Under the pieces are notes generated by a model, which worked only from the letters and a program-made list of their open reading frames with translations, was not told the DNA's origin and searched no databases. Made by a program: the position numbers and the translations under genes. This document shows positions 1 through 64,000 of a stretch of 64,000 bases of DNA, in pieces; position 1 is the first letter of the stretch, and every line of letters begins with the position of its first letter. The DNA lies in the NCBI GenBank assembly GCA_029582155.1, contig CM055898.1, positions 20,720,229 through 20,784,228 on the forward strand, read 5' to 3'. Origin of the DNA: Panopea generosa (lineage: Eukaryota; Mollusca; Bivalvia; Adapedonta; Hiatellidae).

Positions 1-2945
1 CCTGCCGTGTATTAGTCAGCAGACAGCACTGTCTTTATAACACTGATCCAATATCAGAGAAAAGTGAATGTTTATGGCCTGCCGTGTATTGGTCAGCAGA
101 CAACACTGGCCTTATAACACTTGTCCAATATCAGAGAAAAGTGAATGTTTATGGCCTGCCGTGTATAAGTCAGCGGACAACACTGTCCTTATAACACTGG
201 TTCAATATCAGAGAAAAGTGAATGTTTATGGTCTGCCGTGTATTGGTCAGCAGACAACACTGGCCTTATAACACTGGTCCAATATCAGAGAAAACACTGC
301 ACCAATCTCAGAAAAAAAGTGAATGTTTATGGCTTGTTGTGCAGTGGTCAGCAGACAACACTGGCCTTATAACACTGGTCCAATATCAGAGAAAAGTGAA
401 TGTTTATGGCCTGCCGTGTAGTGGTCAGTACAGAAAACACTGGCCTTATATCACTTGTCCAATATCAGAGAAAAGTGAATGTTTATGGCCTGCCGTGCAG
501 TGGTCAGCAGACTACACTGGTCTTATAACACTTGTCCAATACCAGATAAAAGTGAATGTTTATGGCCTGCCGTGTAGTGGTCAGCACAGACAACACTGGC
601 CTTATAACAATGGTACAATATCAGAGAAAAGTGAATGTGTATGGCCTGTCGTGTAGTGGTCAGTACAGAAAACACTGGCCTTATAACACTGGTCCAATAT
701 CAGAGAAAAGTGAATGTTTATGGCCTGCTGTGTAGTGGTCAGCAGACAACACTGGCCTTATAACACTGGTCCAATATCAGAGAAAACACTGGTCCAATAT
801 CAGAGAAAACACTGGTCCAATCTCAGAAAAAAAGTGAATGTTTATGGCTTGCCGTGCAGTTGTCAGCAGACAACACTGGCCTTATAATACTTGTCCAATA
901 CCAGAGAAAACACTGGTCCAATATCAGAGAAAAGTGAATGTTTATGGACTGCCGTGTATTGGTCAGCAGACAACACCGGCCTTATAACACTGGTCCAATA
1001 TCAAAGAAAAGTGAATGTTTATGGACTGCCATGTATTGGTCAGCAGACAACACTGGCCTTATAACGCTGGTCCAATATCAAAGAAAAGTGAATGTTTATG
1101 GCCTGGCGTGCAGTGGTCAGCAGACAACACTGGCCTTATAACACTGGTCCAATATCAGAGAAAAGTGAATGTTTATGGACTGCCAGGTATTGGTCAGCAG
1201 ACAACACTGGCCTTATAACACTGGTCCAATATCAAAGAAAAGTGAATGTTTATGGCCTAGCGTGCAGTCGTAAGCAGACAACACTGGCTTTATAACACTG
1301 ATCTAATATCAGAGAAAAGTGAATGTTTATGGACTGACATGTAGTGGTCAGCAGACAACACTGGCCTAATAACACTGGTCCAATATCAGAGAAAAGTGAA
1401 TGTTTATGGACTGCCATGTAGTGGTCAGCAGACAACACTGGCCTTATAACACTGGTCCAATATCAGAGAAAAGTGAATGTTTATGGACTGCCATGTAGTG
1501 GTCAACAGACAACACTGGCCTTATAACACTGGTCCAATATCAGAGAAAAGTGAATGTTTATGGCCTTCCGTGTAGTTGTCAGCAGACAACACTGGCCTTA
1601 CAACACTGGTCCAATATCAGAAAAAGTGAATGTTTATGGTGGTCTGCTGTGTAGTGGTCAGCAGACAACACTGGCCTTATAACACTGGTCCAATATCAGA
1701 GAAAGGTGAATGTTTATGGCGGTCTGCTGTGTAGTGGTCAGCAGACAACACTGGCCTTATAACACTGGTCCAATATCAAAGAAAAGTGAATGTTTATGGC
1801 CTGCCGTGTAGTGGTCAGCACAGACAACACCGGCCTTATAACACTGGTCCAATATCAGAAAAAAGTGAATGTTTATGGCCTGCCGTGTAGTGGTCAGCAC
1901 AGACAACACCGGCCTAATAACACTGATCCAATATCAGAAAAAGTGAATGTTTATGGCCTGCCGTGTAGTGGTCAGCACAGACAACACTGGCCTTATAACA
2001 CTGGTCCAATATCAGAGAAAAGTGAATGTTTATGGTCTGCCATGTAGTGGTCAGCAGACAACACTGGTCTTATAACACTGGTCCAATATCAGAGAAAAGT
2101 GAATGTTTATGGCCTACTGTGTAGTGGTCAGCACAGACAACACCGGCCTTATAACACTGGTCCAATATCAGAGAAAAGTGAATGTTTATGGCCTACTGTG
2201 TAGTGGTCAGCACAGACAACACCGGCCTTATAACACTGGTCCAATAGCAGAGAAAAGTGAATGTTTATGGCCTGTCGCGTAGTGGTCAGCAGACAACACC
2301 AGCTTTATAACACTGATTCAATATCAGAGAAAAGTGAATGTTTATGGCCTGCCGTGTAGTGGTCAGCAGACAACACCGGCCTTATAACACTGGTCCAATA
2401 CCAGAGAAAAGTGAATGTTTATGGCCTACTGTGTAGTGGTCAGCACAGACAACACCGGCCTTATAACACTTGTCCAATATCAGAGAAAAGTGAATGTTTA
2501 TGGCCTGCTGTGTAGTGGTCATCACAGACAACACTGGTCCAATACTAGAGAAAAGTGAATGTTTATGGCCTGCCGTGTAGTGGTCAGCAGACAACACCGG
2601 CCTTATAACACTTGTCCAATATCAGAGAAAAGTGAATGTTTATGGCCTGTCGTGCAGTGGTCAGCAGACAACACTGGCTTTACAACACTGGTCCAATATA
2701 AGAGAAAAGTGAAATTTTAATGGCCTACCGTGTAGTGGTCAGCACAGACAACACCGGCCTTATAACACTGGTCCAATATCAGAAAAAAGTGAATGTTTAT
2801 GGCCTACCGTGTAGTGGTCAGCACAGACAACACTGGCCTTATAACACTTGTCCAATATCAAAGAAAAGTGAATGTTTATGGCCTGCTTTGATCTGGTCAA
2901 CAGACAACACTGGCCCGTTATGACTGTCCAATCTCAATAGAAAAT
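1..2945. repeat. 77-bp minisatellite array, ~38 copies, open at the left edge
   Basis: The unit begins gtgaatgtttatggcctgcc and runs through gtcagcagacaacactggcc and ataacactggtccaatatca to gagaaaa, 77 bp in all. Common variants replace CAGCAGACAAC with CAGCACAGACAAC (79 bp), and short internal duplications occur near 280-310, 780-830 and 900-930. The array decays after 2870. The series of ~67-codon frames spaced 77 bp apart is a side effect of 77 not being divisible by three. Nothing suggests coding. Confidence 0.95.
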
Positions 2946-3011
2946 GGCCATCTATGTGACCATAGCACATTGTACAGGTACACGACACATGTACAACTGT
3001 CCAATCAGTAA

Positions 3012-3190
3012 TTATTTATTTTACATCAATTGTGAAATAAATTCAAACAAGACAAATCACCTCAGTCTTCCAGAATAGAACCAGTACTAAACATGTGAAC
3101 AAGTGACACAAAATATGGTCATTGCAGGGCATCGCACCAATGTCCCACTGACCCAGGATACAGCGCTCTACCACTACAACACGCATTCCA
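3012..3190 (-). mobile_element. SINE-A copy (tRNA-derived), degraded
   Basis: It shares with the other SINE-A copies the line 'ttacatcaattgtgaaa', 'acaaatcacc', 'gtcttccag', 'accagtactaa' and a tRNA-like end (ctctaccactacaac, reverse orientation). The orientation is opposite to the 4022 copy. Confidence 0.6.
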
Positions 3191-3579
3191 CACTTTAGAG
3201 TTATGGGTATTTCCAAGTCACTGGCTTTTTATTTTAAACACAATTCAATGCTCTTCCGCTAGTTCTGTCATATAAGTACTTATAGATTTTATTTATTAAA
3301 ACTTGAAAATGACAAGCCCCGACTGTATATCAATGCTGGTAAGATTTCAGCTTGAGGTAACCATACACTTCCTTATAGATAACCCAGTTCTAAATTTGCT
3401 ATACAAATGTATAAAACATCTACATGCTCATTACAGGGGTTCATATGTGGGGTTATAAATGAATCAACAACAACTGTTTCAAAAAGAGTATCTAATATTT
3501 TGAACAAGTATGCCCTATATATGGAAGTATTAATAATTTATCCCATGGTGGCATTTTAATACTTTGTAGTTCTAACGTA

Positions 3580-3785
3580 TTTATTTTCAGTCAGTTGTGA
3601 AACAAATTGTAACAACTTAGATAAATAACCCTCTGTCTTCCAGTGTAAAACCATACTAAACATATATGGATAAAGTGCACTGCTCCAGGACATCACGTAT
3701 GGCCGTGGCAGAGTAACATACTCACATCCATCCGATCCTGGGTCCAATGTTTTATCATTAGACAACACACTCCACATCATGTCCA
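3580..3785 (-). mobile_element. SINE-A copy (tRNA-derived), degraded
   Basis: The order of blocks is the same as at 3012: cagttgtgaaacaa, caacttagataaat, ctgtcttccag, aaaccatactaaacat, then a tRNA-like head remnant with 'gatcctgggtccaatg'. An adjoining stretch (3799-3925) has a related reverse head fragment. Confidence 0.55.
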
Positions 3786-4021
3786 ACCATTCATGTTGAG
3801 TATATTTTATTTACTACGAGATTTGAAAATGACAAGCTTTGAATGGATCTGGATCAAACCCAAACCCTCCAATCCTGGGTCAAATGCTCGTGTTGCTGGA
3901 CCACTCCAGCAGTTATTGGTATGTCTGATTACATTTTTATATATTGTAATTACAATTACACTTGTCCACTGTGTGAAACATGTATAAATCTTATTAACAA
4001 CCTTAATTAACAGTAATGAAT

Positions 4022-4221
4022 ATGTGTGGTCCAGTGGCAGAGCATCAAAAACAGGATAAGAGGGTTGTAGGTTCAATCCCCTTCCCCCCAGTCATGCGCG
4101 GTGTCCTTGAGCAAGACATTTTTTCCACATATGCTTAATACTGGCTTTAAACCAGGAAGACTTTGAAAGTGATTTGTATAAGTTGTAGCAACTTGTTTCA
4201 CAATCAAAGTAAAAATAAATA
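4022..4221 (+). mobile_element. SINE-A, best forward copy (tRNA-derived)
   Basis: The head is tRNA-like, with an A-box-like gtccagtggcagagcatc and a B-box-like ggttcaatcccc. The body contains tccttgagcaagacat, cttaatactggctttaaacc and gatttgtataagttgtagca, and it ends in cttgtttcacaatcaaagta and AAATAAATAA. At least five reverse copies lie in this window (3012, 3580, 18922, 44683, 58151). Confidence 0.75.
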
Positions 4222-5184
4222 AGTTTACACTAGTTAATAGTAATTAAAAATATTTTATTTATTGAACTATATTTATTTCTATTTTATAATGCTATAATCA
4301 TCGGGACTTTATTAACTTGGGGTGCTTCATAGTCAGACAATAGTCTGAAACTGCTATCACCTAGAACCACCTCAAGATAATCAAATCCCATTTTCGAAAG
4401 ACATTAGCCTAAATATACCCATGTCAAACAAACAAATAATTATTAATTAAAATTATATTTTTAGCATCTATGCTATTCTAAAAATATATGATTATAGTAA
4501 AATTGATAATACATTATAATTTGCACACTGAAAACTATAGAAATTATATTTTTAAACTTACTGAACTTTCTTATTAACATAAAACTCTCATCAAGTGTAG
4601 ATAAAAATACAGGTGATATTGATGAGACGGAATGAGTTCTGGGTTTCACAGCATACCAAAATAAAAATGTAATACGACTGCAACAGGAAGGAACATTCGA
4701 GGCTCACTCTTCAAGAACAAAGACAAAGCATCAACAAAACAAAAATAAAAATCAACAAATAATTCAGCTGAATGAACCTTTAGTTTATTAGTTAAATTTA
4801 TACTGATTTATTTTAGCTTGATCAAGAGAAAGCTAAGAGCTTATATGAACTGCTCTAGTCTGCTTCTTGGTTAGATCCAATACTGAGTATTGTTTTTTTT
4901 AAATGCATCAGGTCAAGCTGGCAATTGAATTTGGAACCTCAAGCATGAGTGGCCGCCCCTTTATTAACTGAATTACGGCCCCCCTTAAACCCCCTGCTAT
5001 GGAGAGTCATTTTCATTACACTGAAGTTGTGTTAAAATGTGAACAATAGGAAATAAATAATTTAAATCAACCAATGGCATTTAATACATATTGTCAAACA
5101 GATAATTGATAAATGAGGTATGGAAATTCAATACCATGTCAGGATATGGAGGTCCAAGATTCATTTTTTTCCCAGGACTGACTT
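4222..5184. other. AT-rich non-coding stretch, nothing recognised
   Basis: No open frame with plausible splice context and no tandem structure. A short tRNA-like stretch near 4930-4985 (aatttggaacctcaagcatg) may be another decayed SINE. Confidence 0.5.
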
Positions 5185-5277
5185 TCTTGTTATTGACATT
5201 TTTTCTCATCATCATCCCCAGTTCAAACAATATGACCCTGCGTGTTAATGGATTGTAACGCCCTATTCACTCACTCA
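5185..5277 (+). mobile_element. SINE-E 3' end fragment
   Basis: It ends in gtaacgccctattcactcactcat, comparable with 'ccgtaaaaccctattcattcattcat' at the 3' end of the complete element at 49567-49990. Only the 3' portion is recognisable. Confidence 0.5.
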
Positions 5278-5890
5278 TTTTAAAATGTGTTTCAAAAGCC
5301 AAAACATGATCCTTACTGAATTTCCTAATTAATACATTCAAAATACTTGAATTTCAAGTACCATAGCGTACAATTAAAGCTTGAGATTTTGGACATGTTT
5401 TGTAAAATATGAACACAAACATGAACACATTAGACCGAATTCATTTATGGAAGTTAGTTTAGTTTAAACAATATTTTATTCACATAAGTACATATATTTA
5501 GCATACTTTTAACAATAAAGCATAAAGTCATACATTTATCAAGTTATGTGGAAAGGATAGAAAAAAAAAGCTTTAAAAGCTTGTGTAAATCTGCTTCCAT
5601 AACAGTTATTTTACATTTCATATAGACTTTATCATATTGTTCCGTAGTAATTTCAATTTAAATGATAAACGAAATAATGGTTTATGCAGAATATTTGAAG
5701 TAAAAAAAAGAAAAAGAGTATTGGTTGAAGAGAAGGAAAGAAAGAGACTTTGGTTCATTCCGATACAGGGGATAGGTGTTTTGCAAGTTTATGTTTATAA
5801 ATTCAGTTCATTCAGTATTTATTGCTTCTTACTATCCAAGATCAAATAGAGACGTGTCGTATAATTGAACGTAGCATCTAATATGATAAG
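5278..5890. other. AT-rich non-coding stretch
   Basis: No gene recognised. A 70-codon Lys/Arg-rich frame at 5637-5849 has no supporting context. It directly follows the 3' end of the LINE fragment (minus strand), so part may be LINE 3' UTR. Confidence 0.45.
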
Positions 5891-6290
5891 TCAATATCTA
5901 TTAAACTGTGTACGATACTCAAAACGTTTGGTTTTTATAATATAGTTTTGAACTGCCAGAAAAATCGAGTTGTTGTCAGTTAGTGTAAGAGTTCCATTGC
6001 CATACAGAAGGTCATTCAAGGAGGGATCATGTGGGCAAATTACTTTTACATCAGTCATCATTCTTTGTCTATAATGTTGAAATAGTCTGCACCTGAATAA
6101 ATAATGATGTGAGTCCTCAATTTCACCACAAATGCAATTTAGACTTGCAACTATGTTTTTTATTTGATAAATGTTGATTCAGATTACTACAGTAATTAGG
6201 GAAGTTTAAGTTTAAGGAAGTTGACAAGTAAGTTTTCAGATTTTCATGTATAACAACTTTATATCTAAAATTGAAGTTGTTTCACTTTAT
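5891..6290 (-). pseudogene. Non-LTR retrotransposon (LINE) C-terminal fragment with Cys/His knuckle
   Basis: From 6158 down to a TGA at 5891 the minus strand is open for ~90 codons. It reads CICGEIEDSHHYLFRCRLFQ, then HYRQRMMTDV, then FLAVQNYIIKTKRFEYRTQF and the stop. The CxCG...HH...C cluster followed by an AVQNYIIKTKRF-like end is typical of the extreme C-terminus of LINE reverse transcriptases. Upstream (6160-6290) a shifted frame continues with TYLSTSLNLNFPNY...NQHLSNKKHSCKSKLH. It is therefore a 5'-truncated, frameshifted copy. Confidence 0.75.
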
Positions 6291-6846
6291 AAGAAACTAT
6301 TATCTTTTTTGCAGACTTATGGATATGGGTAATTTCTTAAGCCACAAACCATTTTTTATCAAAAAAAGGTCTCGATATATTTTGGCATCATTTTCTTACT
6401 AAGAAAAATAGGGGTAACTTTAAGTGATATAAATATATTTTCAAAAGAGAACGTCTTCTCTTTTTTCGTAAAGTTGAACAAGTACATGAAAGTGTGTATT
6501 AGAATATATAAGAATATCTTTAAACCAAAACATAACATTAATTATTCATTGATGTTATCAAATATTGCTGTGCTCCGACCCAGTATTTTTATGTGGGTAG
6601 GGAAGTACTATTTTGTGTGCACCAGATTTTGATTTTATATAGTTATTTTAAACAAAAATAGACAGGAATCATGAAAAAAAAAATCGAAGCTTTGTAAGTT
6701 AATAAAAAACAGGTGGGGTATAGGCAATACATATATTTTATAAGCAAAATTATATAAGAGAAAAACTTAGTTTTCAGTGTATTTTTCAAAAAGTAAAATA
6801 TTTGTTTTACATTTGTATTATGATACTCATGTTTAAGTTCAGTTTC

Positions 6847-6851
<5 letters not shown>
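6291..6851. other. AT-rich non-coding stretch
   Basis: No coding, RNA or repeat feature recognised beyond A/T runs. Confidence 0.5.

Positions 6852-6889
<38 letters not shown>
6852..6889. repeat. (TA)n microsatellite
   Basis: An uninterrupted TA run of about 19 units. Confidence 0.97.
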
Positions 6890-6895
<6 letters not shown>

Positions 6896-6934
6896 TATCT
6901 TAATGACCTCATTATTATCAAAAGTTACAAAATG

Positions 6935-7107
6935 TTAGATTTTGATGTAGGTATCATCCTTAAAAATTAAACCATTATGGCAAGATACCTTTGACATGAT
7001 CAATTTCATGTTAGATATTTGTTATGATCTAAGATTAAATGGATCACATAAAAGGTATGTTGCATACTCATTTTAATCTTCAAGATGATACCTACATCAA
7101 AATCTAA
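6935..7107. mobile_element. MITE-like palindromic element, ~173 bp
   Basis: The left end TTAGATTTTGATGTAGG... and the right end ...CCTACATCAAAATCTAA are inverted and perfect for 24 bp. Weaker inverted similarity continues inward (atacctttgacatgatc against gatcacataaaaggtat). No open frame is present. It looks like a non-autonomous DNA element or a foldback repeat; the superfamily was not determined. Confidence 0.75.
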
Positions 7108-7312
7108 TACTAAATTAAAAAAAATCTAATCACTTTACGAGTCAACATCCTTAATGTAAAATAAATGTGGAGACACTTGTGCTATTGGTAAAACATTCAA
7201 CAAACACTTCATATAAATATCAACTTCCCCCTTTAAAGGCACACCAAGTAATGTTGATAAACTTTCAATGAACATAATTTCTGAATCAGAAAATTGTTTT
7301 TATTATGGAGAA

Positions 7313-7444
7313 GGGGCATAACTCTGGTAAATGTTTGAAAGGTAAAGGGGCATAACTCTGGTAAATGTTTGAAAGGCAAAGGGGCATAACTCTGGTAAAT
7401 GTTTGAAAGGCCATGGGGTATAACTCTGGTAAATGGTTGAAAGG
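7313..7444. repeat. 34-bp tandem repeat, ~4 copies
   Basis: Units start at 7313, 7347, 7381 and 7415 with GGGGCATAACTCTGGTAAAT followed by GTTTGAAAGG. The core 'ggggcataactctggtaaa' is a phrase seen in bivalve dispersed repeats, so this is probably a small local expansion of one. Confidence 0.92.
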
Positions 7445-7570
7445 CTTCCTATAAGGATACTGGTACATTTGTGGTCATCCGACAAAAAGTGCAATATGTA
7501 TTTCCAAACGAAGATGTTTGCATAAAGTTCCACAGATGATGTCTCATTGATTTTCCATCTATAGACGCAA

Positions 7571-7576
7571 TTTATT
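7571..7576 (-). promoter_or_regulatory. Candidate polyadenylation signal AATAAA
   Basis: TTTATT on the plus strand reads AATAAA on the minus strand, ~240 nt past the stop codon at 7815. It is the first canonical hexamer I find downstream. AT-rich DNA produces this hexamer often by chance. Confidence 0.35.
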
Positions 7577-7814
7577 TATAACTTGGTCCCATCTACATCG
7601 CAGTTTGGGGAACCACAGTGTATGTGAAACAAAAGAGAAAAACAAAATATTTGAAATCAAATAAAAAATGGCAGCAACATCTAGCTGTTTTTCTTTTTCC
7701 AATTCATCATGTTATGTTTTTTTTCTGATACTCAGTTAACCTTTTTAAAACCTTTTTCCTAAACTAATTAGTGCACTGTGAAATAAATATGCCTTAAATA
7801 TAATCATAGCTTTT

Positions 7815-10800
7815 CTATATCAACACAATTTCTTCATCAGCCTCATGCTCAGCTTCAGTTTCATTACCCAAAATTGTTGATATTGTTTCATTCAGAATGA
7901 ATCTCGCTCCAGGTTTAATCGGGGTGCTCTGCATGAATTGTAAAGCTGACATTTTATTGGACATGTTAGCTGAATGTATATTTCCTGATTTTACAACATT
8001 ATTTCCTGATTTTACAACATTATTCGTTTTCCTGGAATTATTTGGCGATAATTTTGTTCTGTCAAAGTACCTATTTTCTTTCGGTGCTGGTCTTGCAAAT
8101 ACAGGAGGACTAATTGGTACTTTGAAATTTACAAATTGACTGGAAGGCTGTCTACTTTTTGAGTTTTCGATCACTTTTAATTGTTTTCCGCTTGTACCAG
8201 TCTGTAAACTTTCCTGGTTACTTGTATTGTTGGATACTTTCATATTATTTTCTTTATCGGCACTAACTGAAAATAAGCTTTTTTTCATTTTAGGTTCGGC
8301 TTTTTCAACATTTGTTCTTTGAACTTCACTTGATAAGAAAGAGCTGTCACCCAAGAATCTCTGAGAAGGCCTTATTTCATTATTTCTATCTTGATTCATA
8401 GTAAATTGATTTCTCAACTCTGAATGATCACAGTTTGGTAAGTTCAATTGGTCACTTCCTATTTTCATGGTTGGTGTTTTATGTGAAGTATTTTCATGAC
8501 TAACTTGAGCTTTTGCATGCTGGACAGGATCATAGTTTGTCAATTGTGTCTGTTTTGAATGCAAAGGCTGGACTCGCAGTTGCTTAGAAGAGTAGGAAAG
8601 TTTGTCCAAACTTATAAATCCTACTTGCACACTGTCTTGAAGTATATTATCATCTACAAAACATGGATTAACATCATCATCTTCACCATGATGATCAGAC
8701 CACTGTCGATCACCACCTGGCAGTAGCTGTTTAGAGATCATTTCATACTTTGAGGAAAGCGTTCCATTATCGAAGTTGTTTCCTTGATAATGTATATGAC
8801 TAGTCGAGTCTTCATCAAATTGTTGCTTTTCATTTCTTTCCCTATTCCAAGTGCGTACCAAAGACTGTTTTGCCTGCATTTCTTTAGGGTGCGAATTAGG
8901 AGTGTTTAATTTTAACTTAGCCATATTCGTACTGGGTGAAAAATATTCTCCATCATCGTGATCATTTTTCTTTGATCTACAAATTCTTGGAGACAGAAAT
9001 TCATTTTCAATCTTTCTGTATTCATTGTCTTTAAAATTGGAGTTTAAACTAGGCGACCGAAATTCATTTACTGCAATATGTTGAAATCTGGAAACTTTTG
9101 GCGATTTAATAACTCCATATTTTTCTTCTAACCTGTTGTTACTTCTACTGGTATGGTGGTTAGGTGAATCCATTTCTACCTCATATACACTGTTATTCTC
9201 CTCATAAACAGCAACCATTTTGTCTCTGTTTGTCACCACATGCTGTGAGCCATTTATTGTCTCTCTATTTTCCGTATATATTACATTAAAATCTTTCCTA
9301 TTTCCTCCAGCTTTTGTTGTTAACATTTCATTTTCATTGATTTTAAAACCATTTAATTTTGTAAAATGGTTACTATTTTCATTCTCACCGATTCTGTTGA
9401 ATTCATTTCTTCCCTCTGATGAACTTGCCATTTTTCCATTTTGGAAGCGACCAACACGGTTATCATTGTAATTGTCAGTTCTGTTAGTATGTCCAGTCTC
9501 CAAAGTTTCAGTGTCTCTTCTACATTTAGTGTAATGACTATCTTCGTTCTTTCTATACAATCTCTCAGTGCTATAGCAACCATAATTCTCCCTGCACCTT
9601 TCGTTAATATTTCTATTTTTCTCTGAATCTAATTCTCTGTCATGAACCATACGTGTAGCTCTAACAATGCCATGCTCATCACCACTATTTTGTTTTACTT
9701 TCCCATAGTAAACAGTTTCTCTGTATGGTTGGTTTGAAAGATTTGCACCATTTTCAGTGACCAGTTCTTCAGTACCATTCTGTTTTGCAACAATACCATC
9801 TTTATCAGAGTTTCCATACCTGCGGTTGATATCTGCACTGTTATGCCTTACAGGTCTACATGTATACTGAGACTGACTTTCCATTCTTTCTGACACGAGT
9901 CTTGTGTTAGGTGATGGAACTGAAGTGGTATATTGTTTTAATAAGGATTTAGAACTTTGATTCACACTATGAGATGGATATCTAAGTCTCCCACTTTCAT
10001 TAAAATAGTCCTTTTTCATTCCATCTTGCTCATCTTGTCGAATGTTATATTGCTCAACATTCTCATATTGATTGGTTGATGCCCTTAAGTCATTATTTTC
10101 ACTTTGTTTTCCATTTCCTGACATGCAACTTTCTTTAGTCATGTTTGTATTTTGTTTATCTTTATAAATCTTTTGATGACCTTGACTTATGGGCGATTCT
10201 CTAATCATGTGTTCATGAGTTTCATCTACTTCATCATTTAAACTATCTTCACTGCTCCAGTGCGCCCATCTTTGGTCTGATTTCAATCTTCGCAATGTCC
10301 CAGTATGTTTAATGATTGCTTCACTTTCTTCTCTACCTATCTTACTTACTTTTCCTCTATTTACATCACATCTTTCTCCTCTATTTATTCTTCCTTCACT
10401 TTCCATTTCACGTCCTACTCTATCCATCTCTCCACTTCCTTCTCTGCACATTTCAATTATTTCTCCTCTACCAACTTTACTTATCCCATCTCTACCCACC
10501 TCATTTCTTCCTCCTCTTTCAATCTCATGTCCTCCTTCTCTGCTTATCTCACCACTTTCTCCTCCACCCATTACAATTCTTCTTCCTTTACTCATCTTAC
10601 TCCTTCCTTTTTTAAGCATATCACTTTTTCCTTCTCTATCCATCTCATTTCTTCCTCCTCTTCTCATCTCACTTCTTTCATCTTTACCCACCTCAGTTCC
10701 TTCTCCACCAATGCCATTTCTTTTCCGTTCCCACACCTCACTTCTTCCCTCTCTATCCATCTCATTTCTTCCTCCACATGCCTCATTTCTACCCTCTCTA

Positions 10801-13412
10801 CTAACCTCACTTCTTCCATTTCTATCCACCTCATTTCTTCCTCTTATCATCTCATTTCTTCCTCCTCTATTCATCTCATTTCTTCCTCCTCTGTCCATCT
10901 CAATTCTTCCTTCTTGACCCATCTCAATTATTTGTCCTCTATCCATATCACTTTTTTCTATTCTACCTTTCCCATATATCCCTTCTCCTCCAATCACATT
11001 TCTTCCTTCAATTTTTCTTTCTCTTCCCATCTTACTTGCTCTCTCTCTGTTAATGTCATTTTCTCTTTCCCTATAGATCCCACCTCTTCCATCAATAACC
11101 ATCTCCCTTTTACTCCCTCTACCAATCATACCATTCTGCTGTCTCCAACTTGAACTTGTCAATACCCTGTGTTCCTGCTCAAGTTTTCTACTTTTTGCAC
11201 GGGATGGTGCAACATTTCTCCTGATTTCATCGTGGTTTTCATCATTTTCTAAATTTTCAAACTCTTCAGCAAATCTCTTCCCTACTAAGCCCTCTTTTCT
11301 CCTACCGCTTGATGTGTACAGTTCTTTTGAAGAAGGAGAATTATAAGAAAGTTGATTATGTTTATCTTTAGTTGAGAATTTAGACATTGCTTCAGCAATC
11401 TCTTCATTTTTTAACATCTGAAAAGTCTGTACTACATTTAATGCCCTAGCACCTTTTTTAATTACTCTGTCTTCAAACATAAGTTTTGCTGTTGTACTTG
11501 CATGTACAGGAGTTGGAATTTCCGGTCTTTTTGCACCTTGAAAATAAAAATCCACACAGTTTTCATCCCGCAACTTTTGAAAATGTGTCTGCCTTGGTAG
11601 ATTTTGTCTTGGGGATTTTTGGTAGAGTTTTTGTCTTGGCGATTTTTGTAAATTGGTTTGATCAGCAGGTTTGTGAAGATATAAACTGTTTTGCCTTTTG
11701 GTTTTGGGAGAGAACTTTTCTTCAAATACATCTGCTTTACCAACTTTGCAGACATTGTTTTGAAAATATTTGTCATCATTGGGTATATCATTATTTTCAC
11801 CATTTTGTTGAACAAACTTAACAAATACATTGTCTGGCGATGCACTATTTTGATATTCTTGTCTACAATCAGAGTACATTCCATTCAACTTTTGATCCAT
11901 TGTACTGTCCAGATCTGCATCTGGATCAGTTTTCAGTTCAGTTAGCCACATTCTCACTTTATCATCGTTCTTATTGCTTCCTGATGTTTCACACTCAGAC
12001 TGGTCTAATGATACATTAACAAAACTAAACTTCTCTGAAAATGACTGATTGAATGTTTTCAGATTTTTTATACTCAGTAATTCTGCACCCATGTTTTCTT
12101 CATGAAATGTGCTAACCCCAGAGTCTGTCTTCGAACTCTGATCACAAAATGTTTCTGTTAAAGCTGTATCATTTCCAGCTGTTAGCAAAGTAGAATCAGG
12201 AACGTTTTGATGGAAGTGTCCCCTGGCTTGTCGGTGATGCAGAGGGGTGTTTATAAAGTTTGGGCGTTCATTTTTCAACTGTTCTGCACAAAATGCATCA
12301 ATATTTCTCCCCCCATTTGATGAACCTTTAACATATGAACTATCTCTAACTTTAAGGTATTGGTCACTATTTCTATTTACTTGCGGGATTTTACCATGTT
12401 TTGTTATTTTTATATTTTCAGAATATTCTGTATGTGGACTTTCATTGTTTTTCATGTTTTCTGGTCTAAATTTTGTGGAATAAGAAGCTTCATTTCTATC
12501 GTTACTGTTGATATATTGAGTATATTTTCCACTGACCCGACTTCTCCTCGATGGAGTCAAATCATTATAGCTTCGATTTTTCATTTTTGGACTGGAATAA
12601 ACACTGTTGGCATTTGAAAACATTTTTTTCAGGACTGGAGGTGAATTGAGCAAATTACTGTCGTTTGACCTTAAATCAGCATGAACATGGTCAATATGAT
12701 TATCAACTGCTTTTAAAGTGGGTGGTGACTTTGACAATGGAGAGAACTCATTTCGTCCCTGAGTAGGAGACATATTCAGCTTTCTATTCGGAGTTGAATT
12801 GTTTTTATGAGGAACACATGGTTGTTGCAGCTTGTCCTGCTTCTGAAAGTTTTGAAAATAATTGATCTGATTTTTCTTATTTGAAGTTTCTGAACCAAAG
12901 GTCACCTTGTTCCTACATTCCTTATCATTTTGGTGGGACACAACAGGTTGTTTGTCACCCAGGTGATCTTGTTTAAATGGGGAGTACTGTGTAGATACTC
13001 TTTTTTTATCAGTTTGGTTCCAGTCAAAGCAGTCATCCCTATACTTCCAAGTCAGTCCGGGTACAATCTGTCTGGCATCAATGCTTTCAAACACACTCTC
13101 ATCCTTGTCGGATACCATATTTGAATTGTCTCCTACAGAATTATTGTTTATTTCTTTTGGATGAATGAGTGCTTTCCTGCATTTCACTTTGCTATCATTA
13201 TTTTGCTTTAGCCTTGTTTTTTCATTGTTTTTCTCTATTTTCTGTTGATTTTTCATTATGTGTTGAGTTGCATACTTTTGTCTTTCTTCCATTTCATGTT
13301 CATATTTGTTGCTATGGTTGTTACTATGGTTGCTGTCAGTGTTGCTTGTAAAAAGATGTCTGTCTGGAATACAATTCCGTTCAACTACAAAAGTTTCACC
13401 TAATCTTCCAGC
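7815..13412 (-). CDS. Coding exon 7 (terminal, 5.6 kb), residues 205-2069
   Basis: A single open frame of 1865 codons follows acceptor TTTTCTTTTGCAG|GCT and ends at TAG. It contains no recognisable folded domain. Visible features: an aromatic-rich island IVPGLTWKYRDDCFDWN at residues ~318-334; proline-directed sites such as SPPTLK, SPKMK, TPSRR, SPRQK and SPKVSR spread along the exon; an 8-residue repeat block at ~958-1242; KEN at 8247-8255 and 8073-8081; a duplicated NNVVKSG near 8000; and an acidic tail EAEHEADEE. An uninterrupted frame this long in AT-rich DNA is hard to explain unless selected. Confidence 0.9.
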   Translation of the reverse strand, partial: AGRLGETFVVERNCIPDRHLFTSNTDSNHSNNHSNKYEHEMEERQKYATQHIMKNQQKIEKNNEKTRLKQNNDSKVKCRKALIHPKEINNNSVGDNSNMVSDKDESVFESIDARQIVPGLTWKYRDDCFDWNQTDKKRVSTQYSPFKQDHLGDKQPVVSHQNDKECRNKVTFGSETSNKKNQINYFQNFQKQDKLQQPCVPHKNNSTPNRKLNMSPTQGRNEFSPLSKSPPTLKAVDNHIDHVHADLRSNDSNLLNSPPVLKKMFSNANSVYSSPKMKNRSYNDLTPSRRSRVSGKYTQYINSNDRNEASYSTKFRPENMKNNESPHTEYSENIKITKHGKIPQVNRNSDQYLKVRDSSYVKGSSNGGRNIDAFCAEQLKNERPNFINTPLHHRQARGHFHQNVPDSTLLTAGNDTALTETFCDQSSKTDSGVSTFHEENMGAELLSIKNLKTFNQSFSEKFSFVNVSLDQSECETSGSNKNDDKVRMWLTELKTDPDADLDSTMDQKLNGMYSDCRQEYQNSASPDNVFVKFVQQNGENNDIPNDDKYFQNNVCKVGKADVFEEKFSPKTKRQNSLYLHKPADQTNLQKSPRQKLYQKSPRQNLPRQTHFQKLRDENCVDFYFQGAKRPEIPTPVHASTTAKLMFEDRVIKKGARALNVVQTFQMLKNEEIAEAMSKFSTKDKHNQLSYNSPSSKELYTSSGRRKEGLVGKRFAEEFENLENDENHDEIRRNVAPSRAKSRKLEQEHRVLTSSSWRQQNGMIGRGSKREMVIDGRGGIYRERENDINRERASKMGRERKIEGRNVIGGEGIYGKGRIEKSDMDRGQIIEMGQEGRIEMDRGGRNEMNRGGRNEMIRGRNEVDRNGRSEVSREGRNEACGGRNEMDREGRSEVWERKRNGIGGEGTEVGKDERSEMRRGGRNEMDREGKSDMLKKGRSKMSKGRRIVMGGGESGEISREGGHEIERGGRNEVGRDGISKVGRGEIIEMCREGSGEMDRVGREMESEGRINRGERCDVNRGKVSKIGREESEAIIKHTGTLRRLKSDQRWAHWSSEDSLNDEVDETHEHMIRESPISQGHQKIYKDKQNTNMTKESCMSGNGKQSENNDLRASTNQYENVEQYNIRQDEQDGMKKDYFNESGRLRYPSHSVNQSSKSLLKQYTTSVPSPNTRLVSERMESQSQYTCRPVRHNSADINRRYGNSDKDGIVAKQNGTEELVTENGANLSNQPYRETVYYGKVKQNSGDEHGIVRATRMVHDRELDSEKNRNINERCRENYGCYSTERLYRKNEDSHYTKCRRDTETLETGHTNRTDNYNDNRVGRFQNGKMASSSEGRNEFNRIGENENSNHFTKLNGFKINENEMLTTKAGGNRKDFNVIYTENRETINGSQHVVTNRDKMVAVYEENNSVYEVEMDSPNHHTSRSNNRLEEKYGVIKSPKVSRFQHIAVNEFRSPSLNSNFKDNEYRKIENEFLSPRICRSKKNDHDDGEYFSPSTNMAKLKLNTPNSHPKEMQAKQSLVRTWNRERNEKQQFDEDSTSHIHYQGNNFDNGTLSSKYEMISKQLLPGGDRQWSDHHGEDDDVNPCFVDDNILQDSVQVGFISLDKLSYSSKQLRVQPLHSKQTQLTNYDPVQHAKAQVSHENTSHKTPTMKIGSDQLNLPNCDHSELRNQFTMNQDRNNEIRPSQRFLGDSSFLSSEVQRTNVEKAEPKMKKSLFSVSADKENNMKVSNNTSNQESLQTGTSGKQLKVIENSKSRQPSSQFVNFKVPISPPVFARPAPKENRYFDRTKLSPNNSRKTNNVVKSGNNVVKSGNIHSANMSNKMSALQFMQSTPIKPGARFILNETISTILGNETEAEHEADEEIVLI

Positions 13413-16400
13413 CTGCAAAAGAAAACAAGTTTAATATTTATTTACCTTAAACATGTTGAAGTATGTTTTTATTATAATTTATTATTGAACTTTAATTATT
13501 ACTTGACAAGATTCCTTCATACTGTATAGTGCTTACATGTTTCTCAAACTTTTATATCTTCAAACAATGTAATAAACATGTACCAGCAAGTTTCTCCACA
13601 TGCCATTTACATATAAGTGCAAAAATATAGATATTACCAGAATAATAGCTTGAGCTATATCAACATTACAAGTTTCAACCGAACATGAACAATGTTAACA
13701 TTAAATTAGAGTCAGGATTAAAATAACTGCGTCATGTATGATATATCCAGTTTTATTGGTGGAGAAATATTTCATAATGAATCTTGAGTTGGACCATTGT
13801 CCTTCATCAAGTAACTCGCAAACACTCTCTGGGCTTGAACCCATGACCTCTGCAGGGAGAAGTAAGTGATCATTTGACCACTTGTTTATCAAGGTAACTA
13901 AATTTTAATACTTGAAAAATGGGCATTTCAAAACAAACTTACTCATTAACAATAATATGTATGTAGTATAAAGGCATTGAACTGTTTTACCATCAAGTAT
14001 ACCTACCTGTAGTTGATCACTCGTGTCACTGTTTCCTGTGCTAGCATATTCCTCATAACCAATGTAACCATCATCTGCTTCATCAACCTTTCCATCTGTA
14101 TCATCTACATCAGATTCTGTAATTACATACAATGTATGAATATCATCAAGTGCTAATCTCAAAGTTTAGTATTGGTATTTTGTTACAGCAAATTCATAAA
14201 ATTAAAATGTGTCTTGTTACTTTTTCTCTTTAAATGGGTCTACTCTTATACTTAGATGTTTCAATATATGTGCGGGTTATGATACAAACTTATCCATCTT
14301 TATCATCTCTGATGTTTGCTTTTAGAAAAGCAAGCTTCAGAGAAGATCAAAACTAATAACAAACTTTCAACTGTCTAATAAATAGACAATGTTTATTTCA
14401 TTTTTATTAATGACTGAAAATAGTGAAATCAGATATAGAATGTCACTATTCTTGATTTTATCAAAAAATAATCATGAATACTAATCATAAACGAAATTAT
14501 TAAAGACAACTCTTATATTGATATGAATTGTTTTGCCACCCATGGATAATTTAATTTTTCATCTTTCTACATTAGTAACTTTTATATGTGTATGATGTGT
14601 ATTTAAAATGGTTTAGTACACTACTTCTAACGTTAAATAATAAATATTTCGTAAAAATTCCAACATTTTTAAACTCGTAATGCCGACAGTTTTAATCCAG
14701 AGAAAAAAAATCAAATATCTGGTATTTAAAAACAATCATCAGATTTACTTTTGAACCAAAATTATTAAGTTCAGACAATGGTTCAAAGATTTAATATTAA
14801 AGAAATACTGAAAGTACCACCCAAAATTTCAGCTTTGTATAATGAATTAACATTAGCCTGCCGGTCTCTGTAATTAAGTCACTGACCATCATTACCTGTT
14901 TTTGTCCCCAGTGCCTGTTCCTGAAGACTACAGCTAGAATCAGTTGCAGACTCGTTACACAGCTGGGCACCGTCAGTGACCTCTTCCTCAAGGTCACTGT
15001 AAAACGTGTCCTCAGAATCACTTGAATTAGAACTGAGGGTCTCAGCATCACTGGGTTCTTCCTCCCCATAGTCAAGATTAACTAAAAATGTAAACGAGTA
15101 TTGTTAAATTACACGTTATGTTTAGATATTATTAAAACATACAAACTTGTGTATAAAAATGGAGTATAATTCGAAGTTCCTGATAAGTGTAAACCATAGG
15201 AAACTAGTCTAGATTGAAAAAGTCATAGCCATTACCCCAGAAAAAAAATATCTGTGCTCATGGTTACTTGACCAAAACAATAGGGTAGGTATGTAGACTT
15301 TCTGTTCTTTTCTAATTTTATTTCATGGAGAAAATGTCATAATAATGAACTATTATGAGCAAATTGATTTTAACTTGTTTTTCTATTCAATAAAAAACTA
15401 TTTATTATTATAGTAAGTCAAAAAAGAACAATACAAATATAATTTTCTAGACACATTAGGCAAAATCGTTCTGCAGTCTTTCGTTCTTTATATTTTAAAG
15501 AACTCAATTTTAGGGTCGGTCTGTATTATGAAACAATTAAGTCATTTTTACACCAAACAGAAAACAGGATAATCTAATGTTTCCCAGTCATGTGTGATCA
15601 AGCACGTAAGATTATTTACTTTTTTAGTGAATATTACTTTATATCAAATACATATATACACTGTTCCAGTAAATAAATATGCTGACAAACATACATTTAT
15701 AAAGAAAACACAACTATAAGTTATTACATAAGTTACAGCTATTTCAGTTTCCATAAATAATTTCTGTTAATACACATGTACCTACAAAGCTGTTGTCACA
15801 ATCAGTTTTTCACGGGAGAATAAATAAGTGAAGGAAGGAAGAACAAAATAAATGAATGGTGTTTTAATGTATGTCAACACTTAAGAGGGTCATTGTGTGC
15901 ATGTGAAACTAATTGATGTTTTGTTATTCGATTCATGTAAAGGTTGGCATTCAAGAAATCCTACGGGTTGTTTCCGAAACCAACTGGCATTTTCTGAGTG
16001 AACAAATGCCAAATTTGAACCCTAGTTAAGACATATAAACAGTCAGCTGCAGCAGGTACTTAATACACTTTAATTAACAAATAAAACTATAAAGATATGA
16101 AACAGAAACTGCTGTTATATAAAACAGGTGGCTGTTTACTAGAACTAACTGTTGATATAGATTTGTACACATACTGCTCACCTTTAAAGAGGTCCTCTGT
16201 CCGTAATGAAACATCACCTGCACCAGCCCCGTACAGACTGACATCTGGCCGATATGTAGTAAGTCTTGATGTGTCTGGAGTTAAATGATAAAAACATGAT
16301 TATGTAAATCTTGCTATTCCTAGTATAAGTCAAGTAATATGTCTGACAATCCTATTATGTTGAATAGTTAACAGATGATATGCATATTTATTTTTCAATT

Positions 16401-19400
16401 AAAGAAACTCAATTTAGAATTAACTTTCCAAGCATGCCTGATAAGCAGCATGTTGGAGAATCTTTACTTAAGTTTTACTTATAAACATAATTAAAATAAA
16501 GGAAGTTTTAGATTATTAACTTACATACATCATCTGTTCCTTTTACATTGATTGTGAAATAACTTGTGCAAAAAAAATGTTTTAAAGATTATCTTTGTGA
16601 TTTTGAAGTTATGTTCAAGACAAGCAAAGTTCAGAAAATTACAAAAATGGAAAGTAATTCCAATACAAAAGAACAACCCAGATTATGCTATTGTGCACTG
16701 GAAAATACCTCACTGTGTACAAAGATTCATAAAATTATCTTCTTTACTTTTCAAAATAATCTGGAGACAAGACAGCGGACAGAAGGATGGACAGAAAAAG
16801 AAGCAACTTAATGCTCTGCCCAAAAATAGTTTCAGGAAGAATAAAAATGAAAATTATTTCACGACTTATTTATCAAGGTCACCGTTTTATACAGACAAGC
16901 TCAAAATGCCAAAATACATGACACCAAATTAAAGAGAGACTATTTATATTCCTTCCTTTTTACAGAAAATTTATATTCATAGTTAAATTATACATTCAAA
17001 TGATACAGTAATTGATTTATTTGACTTAACAATACTTAAATTGATTGATTGATTGATTGATAGACTAATATTATAACTATAGTAACCTTGGTCATTATCT
17101 TAAACCAGTTTGTATAGAATGGATTGGTTGGTTGGTTGATTGATTGGTTGATCAATATAACTGTACTAACCTTGGTAATTATCTGATACCAAATTGTATT
17201 TTCCAAATTTCTCAAGTTCTTGAAGTTTACCTGTTCATAAAAAAATTATGCATATAATATATTATTTAATTAATATCTGTCATTTTTTTGTACAGAATCC
17301 CAGAGGGTATTATAATACCCTAAAAGGTGTATATCAGGGAAAAAAATTACTATAAATGTGTTAAAAAATAAAATAATTATTAAAAAGGATAAAAAGCATC
17401 TCATTATCATTAATAAATAAAATCCAAATGATTTGGTATGTCAAATCCACCAAATTTGACAAAATCGATATTTAAACTTGAAACAAAATCTCCATTCTAA
17501 AAATAGACAGCATATAAATACTGCTTGATGACCTTCACATTGTCATTCATACTTTTCGCTAAGATGAAATAATTTTTACTATGTGTAATCCTGCAAACCG
17601 ATCAAATTGAAATGAAAATGAAATCATATTTATATATATCTTAACACTCTTTTTATAGTATCAGCTTTTGGTTTAATGAAAATATTTGTTTCACATTGTA
17701 AACATTTCCCATAAAATCATAAAATATGAAAACAATTATAATACCTTTTTTATCCTTAACGACTTTAAATTCAGAAAGATTAAGAACAGATTCTAACTCT
17801 TCCTCATCCTGCCTTCCATACTGAAAAGTAAACACAATAAAAATTAGAAATCTATGATAAATTTGCTTATCCCTCAATGTTCCCAAATCCTGATAAATTT
17901 TACGTCTACCAAGAAACCTGGTGATGGAGATGAGATTTGGGTAACAAATTGTGTAGAGTATAGTAAAAACATATCTAAATAGAGTTTGATTTAAATATAG
18001 CCATTTCTTCAGGTTTGCTTTTTTGTCATTTAATATATCATATTTATGTTAGACTTCAAAGGGAATCCCCGGATGGACATATAACTAATACAGGGATCAC
18101 ATTTGGCCATGATTACTCAAGATTCATGAGTTTATTTTATAAAAAAAAACACATAAAAAATCTGGATTTCCAACAATTTTTGGCAATGACTTATATAGAG
18201 ATTGATTGGCATTTTATGAACACTTGATTTTTCATGCAAAATCTCATTGTCAAATATCCCAACTCCTATTCATCTCAGGAATACAAATATTTTTTTTCTG
18301 TGCACAATGAAATTAAATTTGCTACAAAATGATACCCTTCCTAGACATTTGTGTTTTAAATTGTTATAAATTTACTCATGAATGAAAACAAAATTTGTAT
18401 ACTGATGAATGCGTAATATAAATTGTAGCACACCAGTAAATGTGATTTTATATTCATTTTAAAGTTTATAATTTTTGTGATACAGACTAAATCTTAACCA
18501 TCTTTGGTGCTTGCTTTTCTGAAAGCAGACATCAGAGATGATCAATATTGCTTCATCTGTATTGAATGGTACTAGTATTTGAAAACATTTAACAAGGCCA
18601 TAATTTAGTAGAATGATATTTATTGTCTAAGACTATCCAAACAAAAATCTTGTTTGTTCCCCCAAAAGTGATTTTACAGTTTCACTTAATTCTTCTTCCA
18701 GTAATGTACATGGCCCACTCTGGAGCATTGTCGTACAATGTGACTTATGAACAAAGTGTATAGGTGCAGGTAAAACAGATCTCATCATCTGTATCATGCA
18801 TGTAGACACACCAACTCTCCCCCTGTTGTCTTCTAAGGTGTTCTTGAAGCTGGTTCCAGAGTCCAACTGTAACACAATCAACATCTAGCACAACCAGTAT
18901 TCAATATTTTTGTTTGAAACATATTTATTTTACAATGATTGTGAAACAAGCTTGTACCACTTATACAAATCACACCCAAAGTCTTCCTGGGTAGACCAAG
19001 TACTAAGCATATATGCAAATAAAGTGTCTTCTTGCTCAAGGACACTACACAGAGCCGTCTATCAATGTATCTTCCACATAGCCAAACCCCTCGCGAGGAC
19101 ACAGGCTTCGCACACATATTTGACATAAACTGACAAAGAGATAAAAAGAAAAAGGCTTTTAAAAGCATAATTGTTTTTAAAAGCAGTTCAAAAACAGAGC
19201 AGGTTTCTAGGCGGACACATGTTTGTCCAATCCCAGCACTAGTGTGTGACGACCAAACAGAGGAGCAGTACTCAAGCTGGGGCCTTACAAGTGTCATGTA
19301 ATGCCTTGGATTATAGTTATAAATCTGAGTGAACTTTTAAGTTTCGTCTGAGGAATCCTAGTGTTTGATTTGCTTTTTTTGTAATGTTTTCTGTGTTTGT

Positions 19401-19867
19401 TCCATGCTAAGTCTTCTGAGATTGCGATTTCTAAATATTTTGCTGACGTGGCTGTTTTTAATGTAGTGTTGTGGAGAATATATTTAGTCTTTTTCAGTTT
19501 TTCTTTTAGTCAGGATCAAACCACGATCCTTGGTTTGATACTCTACCACTGGACTATTTAAAACAACTTAGACCATTGAAAACGATTAGGGCCAGAAAAT
19601 ACAAGGACTATATCGCCCAGAAAACCATTGAGAAGTCAGGAGGTGCCTTTTCCAAACTGATAAGTTGAATAGCGAAAACCAGTGACAAACATATTATTAT
19701 TAAATTTACATATATTATAAAAGATACACAGCTTGTATATTAATAAGATATTAGCTGAAAACATTATATATCTGTTTTACCTTTTCTATTATTGAATTAA
19801 TTGTTGTATTATATCGTAATGAGCTTTGTTTATATTTTTCTATAATTTGGTTCAAATCACGCGCCAT
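7815..19867 (-). CDS. Seven-exon gene; tentative Scm3/HJURP-like protein, 2069 aa
   Basis: Spliced from exons 19867-19781, 17820-17745, 17230-17171, 16274-16182, 15081-14896, 14116-14007 and 13412-7815. Every intron is GT-AG and the phases (0,1,1,1,1,0) keep one frame of 2070 codons including TAG. The start ATG has a good context (AAAA before, G after). Residues ~15-66 read as a helix ending IIEKYGR, an acidic run DEEELES, then EFKVVKDKKGKLQEL. This matches the pattern of the Scm3/HJURP motif (IIEKYG, acidic, EIVVDNGHL-type strand), whose known members deliver CENP-A to centromeres. Residues ~108-200 are Ser/acidic. The rest is Asn/Ser/Lys/Arg-rich and probably disordered, with many S/T-P sites, KEN motifs at ~1924 and ~1982, a repeat block at ~958-1242 and an acidic C-terminus. 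Known HJURP is much shorter, so the family call is inference. That this is a real spliced gene is much surer than its function. Confidence 0.8.
10300..11150 (-). repeat. In-frame 24-bp coding minisatellite within exon 7
   Basis: The frame repeats an 8-residue unit of the type GRNEMDRG (variants GRNEMNRG, GRSEVSRE, GRNEVGRD), about 30 degenerate copies over residues ~958-1242. The plus strand shows a matching 24-nt CT-rich period (catctcatttcttcctcctc...). Because the period is a multiple of three, it also leaves long spurious plus-strand frames. The segment is Arg/Gly/Glu-rich with mixed charge. Confidence 0.85.
13728..13895 (-). mobile_element. SINE-D remnant in intron 6
   Basis: It contains 'atatatccagttttattggtgga', 'accattgtccttc', 'cttgaacccatgacctctgc' and 'agtaagtgatcatttgaccac' in the same order as the SINE-D copy at 60778-61027. 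Strongly degraded. Confidence 0.6.
14007..14116 (-). CDS. Coding exon 6, residues 168-204, Asp/Glu-rich
   Basis: The acceptor is ATGTAATTACAG| and the donor is CTACAG|GTAGGT. The 110-nt exon enters in phase 1 and leaves in phase 0. It encodes ESDVDDTDGKVDEADDGYIG then YEEYASTGNSDTSDQLQ and joins in frame to exon 7. Confidence 0.77.
14117..14895 (-). other. Intron 5
   Basis: AT-rich intron. A ~65-bp stretch at 14281-14350 with 'gtttgcttttagaaaagcaa' resembles 18481-18545 ('cttgcttttctgaaagcaga'), a small dispersed repeat that can fold on itself. Confidence 0.6.
14896..15081 (-). CDS. Coding exon 5, residues 106-168, Ser/acidic
   Basis: The acceptor is TACATTTTTAG| and the donor is AAAACAG|GTAATG. 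The 186-nt exon is phase 1 on both sides. It encodes a strongly acidic, Ser-rich stretch (for example SSNSSDSEDTFYSDLEEE) with several casein-kinase-2-like sites. GC content is higher than in the flanking introns, which supports coding. Confidence 0.78.
15082..16181 (-). other. Intron 4
   Basis: AT-rich. I see no gene, no tandem repeat and no clear transposon in it. Confidence 0.6.
16182..16274 (-). CDS. Coding exon 4, residues 75-106
   Basis: The acceptor is TTTAACTCCAG| and the donor is TTTAAAG|GTGAGCA, a strong donor. The 93-nt exon is phase 1 on both sides and encodes DTSRLTTYRPDVSLYGAGAG followed by DVSLRTEDLFK. Confidence 0.75.
16565..16815 (+). repeat. Bivalve-type dispersed repeat in intron 3
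   Basis: It carries 'aaatggaaagtaattccaa', 'ctggagacaagacagcggac' and 'agaaggatggacagaaaaag', which recur in weaker form at 47395-47460 ('tgacaaagttacagacggac', 'gaaggatggatgg'). The 122-codon frame across it is low-complexity and is not taken as a gene. Confidence 0.5.
17040..17160. repeat. TTGA/TTGG microsatellite with partial exon 3 duplication
   Basis: TTGATTGATTGATTGATTGA at ~17041 and TTGGTTGGTTGGTTGATTGA at ~17124 each precede a related block: 'taaccttggtcattatctta' (17081) and 'taaccttggtaattatctga' (17167). The second block is the 3' end of exon 3 plus its donor; the first is a decayed copy with an in-frame stop. Confidence 0.75.
17171..17230 (-). CDS. Coding exon 3, residues 55-75
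   Basis: The acceptor is ATGAACAG| and the donor is TACCAAG|GTTAGT. The 60-nt exon is phase 1 on both sides and encodes GKLQELEKFGKYNLVSDNYQ. A decayed copy of its 3' end and donor lies just downstream at 17084-17116. Confidence 0.68.
17325..17625 (+). repeat. Dispersed repeat family F, copy 1 (intron 2)
   Basis: The ordered blocks are 'ataaaaagcatctcattatc', 'gtcaaatccaccaaa', 'gacagcatataaatactgct', 'tgatgaccttcacattgtca' and 'taagatgaaataatttttac'. The same blocks are shared with 51215-51560 (+) and 63400-63735 (-). Confidence 0.8.
17745..17820 (-). CDS. Coding exon 2, residues 30-55
   Basis: The acceptor is TTTACTTTTCAG| and the donor is AAAAAAG|GTATTA. The 76-nt exon encodes YGRQDEEELESVLNLSEFKV followed by VKDKK and the first base of a Gly codon. 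Joined to exon 1 it completes the IIEKYGR motif, the key part of the Scm3-like pattern. Nothing else in the intron offers a better in-phase exon. Confidence 0.72.
18640..18872 (-). pseudogene. Possible decayed coding fragment in intron 1
   Basis: One minus-strand frame reads VTVGLWNQLQEHLRRQQGE, then SWCVYMHDTDDEICFTCTYT, a stop, VTLYDNAPEWAMYITGRRIK, a stop, and NCKITFGGTNKIFVWI. The composition (W, C, Y, H, D) looks protein-like in spite of two stops. It is not part of the gene around it. I do not recognise the family; a transposon remnant is likely. Confidence 0.4.
18922..19080 (-). mobile_element. SINE-A copy in intron 1
   Basis: Contains 'ttattttacaatgattgtga', 'acaaatcacacccaaagtct', 'cctgggtagaccaagtacta' and 'tgctcaaggacactacacag'. 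It is reversed relative to the 4022 copy, and the tRNA head is mostly lost. Confidence 0.75.
19085..19510 (-). pseudogene. LINE reverse-transcriptase C-terminal fragment in intron 1
   Basis: The minus strand encodes MTLVRPQLEYCSSVWSSHTS followed by AGIG (from 19297), the conserved RT/thumb-side motif 'LVRPQLEY..SVWSPHT' of non-LTR elements. Upstream another frame gives LHNTTLKTATSAKYLEIAIS and EDLAWNKH, matching the usual 'TSAKYLGV.ISDDL.WN.H' segment. Frameshifts and stops show it is dead. Confidence 0.8.
19781..19867 (-). CDS. Coding exon 1 (start exon), residues 1-29
   Basis: The exon runs from ATG (19867) through MARDLNQIIEKYKQ to INSIIEK, then a donor reading AAAAG|GTAAAAC. It is 87 nt and ends in phase 0. 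IIEK occurs twice about 18 residues apart, which suits a helix. The sequence upstream of the ATG (19868-19920) is probably 5' UTR; I see no clear TATA box. Confidence 0.75.
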
Positions 19868-20640
19868 TTTTGGTCTGGTAAATAAATCTATGCAAGCTAG
19901 AGTTATCGTCGTCTGCTGAGAGAAACATGATAAAATCTGTTATAAATTTTCTAAATCGCTCATTAATAATTAATTTTATTTTGAAAGAAAAATCAGCAAA
20001 TAAAACAACACATGCCATGGTATAGGACTGACACGTGCATTGCCGTTATAACATTATTATCTTTACAATAAAACTGCACACCGCGAACTGTCAAACCAGA
20101 GACATGCACAATTTTAGGCATAAGCAAGGAATTCCTGACCCTAAAATGATGTGCAAGCCCAACAGGTTCTAGCAGGGTCTGGGGGCATGCCCCAGCAGAA
20201 AAAAAACTTTTAGATTGCATTTCCAGCGTTCTGGGGGTGGGGGTATTTTCAAGAGATATAATGATGCGTACGCAAAAATATTTGCAAGCCCGGGCGTTAT
20301 AGCGTAAAGGCAGCTATGCCACTGCAAAGCTTCATCAGTTCAAGAATTTAAGAGATATTATATAACATTTAAATATAAAAGTCCCCTGCCACAACAAAGA
20401 TAAATTTTCATTGTGTTACAAAACATTAAACTTGTATCCTTATTGCAGTCAGTTGATTCTTATAATCATTGAATGTATCACTGACTGTCTAAATATATTT
20501 TTTAGTGAACTCATCATTTTCAAGTGTAAATTTTACATTATAATACTATTATTTCCTTCCTTGAAATATATTATTGAATTAGTTAAATAAACAATGAATA
20601 TTTATTGCAATTGAAATATACATTACAAATTTTATATGAA
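19868..20640. other. Region upstream of the gene
   Basis: Presumed 5' flank of the minus-strand gene. It contains a GC-richer stretch (20100-20300) with 'ggtctgggggcatgcccc', typical of dispersed repeats. I see no TATA box, CpG cluster or upstream exon that I could defend. Confidence 0.4.
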
Positions 20641-20817
20641 TTTTATATGTCAACAAAAATAATTCACTTTGTTGTTAATAAGTTTCCAAATTGTATTGAT
20701 TCTGCTGTTTAACTTTGTTGTATATATTTTGTTATTACTTTGTTACCATGTATATAATACAGGGCCACAGGGAAGATTGGAGATTGTTCCAACTGTGTTT
20801 TCTCTTTAAATAAAGAC

Positions 20818-20873
<56 letters not shown>

Positions 20874-20874
20874 G
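20640..20874 (+). mobile_element. LINE 3' end with (ATT)n tail
   Basis: The end reads 'agggccacagggaagattgg', 'caactgtgttttctctttaa', 'ataaagactttg', then ~17 ATT repeats. The same 3' end occurs at 53320-53432, where it follows an RT C-terminus. The 5' boundary is uncertain. Confidence 0.75.
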
Positions 20875-21284
20875 TCTCCGGCCTAATTTCTTAAAAACAC
20901 CATATAACTAGATCTCCCACTTCATTCAACTTTGGGGCATATACATGTTAAAGTAGGCCTACCACATAAACCTCATGTTATGTGTTTCTTTTGTTTGTTT
21001 CTTGTTAGATCTATACATGTGTCTGGACTTGTACCTATTTTGGTTGGGCGTAGAGGAACCTAATAATAATATGTGTAGGCCTAAACAATGTAGCCTAACT
21101 AGGCTATTTACCAAAAACAAATACTTCGAATGCAAAGGGCCTACACTATGAGAATCTTAAATGGGTTTGAGGTTCGGATAGAAATTTCCGTCTAGAGGAA
21201 TGGAATATAAGAATCTTACATGGGTTGGATTCAGATAGAAAATTCCACATGGAAATGACATAGATTTAGATCTACACATGACAT

Positions 21285-21675
21285 TTAAATGGCATTCACA
21301 TCATAGTAATTCATATTACACCTACATGACATTCACATATGACATTCATATTACACTCATGTGGCATTCATATTACACTCACATTCATATTATACTCACA
21401 TGGCATTCATATTACACTCACATGACATTCATATTATACTCAAATAACATTCATATTACACTCACATGACATTCATATTACACTCACATGATATTCATAT
21501 TACACTCAAATGACATTCATATTACATCCATATGACATTCATATTACATTCACATGGTATTCATATTACACTTACATGGCATTCATATTACACTCACATG
21601 GTATCCATATTACACTGACATGACATTCATATTACACTCACATGACATTCATATTACAATCATATGACATTCATA
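21285..21675. repeat. 22-bp tandem repeat, ~18 copies
   Basis: The unit is CATTCATATTACACTCACAT + GA with frequent variants. A second block of the same motif lies at 22010-22165 after ~330 bp of unrelated AT-rich DNA. Confidence 0.92.
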
Positions 21676-22009
21676 CCTCATTCGCTTACACTCGCCATGC
21701 TCAACTTTAAGTTTCAGCTATGCAAGAAAATCTGATATTTTTATAGAACAGAGGACCAGTTTACTCTTTCAATAATAAATCGAAAACAAAACTTATAACA
21801 ATATTCTCTGAGCAAGCAGAGTATTGAAAATTAAATCCTCCTTGATTTTATAATTATTTTTTTAATAATTGACAAATTAAAACATTTTGGTCCTTTTTAC
21901 ACTTAAAGTTAGTCCCCTGGTTTTCTAATAATTATGTTCTATGTAAATTATAAAACAAATTAGAGAAACAAAATCTATATTAGCAAAATAAACAAGAATA
22001 TTCATATTC

Positions 22010-22165
22010 TATACACATGACATTCATATTACATACACATTACAGTCATAAGACATTCATATAACATTCACATGACATATTACATGAACATGACTTTCAC
22101 ACGACATTCATATTATATACACATGACATTCACATTACATACACATGACAGTCACAATACATTCA
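22010..22165. repeat. Second block of the 22-bp repeat
   Basis: Units such as 'cacatgacattcatattaca' and 'tacacatgacattcacatta', more diverged than in the first block. Confidence 0.8.
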
Positions 22166-22419
22166 CATATGTGTATGGTGTACACTCCATGAAGTATGCC
22201 AGCTTACCTTGTTCTTGATAAGTACAAGTATCACTACTAAACTGAATGGAACAGCTAACCCAACACTTTTGTATTTTCAATATCTTTGTTGATATATTGA
22301 GTAGTATTATTACAATTTGTTTACGACATCAACAGTATAGATTTTTGTATTTTATATAGTCTAAATATTCTTGCATACTCGAGTCTAAATTTCAAGGAAA
22401 TTGCATTAATACTTAAAGA

Positions 22420-22705
22420 AACAAGAGTTGTCAGAAGACAACAAAGTTCGCCCCTGGGTGTCTAAGTTGAAAAAGGGCCATAACTGTGCCAAAATGCAAT
22501 CCAGAGTTATTGTTCATGTCTGTGTGTGTTCCATTGATGATGGTGAACACACATGCTAAGTTTCATTCACATCCAATGAGTGGTTGCATAGATATCTTAA
22601 ACTTAAACGCAAAAGTTTAACCTGGGTGTCTACAGACGCCGTCCCCTGACGACGCCGGGGTCATGGCAATAGCTCATCTTGGACTTCGTCCCGGCGAGAT
22701 AAAAA
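22420..22705 (+). repeat. Bivalve-type dispersed repeat
   Basis: Contains 'aaacaagagttgtcagaaga', 'aaagttcgcccctgggtgtc', 'aaaagggccataactgtgcc' and 'gacgacgccggggtcatggc'. I recognise this string of phrases as common non-coding repeat sequence in bivalve genomes. It is the main taxonomic clue in the window. Confidence 0.65.
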
Positions 22706-23929
22706 TACATAAAATGTCTGGTACATAAAATGTCAAGTGGCGGGTTAACTGTTCTGTTCAGTATATTTACATATTATTAAACCCAGATTGTATTAGAGTC
22801 TCCAACAGACTATGACAAAGAATAATATATTTATCTTTCCAAAGATGTAGTACTAATCAATGTTGTATTTTCCCTTTGCAGGAATGAACAGTTAAACCCT
22901 CTGTGCAACAACTTATCCCACTCTATGGCAACTAGTACCAGACTTGGATTACAGAGTTCTACATTTGTTTCACTTTTTTACTGCATGACACGTTTTCTGT
23001 TTTGTTTTATCTCTTTATGTTATACTAAAATCATAAATTATCCAAATTACCTAAACCATGATGAAAATGCTTGTAAGTTGATGACATTTCTAGCACAGTT
23101 TCCGTAATTTGTAAAACTTCATGTTTTGATATGTTTTGCTCTAAAAAATGCTTTAAACTTAAGACAGAATAAGGGAAACTATAAATATAAACAACTACGT
23201 TGCTAAACATTACATGCATATTAAGTAATCATTTGCATATAAGTTTTAAGCTAGTTTTGTTTTTGTTGTATATTTCTGGAGGAAGATTCCCGATGCATTT
23301 ACATGAATCTGAGTTTTCAGAAGTAGCAATATTCTCACTTGAAATCTTTATACCTAGCCAGGCCCTAACCCAAGACCTCAAAGAGGTGAAGTTGTATTTA
23401 GACCCATACACAATTTGGCCACAAAGGACCCCCTTATTGTCACAGACAAATAAACTCACTGCTAAGGGGTGCACAATAAATACACTCGCTTTTTATGTTA
23501 TTATTAATATACAATATGTAAAGTTTTAAAAAAATATATTTTTTCCTATTGTACTTGTTAATATTCTTAACAGTTTGCAGTTTTGAAATAAATTAATGCA
23601 TAATATGGACTTTTTAAGTTAGAATGTGTTAAAAAAATATTGTTTGAAATGGTCATGGTAAAGTAAAAGTTATAGGAGTTATTTCCCTTTGACCATTCTT
23701 GTTAAATTTTACACTAACTGCTGTGGAGGTCCTGGTTGTTAATTCATATACTTTGAGTGTCTGAGTTTAATAGTCACTCTACTATACTTGTATTGTTTAT
23801 TCATATTTAATGAATATAATCATTAGAACTGATAAGATTTTCATGTGATACATTCCTTTGTTCCATGTGTTTGAGACCAAGATGGTTCAGCTCAGTTACT
23901 CTGGGAAATAGGTTCTGGGCATGAGTTCT
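22706..23929. other. Non-coding stretch with a possible SINE remnant
   Basis: At 23280-23480 the minus strand resembles a degraded tRNA-derived head ('gaggtcttgggttagggcct' as a B-box-like site). The rest shows nothing I can name. Confidence 0.4.
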
Positions 23930-24708
23930 GCAATAATAAAACTGTAGACAATGTTAATATGCAACAATAAAACTAATCAATTTTATATGCAATAATAAAA
24001 CTGTATGCAATATTGATATGCAACAATAAAACTAACCAATTTTATATGCAATAATAAAACTGTATGCAATATTGATATGCAACAATAAAACTAACCAATT
24101 TTATATGCAATAATAAAACTGTATGCAATATTGATATGCAACAATAAAACTAACCAATTTTATATGCAACAATAAACCTGTATGCAGTATTGATATGCAT
24201 CAATAAAACTAACCAATTTTATATGCAACAATAAAACTGTTTGCAATATTGATATGCAACAATAAAACTAACCAATTTTATATGCAACAATAAAACTGTA
24301 TGCAATATTGATATGCAACAATAAAACTAACCGATTTTATATGCAACAATAAAACTGTATGCAATATTGATATGCAACAATAAAACTAATCGATTTTATA
24401 TGCAACAATTAAACTGTATGCAATATTGATATGCAACAATAAAACTAACCGATTTTATATGCAACAATAAAACTGTATGCAATATTAATATGCAACAATA
24501 AAACTAACTGATTTTATATGCAACAATAAAACTGTATACAATATTGACATGCAACAATAAAACTAACCGATTTTATATGCAACAATAAAACTGTATGCAA
24601 TATTGATATGCATCAATAAAACTAACCAATTTTATATGCTGTATGCAATATTTATATGCAACAATAAAACTATCCCATTGATATGCATCAATAAAACTAC
24701 GTCATTGT
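23930..24708. repeat. 59-bp tandem repeat, ~13 copies
   Basis: The unit reads caataataaaactgtatgca, atattgatatgcaacaataa, aactaaccaattttatatg. Each unit holds two half-units built on 'atgcaa(c/t)aataaaact'. Copies are highly alike, so amplification is recent. Confidence 0.93.
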
Positions 24709-24716
24709 ATGTTTTT

Positions 24717-24804
24717 ATTAAGTAAAATTTAACAATTAAGAAATCCAAAGGGAGTGACCTCAGGGAGCAACTGGAGTTTCTTAATTGTTAAATTTTAACT
24801 TAAT
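24717..24804. repeat. Long inverted repeat (hairpin)
   Basis: Left arm 24717-24743 (ATTAAGTAAAATTTAACAAT...) and right arm 24777-24804 are reverse complements apart from one indel, separated by ~33 nt. It lies between two related AATAAA-rich arrays and may be a small foldback element. Confidence 0.8.
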
Positions 24805-24949
24805 GGAGTCTGTGCAGTGTCATTCACCCATGTGCAGTGATGACAATTTTCTTAATAATTCAATTATTTTGTAGGCTGTTAACAAATAAGAACGACAAAA
24901 TTATGAAAATTTAAGCAATTCCATTGGTTGTCAAATGAGATTAAACACT

Positions 24950-25143
24950 AAGCCATATTGATATGCAACAAAAAAACTATGCCATATCGATATGCAACCA
25001 AAAATGTATGCCATGTCGATGTGAAACTTTAAAAGTATGCCATATTGATATGCAAAAATGGAACTGTATGCCATGTTGATATCCAACAATAAAACTATAC
25101 CATGTTGATATCCAACAATAAAACTGTATGTCATATTGATATA
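24950..25143. repeat. ~30-36 bp tandem repeat related to the 59-bp array
   Basis: About six copies of 'gccatattgatatgcaacaa' + 'aaactgta' variants. It shares 'attgatatgcaacaataaaact' with the 59-bp unit. Confidence 0.8.
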
Positions 25144-25264
25144 ACAAATTTATTGAAAATGGCTATAACCCCAAATTCTTTTTTAAAAGCTGTTGAAATG
25201 TTTTTCATCTTACAGTCTTTGATGGTTTACTAACACATGTGCAGAATGGTATGAATCTTCAAAA

Positions 25265-25430
25265 TTAGTCATGTCCATTTCATTACTTTCAGTGTGTAAG
25301 TTGTTATCAATCAGTATAGTTCCAGGATGCCACACGAGTGATGGCAAGATATGGATCATAGCAACTTGTATATAGATGTACTGAGTATAAGTTACACAGT
25401 GTGCTGAAACTCTGCAGTTAATCCAGTATT
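25265..25430 (+). mobile_element. SINE-E internal copy that runs into the 41-bp satellite
   Basis: It is colinear with 49690-49815. Shared blocks: 'ttccagg', 'gagtgatggcaaga', 'ggatca', 'ttgta', 'tgagta' and 'tgctgaaactctgcagtt'. The last block is the core of the 41-bp unit that then repeats for 3.5 kb. Confidence 0.7.
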
Positions 25431-28400
25431 TGTTACAGAGTGTGCTGAAACTCTGCAGTTAATCCAGTATTTGTTACAGAGTGTGCTGAAACTCTGCAGT
25501 TAATCCAGTATTTGTTACAGAGTGTGCTGAAACTCTGCAGTTAATCCAGTATTTGTTACAGAGTGTGCTGAAACTCTGCAGTTAATCCAGTATTTAAAGT
25601 TACAGAGTGTGTTGAAACTTTGCAGTGAATCCGGTATTAGTTACAGAGTATGCTGAAACTCTGCAGTAAATCCAGTATTGGTTACAGAGTGTCCTGAAAC
25701 TCTGCAGTTAATATGGTATTAGTTTCAGAGTGTGCTGAAACTCTGCAATGACTCCAGTATTGGTTACAGAGTGTGCTGAAACTCTGCAGTGAATCCAGTA
25801 TTAGTTACAGAGTGTGCAGAAACTCTGCAGTGAGCCTGGTATTAGTTACAGAGTGTCCTGAAACTCTGCAGTAAATCCAGTATTGGTTACAGAGTGTCCT
25901 GAAACTCTGCAGTTAATACGGTATTAGTTTCAGAGTGTGCTGAAACTCTGCAATGACTCCAGTATTGGTTACAGAGTGTGCTGAAACTCTGCAGTGAATC
26001 CAGTATTGGTTACAGAGTGTGCTGAAACTCTGCAATGAATCCAGTATTAGTTACAGAGTGTGCAAAAACTCTGCAGTGAGCCTGGTATTAGTTACAGAGT
26101 GTGCTGAAACTCTGCAGTGAATCTGGTATTAGTTACAGAGTGTGCTGAAACTTTGCAGTAAATCCAGTATTGGTTACAGAGTGTACTGAAACTCTGCAGT
26201 GAATCTGGTATTAGTTACAGAGTGTGCTGAAAATCTGCAATGACTCCAGTATTGGTTACAGAGTGTGCTGAAACTCTGCAGTGAGCCTGGTATTAGTTAC
26301 AGAGTGTGCTGAAACTCTGCAGTGATTCCAGTATTGGTTACAGAGTGTGCTGAAACTCTGCAGTGAATCCAGTATTGGTTACAGAGTGTGCTGAAACTCT
26401 GCAGTGAGCCTGGTATTAGTTACAGAGTGTGCTGAAACTCTGCAGTGAATCCAGTATTAGTAACAGAGTGTGCAAAAACTCTGCAGTGAGCCTGGTATAA
26501 GTTACAGAGTGTGCTGAAACTCTGCAGTGAGCTCGGTATTAGTTACAGAGTGTCCTGAAACTCTGCAGTGAATCCAGTATTGGTTACAGAGTGTGCTGAA
26601 ACTCTGCAGTGAGCCTTGTATTAGTTACAGAGTGTCCTGAAACTCTGCAGTGAATCTGGTATTAGTTACGGAGTGTCCTGAAACTCTGCAGTGAATCCAG
26701 TATTGGTTACAGAGTGTCCTGAAACTCTGCAGTGAATCCATTATTGGTTACAGACTGTGCTGAAACTCTTCAGTGAATCTGGTATTAGTTACAGAGTGTG
26801 CTGAAACTCTTCAGTGAGCCTGGTATATTCACAGAGTGTGCTGAAACTCTTCAGTGAATCCAGTATTGGTTACAGACCGTGCTGAAACTCTTCAGTGAGC
26901 CTGGTATTAGTTACAGAGTGTGCTGAAACTCTGCAGTGAGCCTGGTATTAGTTACAGAGTGTGCTGAAACTCTGCAGTGAATCCAGTATTGGTTACAGAG
27001 TGTCCTGAAACTCTGCAGTGAATCCAGTATTGGTTACAGAGTGTGCTGAAACTCTGCAGTGAGCCTGGTATTAGTTACAGAGTGTCCTGAAACTCTGCAT
27101 GGAATCCAGTATTGGTTACAGAGTGTGCAGAAACTCTTCAGTGAATCTGGTATTAGTTACAGAGCATGTTGAAACTTTGCATTTAATCCAGTATTGGTTA
27201 CAGAGTGTACTGAAACTCTGCAGTGAATCCAGTATTGGCTAAAGAGTGTCCTGAAACTCTGCAGTGAATCCAGTATTGGTTACAGAGTGTGCTGAAACTC
27301 TTCAGTGAATCTGGTATTGGTTACAGAGTGTGCTGAAACTCTTCAGTGAGCCTGCTATTAGTTACAGAGTGTGCTGAAACTCTTCAGTGAATCCAGTATT
27401 GGTTACAGAGTGTGCTGAAACTCTTCAGTGAGCCTGGTATTAGTTACAGAGTGTCCTGAAAGTCTGCAGTGAATCCAGTATTGGTTACAGAGTGTGCAGA
27501 AACTCTTCAGTGAATCTGGTATTAGTTACAGAGCATGTTGAAACTTTGCATTTAGTCCAGTATTGGTTACAGAGTGTACTGAAACTCTGCAGTGAGCCCG
27601 GTATTAGTTACAGAGTGTCCTGAAACTCTGCAGTGAATTCGGTATTAGTTACAGAGTGTCCTGAAACTCTGCAGTGAATCCAGTATAAGTTACAGAGTGT
27701 GCTGAAAATCTGCAATGATTCTAGTATTGGTTACAGAGTGTGCTGAAACTCTGCAGTGAATCCAGTATTGGTTACAGAGTGTGCTGAAACTCTTCAGTGA
27801 GCCTGATATTAGTTACAGAGTGTGCTGAAACTCTTCAGTGAGCCTGGTATTAGTTACAGAGTGTGCTGAAACTCTTCAGTGAATCTGGTATTGGTTACAG
27901 AGTGTGCTGAAACTCTTCAGTGAGCCTGCTATTAGTTACAGAATGTGCTGAAACTCTTCAGTGAATCCAGTATTGGTTACAGAGTTTACTGAAACTCTTC
28001 AGTGAGCCTGGTATTATTTACAGAGTGTGCTGAAACTCTGCAGTGAATCCAGAATTGGTAACAGAGTGTGCTGAAACTCTTCAGTGAATCCAGTATTGGT
28101 TACAGAGTGTGCTGAAACTCTGCAGTGAGCCTGGTATTAGTTACATAGTGTCCTGAAACTCTGCAGTGAATCCAGTGTTGGTTACAGAGTGTGCAGAAAC
28201 TCTTCAGTGAATCTGGTATTAGTTACAGAGCATGTTGAAACTTTGCATTTAATCCAGTATTGGTTACAGAGTGTACTGAAACTCTGCAGTGAGCCCGGTA
28301 TTAGTTACAGAGTGTCCTGAAACTCTGCAGTGAATCCGGTATTAGTTACAGAGTGTCCTGAAACTCTGCAGTGAATCCAGTATAAGTTACAGAGTGTGCT

Positions 28401-28962
28401 GAAAATCTGCAATGACTCTAGTATTGGTTACAGAGTGTGCTGAAACTCTGCAGTGAATCCAGTATTGGTTACAGAGTGTGCTGAAACTCTGCAATGAATC
28501 CATTATTAGTTACAGAGTGTGCTGAAACTCTTCAGTGAGCCTGGTATTAGTTACAGAGTGTCCTGAAAATCTGCAATGACTCCAGTATTGGTTACAGAGT
28601 GTGCTGAAACTCTGCAATGACTCCAGTATTAGTTACAGAGTGTGCTGAAAATCTGCAATGACTCCAGTATTGGTTACAGAGTGTGCTGAAACTCTGCAGT
28701 GAATCCAGTATTGGTTACAGGGTGTCCTGAAAATCTGCAATGACTCCAGTATTGGTTACAGAGTGTGCTGAAACTCTGCAGTGAGCCTGGTATTAGTTAC
28801 AGAGTGTCCTGAAACTCTGCAGTGAATTCAGTATGGGTTACAGAGTGTGCAGAAACTCTTCTGTGAATCCAGTATTGGTTACAGAGTATGTTGAAACTTT
28901 GCATTTAATGCAGTATTGGTTAAAGAATGTGCTGAAATTCTGCAGAGAATCCGAAATTAGAT
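25391..28962. repeat. 41-bp satellite array, ~86 copies
   Basis: The unit reads ttacagagtgtgctgaaact, ctgcagtgaatccagtattg, g. The first copies are nearly identical; later ones fall into subtypes (tgaatccag, tgagcctgg, tgactccag, tcttcag) that recur in the same order, so blocks of several units were duplicated together. Each unit holds CAGAGT...ACTCTG, a 6-bp inverted pair. Confidence 0.95.
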
Positions 28963-28978
28963 AATGTTTATAATTTAA

Positions 28979-29188
28979 TACAGTAGAACTTCATTGACTC
29001 TAACACGGATAGCAGGAATATCACCTATAGCTTGAACCACTTATCTGGTCTTGGCCAAATTTCTATTTAGATGTATACACATATACATGTACGGCATGAT
29101 GTTGAACAATACTTGGCTCGAACAACCCTTAACTCAAACTATTTTGTCCAGTCCCTTCAGGTTCAAGCCATCGAAGTTCTATACTGTA
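28979..29188 (+). mobile_element. MITE-1 (TA-flanked, CAGTAGAACTT ends), copy 1
   Basis: Begins TACAGTAGAACTTC and ends GAAGTTCTATACTGTA. Terminal inverted repeats with TA flanks suit a Tc1/mariner-type non-autonomous element. About 80% similar by eye to the copy at 47645-47848 over its whole length. Confidence 0.75.
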
Positions 29189-29236
29189 TGTATTTTATAG
29201 TTTTGTATTTGTCCATAAAGACTGTAGATCTACAGG

Positions 29237-29473
29237 AATCAGCTTTTATATTTTAAGGAAGCACGGTGCTCTGATACATTCCGAAATCATCATTCAACAT
29301 TTAAACTAGAAGCCATTTATAACCTATGTGATGAAGTTGAACATCATTCAAGATTTGTTGGTGAGTTTATTGGGTGTTTTTGTTATCAATTTGTTAACTG
29401 TGACGTGGACTTTAGTGTACCAATATTTAAAAAGTTTTGCTTCAGCAAAATTGTGTCCAGTTGTTGAGATATT
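29237..29473 (+). pseudogene. Possible decayed coding fragment or lone exon
   Basis: One frame reads NQLLYFKEARCSDTFRNHHS, TFKLEAIYNLCDEVEHHSRF, VGEFIGCFCYQFVNCDVDF and SVPIFKKFCFSKIVSSC before a stop. A strong-looking donor (GTTG|GTGAGT) lies at ~29360. Another frame downstream (29579-29724) gives IKPSDILIIKTVSQNTKVSA. Composition is protein-like, but no family is recognised and no partner exons were found. Confidence 0.3.
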
Positions 29474-29724
29474 ACTCTGCCTTGCATGTCAAGTGAGTTT
29501 TGAATGTTCACTGCATTTCTTAAACAACTAACATATTATTTTGCACTGTTCTAACACTTGTTTTGAATTTTCTCATGTCATAAAGCCATCTGACATCCTA
29601 ATCATTAAAACCGTCAGTCAAAACACCAAAGTTTCAGCTGTCAATCAGATATTTGAAGCATTTCACAATGACCAAGGCATATGTTACATTAGACGTACAC
29701 ATTCAAATTATTACAGCATACAGT

Positions 29725-29830
29725 AATGAAGTGTCATAGTCTGAAGATCACCCTCAACACCAAGGTTGTGGGTTGGAGCCCTGGTCAGTCCAAAAGCTTA
29801 ATTTGTAAGAAAGATAACGTGTTACTTGCA
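29725..29830 (+). mobile_element. Possible tRNA-derived SINE head fragment
   Basis: 'caaggttgtgggttggagcc' resembles a B box. The layout resembles 42935-43092. Weak evidence. Confidence 0.3.
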
Positions 29831-32800
29831 GATGGATGATGAATATACTCTTCATTATCTCCGAGGTATTATTTCACCAATATTGCCAGATGCCATAGGA
29901 CCTGGATTGTATTATGATAACCAAAATACATCACATTTATTTATGAAGACAGTTTAATCTTAGTATAAAAGCAATAGTTTATAGTGGTACCATAATTTTA
30001 TATCTTTTTATATATTAATATACATCATGTTTTCATTTCCACTCAAGAAATATGAAAATGCAACACGGGAAGAGATAAAAACACAACACAGGAATAGATA
30101 TGAAAATGCAACACATGAACAGATATGAAAATGCAACACAGGAACAGATATGAAAATGCAACACAGGAACAGATATGAAAATACAACATAGGAACAGATA
30201 TGAAAATGCAACACAGAGACAGATATGAAAATGCAACACAGGAATAGATATGAAAATGCAACACAGGAACAGATATGAAAATGCAACACAGGCAGAGATA
30301 TGAAAATGCAACATAGGAACAGATATGAAAATGCAACACAGGGACAGATATGAAAATGCAACACAGGAATAGATATGAAAATGCAACACAGGAACAGATA
30401 TGAAAATGCAACACAGGCAGATATATGAAAATGCATCACAGGAACAGATATGAAAATGCAACACAGGAACAGATATGAAAATGCAACACAGGAACATATA
30501 TGAATATGCAACACAGGAACAGATATGAAAATGCAACACAGGAACAGATATGAAAATGCAACACAGGAACATATATGAAAATGCAACATAGGAACAGATA
30601 TGAAAATGCAACACAGGGACAGATATGAAAATGCAACACAGGAATAGATATGAAAATGCAATACAGGAACAGATATGAAAATGCAACACAGGCAGAGATA
30701 TGAAAATGCAACACAGGAACATATATGAAAATGCAACACAGGAACAGATATGAAAATGCAACACAGGAACAGATATGAAAATGCAACACAGGCAGAGATA
30801 TGAAAATGCAACACAGGAACTGATATGAAAATGCAAAACAGGCAGTGATATGAAAATGCAACACAGGAACAGATATGAAAATGCAACACAGGGAGAGATA
30901 TGAAAACGCAACACAGGTAAAGATATGAAAATGCATCACATGAACAGATATGAAAATGCAACACAGGGAGAGATATGGAAACACAACACAGGGAGAGATA
31001 TGAAAATTCAACACAGGAACAGATATAAAAATGCAACACAGGGAGAGATATGGAAACATAACACTGGGAGAGATATAAAATGCAACACAGGGAGAGATAT
31101 GAAAACGTATTACAGGGATATATATGGAAAGGCAACACAAGGAGAGATATGAAAATGCAATACAGGGAGAGATATGAAAATGCAACAGAGAGAGAGATAT
31201 GAAAATGCAACACAGGGAGAGATATGAAAATGTATTACAGGGAGATATATGGAAACACAACACAGGGAGAGATTTGAAAATGCAACACAGGGAGAGATAT
31301 CAAAATACAACACAGGGAGAGATATGAAAATGCAACACAATACAGACATGAAAATGCAACACAGGAAGAGATATGAAAACATGACAAATGGAGAGAAATG
31401 AAAATGCAACACAGGGAGAGATATGGAAACATATTACGGGAGATATATGGAAACACAACACAGGGAGAGATTTAAAAATGCAACACAGGGAGAGATATCA
31501 AAATACAACACAGGGAGAGATATGAAAATGCAACACAGAAACAGACATGAAAATGCAACACAGGAAGAGATATGAAAACATTACAAATGGAGAGAAATGA
31601 AAATGCAACACAGGGAGAGATATGAAAATGCAACACGTGAACAGACAGGAAAATGCAACACTGGGAGAGATATGGAAACACAACACAGGGATAGGTATGG
31701 AATACAACACAGGGAAAGATATGAAATGCAACACAGAACAGATATGAAAATGCAACACAGGGAGAGATATGGAAACACAACACAGGGATAGGTATGAAAA
31801 CACATCACAAGGAGAGATATGGAAACACAACACAGGGAAAGATATGAAAATGCAACACAGGAACAGACATGAAAATGCAACACAGGGAGATATATGTAAA
31901 CACAACATAGGGAGAGGTATGAAAACACAACACAGGGAGAGATATGAAAATGCAACATAAGGAGAGATATGAAAATGCAACAGAGGAACAGATATCAAAA
32001 TGCAACACAGAGAGAGATATAAAAAGGCAACACAGAAACAGATATGAAAATGTGACACAGGGAGAGATATTAAAATGCAGCACAGGGAGAGATATGAAAA
32101 CACAACACAGGAAAAGATATGAAAATGCAATACAGGGAGAGATATTGAAATACAACACAGGGACAGACATGAAATGCAACATAATGAAAGATATGAAAAT
32201 GCAACACAGGGACAGATATAAAAACGTATAACAGGGAGATATATGGAAACACAACACAGGGAGAGATTTGAAAATGCAACACAGGGAGAAATATGAAAAC
32301 ACAACACATGGAGAGATATCAAAATACAACACAGGGAGAGATATGAAATTTTTCAACACAGAACAGATATGAATATGCAAAACAGGCAGTGATATGAAAA
32401 TGCAACACAGGAACAGATATGAAAATGCAACACAGGGAGAGATATGAAAACGCAACACAGGTAAAGATATGATAATGCAACACATGAACAGATATGAAAA
32501 TGCAACACAGGGAGAGATATGGAAACACAACACAGGGAGAGATATGAAAATTCAACACAGGAAAAGATATAAAAATGCAACACAGGTAGAGATATGGAAA
32601 CATAACACAGGGAGATATATGAAAATGCAACACAGGGAGAGATATGAAAACGTATTACAGGGATATATATGGAAAGGCAACACAGGGAGAGATTTGAAAA
32701 TGCAACACAGGGAGAGATATCAAAATACAACACAGAGAGAGATATCAAAATACAACACAGGGAGAGATATGGAAACACAACACAGGGAGAGATATGAAAA

Positions 32801-34254
32801 TGCAACACAGGAACAGACATGAAAATGCAACACAGGGAGATATATGTAAACACAACATAGGGAGAGGTATGAAAACACAACACAGGGAGAGATATGAAAA
32901 TGCAACATAAGGAGAGATATGAAAATGCAACAGAGGAACAGATATCAAAATGCAACACAGAGAGAGATATAAAAATGCAACACAGAAACAGATATGAAAA
33001 TGTGACACAGGGAGAGATATTAAAACACAGCACAGGGAGAGATATGAAAACACAACACAGGGCAAGATATGAAAATGCAATACAGGGAGAGATATCAAAA
33101 TACAACACAGGGACAGACATGAAAATGCAACATAATGAGAGATATGAAAATGCAACACAGGGAGAGATATAAAAATGTATAACAGGGAGATATATGGAAA
33201 CACAACACAGGGAGAGATTTGAAAGTGCAACACAGGGAGAATATGAAAATGCAACACATGGAGAGATATCAAAAAACAACACAGGGAGAGATATGAAAAT
33301 GCAACACAGAACAGATATGAAAATGCAACACAGAAACAGACATGAAAATGCAACACAGGAAGAGATATGAAAACATGACAAAGGGAGAGAAATGAAAATG
33401 CAACACAGGGAGAGATATGAAAATGCAACACAGGAACAGACAGGAAAATGCAACACTGGGAGAGATATGGAAACACAAAACAGGGATAGGTATTGAATAC
33501 AACACAGGGAGAGATATGAAAATGCAACACAGAACAGACAAGAACATGCAACACAGGGAGAGATATGGAAACACAACACAGGGAGAGATATGAAAATGCA
33601 ACACAAGGAGAAAAATGAAAATGCAACACAGGGAGAGATTTGAAAATGTAAATCTCAAAGGCAACACAGGAAAAGATATTAAATTGCAAAACAGGAACAG
33701 ATATGAAAAAGCAACCCAGGCAGAGATATGAAAATGTAACACAGGAACAGATATGAAAATGCAACACAGGGTGAGATATGAAAATGCAACACAGGTAAAG
33801 ATATGAAAATGCAACACAGGAACAGATATGAAAATGCAACATATGGGATATGGAAACGCAACACAGGGAGAGGTATGAAAATGTAACTAAGGAGAGATAT
33901 GAAAATGCAACAGAGGAACAGATATCAAAATGCAACACACACAGAGATATGAAAATGCAACATATGGGATATGGAAACACAACACAGGGAGAGATATGAA
34001 AATGTAACTAAGGAGAGATATGAAAATGCAACAGAGGAACAGATATCAAAATGCAACACAGAGAGAGATATGAAAATGCAACACAGAAACAGATATGAAA
34101 ATGTGACACAGGGAGAGATATAAAATGCAGCACAGGGAGAGATATGAAAACACAACACAGGGATAGATATGAAAACAAATTACAGGGAGATATATGGAAA
34201 CACAACACAGGGAGAGATATGAAAACACCAAACATGGATAGAGATGAAAACATA

Positions 34255-34303
34255 TCACAATTATCGCCAATTTCAACACATTTTAGGTTATATACAGATA
34301 TGA
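34255..34303 (-). mobile_element. SINE-D tail fragment inside the 25-bp satellite, copy 1
   Basis: 'gccaatttcaacacatttta' + 'ggttatata' matches the SINE-D end at 60795-60835 ('gccattttcaacatatttca' + 'ggttatata'). It recurs at 38706 and, with more of the SINE, at 40708. Confidence 0.75.
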
Positions 34304-37300
34304 AAATGCAATGCATGGAGAGATATAAAAGGCAACACAGGAAGAGATATAAAATTACAACACAGAAACAGACATAAAAATACAACACAGGGAGAGATAT
34401 GGAAACATAACACAGGGAGAGATATGAAAATGCAACACAGGGAGAGATATGAAAATGTTTTACAGGGAGATATATGGAAATGAACCAAAAGGAGAGATAT
34501 GAAAATGCAACACAGGGATAGATATGAAAATGCAACACAGGGACAGATATGAAAATGCAACACAGGGAGAGATATGAAAATGTATTACAGGGAGATATAT
34601 GGAAACACAACACAGGGAAAGATATGAAAATGCAACACCGGCAGAAATATGAAAATGCAACACAGGGAGAAATATCAAAATACAACACAGGGAGAGATAT
34701 GAAAATGCAACACAGAAACAGACATGAAAATGCAACACAGGGAGAGATATGAAAAACAACACAGGGAGAGATATGAAAATGCAACACAGGGAGAGATATG
34801 GAAATGCAACACAGGAACAGACATGAAAATGCAACAATGGGAGAGATATGGAAACAAATCACAGGGATAGGTAAGAAAACACAACACAAGGAGAGATATG
34901 GAAACACAACACAGGGAGAAATATGAAAATGCAACACAGGAACAGACTGGAAAATGCAACACAGGGAGAGATATGGAAACTCAACACAGGGAGAGATATG
35001 AAAATGCAACACAAGGAGAGATATGAAAATGCAACACAGGGGGAGATTTAAAAATGTACCACAGGAACTGATATGAAAATGCAACACAGGAACAGACATG
35101 AAAATGCAACACAGGGAGAGAAATGGCAACAAAACACAGGGAGAGGTATGAAAATGCAACACAAGGAGAGATATGAAAATGCAACACAGGAAGAGATTTG
35201 AAAATGTTTCACAGGAACATATATGAAAATGCAACACAGGGAGAGATATGAAAATGTAACACAGGAACAGATGCAACATATGGGATATGGAAACACAACA
35301 CAGGGAAAGATATGAAAATGCAACACAGGCAGAAATATGAAAATGCAACACAGGGAGAAATATCAAAATACAACACAGGGAGAGATATGAAAATGCAACA
35401 CAGAAACAGACATGAAAATGCAACACAGGAAGAGATATGAAAACATGACAAATGGAGAGAAATGAAAATGCAACACAGGGAGAGATATGGAAACGTATTA
35501 CAGGGAGATATATGGAAACACAACACAGGGAGAGATTTGAAAATGCAACACAGGGAGAGATATCAAAATACAACACAGGGAGAGATATGAAAATGCAACA
35601 CAGAAACAGACATGAAAATGCAACACAGGAAGAGATATGAAAACTTGACAAACGGAGAGAAATGAAAATGCAACACAGGGAGAGATATGAAAATGCAACA
35701 CGTGAACAGACACGAAAATGCAACACTGGGAGAGATATGGAAACACAACACAGGGATAGGTATGGAATACAACACAGGGAAAGATATGAAATGCAACACA
35801 GAACAGATATGAAAATGCAACACAGGGAGAGATATGGAAACACAACACAGGGATAGGTATGAAAACACATCACAAGGAGAGATATGGAAACACAACACAG
35901 GGAAAGATATGAAAATGCAACACAGGAACAGACATGAAAATGCAACACAGGGAGATATATGTAAACACAACATAGGGAGAGGTATGAAAACACAACACAG
36001 GGAGAGATATGAAAATGCAACATAAGGAGAGATATGAAAATGCAACAGAGGAACAGATATCAAAATGCAACACAGAGAGAGATATAAAAATGCAACACAG
36101 AAACAGATATGAAAATGTGACAGAGGGAGAGATATTAAAACGCAGCACAGGGAGAGATATGAAAACACAACACAGGAAAAGATATGAAAATGCAATACAG
36201 GGAGAGATATCGAAATACAACACAGGGACAGACATGAAATGCAACATAATGAGAGATATGAAAATGCAACACAGGGACAGATATAAAAACGTATAACAGG
36301 GAGATATATGGAAACACAACACAGGGAGAGATTTGAAAATGCAACACAGGGAGAGATATGAAAACACAACACATGGAGAGATATCAAAATACAACACAGG
36401 GAGAGATATGAAAATTCAACACAGAACAGATATGAATATGCAAAACAGGCAGTGATATGAAAATGCAACACAGGAACAGATATGAAAATGCAACACAGGG
36501 AGAGATATGAAAACGCAACACAGGTAAAGATATGATAATGCAACACATGAACAGATATGAAAATGCAACACAGGGAGAGATATGGAAACACAACACAGGG
36601 AGAGATATGAAAATTCAACACAGGAACAGATATAAAAATGCAACACAGGTAGAGATATGGAAACATAACACAGGGAGATATATGAAAATGCAACACAGGG
36701 AGAGATATGAAAATGTATTACAGGGATATATATGAAAAGGCAACTAAAGGAGAGATATGAAAATGCAATACAGGAAGAGATATGAAAATGCAACAGAGAG
36801 AGAAATATGAAAATGCAACACAGGGAGAGATATGAAAACATATTACAGGGAGATATATGGAAACACAACACAGGGAGAGATTTGAAAATGCAACACAGGG
36901 AGAGATATCAAAATACAACACAGGGAGAGATATCAAAATACAACACAGGGAGAGATATGGAAACACAACACAGGGAGAGATATGAAAATGCAACACAGGA
37001 ACAGACATGAAAATGCAACACAGGGAGATATATGTAAACACAACATAGGGAGAGGCATCATAACACAACACAGGGAGAGATATGAAAATGCAACATAAGG
37101 AGAGATATGAAAATGCAACAGAGGAACAGATATCAAAATGCAACACAGAGAGAGATATAAAAATGCAACACAGAAACAGATATGAAAATGTGACACAGGG
37201 AGAGATATTAAAACACAGCACAGGGAGAGATATGAAAACACAAAACAGGGCAAGATATGAAAATGCAATACAGGGAGAGATATCAAAATACAACACAGGG

Positions 37301-38705
37301 ACAGACATGAAAATGCAACAAAATGAGAGATATGAAAATGCAACACAGGGAGAGATATAAAAATGTATAACAGGGAGATATATGGAAACACAACACAGGG
37401 AGAGGTTTGAAAATGCAACACAGGGAGAGATATGAAAATGCAACACATGGAGAGATATCAAAAAACAACACTGGGAGAGATATGAAAATGCAACACAGAA
37501 CAGATATGAAAATGCAACACAGGAACAGACATGAAAATGCAACACAGGAAGAGATATGAAAACATGACAAAGGGAGAGAAATGAAAATGCAACACAGGGA
37601 GAGATATGAAAATGCAACACAGGAACAGACAGGAAAATGCAACACTGGGAGAGATATGGAAACACAAAACAGGGATAGGTATTGAATACAACACAGGGAG
37701 AGATATGAAAATGCAACACAGGAACAGACATGAAAATGCAACACAGGGAGATATATGGAAACACAACATAGGGAGAGGTATGAAAATACAACACAGGGAG
37801 AGATATGAAAATGTAACATAAGGGGAGATATGAAAATGCAACAGAGGAACAGATATCAAAATGCAACACAGAGAGAGATATGAAAATTCAACACAGAAAC
37901 AGATATAAAAATGTGACACAGTGAGACATATTAAAATGCAGCACAAGGAGATATATGAAAACACAACACAGGGATAGATATGAAAACAAATTACAGGGAG
38001 AGATATGGAAACACAACACATGGAGAGAGATGAAAACATATCACAGGGAGTGATATGAAATAGTGACACAGGAACAGATATGAAAATGCAACACAGGAAC
38101 AGATATTAAAGGCAACACAGGAAAAGATATTAAATTGCAAAACAGGAACAGATATGAAAAAGCAACCCAGGCAGAGATATGAAAATGTAACACAGGAACA
38201 GATATGAAAATGCAACACAGGGTGAGATATGAAAATGCAACACAGGTAAAGATATGAAAATGCATCACAGGAACAGATATGAAAATGCAACATATGGGAT
38301 ATGGAAATGCAACACAGGGAGAGGTATGAAAATGTAACTAAGGAGAGATATGAAAATGCAACAGAGGAACAGATATCAAAATGCAACACACAGAGAGATA
38401 TGAAAATGCAACATATGGGATATGGAAACACAACACAGGGAGAGATATGAAAATGCAACTAAGGAGAGATATGAAAATGCAACAGAGGAACAGATATCAA
38501 AATGCAACACAGAGAGAGATATGAAAATGCAACACAGAAACAGATATGAAAATGTGACACAGGGAGAGATATAAAAATGCAGCACAGGGAGAGATATGAA
38601 AACACAACACAGGGATAAATATGAAAACAAATTACAGGGAGATATATGGAAACACAACACAGGGAGAGATATGAAAACACCAAACATGGATAGAGATGAA
38701 ATCAT

Positions 38706-38754
38706 ATCACAATTATCGCCAATTTCAACACATTTTAGGTTATATACAGATATG
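38706..38754 (-). mobile_element. SINE-D tail fragment inside the 25-bp satellite, copy 2
   Basis: Same junctions and flanking units as at 34255, offset by ~4451 bp, so it was copied as part of a higher-order block and was not a new insertion. Confidence 0.75.
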
Positions 38755-40707
38755 AAAATGCAATGCATGGAGAGATATAAAAGGCAACACAGGAAGAGAT
38801 ATAAAATTACAACACAGAAACAGACATAAAAATACAACACAGGGAGAGATATGGAAACATAACACAGGGAGAGATATGAAAATGCAACACAGGGAGAGAT
38901 ATGAAAATGTTTTACAGGGAGATATATGGAAATGAACCAAAAGGAGAGATATGAAAATGCAACACAGGGAGAGATATGAAAATGCAACACAGGGACAGAC
39001 ATGAAAATGCAACACAGGGAGAGATATGAAAATGTATTACAGGGAGATATATGGAAACACAACACAGGGAAAGATATGAAAATGCAACACCGGCAGAAAT
39101 ATGAAAATGCAACACAGTGAGAAATATCAAAATACAACACAGGGAGAGATATGAAAATGCAACACAGAAACAGACATGAAAATGGAACACAGGGAGAGAT
39201 ATGAAAAAACAACACAGGGAGAGATATGAAAATGCAACACAGGGAGAGATATGGAAATGCAACACAGGAACAGACATGAAAATGCAACAATGGGAGAGAT
39301 ATGGAAACAAATCACAGGGATAGGTAAGAAAACACAACACAAGGAGAGATATGGAAACACAACACAGGGAGAGATATGAAAATGCAACACAGGAACAGAC
39401 TGGAAAATGCAACACAGGGAGAGATATGGAAACTCAACACAGGGAGAGATATGAAAATGCAACACAAGGAGAGATATGAAAATGCAACACAGGGGGAGAT
39501 TTAAAAATGTACCACAGGAACTGATATGAAAATGCAACACAGGAACAGACATGAAAATGCAACACAGGGAGAGAAATGGCAACAAAACACAGGGAGAGGT
39601 ATGAAAATGCAACACAAGGAGAGATATGAAAATGCAACACAGGAAGATATTTGAAAATGTTTCACAGGAACATATATGAAAATGCAACACAGGGAGAGAT
39701 TTGAAAATGTAACACAGGAACAGATATGAAAATGCAACACAGGAAGAGATATGAAAATACAACACAGACAGATATTTGAAAATGTAACACATGAACAGAT
39801 ATTAAAATGCAACATATGGGATATGGAAACACAACACAGGGAAAGATATGAAAATGCAACACAGGCAGAAATATGAAAATGCAACACAGGGAGAAATATC
39901 AAAATACAACACAAGGAGAGATATGAAAATGCAATACAGGGAGAGATTTGAAAATGTAACACAGGAACAGATATGAAAATGCAACACAGGGAGAGATATG
40001 AAAATACAACACAGACAGATATTTGAAAATGTAACACATGAACAGATATTAAAATGCAACATATGGGATATGGAAACACAACACAGATATGAAAATGCAA
40101 CACAGGCAGAAATATGAAAATGCAACACAGGGAGAAATATCAAAATACAACACAGGGAGAGATATGAAAATGTAACACAGAAACAGACATGAAAATGCAA
40201 CACAGGGAGAGATATGAAAAAATAACACAGGGAGAGATATGAAAATGCAACAGAAGGAGAGATATGAAAATGCAACACAGGGACAGATATTAAAATGCAA
40301 CAGGGGAACAGATATCAAAACGCAACAGAGAGAGAGATATGAAATTGCAACACAGGAACAGATATGAAAATACAACACAAGCAGAGATATGAAAATGCAA
40401 CACAGGAACAGATACGAAAATGCAACACAGGGAGAAATATGAAATCACAACACAGGGAGAGATATGAAAATGCAACACAGGTCGATATATGAAAATGCAA
40501 CAGAGGGAGAATTATGAAAATGCAACACAGGGAGAGATATGAAAATGCAAAATAGGGAGAGATATGAAAACACAGGGAGAGATATGAAAATGTATTACAG
40601 GGAGAGATATGGAAACACAACACAGGGAGAGATATGAAAATGTAACACAGTGAGAGATATGAAAACACAACACAGGGAGAGATATGAAAATGCAACACAG
40701 GGAGAGA

Positions 40708-40765
40708 ATTTTTTTTTTGAATGGGGTTTAATGCCAATTTCAACACATTTAAGGTTATATACAGA
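40708..40765 (-). mobile_element. SINE-D tail fragment inside the 25-bp satellite, longest copy
   Basis: Carries 'ttttttttttgaatggggtt' + 'taatgccaatttcaacacat', the terminal T-run and 3' end of SINE-D (compare 60778-60830). Flanking satellite units match those beside the shorter copies, so this is probably the ancestral form. Confidence 0.75.
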
Positions 40766-41214
40766 TATGAAAATGCAACACAAGAAGAGATATAAAAGGC
40801 AACACAGAAAGAGGTATAAAATTAAAACACAGGAACAAAAATGTAAATGCAACACAGGCAGAGATATGACAACACAACACAGGGAGAGATATGAAAATGC
40901 AACATAGAGAGAGATATGGAAATGCAACACAGGGAGAAATATGAAAACACAACACAGGGATAGGTATTAAAATGCAACACAAGGAGAGATATAGAAACAA
41001 AACACAGAGAGAGATATGAAAATGCAACACAGGAACAGACATGAAAATGCAACACAGGGAGAGATATGAAAACACAACACAGGGATAGGTATGAAAACGC
41101 AACACAAGAAGAGATATGGAAACACAACACAGGGAGAGATATGAAAATGCAACACAGGAAGAGGATATGAAAATGCAACACAGGGAGAGATATGAAAATG
41201 CAACATATTCAGCA

Positions 41215-41826
41215 CAAGTTACAATATTTTTCATATCGTGGTAACTATTGTCTGTCGATGGAATTGGTTGTTTACTTGAGATGTTACTGAATAATTTGGA
41301 ACCTCCTGCATTGGAGTCATTTTTTTCATTTCCAAGGAAGTCCCTTCTGAACCCTGTGTTGTGTTTTCATATCTCTTGAGTGTATAATATTATGTATGAA
41401 TTGAAAGAAATAAAATAGTTGTATTTGTACTTGGAAATAAAATGCATTAAATTTGTTTTTTACAAGTTTAATGTCAAGAAAATTGTAAAGAATTGCAAGA
41501 CAAAACAAGCTCAACAATAAAGAACCTCCCAATCATTAACTTCTTTTATTCTTTCTTTTGCAAATAAATATTTTGAGGGGAAAAAATACACACATTGTTT
41601 ATTTGTTGCACTTTTATATACACAGTATGTAGTCTGTAAAAACTGTAGAATAGCACAAGAATAATGTATTGTGATACAGTCATTACCATACCTGACATTT
41701 GAAAAATCAACATCATTGTATCTACATGTATTAAGTTACCTGGTGAGTATTGTATTGAGACTGACAGTAATTAAAAGATTATAAAACTATTTCTATTAAG
41801 TTTGTGTTTTTAAATACAAAGATTGT
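41215..41826. other. Right flank of the 25-bp satellite, non-coding
   Basis: Apart from the inverted satellite unit at 41353-41378 (ccctgtgttgtgttttcata), nothing recognisable. Confidence 0.5.
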
Positions 41827-41995
41827 GTTGGTCGCTCATGCTGATGCCAGAGATTGTGGGTTCGATCCCCAGCATAACCCGATGCCTCTCATAAAACAAC
41901 ACTTAGTACTAGTTCTAGCCAGAGAGTGGTTCATAAAGCTCTGAGCTTTCATCGCAATCGAGCTAAAATAAATAAGTATAAAATAATACGAAGCT
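41827..41995 (+). mobile_element. SINE-C copy, 5'-truncated (tRNA-derived)
   Basis: B box in 'gtgggttcgatccccagc', then 'gatgcctctcataaaacaac', 'acttagtactagttctagcc', 'gctttcatcgcaatcgagct' and 'aaaataaataag'. The tail is shared almost unchanged with 57934-58134. The A-box half is lost. Confidence 0.8.
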
Positions 41996-42684
41996 GAAAA
42001 TTGAGACCTAATGATAACAAAACCGCTCTTACATGGTTTTATTGTATATTTTGATATGAATGTCTTAATTTTCTAGTGTAAAACTGACAAATTTCTATTC
42101 TGGAATATGAACAACCTTGTAAGACTTTATATCTTGTAGGATGCATGTCTAGATAGCAAGGGAAATTGTAAATTACTAAACCTAAATAATATCATGTAAG
42201 TAGCTAAAGTTTTCAACTGAAATAAATGAAAACTGAGTATTACAATAAGTTAGATTGTATGTATCCTAGACGCTATGTTACTTTACCCACACTTCTGAAA
42301 ACCTCGGATTTAAATACCCCCATTTTGTTCCATTTTGGTCGGTAAATTGACCTTTTATTAAGAAAGTTATCTATTGTACTGAATGTGCCATAGAATTTTT
42401 ACATTAGTTCCTGTATTTGGCCTTCTATAACACTGTATCTGGAGGTAGTTAGTTGGGACATGTAATGTTGATGTCTTCATTGTGTGGTTATGGTTTTTCT
42501 TCAAATTTCCTTGAATCTTTGTTGATCTAAAACTATTGGGATTTCTTATCCAAGGTTAATTTTGCCAATAAACTCCCTCCACTGTGCATACTGAAACAGA
42601 CAGAATAATGTTACATGAGAACATGGCACTGAGCTGGGTTAACTTATATTACTTAGTATATGGACAAGTCTATATAAATGTTAT
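41996..42684. other. Non-coding stretch
   Basis: AT-rich; no gene, tandem repeat or named element recognised. Confidence 0.5.
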
Positions 42685-42927
42685 TTAACCCTTTACTTCA
42701 TATAGACGCCATTGGACACCTCTAATATAGACGCCTTTGGACACTTCTAATATAGAAGGCTTTTGAGTTATTGGGTGAATTATGTTTATATTAACTGACA
42801 GAGTGGAAAACAGTGCAGGAAGTGTTCAGATTGCTTGTAACAAGCAATCTGAACACTTCCTGCACTGTTTTCAAAGGCCTTCTGTGAGTGGTGCGGGAAA
42901 ACGCGTATCTATGGAGTAAAGGGTTAA
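42685..42927. mobile_element. piggyBac-like MITE with perfect internal palindrome, copy 1
   Basis: Begins TTAACCCTTTACTTCATA and ends TATGGAGTAAAGGGTTAA: inverted ends flanked by the TTAA target site that marks the piggyBac superfamily. The centre (42806-42872) is a perfect palindrome, two 33-nt arms starting GAAAACAGTGCAGGAAGTGT around one A. It has no open frame. Confidence 0.8.
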
Positions 42928-42934
42928 GAGAAAA

Positions 42935-43092
42935 TGAGTGGTATAAGACACTGTCATCTAACGACCACTTAACTCCACCATGGAGGTCATAGGTTCAAGT
43001 TCAGCATGGTCCAAAACCTTCAAGTAAGTTACATGCAGATAAGGACAGAGGTTCTACTCCAATTTGTTCTCCACTAATACAACTGGATGTCA
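42935..43092 (+). mobile_element. tRNA-derived SINE-like element
   Basis: 'gtggtataagacactgtcat' (A-box-like) and 'gaggtcataggttcaagttc' (B-box-like), then a body with no match to the other families here. Possibly related to 29725-29830. Confidence 0.45.
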
Positions 43093-43225
43093 TAGATGAT
43101 CTGTTATATGTTGACAGTAATAATTGTTAACTTCCATTTCTCCTCTTTGTTTACTGACGACTACGAGTATGTGTCTTTAAATAATAGTAAATATGATCAT
43201 TATGAAAATAGACCTTGTTACCAAA

Positions 43226-43990
43226 GTCTTGGAATATACTACCCTAGTCCTGGAATATACTACCCAAGTCCTGGAATATACTTCACCAGTCCTGGAATAT
43301 ACTACCCCAGTCCTAGAATATACTATCCCAGTCCTGGAATATACTTCCCAAGTCCTGGAATATGCTACCAGTCTTGGAATATACTACCCCAGTCTTGGAA
43401 TATACTACCCAGTCCTGGAATATACTACCCAGTCCTGGAATATACTACCCCAGTCTTGGAATATACTACCCAGTCCTGGAATATACTACCCCAGTTCTGG
43501 AATATACTTCACCAGACCTGGAATATACTACCCCAGTTCTGGAATATACTTCACCAGACCTGGAATATACTAACACAGCCCTTGAATATACTACCCAAGT
43601 CCTGGAATGTACTACCCCAGCCCTGGAATATCTTCACCAGCTCTGGAATATACTACCCCAGCCCTGGAATATACTTCACCAGTCCTGAAATATATTAACC
43701 CAGTCTTGGAATATCTTCACCAGCTCTGGAATATACTACTACAGTCCTGGAATATACTACCCCAGTCCTGAAATATATTAACCCAGTCCTGGAATATATT
43801 ACCAAGTCCTGGAATTTACATCACCAGCCCTGGAATATTCTATCCAAGTTCTCGAATTTACTTCACCATCCCTGGAATATACTACCCAAGTCCCGGAATT
43901 TACTTCACCAGCCCTGGAATATACTACCCCAGTCCAGGGATATACTACCCCAGCCCTATAATATACTTCCCCAGTACTGAAATATACTTG
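43226..43990. repeat. 21-bp tandem repeat, ~36 copies
   Basis: The unit is ggaatatactaccccagtcc + t, with 20-bp variants. The 21-bp units give a periodic YYPSPGI peptide, but the 20-bp units break the frame repeatedly, so it is not considered coding. Confidence 0.93.
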
Positions 43991-44239
43991 CCTAGCTTGC
44001 CTTACTTACTTGAGTGCTTATTTATTATTGATTTATCAAATGAGTTGAAAAAACATACATGTATATGCAAGGCTCTGCCAAGCTTTATGTTATTTTTCCC
44101 CAACAAGATTAATAAATTCAATAATAAATTAGCACAAATGTAATATTCCTTTTATCACATAACTCAGAAAAATTAAAAAAATCGGACATATAAGTTTCCA
44201 TGTGTCATCATATGATGTAACTTCTCAAAATAATGTCAT

Positions 44240-44455
44240 TTAACCCTTTGCTCCATAAGCATTTTTTTGGGCTCTTCCAAATTGAAAGCATTAATTCACC
44301 ACGTATCAGCAATGGGTGAATTATGTTTATATTAACTGACAGAGTGGAAAACAGTGCAGGAAGTGTTACGAGCAATCTGAACTCTTCCTGCACTGTTTTC
44401 AAAGGCCTTCTGATATTGATGCGGGAAAACGCGTATCTATGGAGTAAAGGGTTAA
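44240..44455. mobile_element. piggyBac-like MITE, copy 2 (palindrome eroded)
   Basis: TTAACCCTTTGCTCCATA ... TATGGAGTAAAGGGTTAA with TTAA at both ends. It shares 'gtggaaaacagtgcaggaag' and 'cttcctgcactgttttcaaa' with copy 1, but the palindrome centre has a deletion and mismatches. Confidence 0.8.
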
Positions 44456-44682
44456 CCATGACAAATCTGTGCCGTCTCTCCAAGTTACCCATTTTGAAAA
44501 AGATGTTTTTGCAATATATCATTTCACTGCAAATAATATAGCAGTAACATGATATGATAAACTAAACAATGAAAATCTTTCAAATGATAAACAATAGGCT
44601 CAAATGCGCCCAAGTCTCTCACCTGTTTCAAATGTTACTACTTTACAAATTTTGAGAATTACTTATTTAACTCATTTATAAA

Positions 44683-44860
44683 CTTATTTATTTTATTTCA
44701 ATGTCAAACAAGTTATTTCAACTCGCAAACACGCTAAAAGTCTTTTCAGGCAGAACCAGTACTAAGCATTTGTGGGGAAAATGTCTTGCTTGAGGACACC
44801 ACCTCAAACCAAGGGCCCTCCGATCATGGGTTCGGTGCTCTACCACTAGATCAGGGTCAA
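44683..44860 (-). mobile_element. SINE-A copy with recognisable tRNA head
   Basis: 'ttattttatttcaatgtcaa', 'aaagtcttttcaggcagaac', 'cagtactaagcatttgtggg', 'cttgcttgaggacaccacc', then reversed head 'atcatgggttcggtgctcta' + 'ccactaga'. Confidence 0.75.
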
Positions 44861-44889
44861 CACCCTATTAGATATCTGTGTTCACATAG

Positions 44890-45310
44890 TATTCCTATGT
44901 AATAACTAAAGTTCCCTTACTGGGCCGCAATTGACCATGCGGCCCTTTTACTTGAATAAACTTGAAAACAAATTTGGTTTGTTGGTTCCTGAGAAGAAGA
45001 TTTTGAAATTAATTTCACAATATGATCCCTTTTTGGGCCCACAGCTGGCCCCTTATGGATATTAAATCCCCCATTAAGGACCCATTCTCAACTGTTTTCA
45101 CAAAACAATACATTAGATCTCCCAATGATTAAAACAATTCTCAAAATAGAAGATAAAAAGAGAATTTACTGATTTCCCATAGTATTTGTATGTAAAAATC
45201 AGATTCTTCTTGATAGGCCCTAACAGATCCATGAGAAGAAGATTTTTTGAAAATTCACTTTTTATCCCTTTTTGGGCCCTGCTGGCCCCTTTTGGATATT
45301 GAAATGTAAG
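44890..45310 (+). repeat. Two diverged tandem copies of a ~250-bp dispersed repeat
   Basis: 'gagaagaagattttgaaatt', 'atccctttttgggcccacag' and 'ctggccccttatggatatta' at 44990-45065 recur as 'gagaagaagattttttgaaa', 'atccctttttgggccctgct' and 'ggccccttttggatattgaa' at 45231-45305. Confidence 0.65.
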
Positions 45311-45331
45311 TTTCAATTCATCTAAACATGC

Positions 45332-45627
45332 CGGGCCCGATTAGCTCAGTCGGTTACACGTCTGACTATCAATCCAGGGGTCGTGAGTTTGATTCCCTGT
45401 CCAGCCACAGTCTCTGTGATTATTGATATACGACATTGTGTCTCATTATCATTTGTCTCTCACTGCTGATTCAAGTGGGAAAGTTATCAGTTACTTGCGA
45501 AGATGGGATGTGCTCAAGTTTTGGTTAACCTTTCAGGATCCCAGGAAACAGTGGTTAGGTTAACTTGTTGTCTGCATGTTAGCCCTCGATGGCATAATAA
45601 TTATGCTTAATATTCAATCAATCAAAA
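45332..45627 (+). mobile_element. SINE-B, near full length (tRNA-derived)
   Basis: A box in 'cccgattagctcagtcggtt', B box in 'gtcgtgagtttgattccctg', then 'cattgtgtctcattatcatt', 'ctcactgctgattcaagtgg', 'tgttagccctcgatggcata' and a short 'caatcaatcaa' tail. Second copy at 61929-62208; reversed partial copy at 55203-55289. Confidence 0.85.
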
Positions 45628-45829
45628 ACTACTTGTGACTAGTGAGATATCCTTGAAGCTAATTGATATAATTTTGTGAAATACTTGGTGAAAAACTACC
45701 GTGCGGTGAAAAACTACCGTGGCACTATTTGAGTAAGGAGCAGTTAGTTTTTGACAGAACAAGTTATCTACCTTTGATAAAAAGGGTTAGATTTTGTGAT
45801 AGAATTTGTGTATGAATCTATATACAATG

Positions 45830-45993
45830 TACAGTCAAACCTCTATAGGTAGTCACCTCTATTAAGCAGTCACTTTTGTTATTTTCCATTTATATGCTTT
45901 CAGAGCAATTAACCTGCATTAAACAACAACCTGTCTTGAAAGGTCACTTTTGCCAATTCCCTTGACTGGTTGCTTAAGACAGGTTTGACTGTA
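45830..45993. mobile_element. MITE-2 (TA-flanked, CAGTCAAACCT ends), copy 1
   Basis: Begins TACAGTCAAACCTCTATAGG and ends AAGACAGGTTTGACTGTA. TA flanks suit a Tc1/mariner-type element. Other copies are at 47041 and 53867. Confidence 0.82.
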
Positions 45994-46156
45994 TATAGCA
46001 TGCAATATTTACACTCAGTGTCATTTAGAATGAAAATAAACCTGAAACAATAACACAGCAGTCATATGGTATTCACAAAATCAAAAGTAGTAATTACTAT
46101 CAAATTACTATCAAAGCAGTTATCCACAAGCAATTAATTACAGTAAATTACATGTA

Positions 46157-46372
46157 TCAATTTCACATATTAATAGCCAACAACTATTTATCATATCATT
46201 ACGTTACTGTAATTAGTAAGATAAATCAATTTCACATATTAACAGATAACAATTATTTATTATATCATTACGTTACTGTAATTAATTAGTAAGATAAATC
46301 AATTTCACATATTAACAGCCAACAATTATTTATTCTATCATTACGTTACTGTAATTAGTAAGATAGAATGAT
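46157..46372. repeat. 69-73 bp tandem repeat, 3 copies
   Basis: Each copy has 'tcaatttcacatattaa', 'caacaattatttat' and 'atcattacgttactgtaatt' + 'agtaagata'. Units begin at 46157, 46226 and 46299. Confidence 0.9.
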
Positions 46373-46436
46373 AATTTTAAAATAAAAAATAAATAAAGTA
46401 CACATGGAATAATATTTATATGCACAGGATTGCCAC

Positions 46437-46612
46437 TTGGGGTGGGGGAGGGGTTGTTGATAAGGTACTCATGCTTACAAGGTTTAGAAAACAGGAATAC
46501 TTCTGGCCTGTGATTGTGCTTCTATAAACAAAGTTTTATAAAGTAATGGGTTAAACACTTGTAAGATTTAGTTTCAATAACTGTGCTAAGATATTGTGAA
46601 TAATATTGTGAA
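46437..46612. repeat. Direct duplication, copy 1
   Basis: 'gataaggtactcatgcttac', 'tttagaaaacaggaatactt', 'ctggcctgtgattgtgcttc' and 'aagatttagtttcaataact' recur in order at 46790-46955. Confidence 0.9.
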
Positions 46613-46789
46613 ATATTCTGCTTTGCCACCGAGGTCTGCAGCTTGTGATTCTGGACCTCTTCAAATGTTGGATACTAAAAATAGAAAAAACAAAGTGTTT
46701 CCCTACCCCACTGACACACACACCACCGCCATCAATTTGGATATGGAAAAACATGTTTGATATCAGTAAAATGAAACCTTAAAAAAAAT

Positions 46790-46955
46790 GGGGGGTGGGG
46801 AGGTGATAAGGTACTCATGCTTACACGGTTTAGAAAACAGGAATACTTCTGGCCTGTGATTGCGCTTCTATAAACAAAGTTTTACAAAGTAATGGGTTTA
46901 ACACTTGTAAGATTTAGTTTCAATAACTGTGCTATTAGATATTGTGAATAATTTT
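46790..46955. repeat. Direct duplication, copy 2
   Basis: Nearly identical to 46437-46612 (a few substitutions and small indels), ~350 bp downstream, so the event is recent. Both copies start with a G-rich run (ggggtgggg). Confidence 0.9.
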
Positions 46956-47040
46956 GGCAAGCAAATCGAAATAGCGAAGTGAAATATGTAAAAATGATTG
47001 TTTTCTTTAATTTTTGAATTGTGTCAAAATATTATAATAA

Positions 47041-47200
47041 CAGTCAAACCTGTCTTAAGCAGCCAGTCAAGGGAAGGAGCAAAACAGGCATTTTAATACA
47101 AGTGGTTTCTTAATACAGGTTACTTTGTTCTGAAAGCACAGAAATGGGAAATAGCAAATGTGGCTGCTTAAGACAAGTGGCCACTTAATAGAAGTGTTTT
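47041..47200. mobile_element. MITE-2, copy 2 (3' end eroded)
   Basis: 'cagtcaaacctgtcttaagc', 'agccagtcaagggaaggagc', 'ggaaatagcaaatgtggctg' match the 53867 copy. The final inverted end is missing or degraded. Confidence 0.75.
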
Positions 47201-47644
47201 TAAAATTAATCCATAGGTGACAAAGTAACACACTGGACATGAAATCTAAAACAGACTGAAAGTGTTGTCAAACAAAGTTCAGTTGTGACCTTGACCTTTG
47301 AAGTGGGAGTCTTGGTGTTATGCAAGACACATTGTCATGTTATGTTGATCATTTGTAGCAAGTATTTATAAAATCCATCTATGCATGACAAAGTTACAGA
47401 CGGACACGAAATATCGGACTGAAGGATGGATGGAGAATAATTTTGGGGGCCTAAAAATAGGGGGTAGAGAATTTTTCTGTAAAGTTTAACAAGTGTTTGA
47501 TGTATGTATTAAACAATTTTAAGCTCTGCTGGCCAAAGGCTTATGTCATAGTAAATTGTCCATCATAAGTATGCTAACCATTTTCTTACAGATGCATCAG
47601 CATCCCATTTTTCAATTAATCTTAACCAAAATTGCACAGAATTT

Positions 47645-47848
47645 CAGTAGAACTTTTCTGACTCAAACACAGATTGCTGGGACACCACATATAGCTCAAA
47701 CCACTTATTTGATCCCTGCCAAAGTCCTATTTCGATGTTTATACATGTACATGTATAGTGTAATGTTGAACAATATTTTGCTCGGATAACCCTTAACTCA
47801 AACTATTTTGTGCAGTCCCGTCAGGTTCAAGCCATCAAAGTTCTACTG
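47645..47848 (+). mobile_element. MITE-1, copy 2
   Basis: Starts CAGTAGAACTTTTCTGACTC and ends AAAGTTCTACTG. The interior 'tgttgaacaatattttgctc' and 'aacccttaactcaaactatt' matches 28979-29188. Confidence 0.75.
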
Positions 47849-48394
47849 AATATAACCACAAGATGTCGGATGAGTTCTTGATCCAGCGTGATTCCACCAC
47901 CAATGCCCACCACAACTTTTAAAAAAAATTATTTGAAAGTTCAAGCCATAAACCTTAAACTTTTACATGTAGCATTGGATGGAGGTCCCCTAAATGGGTT
48001 GTTGAAGTCAGGTCCCTGGGTTAAAATTTGGGACCGCCACTGGGGTAAATGTTTTGTATAGAGTTATATGGGGAAATGTTAACATTTTCACATGGACAAG
48101 ATGGCAACTCTATTTTCATTGAATCTTAACCTAACTTACACAGTAGATAATATCATTACAAGATCTCAAACAAGTTCTTAAACCAGCACGATTCATCTAC
48201 AAATGGCTTCAAAACACATTTTTGAGCCATAGACCTTAGATGTTTTACATGAAGCAGTGAATAATATGATTGAAAAATTGTTGAAAGAAAAACTAAACAC
48301 CATACAACAACAACAATAAACACTCTGAAATTTTATGGACGAGTAAAAATGAAAATCACAATAGCATCCTGAATAGGTTAAATAGCATAAATGC

Positions 48395-48940
48395 TTTAAA
48401 ATCAAATAACCGTAAGAGGTTAAAATCAAATATCCTGAATGGGTTAAAATTAAATATTCTAAATGGGTTAAAATCAAATATCCTAAATGGGTTAAAATCA
48501 AATATCCTAATATTTAGGGTTAAAATCAAATATCCTGAACGGTTTAAAATCATAATTATATTCTAAACCATTTAAAACCAAAAACCCTAAACAGGTTAGA
48601 CTCATTTTTTTCTGAACAGACTAAAAATCAAATTTCGAAAATGGGTTAAAATCAAATACATGTATCCTGAACAGGTTAAAATCAAGTTTTTCTGAACAGG
48701 TTAAAATCAAATATCCTAAATGGGTTAAAATCAAATAACCTTATGAGGTTAAAATCAAACATTCTAAATGGGTTAAAATCAAATATTCTGAATGGGTTAA
48801 AATCAAATATCCTAAATGGGTTAAAATCAAATATCCTGAACAGATTAAAATCAAATATTCTAAATGGGTTAAATCAAATATCCTGAACAGATTAAAATCA
48901 AATTCTAAATGGGTTAAATCAAATATCCTGAACAGAACAT
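48395..48940. repeat. 24-bp tandem repeat, ~22 copies
   Basis: The unit is gggttaaaatcaaatatcct + aaat, degenerate at the edges; clear 24-bp steps at 48441, 48465 and 48489. Confidence 0.9.
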
Positions 48941-49121
48941 CACATCTACCTTATCAGTTAAAACCGAAAACAGGTAAAGTCAGAACAAAATTATATCAGT
49001 AATCAAAACATAAATATCCTTTAACAAATATCCTAATAAGTGACCAAATGCCTTGGTTAAGAAGTGGTCCATTTTTATTTCGACTTTTTTAAGTACCATG
49101 AAAAGATAAAGATATTCCATC

Positions 49122-49566
49122 AAAAGGTTAAAAACAGATAATCACAACAGCATCCTTAACAGGTTAAAACCTGAATAGAATCACAAAAGTATCCATAAAA
49201 GGTTAAAAACAGAGAATCACAACAGCACCCTTAAAAGATTAAAACCTAAGAATCACAACAGCACCCTTAAAAGGTTAAAAACAGAATCACAACAGCATAC
49301 ATAAAAGGTCAAAACATGATAATCACAACAGCACCCTTAAAAGCTAAAAAGCAGAGAATCATAACAGCATCATTAACAGGTTAAAAACAGAGAATCACAA
49401 CAGTATCCATAAAAAGTTAAAAACAGAGAATCACAAAAGCATCCTAAACAGGTTAAAACCTGAGAATCACAACAGTATCCATAAAAGGTTAAAAACAGAG
49501 AATCACAACAGCACCCTTAAAAGGTTAAAAACAGAGAATCACAACAGCATCCTTAACAGGTTTAAG
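49122..49566. repeat. 36-bp tandem repeat, first half
   Basis: The unit is ggttaaaaacagagaatcac + aacagcatccttaaca. It shares 'ggttaaaa' with the neighbouring 24-bp array. Interrupted by a retroposon at 49567. Confidence 0.9.
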
Positions 49567-49990
49567 CCCGCGTGGTTCCGGTTAAGAATAGAATCATTGC
49601 CTATCTCTGCAGAGGGGTAGGAATCCTCCGAATGGGTGTCATGTTCATTTTATCAATTTTTGTCATGTTCATTATTGCGGTTGAATTGTCAACCCATGTG
49701 GTTCCAGGGAGCCATATGAGTGATGGCAAGAATAGGATCACTGTGGCTCATGCATGTTGTAAGAAGCGACAATTTGAGTAATACAATAGAAATTGCTGAA
49801 ACTCTGCAGTTCTGCAGGTATCAAGGTTCTAGGTTCATTCATATTATTCAATTGTTGTATTTTTTTAATCTGTACGTTAATTTGTTGTTTATGTACATGT
49901 ACAGTGAACCTGGAATCTTCCTTCCTGTTGACATTAAATAACCTATAATGTGTTGGTATGCCGTAAAACCCTATTCATTCATTCATCCAT
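49567..49990 (+). mobile_element. SINE-E, complete insertion with 13-bp target duplication
   Basis: It splits the 36-bp array. TTAACAGGTTTAA is present on both sides (starting at ~49553 and ~49990), as expected for a target-site duplication. It ends in an (ATTC)n-like tail 'ctattcattcattcat', as retroposons do. The interior has 'gagtgatggcaagaatagga' and 'tgctgaaactctgcagtt'. The head is not clearly tRNA-like. Related sequence: 5185-5277 and 25265-25430. Confidence 0.75.
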
Positions 49991-50330
49991 TAACAGGTTT
50001 AAACCTGAGAATCACAACAGTATCCATAAAAGGTTAAAAATAGGGAATCACAACAGCATCCTTAACAGGTTAAAACCTGAGAATCACAACAGTATCCATA
50101 ATAGGTTAAAAACAGAGAATCACAACAGTACCATTAAAAGGTTAAAAACAGAATCACAACAGCACTCATAACAGGTTAAAACCTGAGAATCACAACAGTA
50201 TCCATAAAAGGTTAAAAACAGATAATCACAACAGCATCCTTAACAGGTTAAAACCTGAGAATCACAACAGTATCCATAAAAGGTTTAAAATAGGGAATCA
50301 CAACAGCATCCTTAAATGGTTAATGTTTCT
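49985..50330. repeat. 36-bp tandem repeat, second half
   Basis: Continues the units of 49122-49566 after the insertion ('acctgagaatcacaacagta' + 'tccataaaaggttaaa'). Degenerate traces go on to ~50700. Confidence 0.9.
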
Positions 50331-51214
50331 TAATCACAAAAAATGCCCTTAACAATTACATGTATAATCAAATATCTGTAAACCAAAACAATATCATTAA
50401 CAGGTTAAAACCAGAAAACCACAACAAAACCCTTAACATGTTAAAGCAAGGAATTAGAGGTCATTGGTTAAAGTGAGAAAATCGCAACAGGTTAAAATCA
50501 GGAAATGACATCATCCTAAACAGGTTAAAATCGAATATCTGTAACAAATTAAAACCAGAAAATCACAAAAACATCCTTAATAGATTGAAAACAAATATCC
50601 TTAACAGGATAAAACCTGGAAATCACAACAACAACATGAACAGATTAAAACTAGAAGATTCACAACAACATCCTTACAGGTAAAATCAAATATCCTTTAA
50701 CCCTAAAAAAGTTATCCAAACATAGCAGTTGAAACAGAGGCACCAGTGAAAGAAAGATAGAACAAGATATGCAGCCATATAAGACAGTCACTAACGTATC
50801 TTCAGTAGATGATGAAGTAGCCTAGTAGCACCAGAGTAGAAGGCTTCTGGTATCCTAGAAATCCAAGATCAGGGGGAGCAGTGGTGAGGAAAGGCACTGA
50901 ACAGCAAGTGCTGAGAGAAAGTGAATGGGCAGTTGTAGGTCCAGAAGAAGAGTTAGAAATATCAGAATGCTATCTAAGTAAGGAAAATAATGGAGGGGCC
51001 AACAGAGGTTGAGGTTGGGAAAAAGCGAGTCGCTGAGGATGTAGGGGAAGAGAAGGTGAACAAAATATAAAAAAAAAATAAGTAAAACAACAACATATTA
51101 TTCTGTAAATCGACATAACCAGTATCTGAAGATGTTTCTTTTGATATAAAGAAAAAGAACAACTTGTTTATGAATGACAAACATTTTCATGGCCTCTGAT
51201 GCATTTATAACAGT
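50331..51214. other. Decayed repeat, then an unassigned stretch
   Basis: 50331-50700 is decaying 36-bp-type sequence. 50830-50995 is GC-richer and open on the plus strand (for example GTEQQVLRESEWAVVGPEEE, LEISECYLSKENNGG, stop), and a shifted frame continues (EVEVGKKRVAEDVGEEKVNK). This could be a dead exon or mobile-element piece; no family recognised. Confidence 0.35.
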
Positions 51215-51560
51215 CGATACCCCGCTAAGAAAGAAAAAATGCAATAAATGTCTTAAAAAATAACAAATTATTAAAATGGATATAAAAGCATCTCATCATT
51301 ATTAATAAATAAATTTGAATGGTTTGATGTCAAATCCACCAAAATGCGACAGAATCAATATTAAAATTAGAGTGATAAACTTGAAATGAAATTCCCATTC
51401 TAAAATAAGACAGCACTTAAATACTGCTTGATGACCTTCGCATCGTCATTTGGACTCTTTCTAAGATGAAATAACTTTTACTACATGTAAACCTCTATAA
51501 CGAATCAAAATGAAATCAAAATGAAATCAAGCGACTCATTTAACATGTCACAAATTAAGT
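51215..51560 (+). repeat. Dispersed repeat family F, copy 2
   Basis: 'ataaaagcatctcatcatta', 'gtcaaatccaccaaaatgcg', 'aatactgcttgatgaccttc' and 'gcatcgtcatttggactctt' match 17325-17625 (+) and 63400-63735 (-). Confidence 0.85.
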
Positions 51561-51829
51561 TGCAATTTCAAGCAGGAAATCTAGTTTAACCCCCTTTTAA
51601 ACGTGAATAAATCTTATTTTAAATATAAATTTACTGATCAGTAATACTAATATGCAAATTTGCTGCTTTGCTGATGGAAATTATCGTAAACACTTTATTC
51701 AATTGTATATACGCGCCAGTATTAGAATGGTCACTAGATAAGAATAAAGATATAAATGCATATACTCTTGTAATTATGGACAAATAATAGTTTTCATTGT
51801 ATTGGAAACTAAGATTTTTTTATTTAAAA

Positions 51830-52900
51830 AAAAAAAGGTATTACTAGGGAAATGAAAAAATAAATTGTTATGGGATTTGAACTTGGACCGACCTAGCAAC
51901 AGTCTGCAGATATAACGCAAATATAAAGTGTTACTAGGGGACTGAAAAAATAAAAAAATAAATTGTTACGGGATTTGAACTTGGACCGACCTAGCAACTT
52001 TCTGCAGATATAATGCAAATATATAGTGTTACTAGGGGACTGAAAAAATAAAAAAATAAATTGTTATGGGATTTGAACTTGGACCGACCTAGCAACAGTC
52101 TGCAGATATAATGCAAATATATAATGTTACTAGGGGACTGAAAAAATAAATTGTTATGGGATTTGAACTTGGACCGACCTAGCAACAGTCTGCAGATATA
52201 ATGCAAATATATAGTGTTACTAGGGGACTGAAAAATAAAAAAATAAATTGTTACGGGATTTGAACTTGGACCGACCTAGCAACAGTCTGCAGATATGACG
52301 CAAATATATAGTGTTACTAGGGGACTGAAAAAATAAAAAAATAAATTGTTACGGGATTTGAACTTGGACCGACCTAGCAACTTTCTGCAGATATAACGCA
52401 AATATATAATGTTACTAGAGGACTGAAAAAAAAAAAAGTAAATTGTTATGGGATTTGAACTTGGACCGACCTAGCAACAGTCTGCAGATATAATGCAAAT
52501 ATATAGTGTTACTAGGGGACTGAAAAAATAAAAAAATAAATTGTTACGGGATTTGAACTTGGACCGACCTAGCAACAGTCTGCAGATATAATGCAAATAT
52601 ATAGTGTTACTAGGGGACTGAAAAAATAAAAAAATAAATTGTTACGGGATTTGAACTTGGACCGACCTAGCAACAGTCTGCAGATATAATGCAAATATAT
52701 AGTGTTACTAGGGGACTGAAAAAAAAAAAAAAAATTGTTACGGGATTTGAACTTGGACCGACCTAGCAACAGTCTGCCTATATTAAGCAAATATATAGTG
52801 TTACTAGGGGACTGAAAAAATAAAAAAATAATTGTTACGGGATTCGAACTTGGATCGACCTAGCAACAATCCACAGATATAACCATTACGCAAGTATAAA
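51830..52900 (-). repeat. 97-bp tandem array made of a tRNA-SINE head, 11 copies
   Basis: Each unit has 'gggatttgaacttggaccga' + 'cctagcaacagtctgcagat'. On the minus strand this is a B box (CCAAGTTCAAATCCC). Units are spaced ~97 bp with A-rich linkers (ctgaaaaaataaaaaaataa). The last unit (52837-52900) extends to 'ataaccattacgcaag', which on the minus strand is an A-box-like GCGTAATGGTTATA. That unit looks closest to an intact tRNA-derived head. Confidence 0.92.
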
Positions 52901-52984
52901 TCTAACTTAAACTTAACTGCTAACCTGGATTAAATCGATGAGGATCAGAAATTTCTTGATGTTTACGCATATAACTACTTAACC

Positions 52985-53402
52985 CATACAGTATAAGGAA
53001 TGCTGTAAATGGAAATTTATATGTTAAAAAATCAAAGACAGAGCTTTACAAACTTTCATTTCATTATTCTGGGTCACTTTTATGGAACAATCTGCCTACC
53101 GAAATTCATCATCACAAAGCCTATACAGCTTCAAAAATAATCTAAAAAATTATCTTCTGAAACTTAATTGTTAGTTGGAAATAAACTGTTTGATTGACGA
53201 ATAAGTGTAAGTATTCAATAGAAAAGTTTTTGTCGTTGCATTTATAAACATTATGTGAATGCTTGTTTTATATTTTAATGTTTAATTACATTGTTGAATT
53301 TCATGTTCATTGTATGATTGTTGAGGGCCACAGGGAAGATTAGTGTAACTAACTGTGTTACCCTCATTAAATAAAGTATTATTATTATTATTATTATTAT
53401 TA

Positions 53403-53433
<31 letters not shown>
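52985..53433 (+). pseudogene. LINE 3' end: RT C-terminus, 3' UTR and (ATT)n tail
   Basis: The plus strand reads KSKTELYKLSFHYSGSLLWN, NLPTEIHHHKAYT, then after a one-base shift SFKNNLKNYLLKLNC and a stop. 'SYSGS.LWN.LP..I' near the C-terminus is typical of non-LTR retrotransposon RTs. It then runs through 'gagggccacagggaagatta' and 'aaataaagtattattattat'. Same 3' end as 20640-20874. Confidence 0.82.
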
Positions 53434-53866
53434 AATCATTTACATTATTCCACAGGTCTGCTCTATTTTAAATACACATTTTTTGAATGATAAACATCAG
53501 TATTTTGCACCAGACATGCTCCAGATAGTCACAATTTATACTAAATGCTACAATTATTATGCCAGTTTTTTTATTGATTTGAAAGGACATAATTACTAAC
53601 TATGCTGCTTTAACAAATACTTTAAGACTCTATATTACCTTATTTTTTGTTTTAGAGAGTGTTGATTTATTAAGCTTGTTATAAATTGGAAAATAATAGT
53701 TGTATCATTATTACTGGTATAGATATTGACTCTTCTATCCTTACTTAGAAGGGGCATATAGAGTAATTGACTAAGAGTCACACCATGTATACCCTGATCA
53801 GATGAGTAAAGCATCTGTTGATATGTCATGAGCCATTGTCTTGCTATAACCAACAATATTGATAAA
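53434..53866. other. Non-coding stretch
   Basis: AT-rich; nothing recognised. Confidence 0.5.
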
Positions 53867-54048
53867 TACAGTCAAACCTGTCTTAAGCAGCCAGTCAAGG
53901 GAATGAGCACAAGTGGCCCTTTAAGACAGGTTGTTGCTTAATACATGTTAATTTGCTCTCAAAGCATAAACATTGGAAATAGCAAATGTGGCTGCTTAAG
54001 ACAAGTGGCTGCTCAATAGAGGTGGCCGCTTACACAGGTTTGACTATA
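53867..54048. mobile_element. MITE-2, copy 3
   Basis: TACAGTCAAACCTGTCTTAA ... CACAGGTTTGACTATA. Closest to the 47041 copy ('agccagtcaagggaatgagc'). Confidence 0.82.
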
Positions 54049-54194
54049 CTGTCACACACAAAGCTTTTGAATATCTCATTTGAAATTTTAAGTATATTTA
54101 TAGCAACAGCAGTCATTTCTATTCTTTGAAATTAGTAAAACGGAAACAACATTTACACAAGGTTATTTAAGGAGATGCTTGCTTATATACTTGA

Positions 54195-54325
54195 TGCATA
54201 GCATTTCTCCAGTGACTATATTAGAGAGGGGAATTTTTAGGTAATGACTTGAACCCATGACCGCACAGGTGAGAGGTTAGTGATTTTGAAACAATGCCAT
54301 AGCCAGATAACTCAGCCACTGGAAA
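54195..54325 (-). mobile_element. SINE-D remnant
   Basis: 'gacttgaacccatgaccgca' + 'caggtgagaggttagtgatt' and 'ccagataactcagccact' follow the reversed tRNA-like head of SINE-D (60950-61027). Confidence 0.55.
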
Positions 54326-54734
54326 CATTGTACACATATGGAATATTGAAAGAAAAAAATGAGGAAAACACATTGAAGTGGTAAAGTGAAAATCTATAGA
54401 AATTACTGTTCAATTGGACCACATGCTCTGCACACATCAAAACAAGGGGCATTACTCTAAATGCCTGTCTGTAAAACCTAGTATGCAGAGAACCCTTATA
54501 CTACCAACTTACAAACTTTATAACCCACTTTGAACTTAGAACTGAACATTTGCAGATTTGTATAAATGGGGTTTTACATTATCTTTAACTAACCATAGAG
54601 ATCTGAGTTTATTAGGCTGAAATACATGAATTTTCGCCCTTTTGAACATTCTCACATAAAATGTTTGGGCCAAGCTGGACTGCAAACAATGACCTAAGGC
54701 CTGCGAGATGTTTCTTAGCATCAACATCTTAGCA

Positions 54735-54950
54735 TCATTTTTATATCTAAGTTACATAATTTCACTAAAATGTGCCATTATTCACCATATGTATGAAGCA
54801 TATAAACATGGTCTTTCACCTTGAACTGCTACCTGTGACGGGACAGACACCAATTAAAAACTGTTTGCATTGTCTCAGATAAACAAAAAACAAAAAATAC
54901 AAAAACATTACCTTTACTTTACATAAAAGAGCAAAATACAGCTCCTATTT
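54735..54950 (-). repeat. Dispersed repeat family H, reverse copy
   Basis: 'aactgctacctgtgacggga', 'aaaaactgtttgcattgtct' + 'cagataaacaaaaa' and 'aaatacagctcct' are the reverse complement of 62215-62400. Confidence 0.8.
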
Positions 54951-55202
54951 TGAAATTTAAGCACGATTTTTATGCCATTGAGGACTAACAGACTGTCAGT
55001 TAACCTAACAAGGAGCGGATCCAGGATTTCAGTTTAGAGGTGGTGTACACAAAATCAGAATGAACACACATGTTTTTCAGCAGAAATATAGTGAATTGTA
55101 ATAAAATATGGGAGTTTAAAGAGTAGATCCACCATATTGCGAACCACTCTTGCCTTGGATCCCCGGAGGTGAACTGGTGCCCAAGCACACCGATCTCTGC
55201 AG

Positions 55203-55289
55203 GAAACTGATAGCTTTCCCAGTTGAATCAGCAGTGAGAGATGAATGGCAATGACATGCTATGTTGTACATCAATCATCACTGAGAATT
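55203..55289 (-). mobile_element. SINE-B body fragment, reversed
   Basis: 'gatagctttcccagttgaat', 'cagcagtgagagatgaatgg' and 'gttgtacatcaatcatcact' are the reverse complement of 45410-45500. The head is absent; 55010-55200 carries other dispersed-repeat sequence ('ggagcggatccaggatt'). Confidence 0.7.
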
Positions 55290-56400
55290 TTTAAATTCCT
55301 TGATTTAAGACTTGTTATCATATTAAATTGTATGAATGACTTCTCATGTGGTCTACTGAACATTATTCAGGTCTGTATTTTGTTCACAAGAGCAAAATAA
55401 GAGAAAATTTAGTAAGGGATATGCCAGAGAATTCTGTAACAGACTGTCTGCGGGATCTCTGATGGAAGTTATTGTTTGAGACACAAATATGAAAGGAAAC
55501 CAAGACTTTTTATGGCAAAACACATGATTATTGTAGGTTTTAAAAGTTAACAATAAGATATTTTGATTATTTTTATGAATAATTTATGAAAATTGAATAA
55601 CACTATTATAGAAATTTTGAAAAAAAATATGAGAAAACTTTATAAGCATTTAGTTAATGAAACATTCATGAAACAAACATGCAAATATTCTCATGGTAAC
55701 CATGGTGACATGAATTAAGTAGATAAGTTATTAATTGTCTTTACATAAACAAATTTGATACAAAAACACATGTCATGTTTTTTAAAAAAAAGCTATTATA
55801 TCTACCTGACAAGGTTTACATAATGTACAACCTCTTTTGTTCATTTATTTTTTTATATATAGTTTAATATATGCTTAAATGCAGTATACCCAGTAATTGT
55901 ATCAGTCTACCTCCTACATAAATTAAATAACAGGAGAGAAAAGCCATAAACATTTTGCTTCCATTTTAATCCTTTGGTGTTATTGTATTTATATTCCTAC
56001 ACATGATTGTGTGTATGCTATTTCTGAAATAAACTGTTTTAAACCAATTATATACTTAATAATCAGAAACTTTTAACATACCAACAGAAAAGAAACATGA
56101 CACTAACTCTAGAGAATAACAGAAAATACAATATTTAAGTCAATAAAAATAGAATACCCAGTCACCACAAAAAAATGCCAAAATATGACTTAAAAAATAA
56201 TTTAGATTTTGGGAATTACAATATAGAATAATGTAGTATCCACAAATAAATTATATCAAAATACTTACCAAAATAATTTAGCTTTTGAGATTTACAAAAT
56301 AATTATATTAAATGAGAAAGCATTTATATCATATTTTAATGACATAATCTAAATAATAATCCGATGATCGTCCCAGAAATCCATAGACCATTTTCTTATA
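55290..56400. other. AT-rich non-coding stretch
   Basis: No gene, tandem array or named element recognised. Confidence 0.5.
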
Positions 56401-56423
56401 CAATAACACACAGTTGGAAAACA

Positions 56424-56590
56424 TTTTTTTTTTTCAAATTTTTTTTTAGCTCTATTTTTTTTTTTTCATTTTCATCTTTTTTGCTCTTCCAATTATTTTT
56501 TTAGAGCTTTATCTTCTTTTTCTTTCTTTTTTTGAGCTTTTTTTCTTCTTTGTTTATATTCTTTTTTTTTTTCTTCTTTTTTTCAAATAC
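56424..56590. repeat. T-rich polypyrimidine tract
   Basis: Runs of T with short C-containing breaks (ttcttctttttttc). Simple sequence. Confidence 0.9.
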
Positions 56591-56619
56591 ATGTTATTAG
56601 AACAATACTCCTCTTTTCA

Positions 56620-56745
56620 TATATTTGTATGTGTTTGTGTGAATGCATGTACAATTGTATGTATGTATATACATGTATGTTTATAGGTGTATGTATGTTT
56701 ATATGCATGTTTTTGTGTATGCATGTGTATGTGTGTGTTCACAGA
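56620..56745. repeat. TG/TATG simple-sequence stretch
   Basis: 'gtatgtgtttgtgtgaatgc', 'gtatgtatgtatatacatgt' and 'gcatgtgtatgtgtgtgttc'. Confidence 0.8.
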
Positions 56746-56829
56746 GTTCTTAAATTATGATGTCCAGATTGACAGCCTTTAAATAATTCAACAATGTTTT
56801 TCTTCTTCTATATTTTCAATGTAATTAAG

Positions 56830-57060
56830 TCTCACACAATGTTGTGCTCATACAATGTTGTTGTCGTAGAATGTAGATCTCATGCACTGTTATTGTCGTA
56901 GAATGTTGTGCTCATACAATGTTGTTGTCTTATAAAGATCTCATACAATGTTGATCTCATACAATGTTGTCCTATAATGTTGAACTCATACAATGTACAT
57001 CTCATAGAATGTTGAAGATCTCATACAATGTTGAAGATCTCATTCAATGTTGTTCTCATA
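56830..57060. repeat. ~17-bp tandem repeat, ~13 copies
   Basis: The unit is atctcatacaatgttga with variants (gtgctcatacaatgttgt, gtcgtagaatgt). Confidence 0.85.
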
Positions 57061-57599
57061 CTATATTATTTCTCATACATATTTTTCTCCTTTATGTACT
57101 ATGTAGCTGATATTTTATTCAGACGCCACTATCCAGGTCATTTTCATTTGAACTTCCGTATACTCTTACAAATTAATAAGCAGGGGTTCATAAATAGCCT
57201 GAAAAAATAAGAAATAAGATATAAGCTTGCTGATAATTAAAGATAATATCACAAAACACAGTATGCTCAATAAATGTGTAAAAATAGGACAAGCGTTCCT
57301 CATATTGTAATAGCCGTAGGAGCAGAAACAAAAGGTTCAATTTTATACAGTCATGCTCTACAACACTGATTAAGTCAGACCGATGAGTTTTATATATTTT
57401 TTTCTTTAAAAGTTATAAATTAATTACAGGAGCATATTACTTGATTTGATTTGTCACTTACAAACGCAGAGTTGCTTAACAATGTTTAACTTTAGATACT
57501 AGTGTTTCAAAAAATATTGTTAGACATTTCATAAATAACCACAGTCACTTCTCTTTGCATGTATACTGAGTAAGATAATGAATGTAATTTTCTTACTTT

Positions 57600-57835
57600 T
57601 TTCATTATAAGCTGTTTAAGCCATTATGTTCCTGAGTTGTGACGGAAATTGTGAATCTGAAAAAATACAAAACAATGTTGTAGTGAAAATCTAAAAGTTG
57701 AAAGTAGTTTTTAAGTGAGGCAGTCACATTTTCATCAGACTTGAATAGCAGCCATGGAGTTACAAGTTTAGAGAAAGCTTTCCCTACATCTATTGGTACC
57801 ATACAGTGGTATGGGAAATTACAATCTGCAAAAAT
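57600..57835 (-). other. Weakly protein-like minus-strand segment
   Basis: From ATG 57802 the frame reads MVPIDVGKAFSKLVTPWLLF, KSDENVTASLKNYFQLL, upstream of which CNFPYHC is also in frame after a possible acceptor (TTTTTGCAG). It could be a short dead exon; no family and no partner exons were found. Confidence 0.25.
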
Positions 57836-57933
57836 CCTTAGAAAGAGTTGTGGTGGTCTTATTTTATTGAAACAGTGGAAGCTTTCTACATTTCCTCATT
57901 TAAGTCTACACTGGTATCAATCAAGTAGATAAA

Positions 57934-58134
57934 CAAAGCGGGGCGGTAGTCTAATGGATAGAGTGTTGGCCGCTCACACCAGAGGTTGCGGGTTTGATCC
58001 CCAGCTTGACCCAATGCCTCTCATAAAACAACACTTAGTACTGGTTCTACCCAGAAAGCGGACTCGAGAGCAGTTCATATAAGCTCTGGGCTTTCATCGC
58101 AATCGAGCTAAAATAAATTAGTATAAACTAAACT
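57934..58134 (+). mobile_element. SINE-C, full length with 15-bp target duplication
   Basis: Starts gcggggcggtagtctaatgg (A box), with B box 'ttgcgggtttgatccccagc' and the tail 'tttcatcgcaatcgagctaa' + 'aataaa'. AATCAAGTAGATAAA occurs on both sides (57919-57933 and 58135-58149): a perfect duplication, so the insertion is young. Confidence 0.9.
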
Positions 58135-58150
58135 AATCAAGTAGATAAAA

Positions 58151-58332
58151 ATCTATTTTACATTGATTGTGAAACAAGTTTTTACAACTTAGACAAATCA
58201 CCCTCAAAGTTTTCCTGGGTAAAACCAGTAATAAGCAGATGTGAAAAAAGTATGTGTCTTGCTCAAGGAAGCCACGCAAAGCCATTGTGGAGGATTGAAC
58301 TTACGATGCTCTGCCACTAAACCACATGCTCC
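58151..58332 (-). mobile_element. SINE-A copy next to SINE-C
   Basis: 'ttacattgattgtgaaacaa', 'tttacaacttagacaaatca', 'ccagtaataagcagatgtga', 'cttgctcaaggaagccacgc', and a reversed tRNA head ending 'ctctgccactaaaccaca'. Confidence 0.8.
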
Positions 58333-58639
58333 ACAGTTCTTTTTGAGTCAACACTGATACCAAGTTCATGTACATCAATACATAACCACCTATGTGGCCT
58401 TATAAGTATTTAAAAGTCGAATTCAGCCAGTTGATTAATAATCATAATACATACCTTTGTATCCAATTTGTGTCTTCAGTCATTGACAATGATCGAGGAT
58501 CCAAGTACTTCCTCCTGTTTACGTGACATTTGTTGGATGCAAATCACTTTCTTTGTACGTTGTATGTACCGTATATCACTTTGTATGAAGGTCATATTTT
58601 GTAGGTATATCATATTATTATATGTTGATCACATATTTG

Positions 58640-59225
58640 TTCTGAATGGGGATCAATTTCTTGTATGTAGATGTATCCCTTTCTTGTATGAGATTATTAA
58701 CTTGTATGAGGTTGAACTTTCTTGAATGGGGATTTATTTCTTGTATGGCGATCCCTTTCTTGTATGAGATTATTTTCTCATATGAGGTTGAACTTTCTTG
58801 AATGGAGATCAATTTCCTGTATGGCGATCCCTTTCTTGTATGAGATATTTTCTCGTATGAGGTTGAACTTTCTTGTATGGGGATCAATTTCTTGTATGGT
58901 GATCCCTTTCTTGTATGATATCATTTCTCATATGTATGAGATTATTTTCTCATATGAGTTTGAACTTTCTTGTATGGGGATCAATTGCTTGTATTGTGAT
59001 CCTTTTCTTGTATGATATCATTTTTTCATATGAGGTTGAACTTTCTTGTATGGGGATTGATTTCTTGTATTGCGTTCCCTTTCTTGTATGAGATTATTTT
59101 CTCGTATGAGGTGGAACTTTCTTGTAAGGGGATCAATTTCTTGTATGGTGATCCCTTTATTGTATGAGATAATTTTCTCTCGTATGAGGTTGAACTTTCT
59201 TGTGTGTCGGACCCCATTTTTATAA
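58640..59225. repeat. ~76-bp tandem repeat built from ~15-bp subunits
   Basis: The unit reads gaactttcttgtatggggat, caatttcttgtatggcgatc, cctttcttgtatgagattat, tttctcatatgaggtt; about 7 copies. The subunit is '(t/c)tttcttgtatg(g/a)'. Confidence 0.92.
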
Positions 59226-59755
59226 AGTTTCACTTCCTTGTATTGGTATCACAACATATTCTTTTAATAGTTATTAAATATTTTCAGTATCATTTCATAT
59301 TTTCCACATTTCTGAGATAGTATAAACTAAACTTGTCAGAGCTATATTCAGTCTATCTTGTAGCTGTCAATTAAAGTCAATATTTTGAATTTATTTTTGG
59401 TCTTTATGTGTGTTTGTGTGTGTTTTGTTTGTATTTGTAACAAAATTAAATATAAAGTGTACATTGTGTAGATTAACATATTAAGCTGAAATACAACTTT
59501 CATCTTTTAACACATTTAAGAAGAAAACAGACAAGAAAGACCAGGGCTGAAGTTGCTTCCATAACATAATGCATCGCTGATTTTTTAAAAAAAGCTTAGA
59601 GGGAAACTTGGTCTCATCTATCACATATATTTACCTGATTTATCGGTATGTAATTAGAAGGGATGGAGTTAGGAGGGAGTCTGCAAGTAATAATACATTA
59701 TCAAAATAAAATTAATTATACATACTACATTATGGAGTTTTTTTAGCCCAGGTCA
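59226..59755. other. Non-coding stretch
   Basis: AT-rich; nothing recognised. Confidence 0.5.
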
Positions 59756-59757
59756 AG

Positions 59758-59870
59758 TCAATACAACAACAAACATGATACAAAACTATTACATTGTTAC
59801 ATAACAACAATACATCAACAAACATAATACAAAACTATTACATTGTAAAATAACAACGATACATATCCCC
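59758..59870. repeat. ~58-bp direct repeat, 2 copies
   Basis: 'acaaacatgatacaaaacta' + 'ttacattgttacataacaac' recurs as 'acaaacataatacaaaacta' + 'ttacattgtaaaataacaac'. Confidence 0.85.
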
Positions 59871-60777
59871 TACCAGTTTATAACTACTTACCTGAAAAAA
59901 AATGTGAGGAGAAGCAGAGGAAAGAATGGGTTTAATGACATTTTCGACAATTATTAATGTCAGGATAAGTTTTATTTAATTCTACTTTTGAATTTGAGAT
60001 TGAACAACAATATGCACAGTAGAAAGGCTGGAGTGAATGATTGATAATGGAAGGTAAACTGGTAGAGGATTTACATTTTTTTATTTTTGCACATTTTTTC
60101 TTTTTTTTTTTTTTTTTTACAAAAACAACAACATAACAATATGGTCTTAAAACTTCTGGGATGTCAAAGTTCATCATCTTTACAGAATATTAGCTTGTAC
60201 TTTGCTAATTAGTTAAAAAAATCATATTCATGAACCAAAATCAAATCAGTAAAATAGAAAAACAATGAAACACATTAATTATTAATAATTTAAACAATAT
60301 TTATAAAAATAACGAACTATAAAACAAGTAAAGATAAAAAGTATTCTGATCCTTATTCTGGGTTAACAACATTATGATTCTCTGGAGTTTGTGTAGTAAA
60401 TTGACTTTCAAACACAATTACTGCTGTCATTCGAAGAAACAAAAACAGTGACCTCAACCTTTGACCCAGTGACCTGAAATTCTGCATTAAAGACAAATGC
60501 AGTTTCAATTTCAACACTACATTATGACTTTAATTATAGCAGTACAATGTTGACCTTCCAGCATAATCACAGCAGTTTTGTGAATACAAAAGCACAGTGA
60601 CTGACCTTTTACCCACTGTAACCAACATCAAGAGACAATCGCAGTTTTAAAAGTTTATAATACTGTATTTAATTCACAAAATAATTATCAATATGAGTTT
60701 TTTGTAAGATAACATTTTTTTTTTATCTACATGCTGTTTAAATAATTTTGAAATAAATATTTATTGCACATGCTACA
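59871..60777. other. Non-coding stretch
   Basis: AT-rich, with a poly-T run near 60100. At 60440-60640 phrases such as 'gtgacctcaacctttgaccc' + 'agtgacc' suggest a bivalve dispersed repeat. No gene recognised. Confidence 0.45.
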
Positions 60778-61027
60778 TTTTTTTTTTGGAATGGGGGTTT
60801 AATGCCATTTTCAACATATTTCAGGTTATATATGGCATATCCAGTTTTACTGGTGGAGGAAGACCTCAGACTGAGTCAGACTGAGTAGAACCACCGTCCT
60901 TCCGTAAGTAACTGGAAACTATCTCACATAAAGATTTTTGAGTGAGTGGGACTCAAACCTACGACCTTAGCGGTGAGAGGTAAGTGACCTTGAGACGGCG
61001 CCTTAGACCACTCGGCCACGGAGGACC
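60778..61027 (-). mobile_element. SINE-D, near full length (tRNA-Leu-like head)
   Basis: On the minus strand the head reads TCCTCCGTGGCCGAGTGGTC + TAAGGCG (A box) and later GTAGGTTTGAGTCCCACT (B box), as in a leucine- or serine-type tRNA. The body ends in 'ggcattaaacccccattcca' and a poly-A (T run at 60778). CACATGCT on each side (60767, 61032) may be a short target duplication. Fragments occur at 13728, 34255, 38706, 40708, 54195 and 63808. Confidence 0.85.
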
Positions 61028-61928
61028 CCTCCACATGCTTGAAACTATCGACAATGATATTTTGCCATAGAATTTGTGAAATAAAAACCATGAGGTTTTA
61101 AAATGTTCTACTACTTTTTCAGATTTTATTCAATATCTGAATCAAAATTCAACTTGGCATCTTTGTGACCTTTGTCTTTATGAGCGTCTTACTGTTTAAC
61201 TTTTATGTATGTACAATGTTTGATAAAGCAGAAGGCATTATGTCGGTGTTTTAATCTTTTTTATAAACGGTAACTAAACCATATAAATCAATGAGGAGTT
61301 ATAAGACAATTCCTGGGTAGAAATAATGAGTATCTGGGTGAGTATGAAGGGGTCAGTAACTATGATATGTATGTGTATATTTATTGTAACCAGATTATTA
61401 AAGGCTCATTTAACTTCCGAAACGTTCAGTTTTATTAAGACATCAATAATATTTTTTTTAAAAAAAAAAAAAAGAACAATCAATAACAATGAATAATTTG
61501 TCTCAAGTCATAATTTTACTACTCTTGTTTATGGACCCCTGATCAAACCGTCTTAATCTGCATAGCACACGCTTTTTGGTTCTTCTAAAAATAAACGAAC
61601 ATTGGGGAAGATTGTCAAAAATGATAAAAGTAAACAAATACTAGTAGATTAAAAGCTTGGTTCCCTCGTTTAAGAAATGCACATTTTGATCAAAGTTTTA
61701 CTTTGTGCATTTATAAAAAAAAACAGTTATGAAGGGGTTTGTAGAAGTGGTTTTAGCAATATTACAAACACATTTAATTTCAATTTTTTTTTTTATCATT
61801 GTGTTTTGGGGAAGTTCAATGGGGTTTTAATATAGAGAATCAAAATAAAAAGACTGATGTAACAGCCTTTTTAGGTACAATAAAAACATTCCTAACATAA
61901 GGGATCTGTTACTGATTCATAGAGCCTC
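61028..61928. other. Non-coding stretch
   Basis: AT-rich; nothing recognised beyond homopolymer runs. Confidence 0.5.
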
Positions 61929-62208
61929 AGGTCTGGTTAGCTTAGTCAATATCACAGAGGCTCACCATCAATTCAGGAGTCACGAGTCTGAATCCTCGCC
62001 CTGCCACATTTTCAATGATGACTGATATACACCATTGTGTCTCATTATCCTTCATCTCCTATCACTGTTCAAGTGGAAAAAATATCAGTTATTTGCTAAG
62101 ATGGCTGTACTTGAGTACTGGTAAAACGTTCAGAATCCCATGAAAGAGTAGATCATCTGTTAGCCCTCTATGGCATACAAATAAGGCTAGATATTTAAAC
62201 AAACAAAC
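61929..62208 (+). mobile_element. SINE-B, second copy (degraded head)
   Basis: 'ctggttagcttagtcaatat', 'gtcacgagtctgaatcctcg', 'cattgtgtctcattatcctt', 'tgttagccctctatggcata' and a tail 'aaacaaacaaac'. Colinear with 45332-45627. Confidence 0.82.
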
Positions 62209-62214
62209 AGTTTC

Positions 62215-62400
62215 ATAGGAGCTGTATTTTGTTCATAGGTAAATGTGTTGCATTTTTTTGTTTATCTGAGATAATGCAAACAGTTTTTAACATGCATCTT
62301 TCCTATTACAGGTAGCAGTTAGAGGTAAAGGAACATGTTAACATGCGACATACAAGATGGGGAATAATGACACATTTTAGAGAAATTATGGTACAAATAA
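62215..62400 (+). repeat. Dispersed repeat family H, forward copy
   Basis: 'aggagctgtattttgttcat', 'tttttgtttatctgagataa' + 'tgcaaacagttttta' and 'acaggtagcagttagaggta' are complementary to 54735-54950. It abuts the tail of the SINE-B copy. Confidence 0.8.
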
Positions 62401-63399
62401 ATCTGTAGATCAAATGCCAAATTAAACATTTGAATGCCGGCTGATTCAATGTGTTTATTACCATTTACAGCACATTCTAGACAAAAGCTGGTATACAGTT
62501 TTATTATTGAAGTGCGACCTCAGATGCATATATCATATAAGATCTGGCTCACACAATTTGCAACTCATCATTTTATACATGCTACCTAGTTACAATGCAT
62601 GGCCAAGCAAGATCCTTACAATGCACACTTGCATATATTACATTTCCTGTTATTGACAGATGATTACAATGTCATGTGCAGAGCAAAACCACTGTAAGTA
62701 ATAGTAATATTAATAAAGCTGAAAGTCTGAACTCATTGGAACAATTATATCTACCATGAGGCCCTCAAATAACAAACATGCTAACTCTGATCCAAACTAT
62801 ATTGGAACCCATGACCTAAGTAGTAAATGCATGTGATCCTGAAACAGTGATGTAGAGCAGCCAGTCAGTTGTATAAACCTACCTTTGACATGAGCAACCA
62901 GCACTCTATCCACTGCACTACCGCTGCCCCACTTAATTCATTAAGGTAGACAGTTTCTGATGAAGACTTAGTAGCTCTTGCAGAATCAACTTGTACAATT
63001 TTGTTTTTTAAATTTCCATTCTTGGTATGATGATAGGACAATTTTCCATATTAAACTGGTAATGCTATTTGAATGGACTAATTATATGGCTTATATTGTC
63101 TTCTTTAATAACTTTTCTCAATATTATATACAAATAAACTCAATAAACTTACCGACTAAAGCTGCTATAAATAAACTCAAATGAGGTTTGCTTTTAAGGG
63201 AATTTATCATGATTTTTCAAACTTTGAAATTGGTTAAAAACATTTTTTTCCTATATATACTAACTGACTCTGTATTGCGAAAAGGATATCTATTTAATTA
63301 TGCTGAAATAATATATACTGAAAAGTGATTTCTTAACTAAGAGCTATGTGTCTAGGTTAGACTAAAATATATTTCCTGCTTAAGTTACTGCAACATATT
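62401..63399. other. Non-coding stretch with a probable reversed tRNA-SINE head
   Basis: At 62805-62940 'ggaacccatgacctaagtag' and 'accagcactctatccactgc' + 'actaccgctgcccca' look like a reversed tRNA-derived head (minus strand). The remainder shows nothing. Confidence 0.45.
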
Positions 63400-63735
63400 T
63401 TGTGAGTATCAAATGAGTCACGTGATTTCATTTTGATTTCAGTTTGGTCCATTATACAGGTTTACATGTAGTAAAAATGGTTTCACCTTAGAAAGAGTCT
63501 GAATGACGATGCGAAGTCATCAAACATGTTTTAAGTGCTCTCTATTTTTAGAATGGGGATTTCATTTCAAGTTTATCACTCAAATTTAAATATTGATTTT
63601 GTCACATTTTGGTGGATTTGACACACAAAAACCATTCGGATTTTATTAATTGATGATAACGAGATGCTTTTCATCCATTTAAAAGTTTTTTTATTTTTTA
63701 AGACATTTATGATGTTTTTTTCCTGATATAATCCC
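63400..63735 (-). repeat. Dispersed repeat family F, copy 3 (reversed)
   Basis: 'aatgacgatgcgaagtcatc', 'ttttggtggatttgacacac' and 'gataacgagatgcttttcat' are the reverse complement of blocks at 17325-17625 and 51215-51560. Confidence 0.85.
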
Positions 63736-63807
63736 TTTAAGCCTTAGAAATAGATAGGCAAATTTCTACCAATCATTACAGTTATGCATTTTTCCATGCT
63801 ATTTTAA

Positions 63808-64000
63808 TGGGGTGAACATAATTTTCAACACATTACAGAATGAATGTAGCATTCAGTATTATTTGGGAGGAAGGAAGAACTTTTAATGAATCCATCCAAG
63901 AGCCATTGTCTTTACACAATCCTGGCAAACTTTCTGATTGGGAGGTTTTGGACAGTGTTGGAGTCAAACCCAAGACTGTATGTAAAGATGAGATAATGTG
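63808..64000 (-). mobile_element. SINE-D copy, cut by the window edge
   Basis: 'atggggtgaacataattttc' + 'aacacatta', then 'gtattatttgggaggaagga' and 'gagtcaaacccaagactgta' follow the SINE-D order, strongly diverged. Confidence 0.5.

Follow-up and report, generated by a model that had tools for sequence, protein, structure and literature searches.

Based on a match to the Pfam Scm3 profile that is nearly full length and spread over three exons, and on the finding that no other family fits better, we conclude that a gene on the minus strand of the window (the whole 64-kb stretch of Panopea DNA analyzed here) very probably codes for a chaperone of the Scm3/HJURP type that serves the centromeric histone CENP-A. 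This supports the identity that had been proposed in the initial annotation of this DNA. HJURP/Scm3 orthologs with an scm3 domain are described from most metazoan lineages investigated (PMC13322267, July 2026). Because animal candidates, from snail, annelid, flatworm, fish, nematode, and insects, had already been published there, our result extends a published one and does not open a new question. If the assignment is right, a family for a long time believed to be absent from many animals gains an intact gene, whose product has an unusually long tail. The gene would also show why its kind escapes notice: three exons share the domain, which reaches the family cut-off only when freed from the tail.

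Gene structure and coding evidence

The initial annotation had joined six short exons and a 5.6-kb terminal exon into one reading frame, and our analysis confirms this model. The seven exons lie on the minus strand between 19867 and 7815 (Table 1), separated by introns that are 514 to 1960 nt long, have GT-AG borders, and are compatible in phase, and together they give a single frame of 2069 residues followed by a stop. The N-terminal features that had been pointed out are present as well: in the spliced protein, IIEKYGR is found at residues 26 to 32, EFKVVKDKKGKLQEL at residues 46 to 60, and an acidic stretch at residues 106 to 204. The first intron is in phase 0 and splits K29 from Y30. The ATG has an A at -3 and a G at +4, and there is an in-frame stop 25 codons upstream of it.

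Table 1. Positions in the window of the exons and other features of the gene
Feature	Position	Strand	Description
Exon 1	19781..19867	-	Residues 1-29; ATG at 19867-19865; putative scm3-domain helix up to K29
Exon 2	17745..17820	-	Residues 30-54 and one further base; holds Y30 of KY, an acidic linker, and the putative strand NLSEFKVVKDKK
Exon 3	17171..17230	-	From residue 55; GKLQELEKFG; scm3-domain end (degenerate D-x-G-x-L motif)
Exon 4	16182..16274	-	Coding score 1.9; 6/822 intron windows as high
Exon 5	14896..15081	-	Acidic, Ser/Asp/Glu-rich stretch
Exon 6	14007..14116	-	Acidic stretch continues
Exon 7 (terminal, 5598 nt)	7815..13412	-	Residues 205-2069 plus stop; polar tail, no Pfam domain above cut-off
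AATAAA, candidate poly(A) signal	7571..7576	-	238 nt past the stop
Coding minisatellite	10413..11009	-	24-bp period, 25.2 copies, 64% matches; 8-residue units like RGGRNEMD
Helix-prone tail stretch (chosen by eye)	11202..11495	-	Residues 844-941; single-sequence structure prediction

From one stop to the next, the frame that contains exon 7 runs for 1871 codons. For comparison, we drew 60 random 64-kb sequences from exon 7's own second-order composition and read them on both strands; the longest stop-free run was 265 codons (mean, 198). The open frame of exon 7 is far beyond chance. The minisatellite part of this frame can be read largely without stops on the plus strand as well, so that part, taken alone, is weak coding evidence; the flanking parts of the frame are about 801 and 866 codons long, and each is still far above chance. 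We also used a coding score that was trained on exon 7 and compared each short exon with its other two frames and with sampled intron windows. In all six short exons, the frame of the gene model outscores the other two. Exons 2, 5, and 6 outscore every sampled intron window (0/824, 0/809, and 0/819, respectively, are as high), and exons 1, 3, and 4 are only moderate by this measure (13/823, 3/827, and 6/822 as high).

The junction between exons 6 and 7 is predicted from sequence alone, and the same exons could be read as two genes, a short scm3 protein from exons 1 to 6, with about 204 residues and an end that is not recognised, and a separate gene of low complexity that occupies the 5.6-kb frame. 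We consider two genes unlikely. Exon 6 scores strongly as coding sequence, at a level reached by none of the 819 intron windows, and has a GTAGGT donor; the acceptor of exon 7 is pyrimidine-rich (TTTCTTTTGCAG) and its phase fits that of exon 6; and the exon 7 frame is open for only six codons upstream of the acceptor. Long polar tails are also usual in the Scm3/HJURP family (PMC13322267). For two genes speaks the fact that no Pfam match above cut-off ties the tail to HJURP, as does the observation that pieces of 64 to 260 residues outscore the whole protein against the Scm3 profile (see below), although the latter is expected from the length and composition corrections of HMMER.

The probable Scm3 domain and its relatives

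Residues 1 to 64 of the single-gene product match Pfam Scm3 (PF10384) with 27.9 bits (E = 1.9e-6), above the curated cut-off of 24.3 bits, in a search of 24736 families, and residues 9 to 61 correspond to profile positions 2 to 52 of 53. Residues 1 to 105 score 25.9 bits, which is also above the cut-off, and Scm3 is the sole family listed for them. The initial annotation had named a comparison of the N terminus (residues 1 to 75) with this profile as its own check, and the N terminus passes with both of these pieces over nearly the full profile. Nor did the closer match to another family that it had allowed for appear: no family fits residues 1 to 64 better than Scm3, the next being DUF6364, which has an E value of 0.058 and falls below that family's own cut-off. 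None of seven controls (six shuffles and the reversed sequence) matches Scm3. With longer pieces the score falls to 21.3 bits for residues 1 to 260 and to 18.6 bits (E = 0.0015) for the whole 2069-residue protein, both under the 24.3-bit cut-off, with Scm3 still the sole family listed in each case. Since the full-length score is under the cut-off, routine annotation would probably miss this gene.

The match depends on the way in which the exons are joined. Exon 1 alone scores 14.6 bits against Scm3, in two stretches, and exons 1 and 2 together (residues 1 to 54) score 27.1 bits, while exons 2 and 3 alone, or exon 1 fused to exon 4, give no Scm3 match. Splicing and family assignment therefore lend each other support: without the junction of exons 1 and 2, which lies inside the KY motif, the score stays below the cut-off. 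The KY is followed by acidic and short-hydrophobic residues, DEEELESVLNLSEFKVVKD, and the profile match runs through to position 52. IIEKY occurs twice in the putative scm3 helix, at residues 8 to 12 (19846-19832) and at residues 26 to 30 (19792-19781 with 17820-17818), 18 residues apart.

One of the closest known proteins is human HJURP (PDB 3r45 chain C), in which an N-terminal domain is likewise followed by a long polar part, and of which the fragment scores 39.9 bits against Scm3 over profile positions 2 to 52, the same span as that of residues 9 to 61 here. Local alignment (BLOSUM62) of the Panopea protein with this fragment is gap free for 31 residues through the helix, with 9 identities that include IEKY, and its score of 51 compares with 22.8 +/- 4.1 for shuffles (0/5000 as high). 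K29-Y30 is aligned with the human KY, which is consistent with the KY motifs of the two proteins being in register. Human HJURP isoforms that lack the residues from Tyr40 on suggest that an intron may lie between K and Y in the human gene as well. MAFFT alignments give the Panopea protein a linker after KY that exceeds the one in human HJURP by two residues, and the strand is placed differently from one alignment to another, so its register relative to the human strand is not fixed. Matches to the human fragment by BLASTP are weak (E values of 0.062 and 0.14, calculated for a single comparison), and a phmmer search of the PDB with residues 1 to 105, at E values up to 10, recovered neither 3r45 nor the yeast Scm3 chains.

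The II-x-KY motif, the short-hydrophobic strand, and the D..G.[LI] ending of yeast Scm3 (PDB 2l5a and 2yfv) line up with the Panopea protein. The pairwise scores to the yeast fragments are marginal (183/5000 and 229/5000 shuffles as high), and the best alignment with K. lactis Scm3 uses the first IIEKY copy (residues 6 to 13), not the domain KY. When human HJURP and yeast Scm3 are compared with each other by the same local alignment, 476/5000 and 217/5000 shuffles score as high, which fits the statement that reciprocal BLAST could not connect HJURP/Scm3 proteins (PMC13322267). A hand-made profile of three human and yeast sequences was uninformative (E = 0.99, with 3/10,000 shuffles higher), and it too was aligned to the first IIEKY copy. 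The Panopea protein was also tried as a bridge between human HJURP and yeast Scm3 profiles, and this failed both ways. A human-plus-query profile gave 46 PDB matches at E values up to 10 and no yeast Scm3; 3r45 was found, as expected with the human sequence in the profile, and the other 45/46 were influenza haemagglutinin chains with a short IEK helix. A yeast-plus-query profile gave no human HJURP, returning the two yeast Scm3 chains that are in the profile and eight unrelated chains with E values of 0.067 or worse.

The shortness of the domain and the weakness of the pairwise matches bear on whether the resemblance arose by chance, the N terminus then being a helical, IEKY-containing part of an unrelated disordered nuclear protein that was picked because the reader sought such a motif. 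The two IIEKY copies mean that a single simple helical motif accounts for some of the signal, and it is in keeping with this that exon 1 alone matches in two stretches. A chance resemblance is nevertheless highly improbable, given that the profile match extends over helix, linker, and strand (51/53 positions) with an E value of about 2e-6 among 24736 families, that it is gone without exons 2 and 3, and that the position and architecture of the domain also suit the family. An even slighter probability is assigned to a diverged paralogue, whose scm3 domain acts on another histone variant or whose chaperone role has been lost. Our analysis covers this one locus, which leaves room for a paralogue; the frame at this locus is intact, however, and most deuterostome genomes have a single strong hit (PMC13322267).

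Reading the gene as that of a CENP-A chaperone agrees with what is described for the family in animals. An N-terminal position, KY, an acidic/short-hydrophobic stretch that follows KY, and a polar remainder are features of the animal members, which are highly variable in length and have very little homology outside the domain (PMC13322267). The snail Biomphalaria glabrata has a protein of the same family, KAI8798300.1, which is a metazoan HJURP candidate with a HMMer E value of 3.9e-15 (PMC13322267). Drosophila CAL1, also a large chaperone, likewise has an scm3-like segment at its N terminus (PMC7110144, PMC13322267), and it differs in that KY was lost in fly evolution (PMC13322267) and is kept in the Panopea protein; the snail and fly proteins were both compared by description alone. 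There is no report of a bivalve HJURP among the literature matches listed, though bivalves may be included in table S1 of PMC13322267.

In solved complexes, the helix lies antiparallel on alpha2 of CENP-A, tetramerisation is blocked, and the strand follows L1 of the targeting domain (PMC13322267, PMC7110144). By analogy with these solved relatives, the N-terminal helix of the Panopea protein (about residues 5 to 30, ending in KY) would pack antiparallel on CENP-A alpha2 and so block CENP-A/H4 tetramerisation, the strand region (about residues 41 to 60) would cap, or lie along, loop L1 of the CENP-A targeting domain, and the acidic stretch may shield the basic charge of the histone.

The acidic stretch and the long tail

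Residues 106 to 204, which are encoded by exons 5 and 6, have a net charge of -28. The tail that begins at residue 205 is polar by composition, and searched whole and as nine pieces that together cover all of it, it matches no Pfam family above cut-off; it thus differs from human HJURP in that no HJURP-specific Pfam domain is matched and from Drosophila CAL1 in that no CENP-C-binding domain is recognised by Pfam. No relative of the tail was among 15 pattern matches in viral contigs. A charge-hydropathy index places 20/21 blocks of the whole protein on the disordered side and the last block (69 residues) on the folded side. For residues 844 to 941, helices are predicted at 845-884, 899-902, 913-927, and 931-937 with low confidence (mean pLDDT of 69.7 and pTM of 0.26), and the last 120 residues have little predicted structure (pTM of 0.14). 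Both predictions were made from a single sequence with no alignment, which makes them weak evidence and too weak for a structure search. Based on the crude index and on these single-sequence models of 98- and 120-residue stretches, the tail is apparently disordered.

Human HJURP has about 750 aa, compared with 2069 residues for the Panopea protein. The Panopea protein joins a known family as a further member, and its tail is unusually long when set against the lengths of other members. The initial annotation had called it both very large and unusual. The first description fits the lengths of known members; the second is only a soft claim, because length in this family is known to vary greatly (PMC13322267).

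The tail contains 28 S/T-P sites where 9.6 would be expected (1000 shuffles gave no more than 20), and four [ST]P.[KR] sites, a number that is not unusual (shuffle mean of 1.5 and maximum of 7). More loosely than for the domain, and by analogy, the S/T-P-rich tail might serve as a platform, phosphorylated during the cell cycle, that docks to Mis18- or CENP-C-type receptors and to DNA, and such docking could lead to deposition of CENP-A at centromeres only and at the right time. A further speculation, which we consider doubtful, is that the tail is a lineage-specific, phosphorylation-regulated scaffold that arose partly from the expanding minisatellite, took over centromere recruitment or DNA contact, and is fast evolving in conflict with satellite centromeres.

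Other sequences in the window and in the introns

A search against Rfam at the gathering threshold gave no matches, and 10 further frames picked by eye from the window had no Pfam match above cut-off. An 11-kb tandem array with a 25-bp unit in about 448 copies occupies positions 30046-41205, and it contains long stop-free frames on the minus strand whose sequence is repetitive and probably meaningless. There are further arrays at 25384-28952, 1-2915, and 51850-52882, with listed units of 41 bp (87 copies), 77/154 bp, and 98 bp (about 11 copies), and much of the window is satellite-like.

Intron 1 holds a minus-strand frame at 18878-19336 for which Pfam gave only two unrelated matches, both below cut-off; it reads MTLVRPQLEYCSSVW, which we take to resemble a section of a LINE-type reverse transcriptase. 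The 3' part of exon 3 and its donor site are copied 84 bp onward in intron 3 (17072-17115 and 17156-17199, 84% identical over 44 nt), and this copy is a possible decoy splice donor. Introns 5 and 1 carry inverted 69-nt arms at 14282-14350 and 18494-18562 that are 77% complementary and are possibly copies of one dispersed element.
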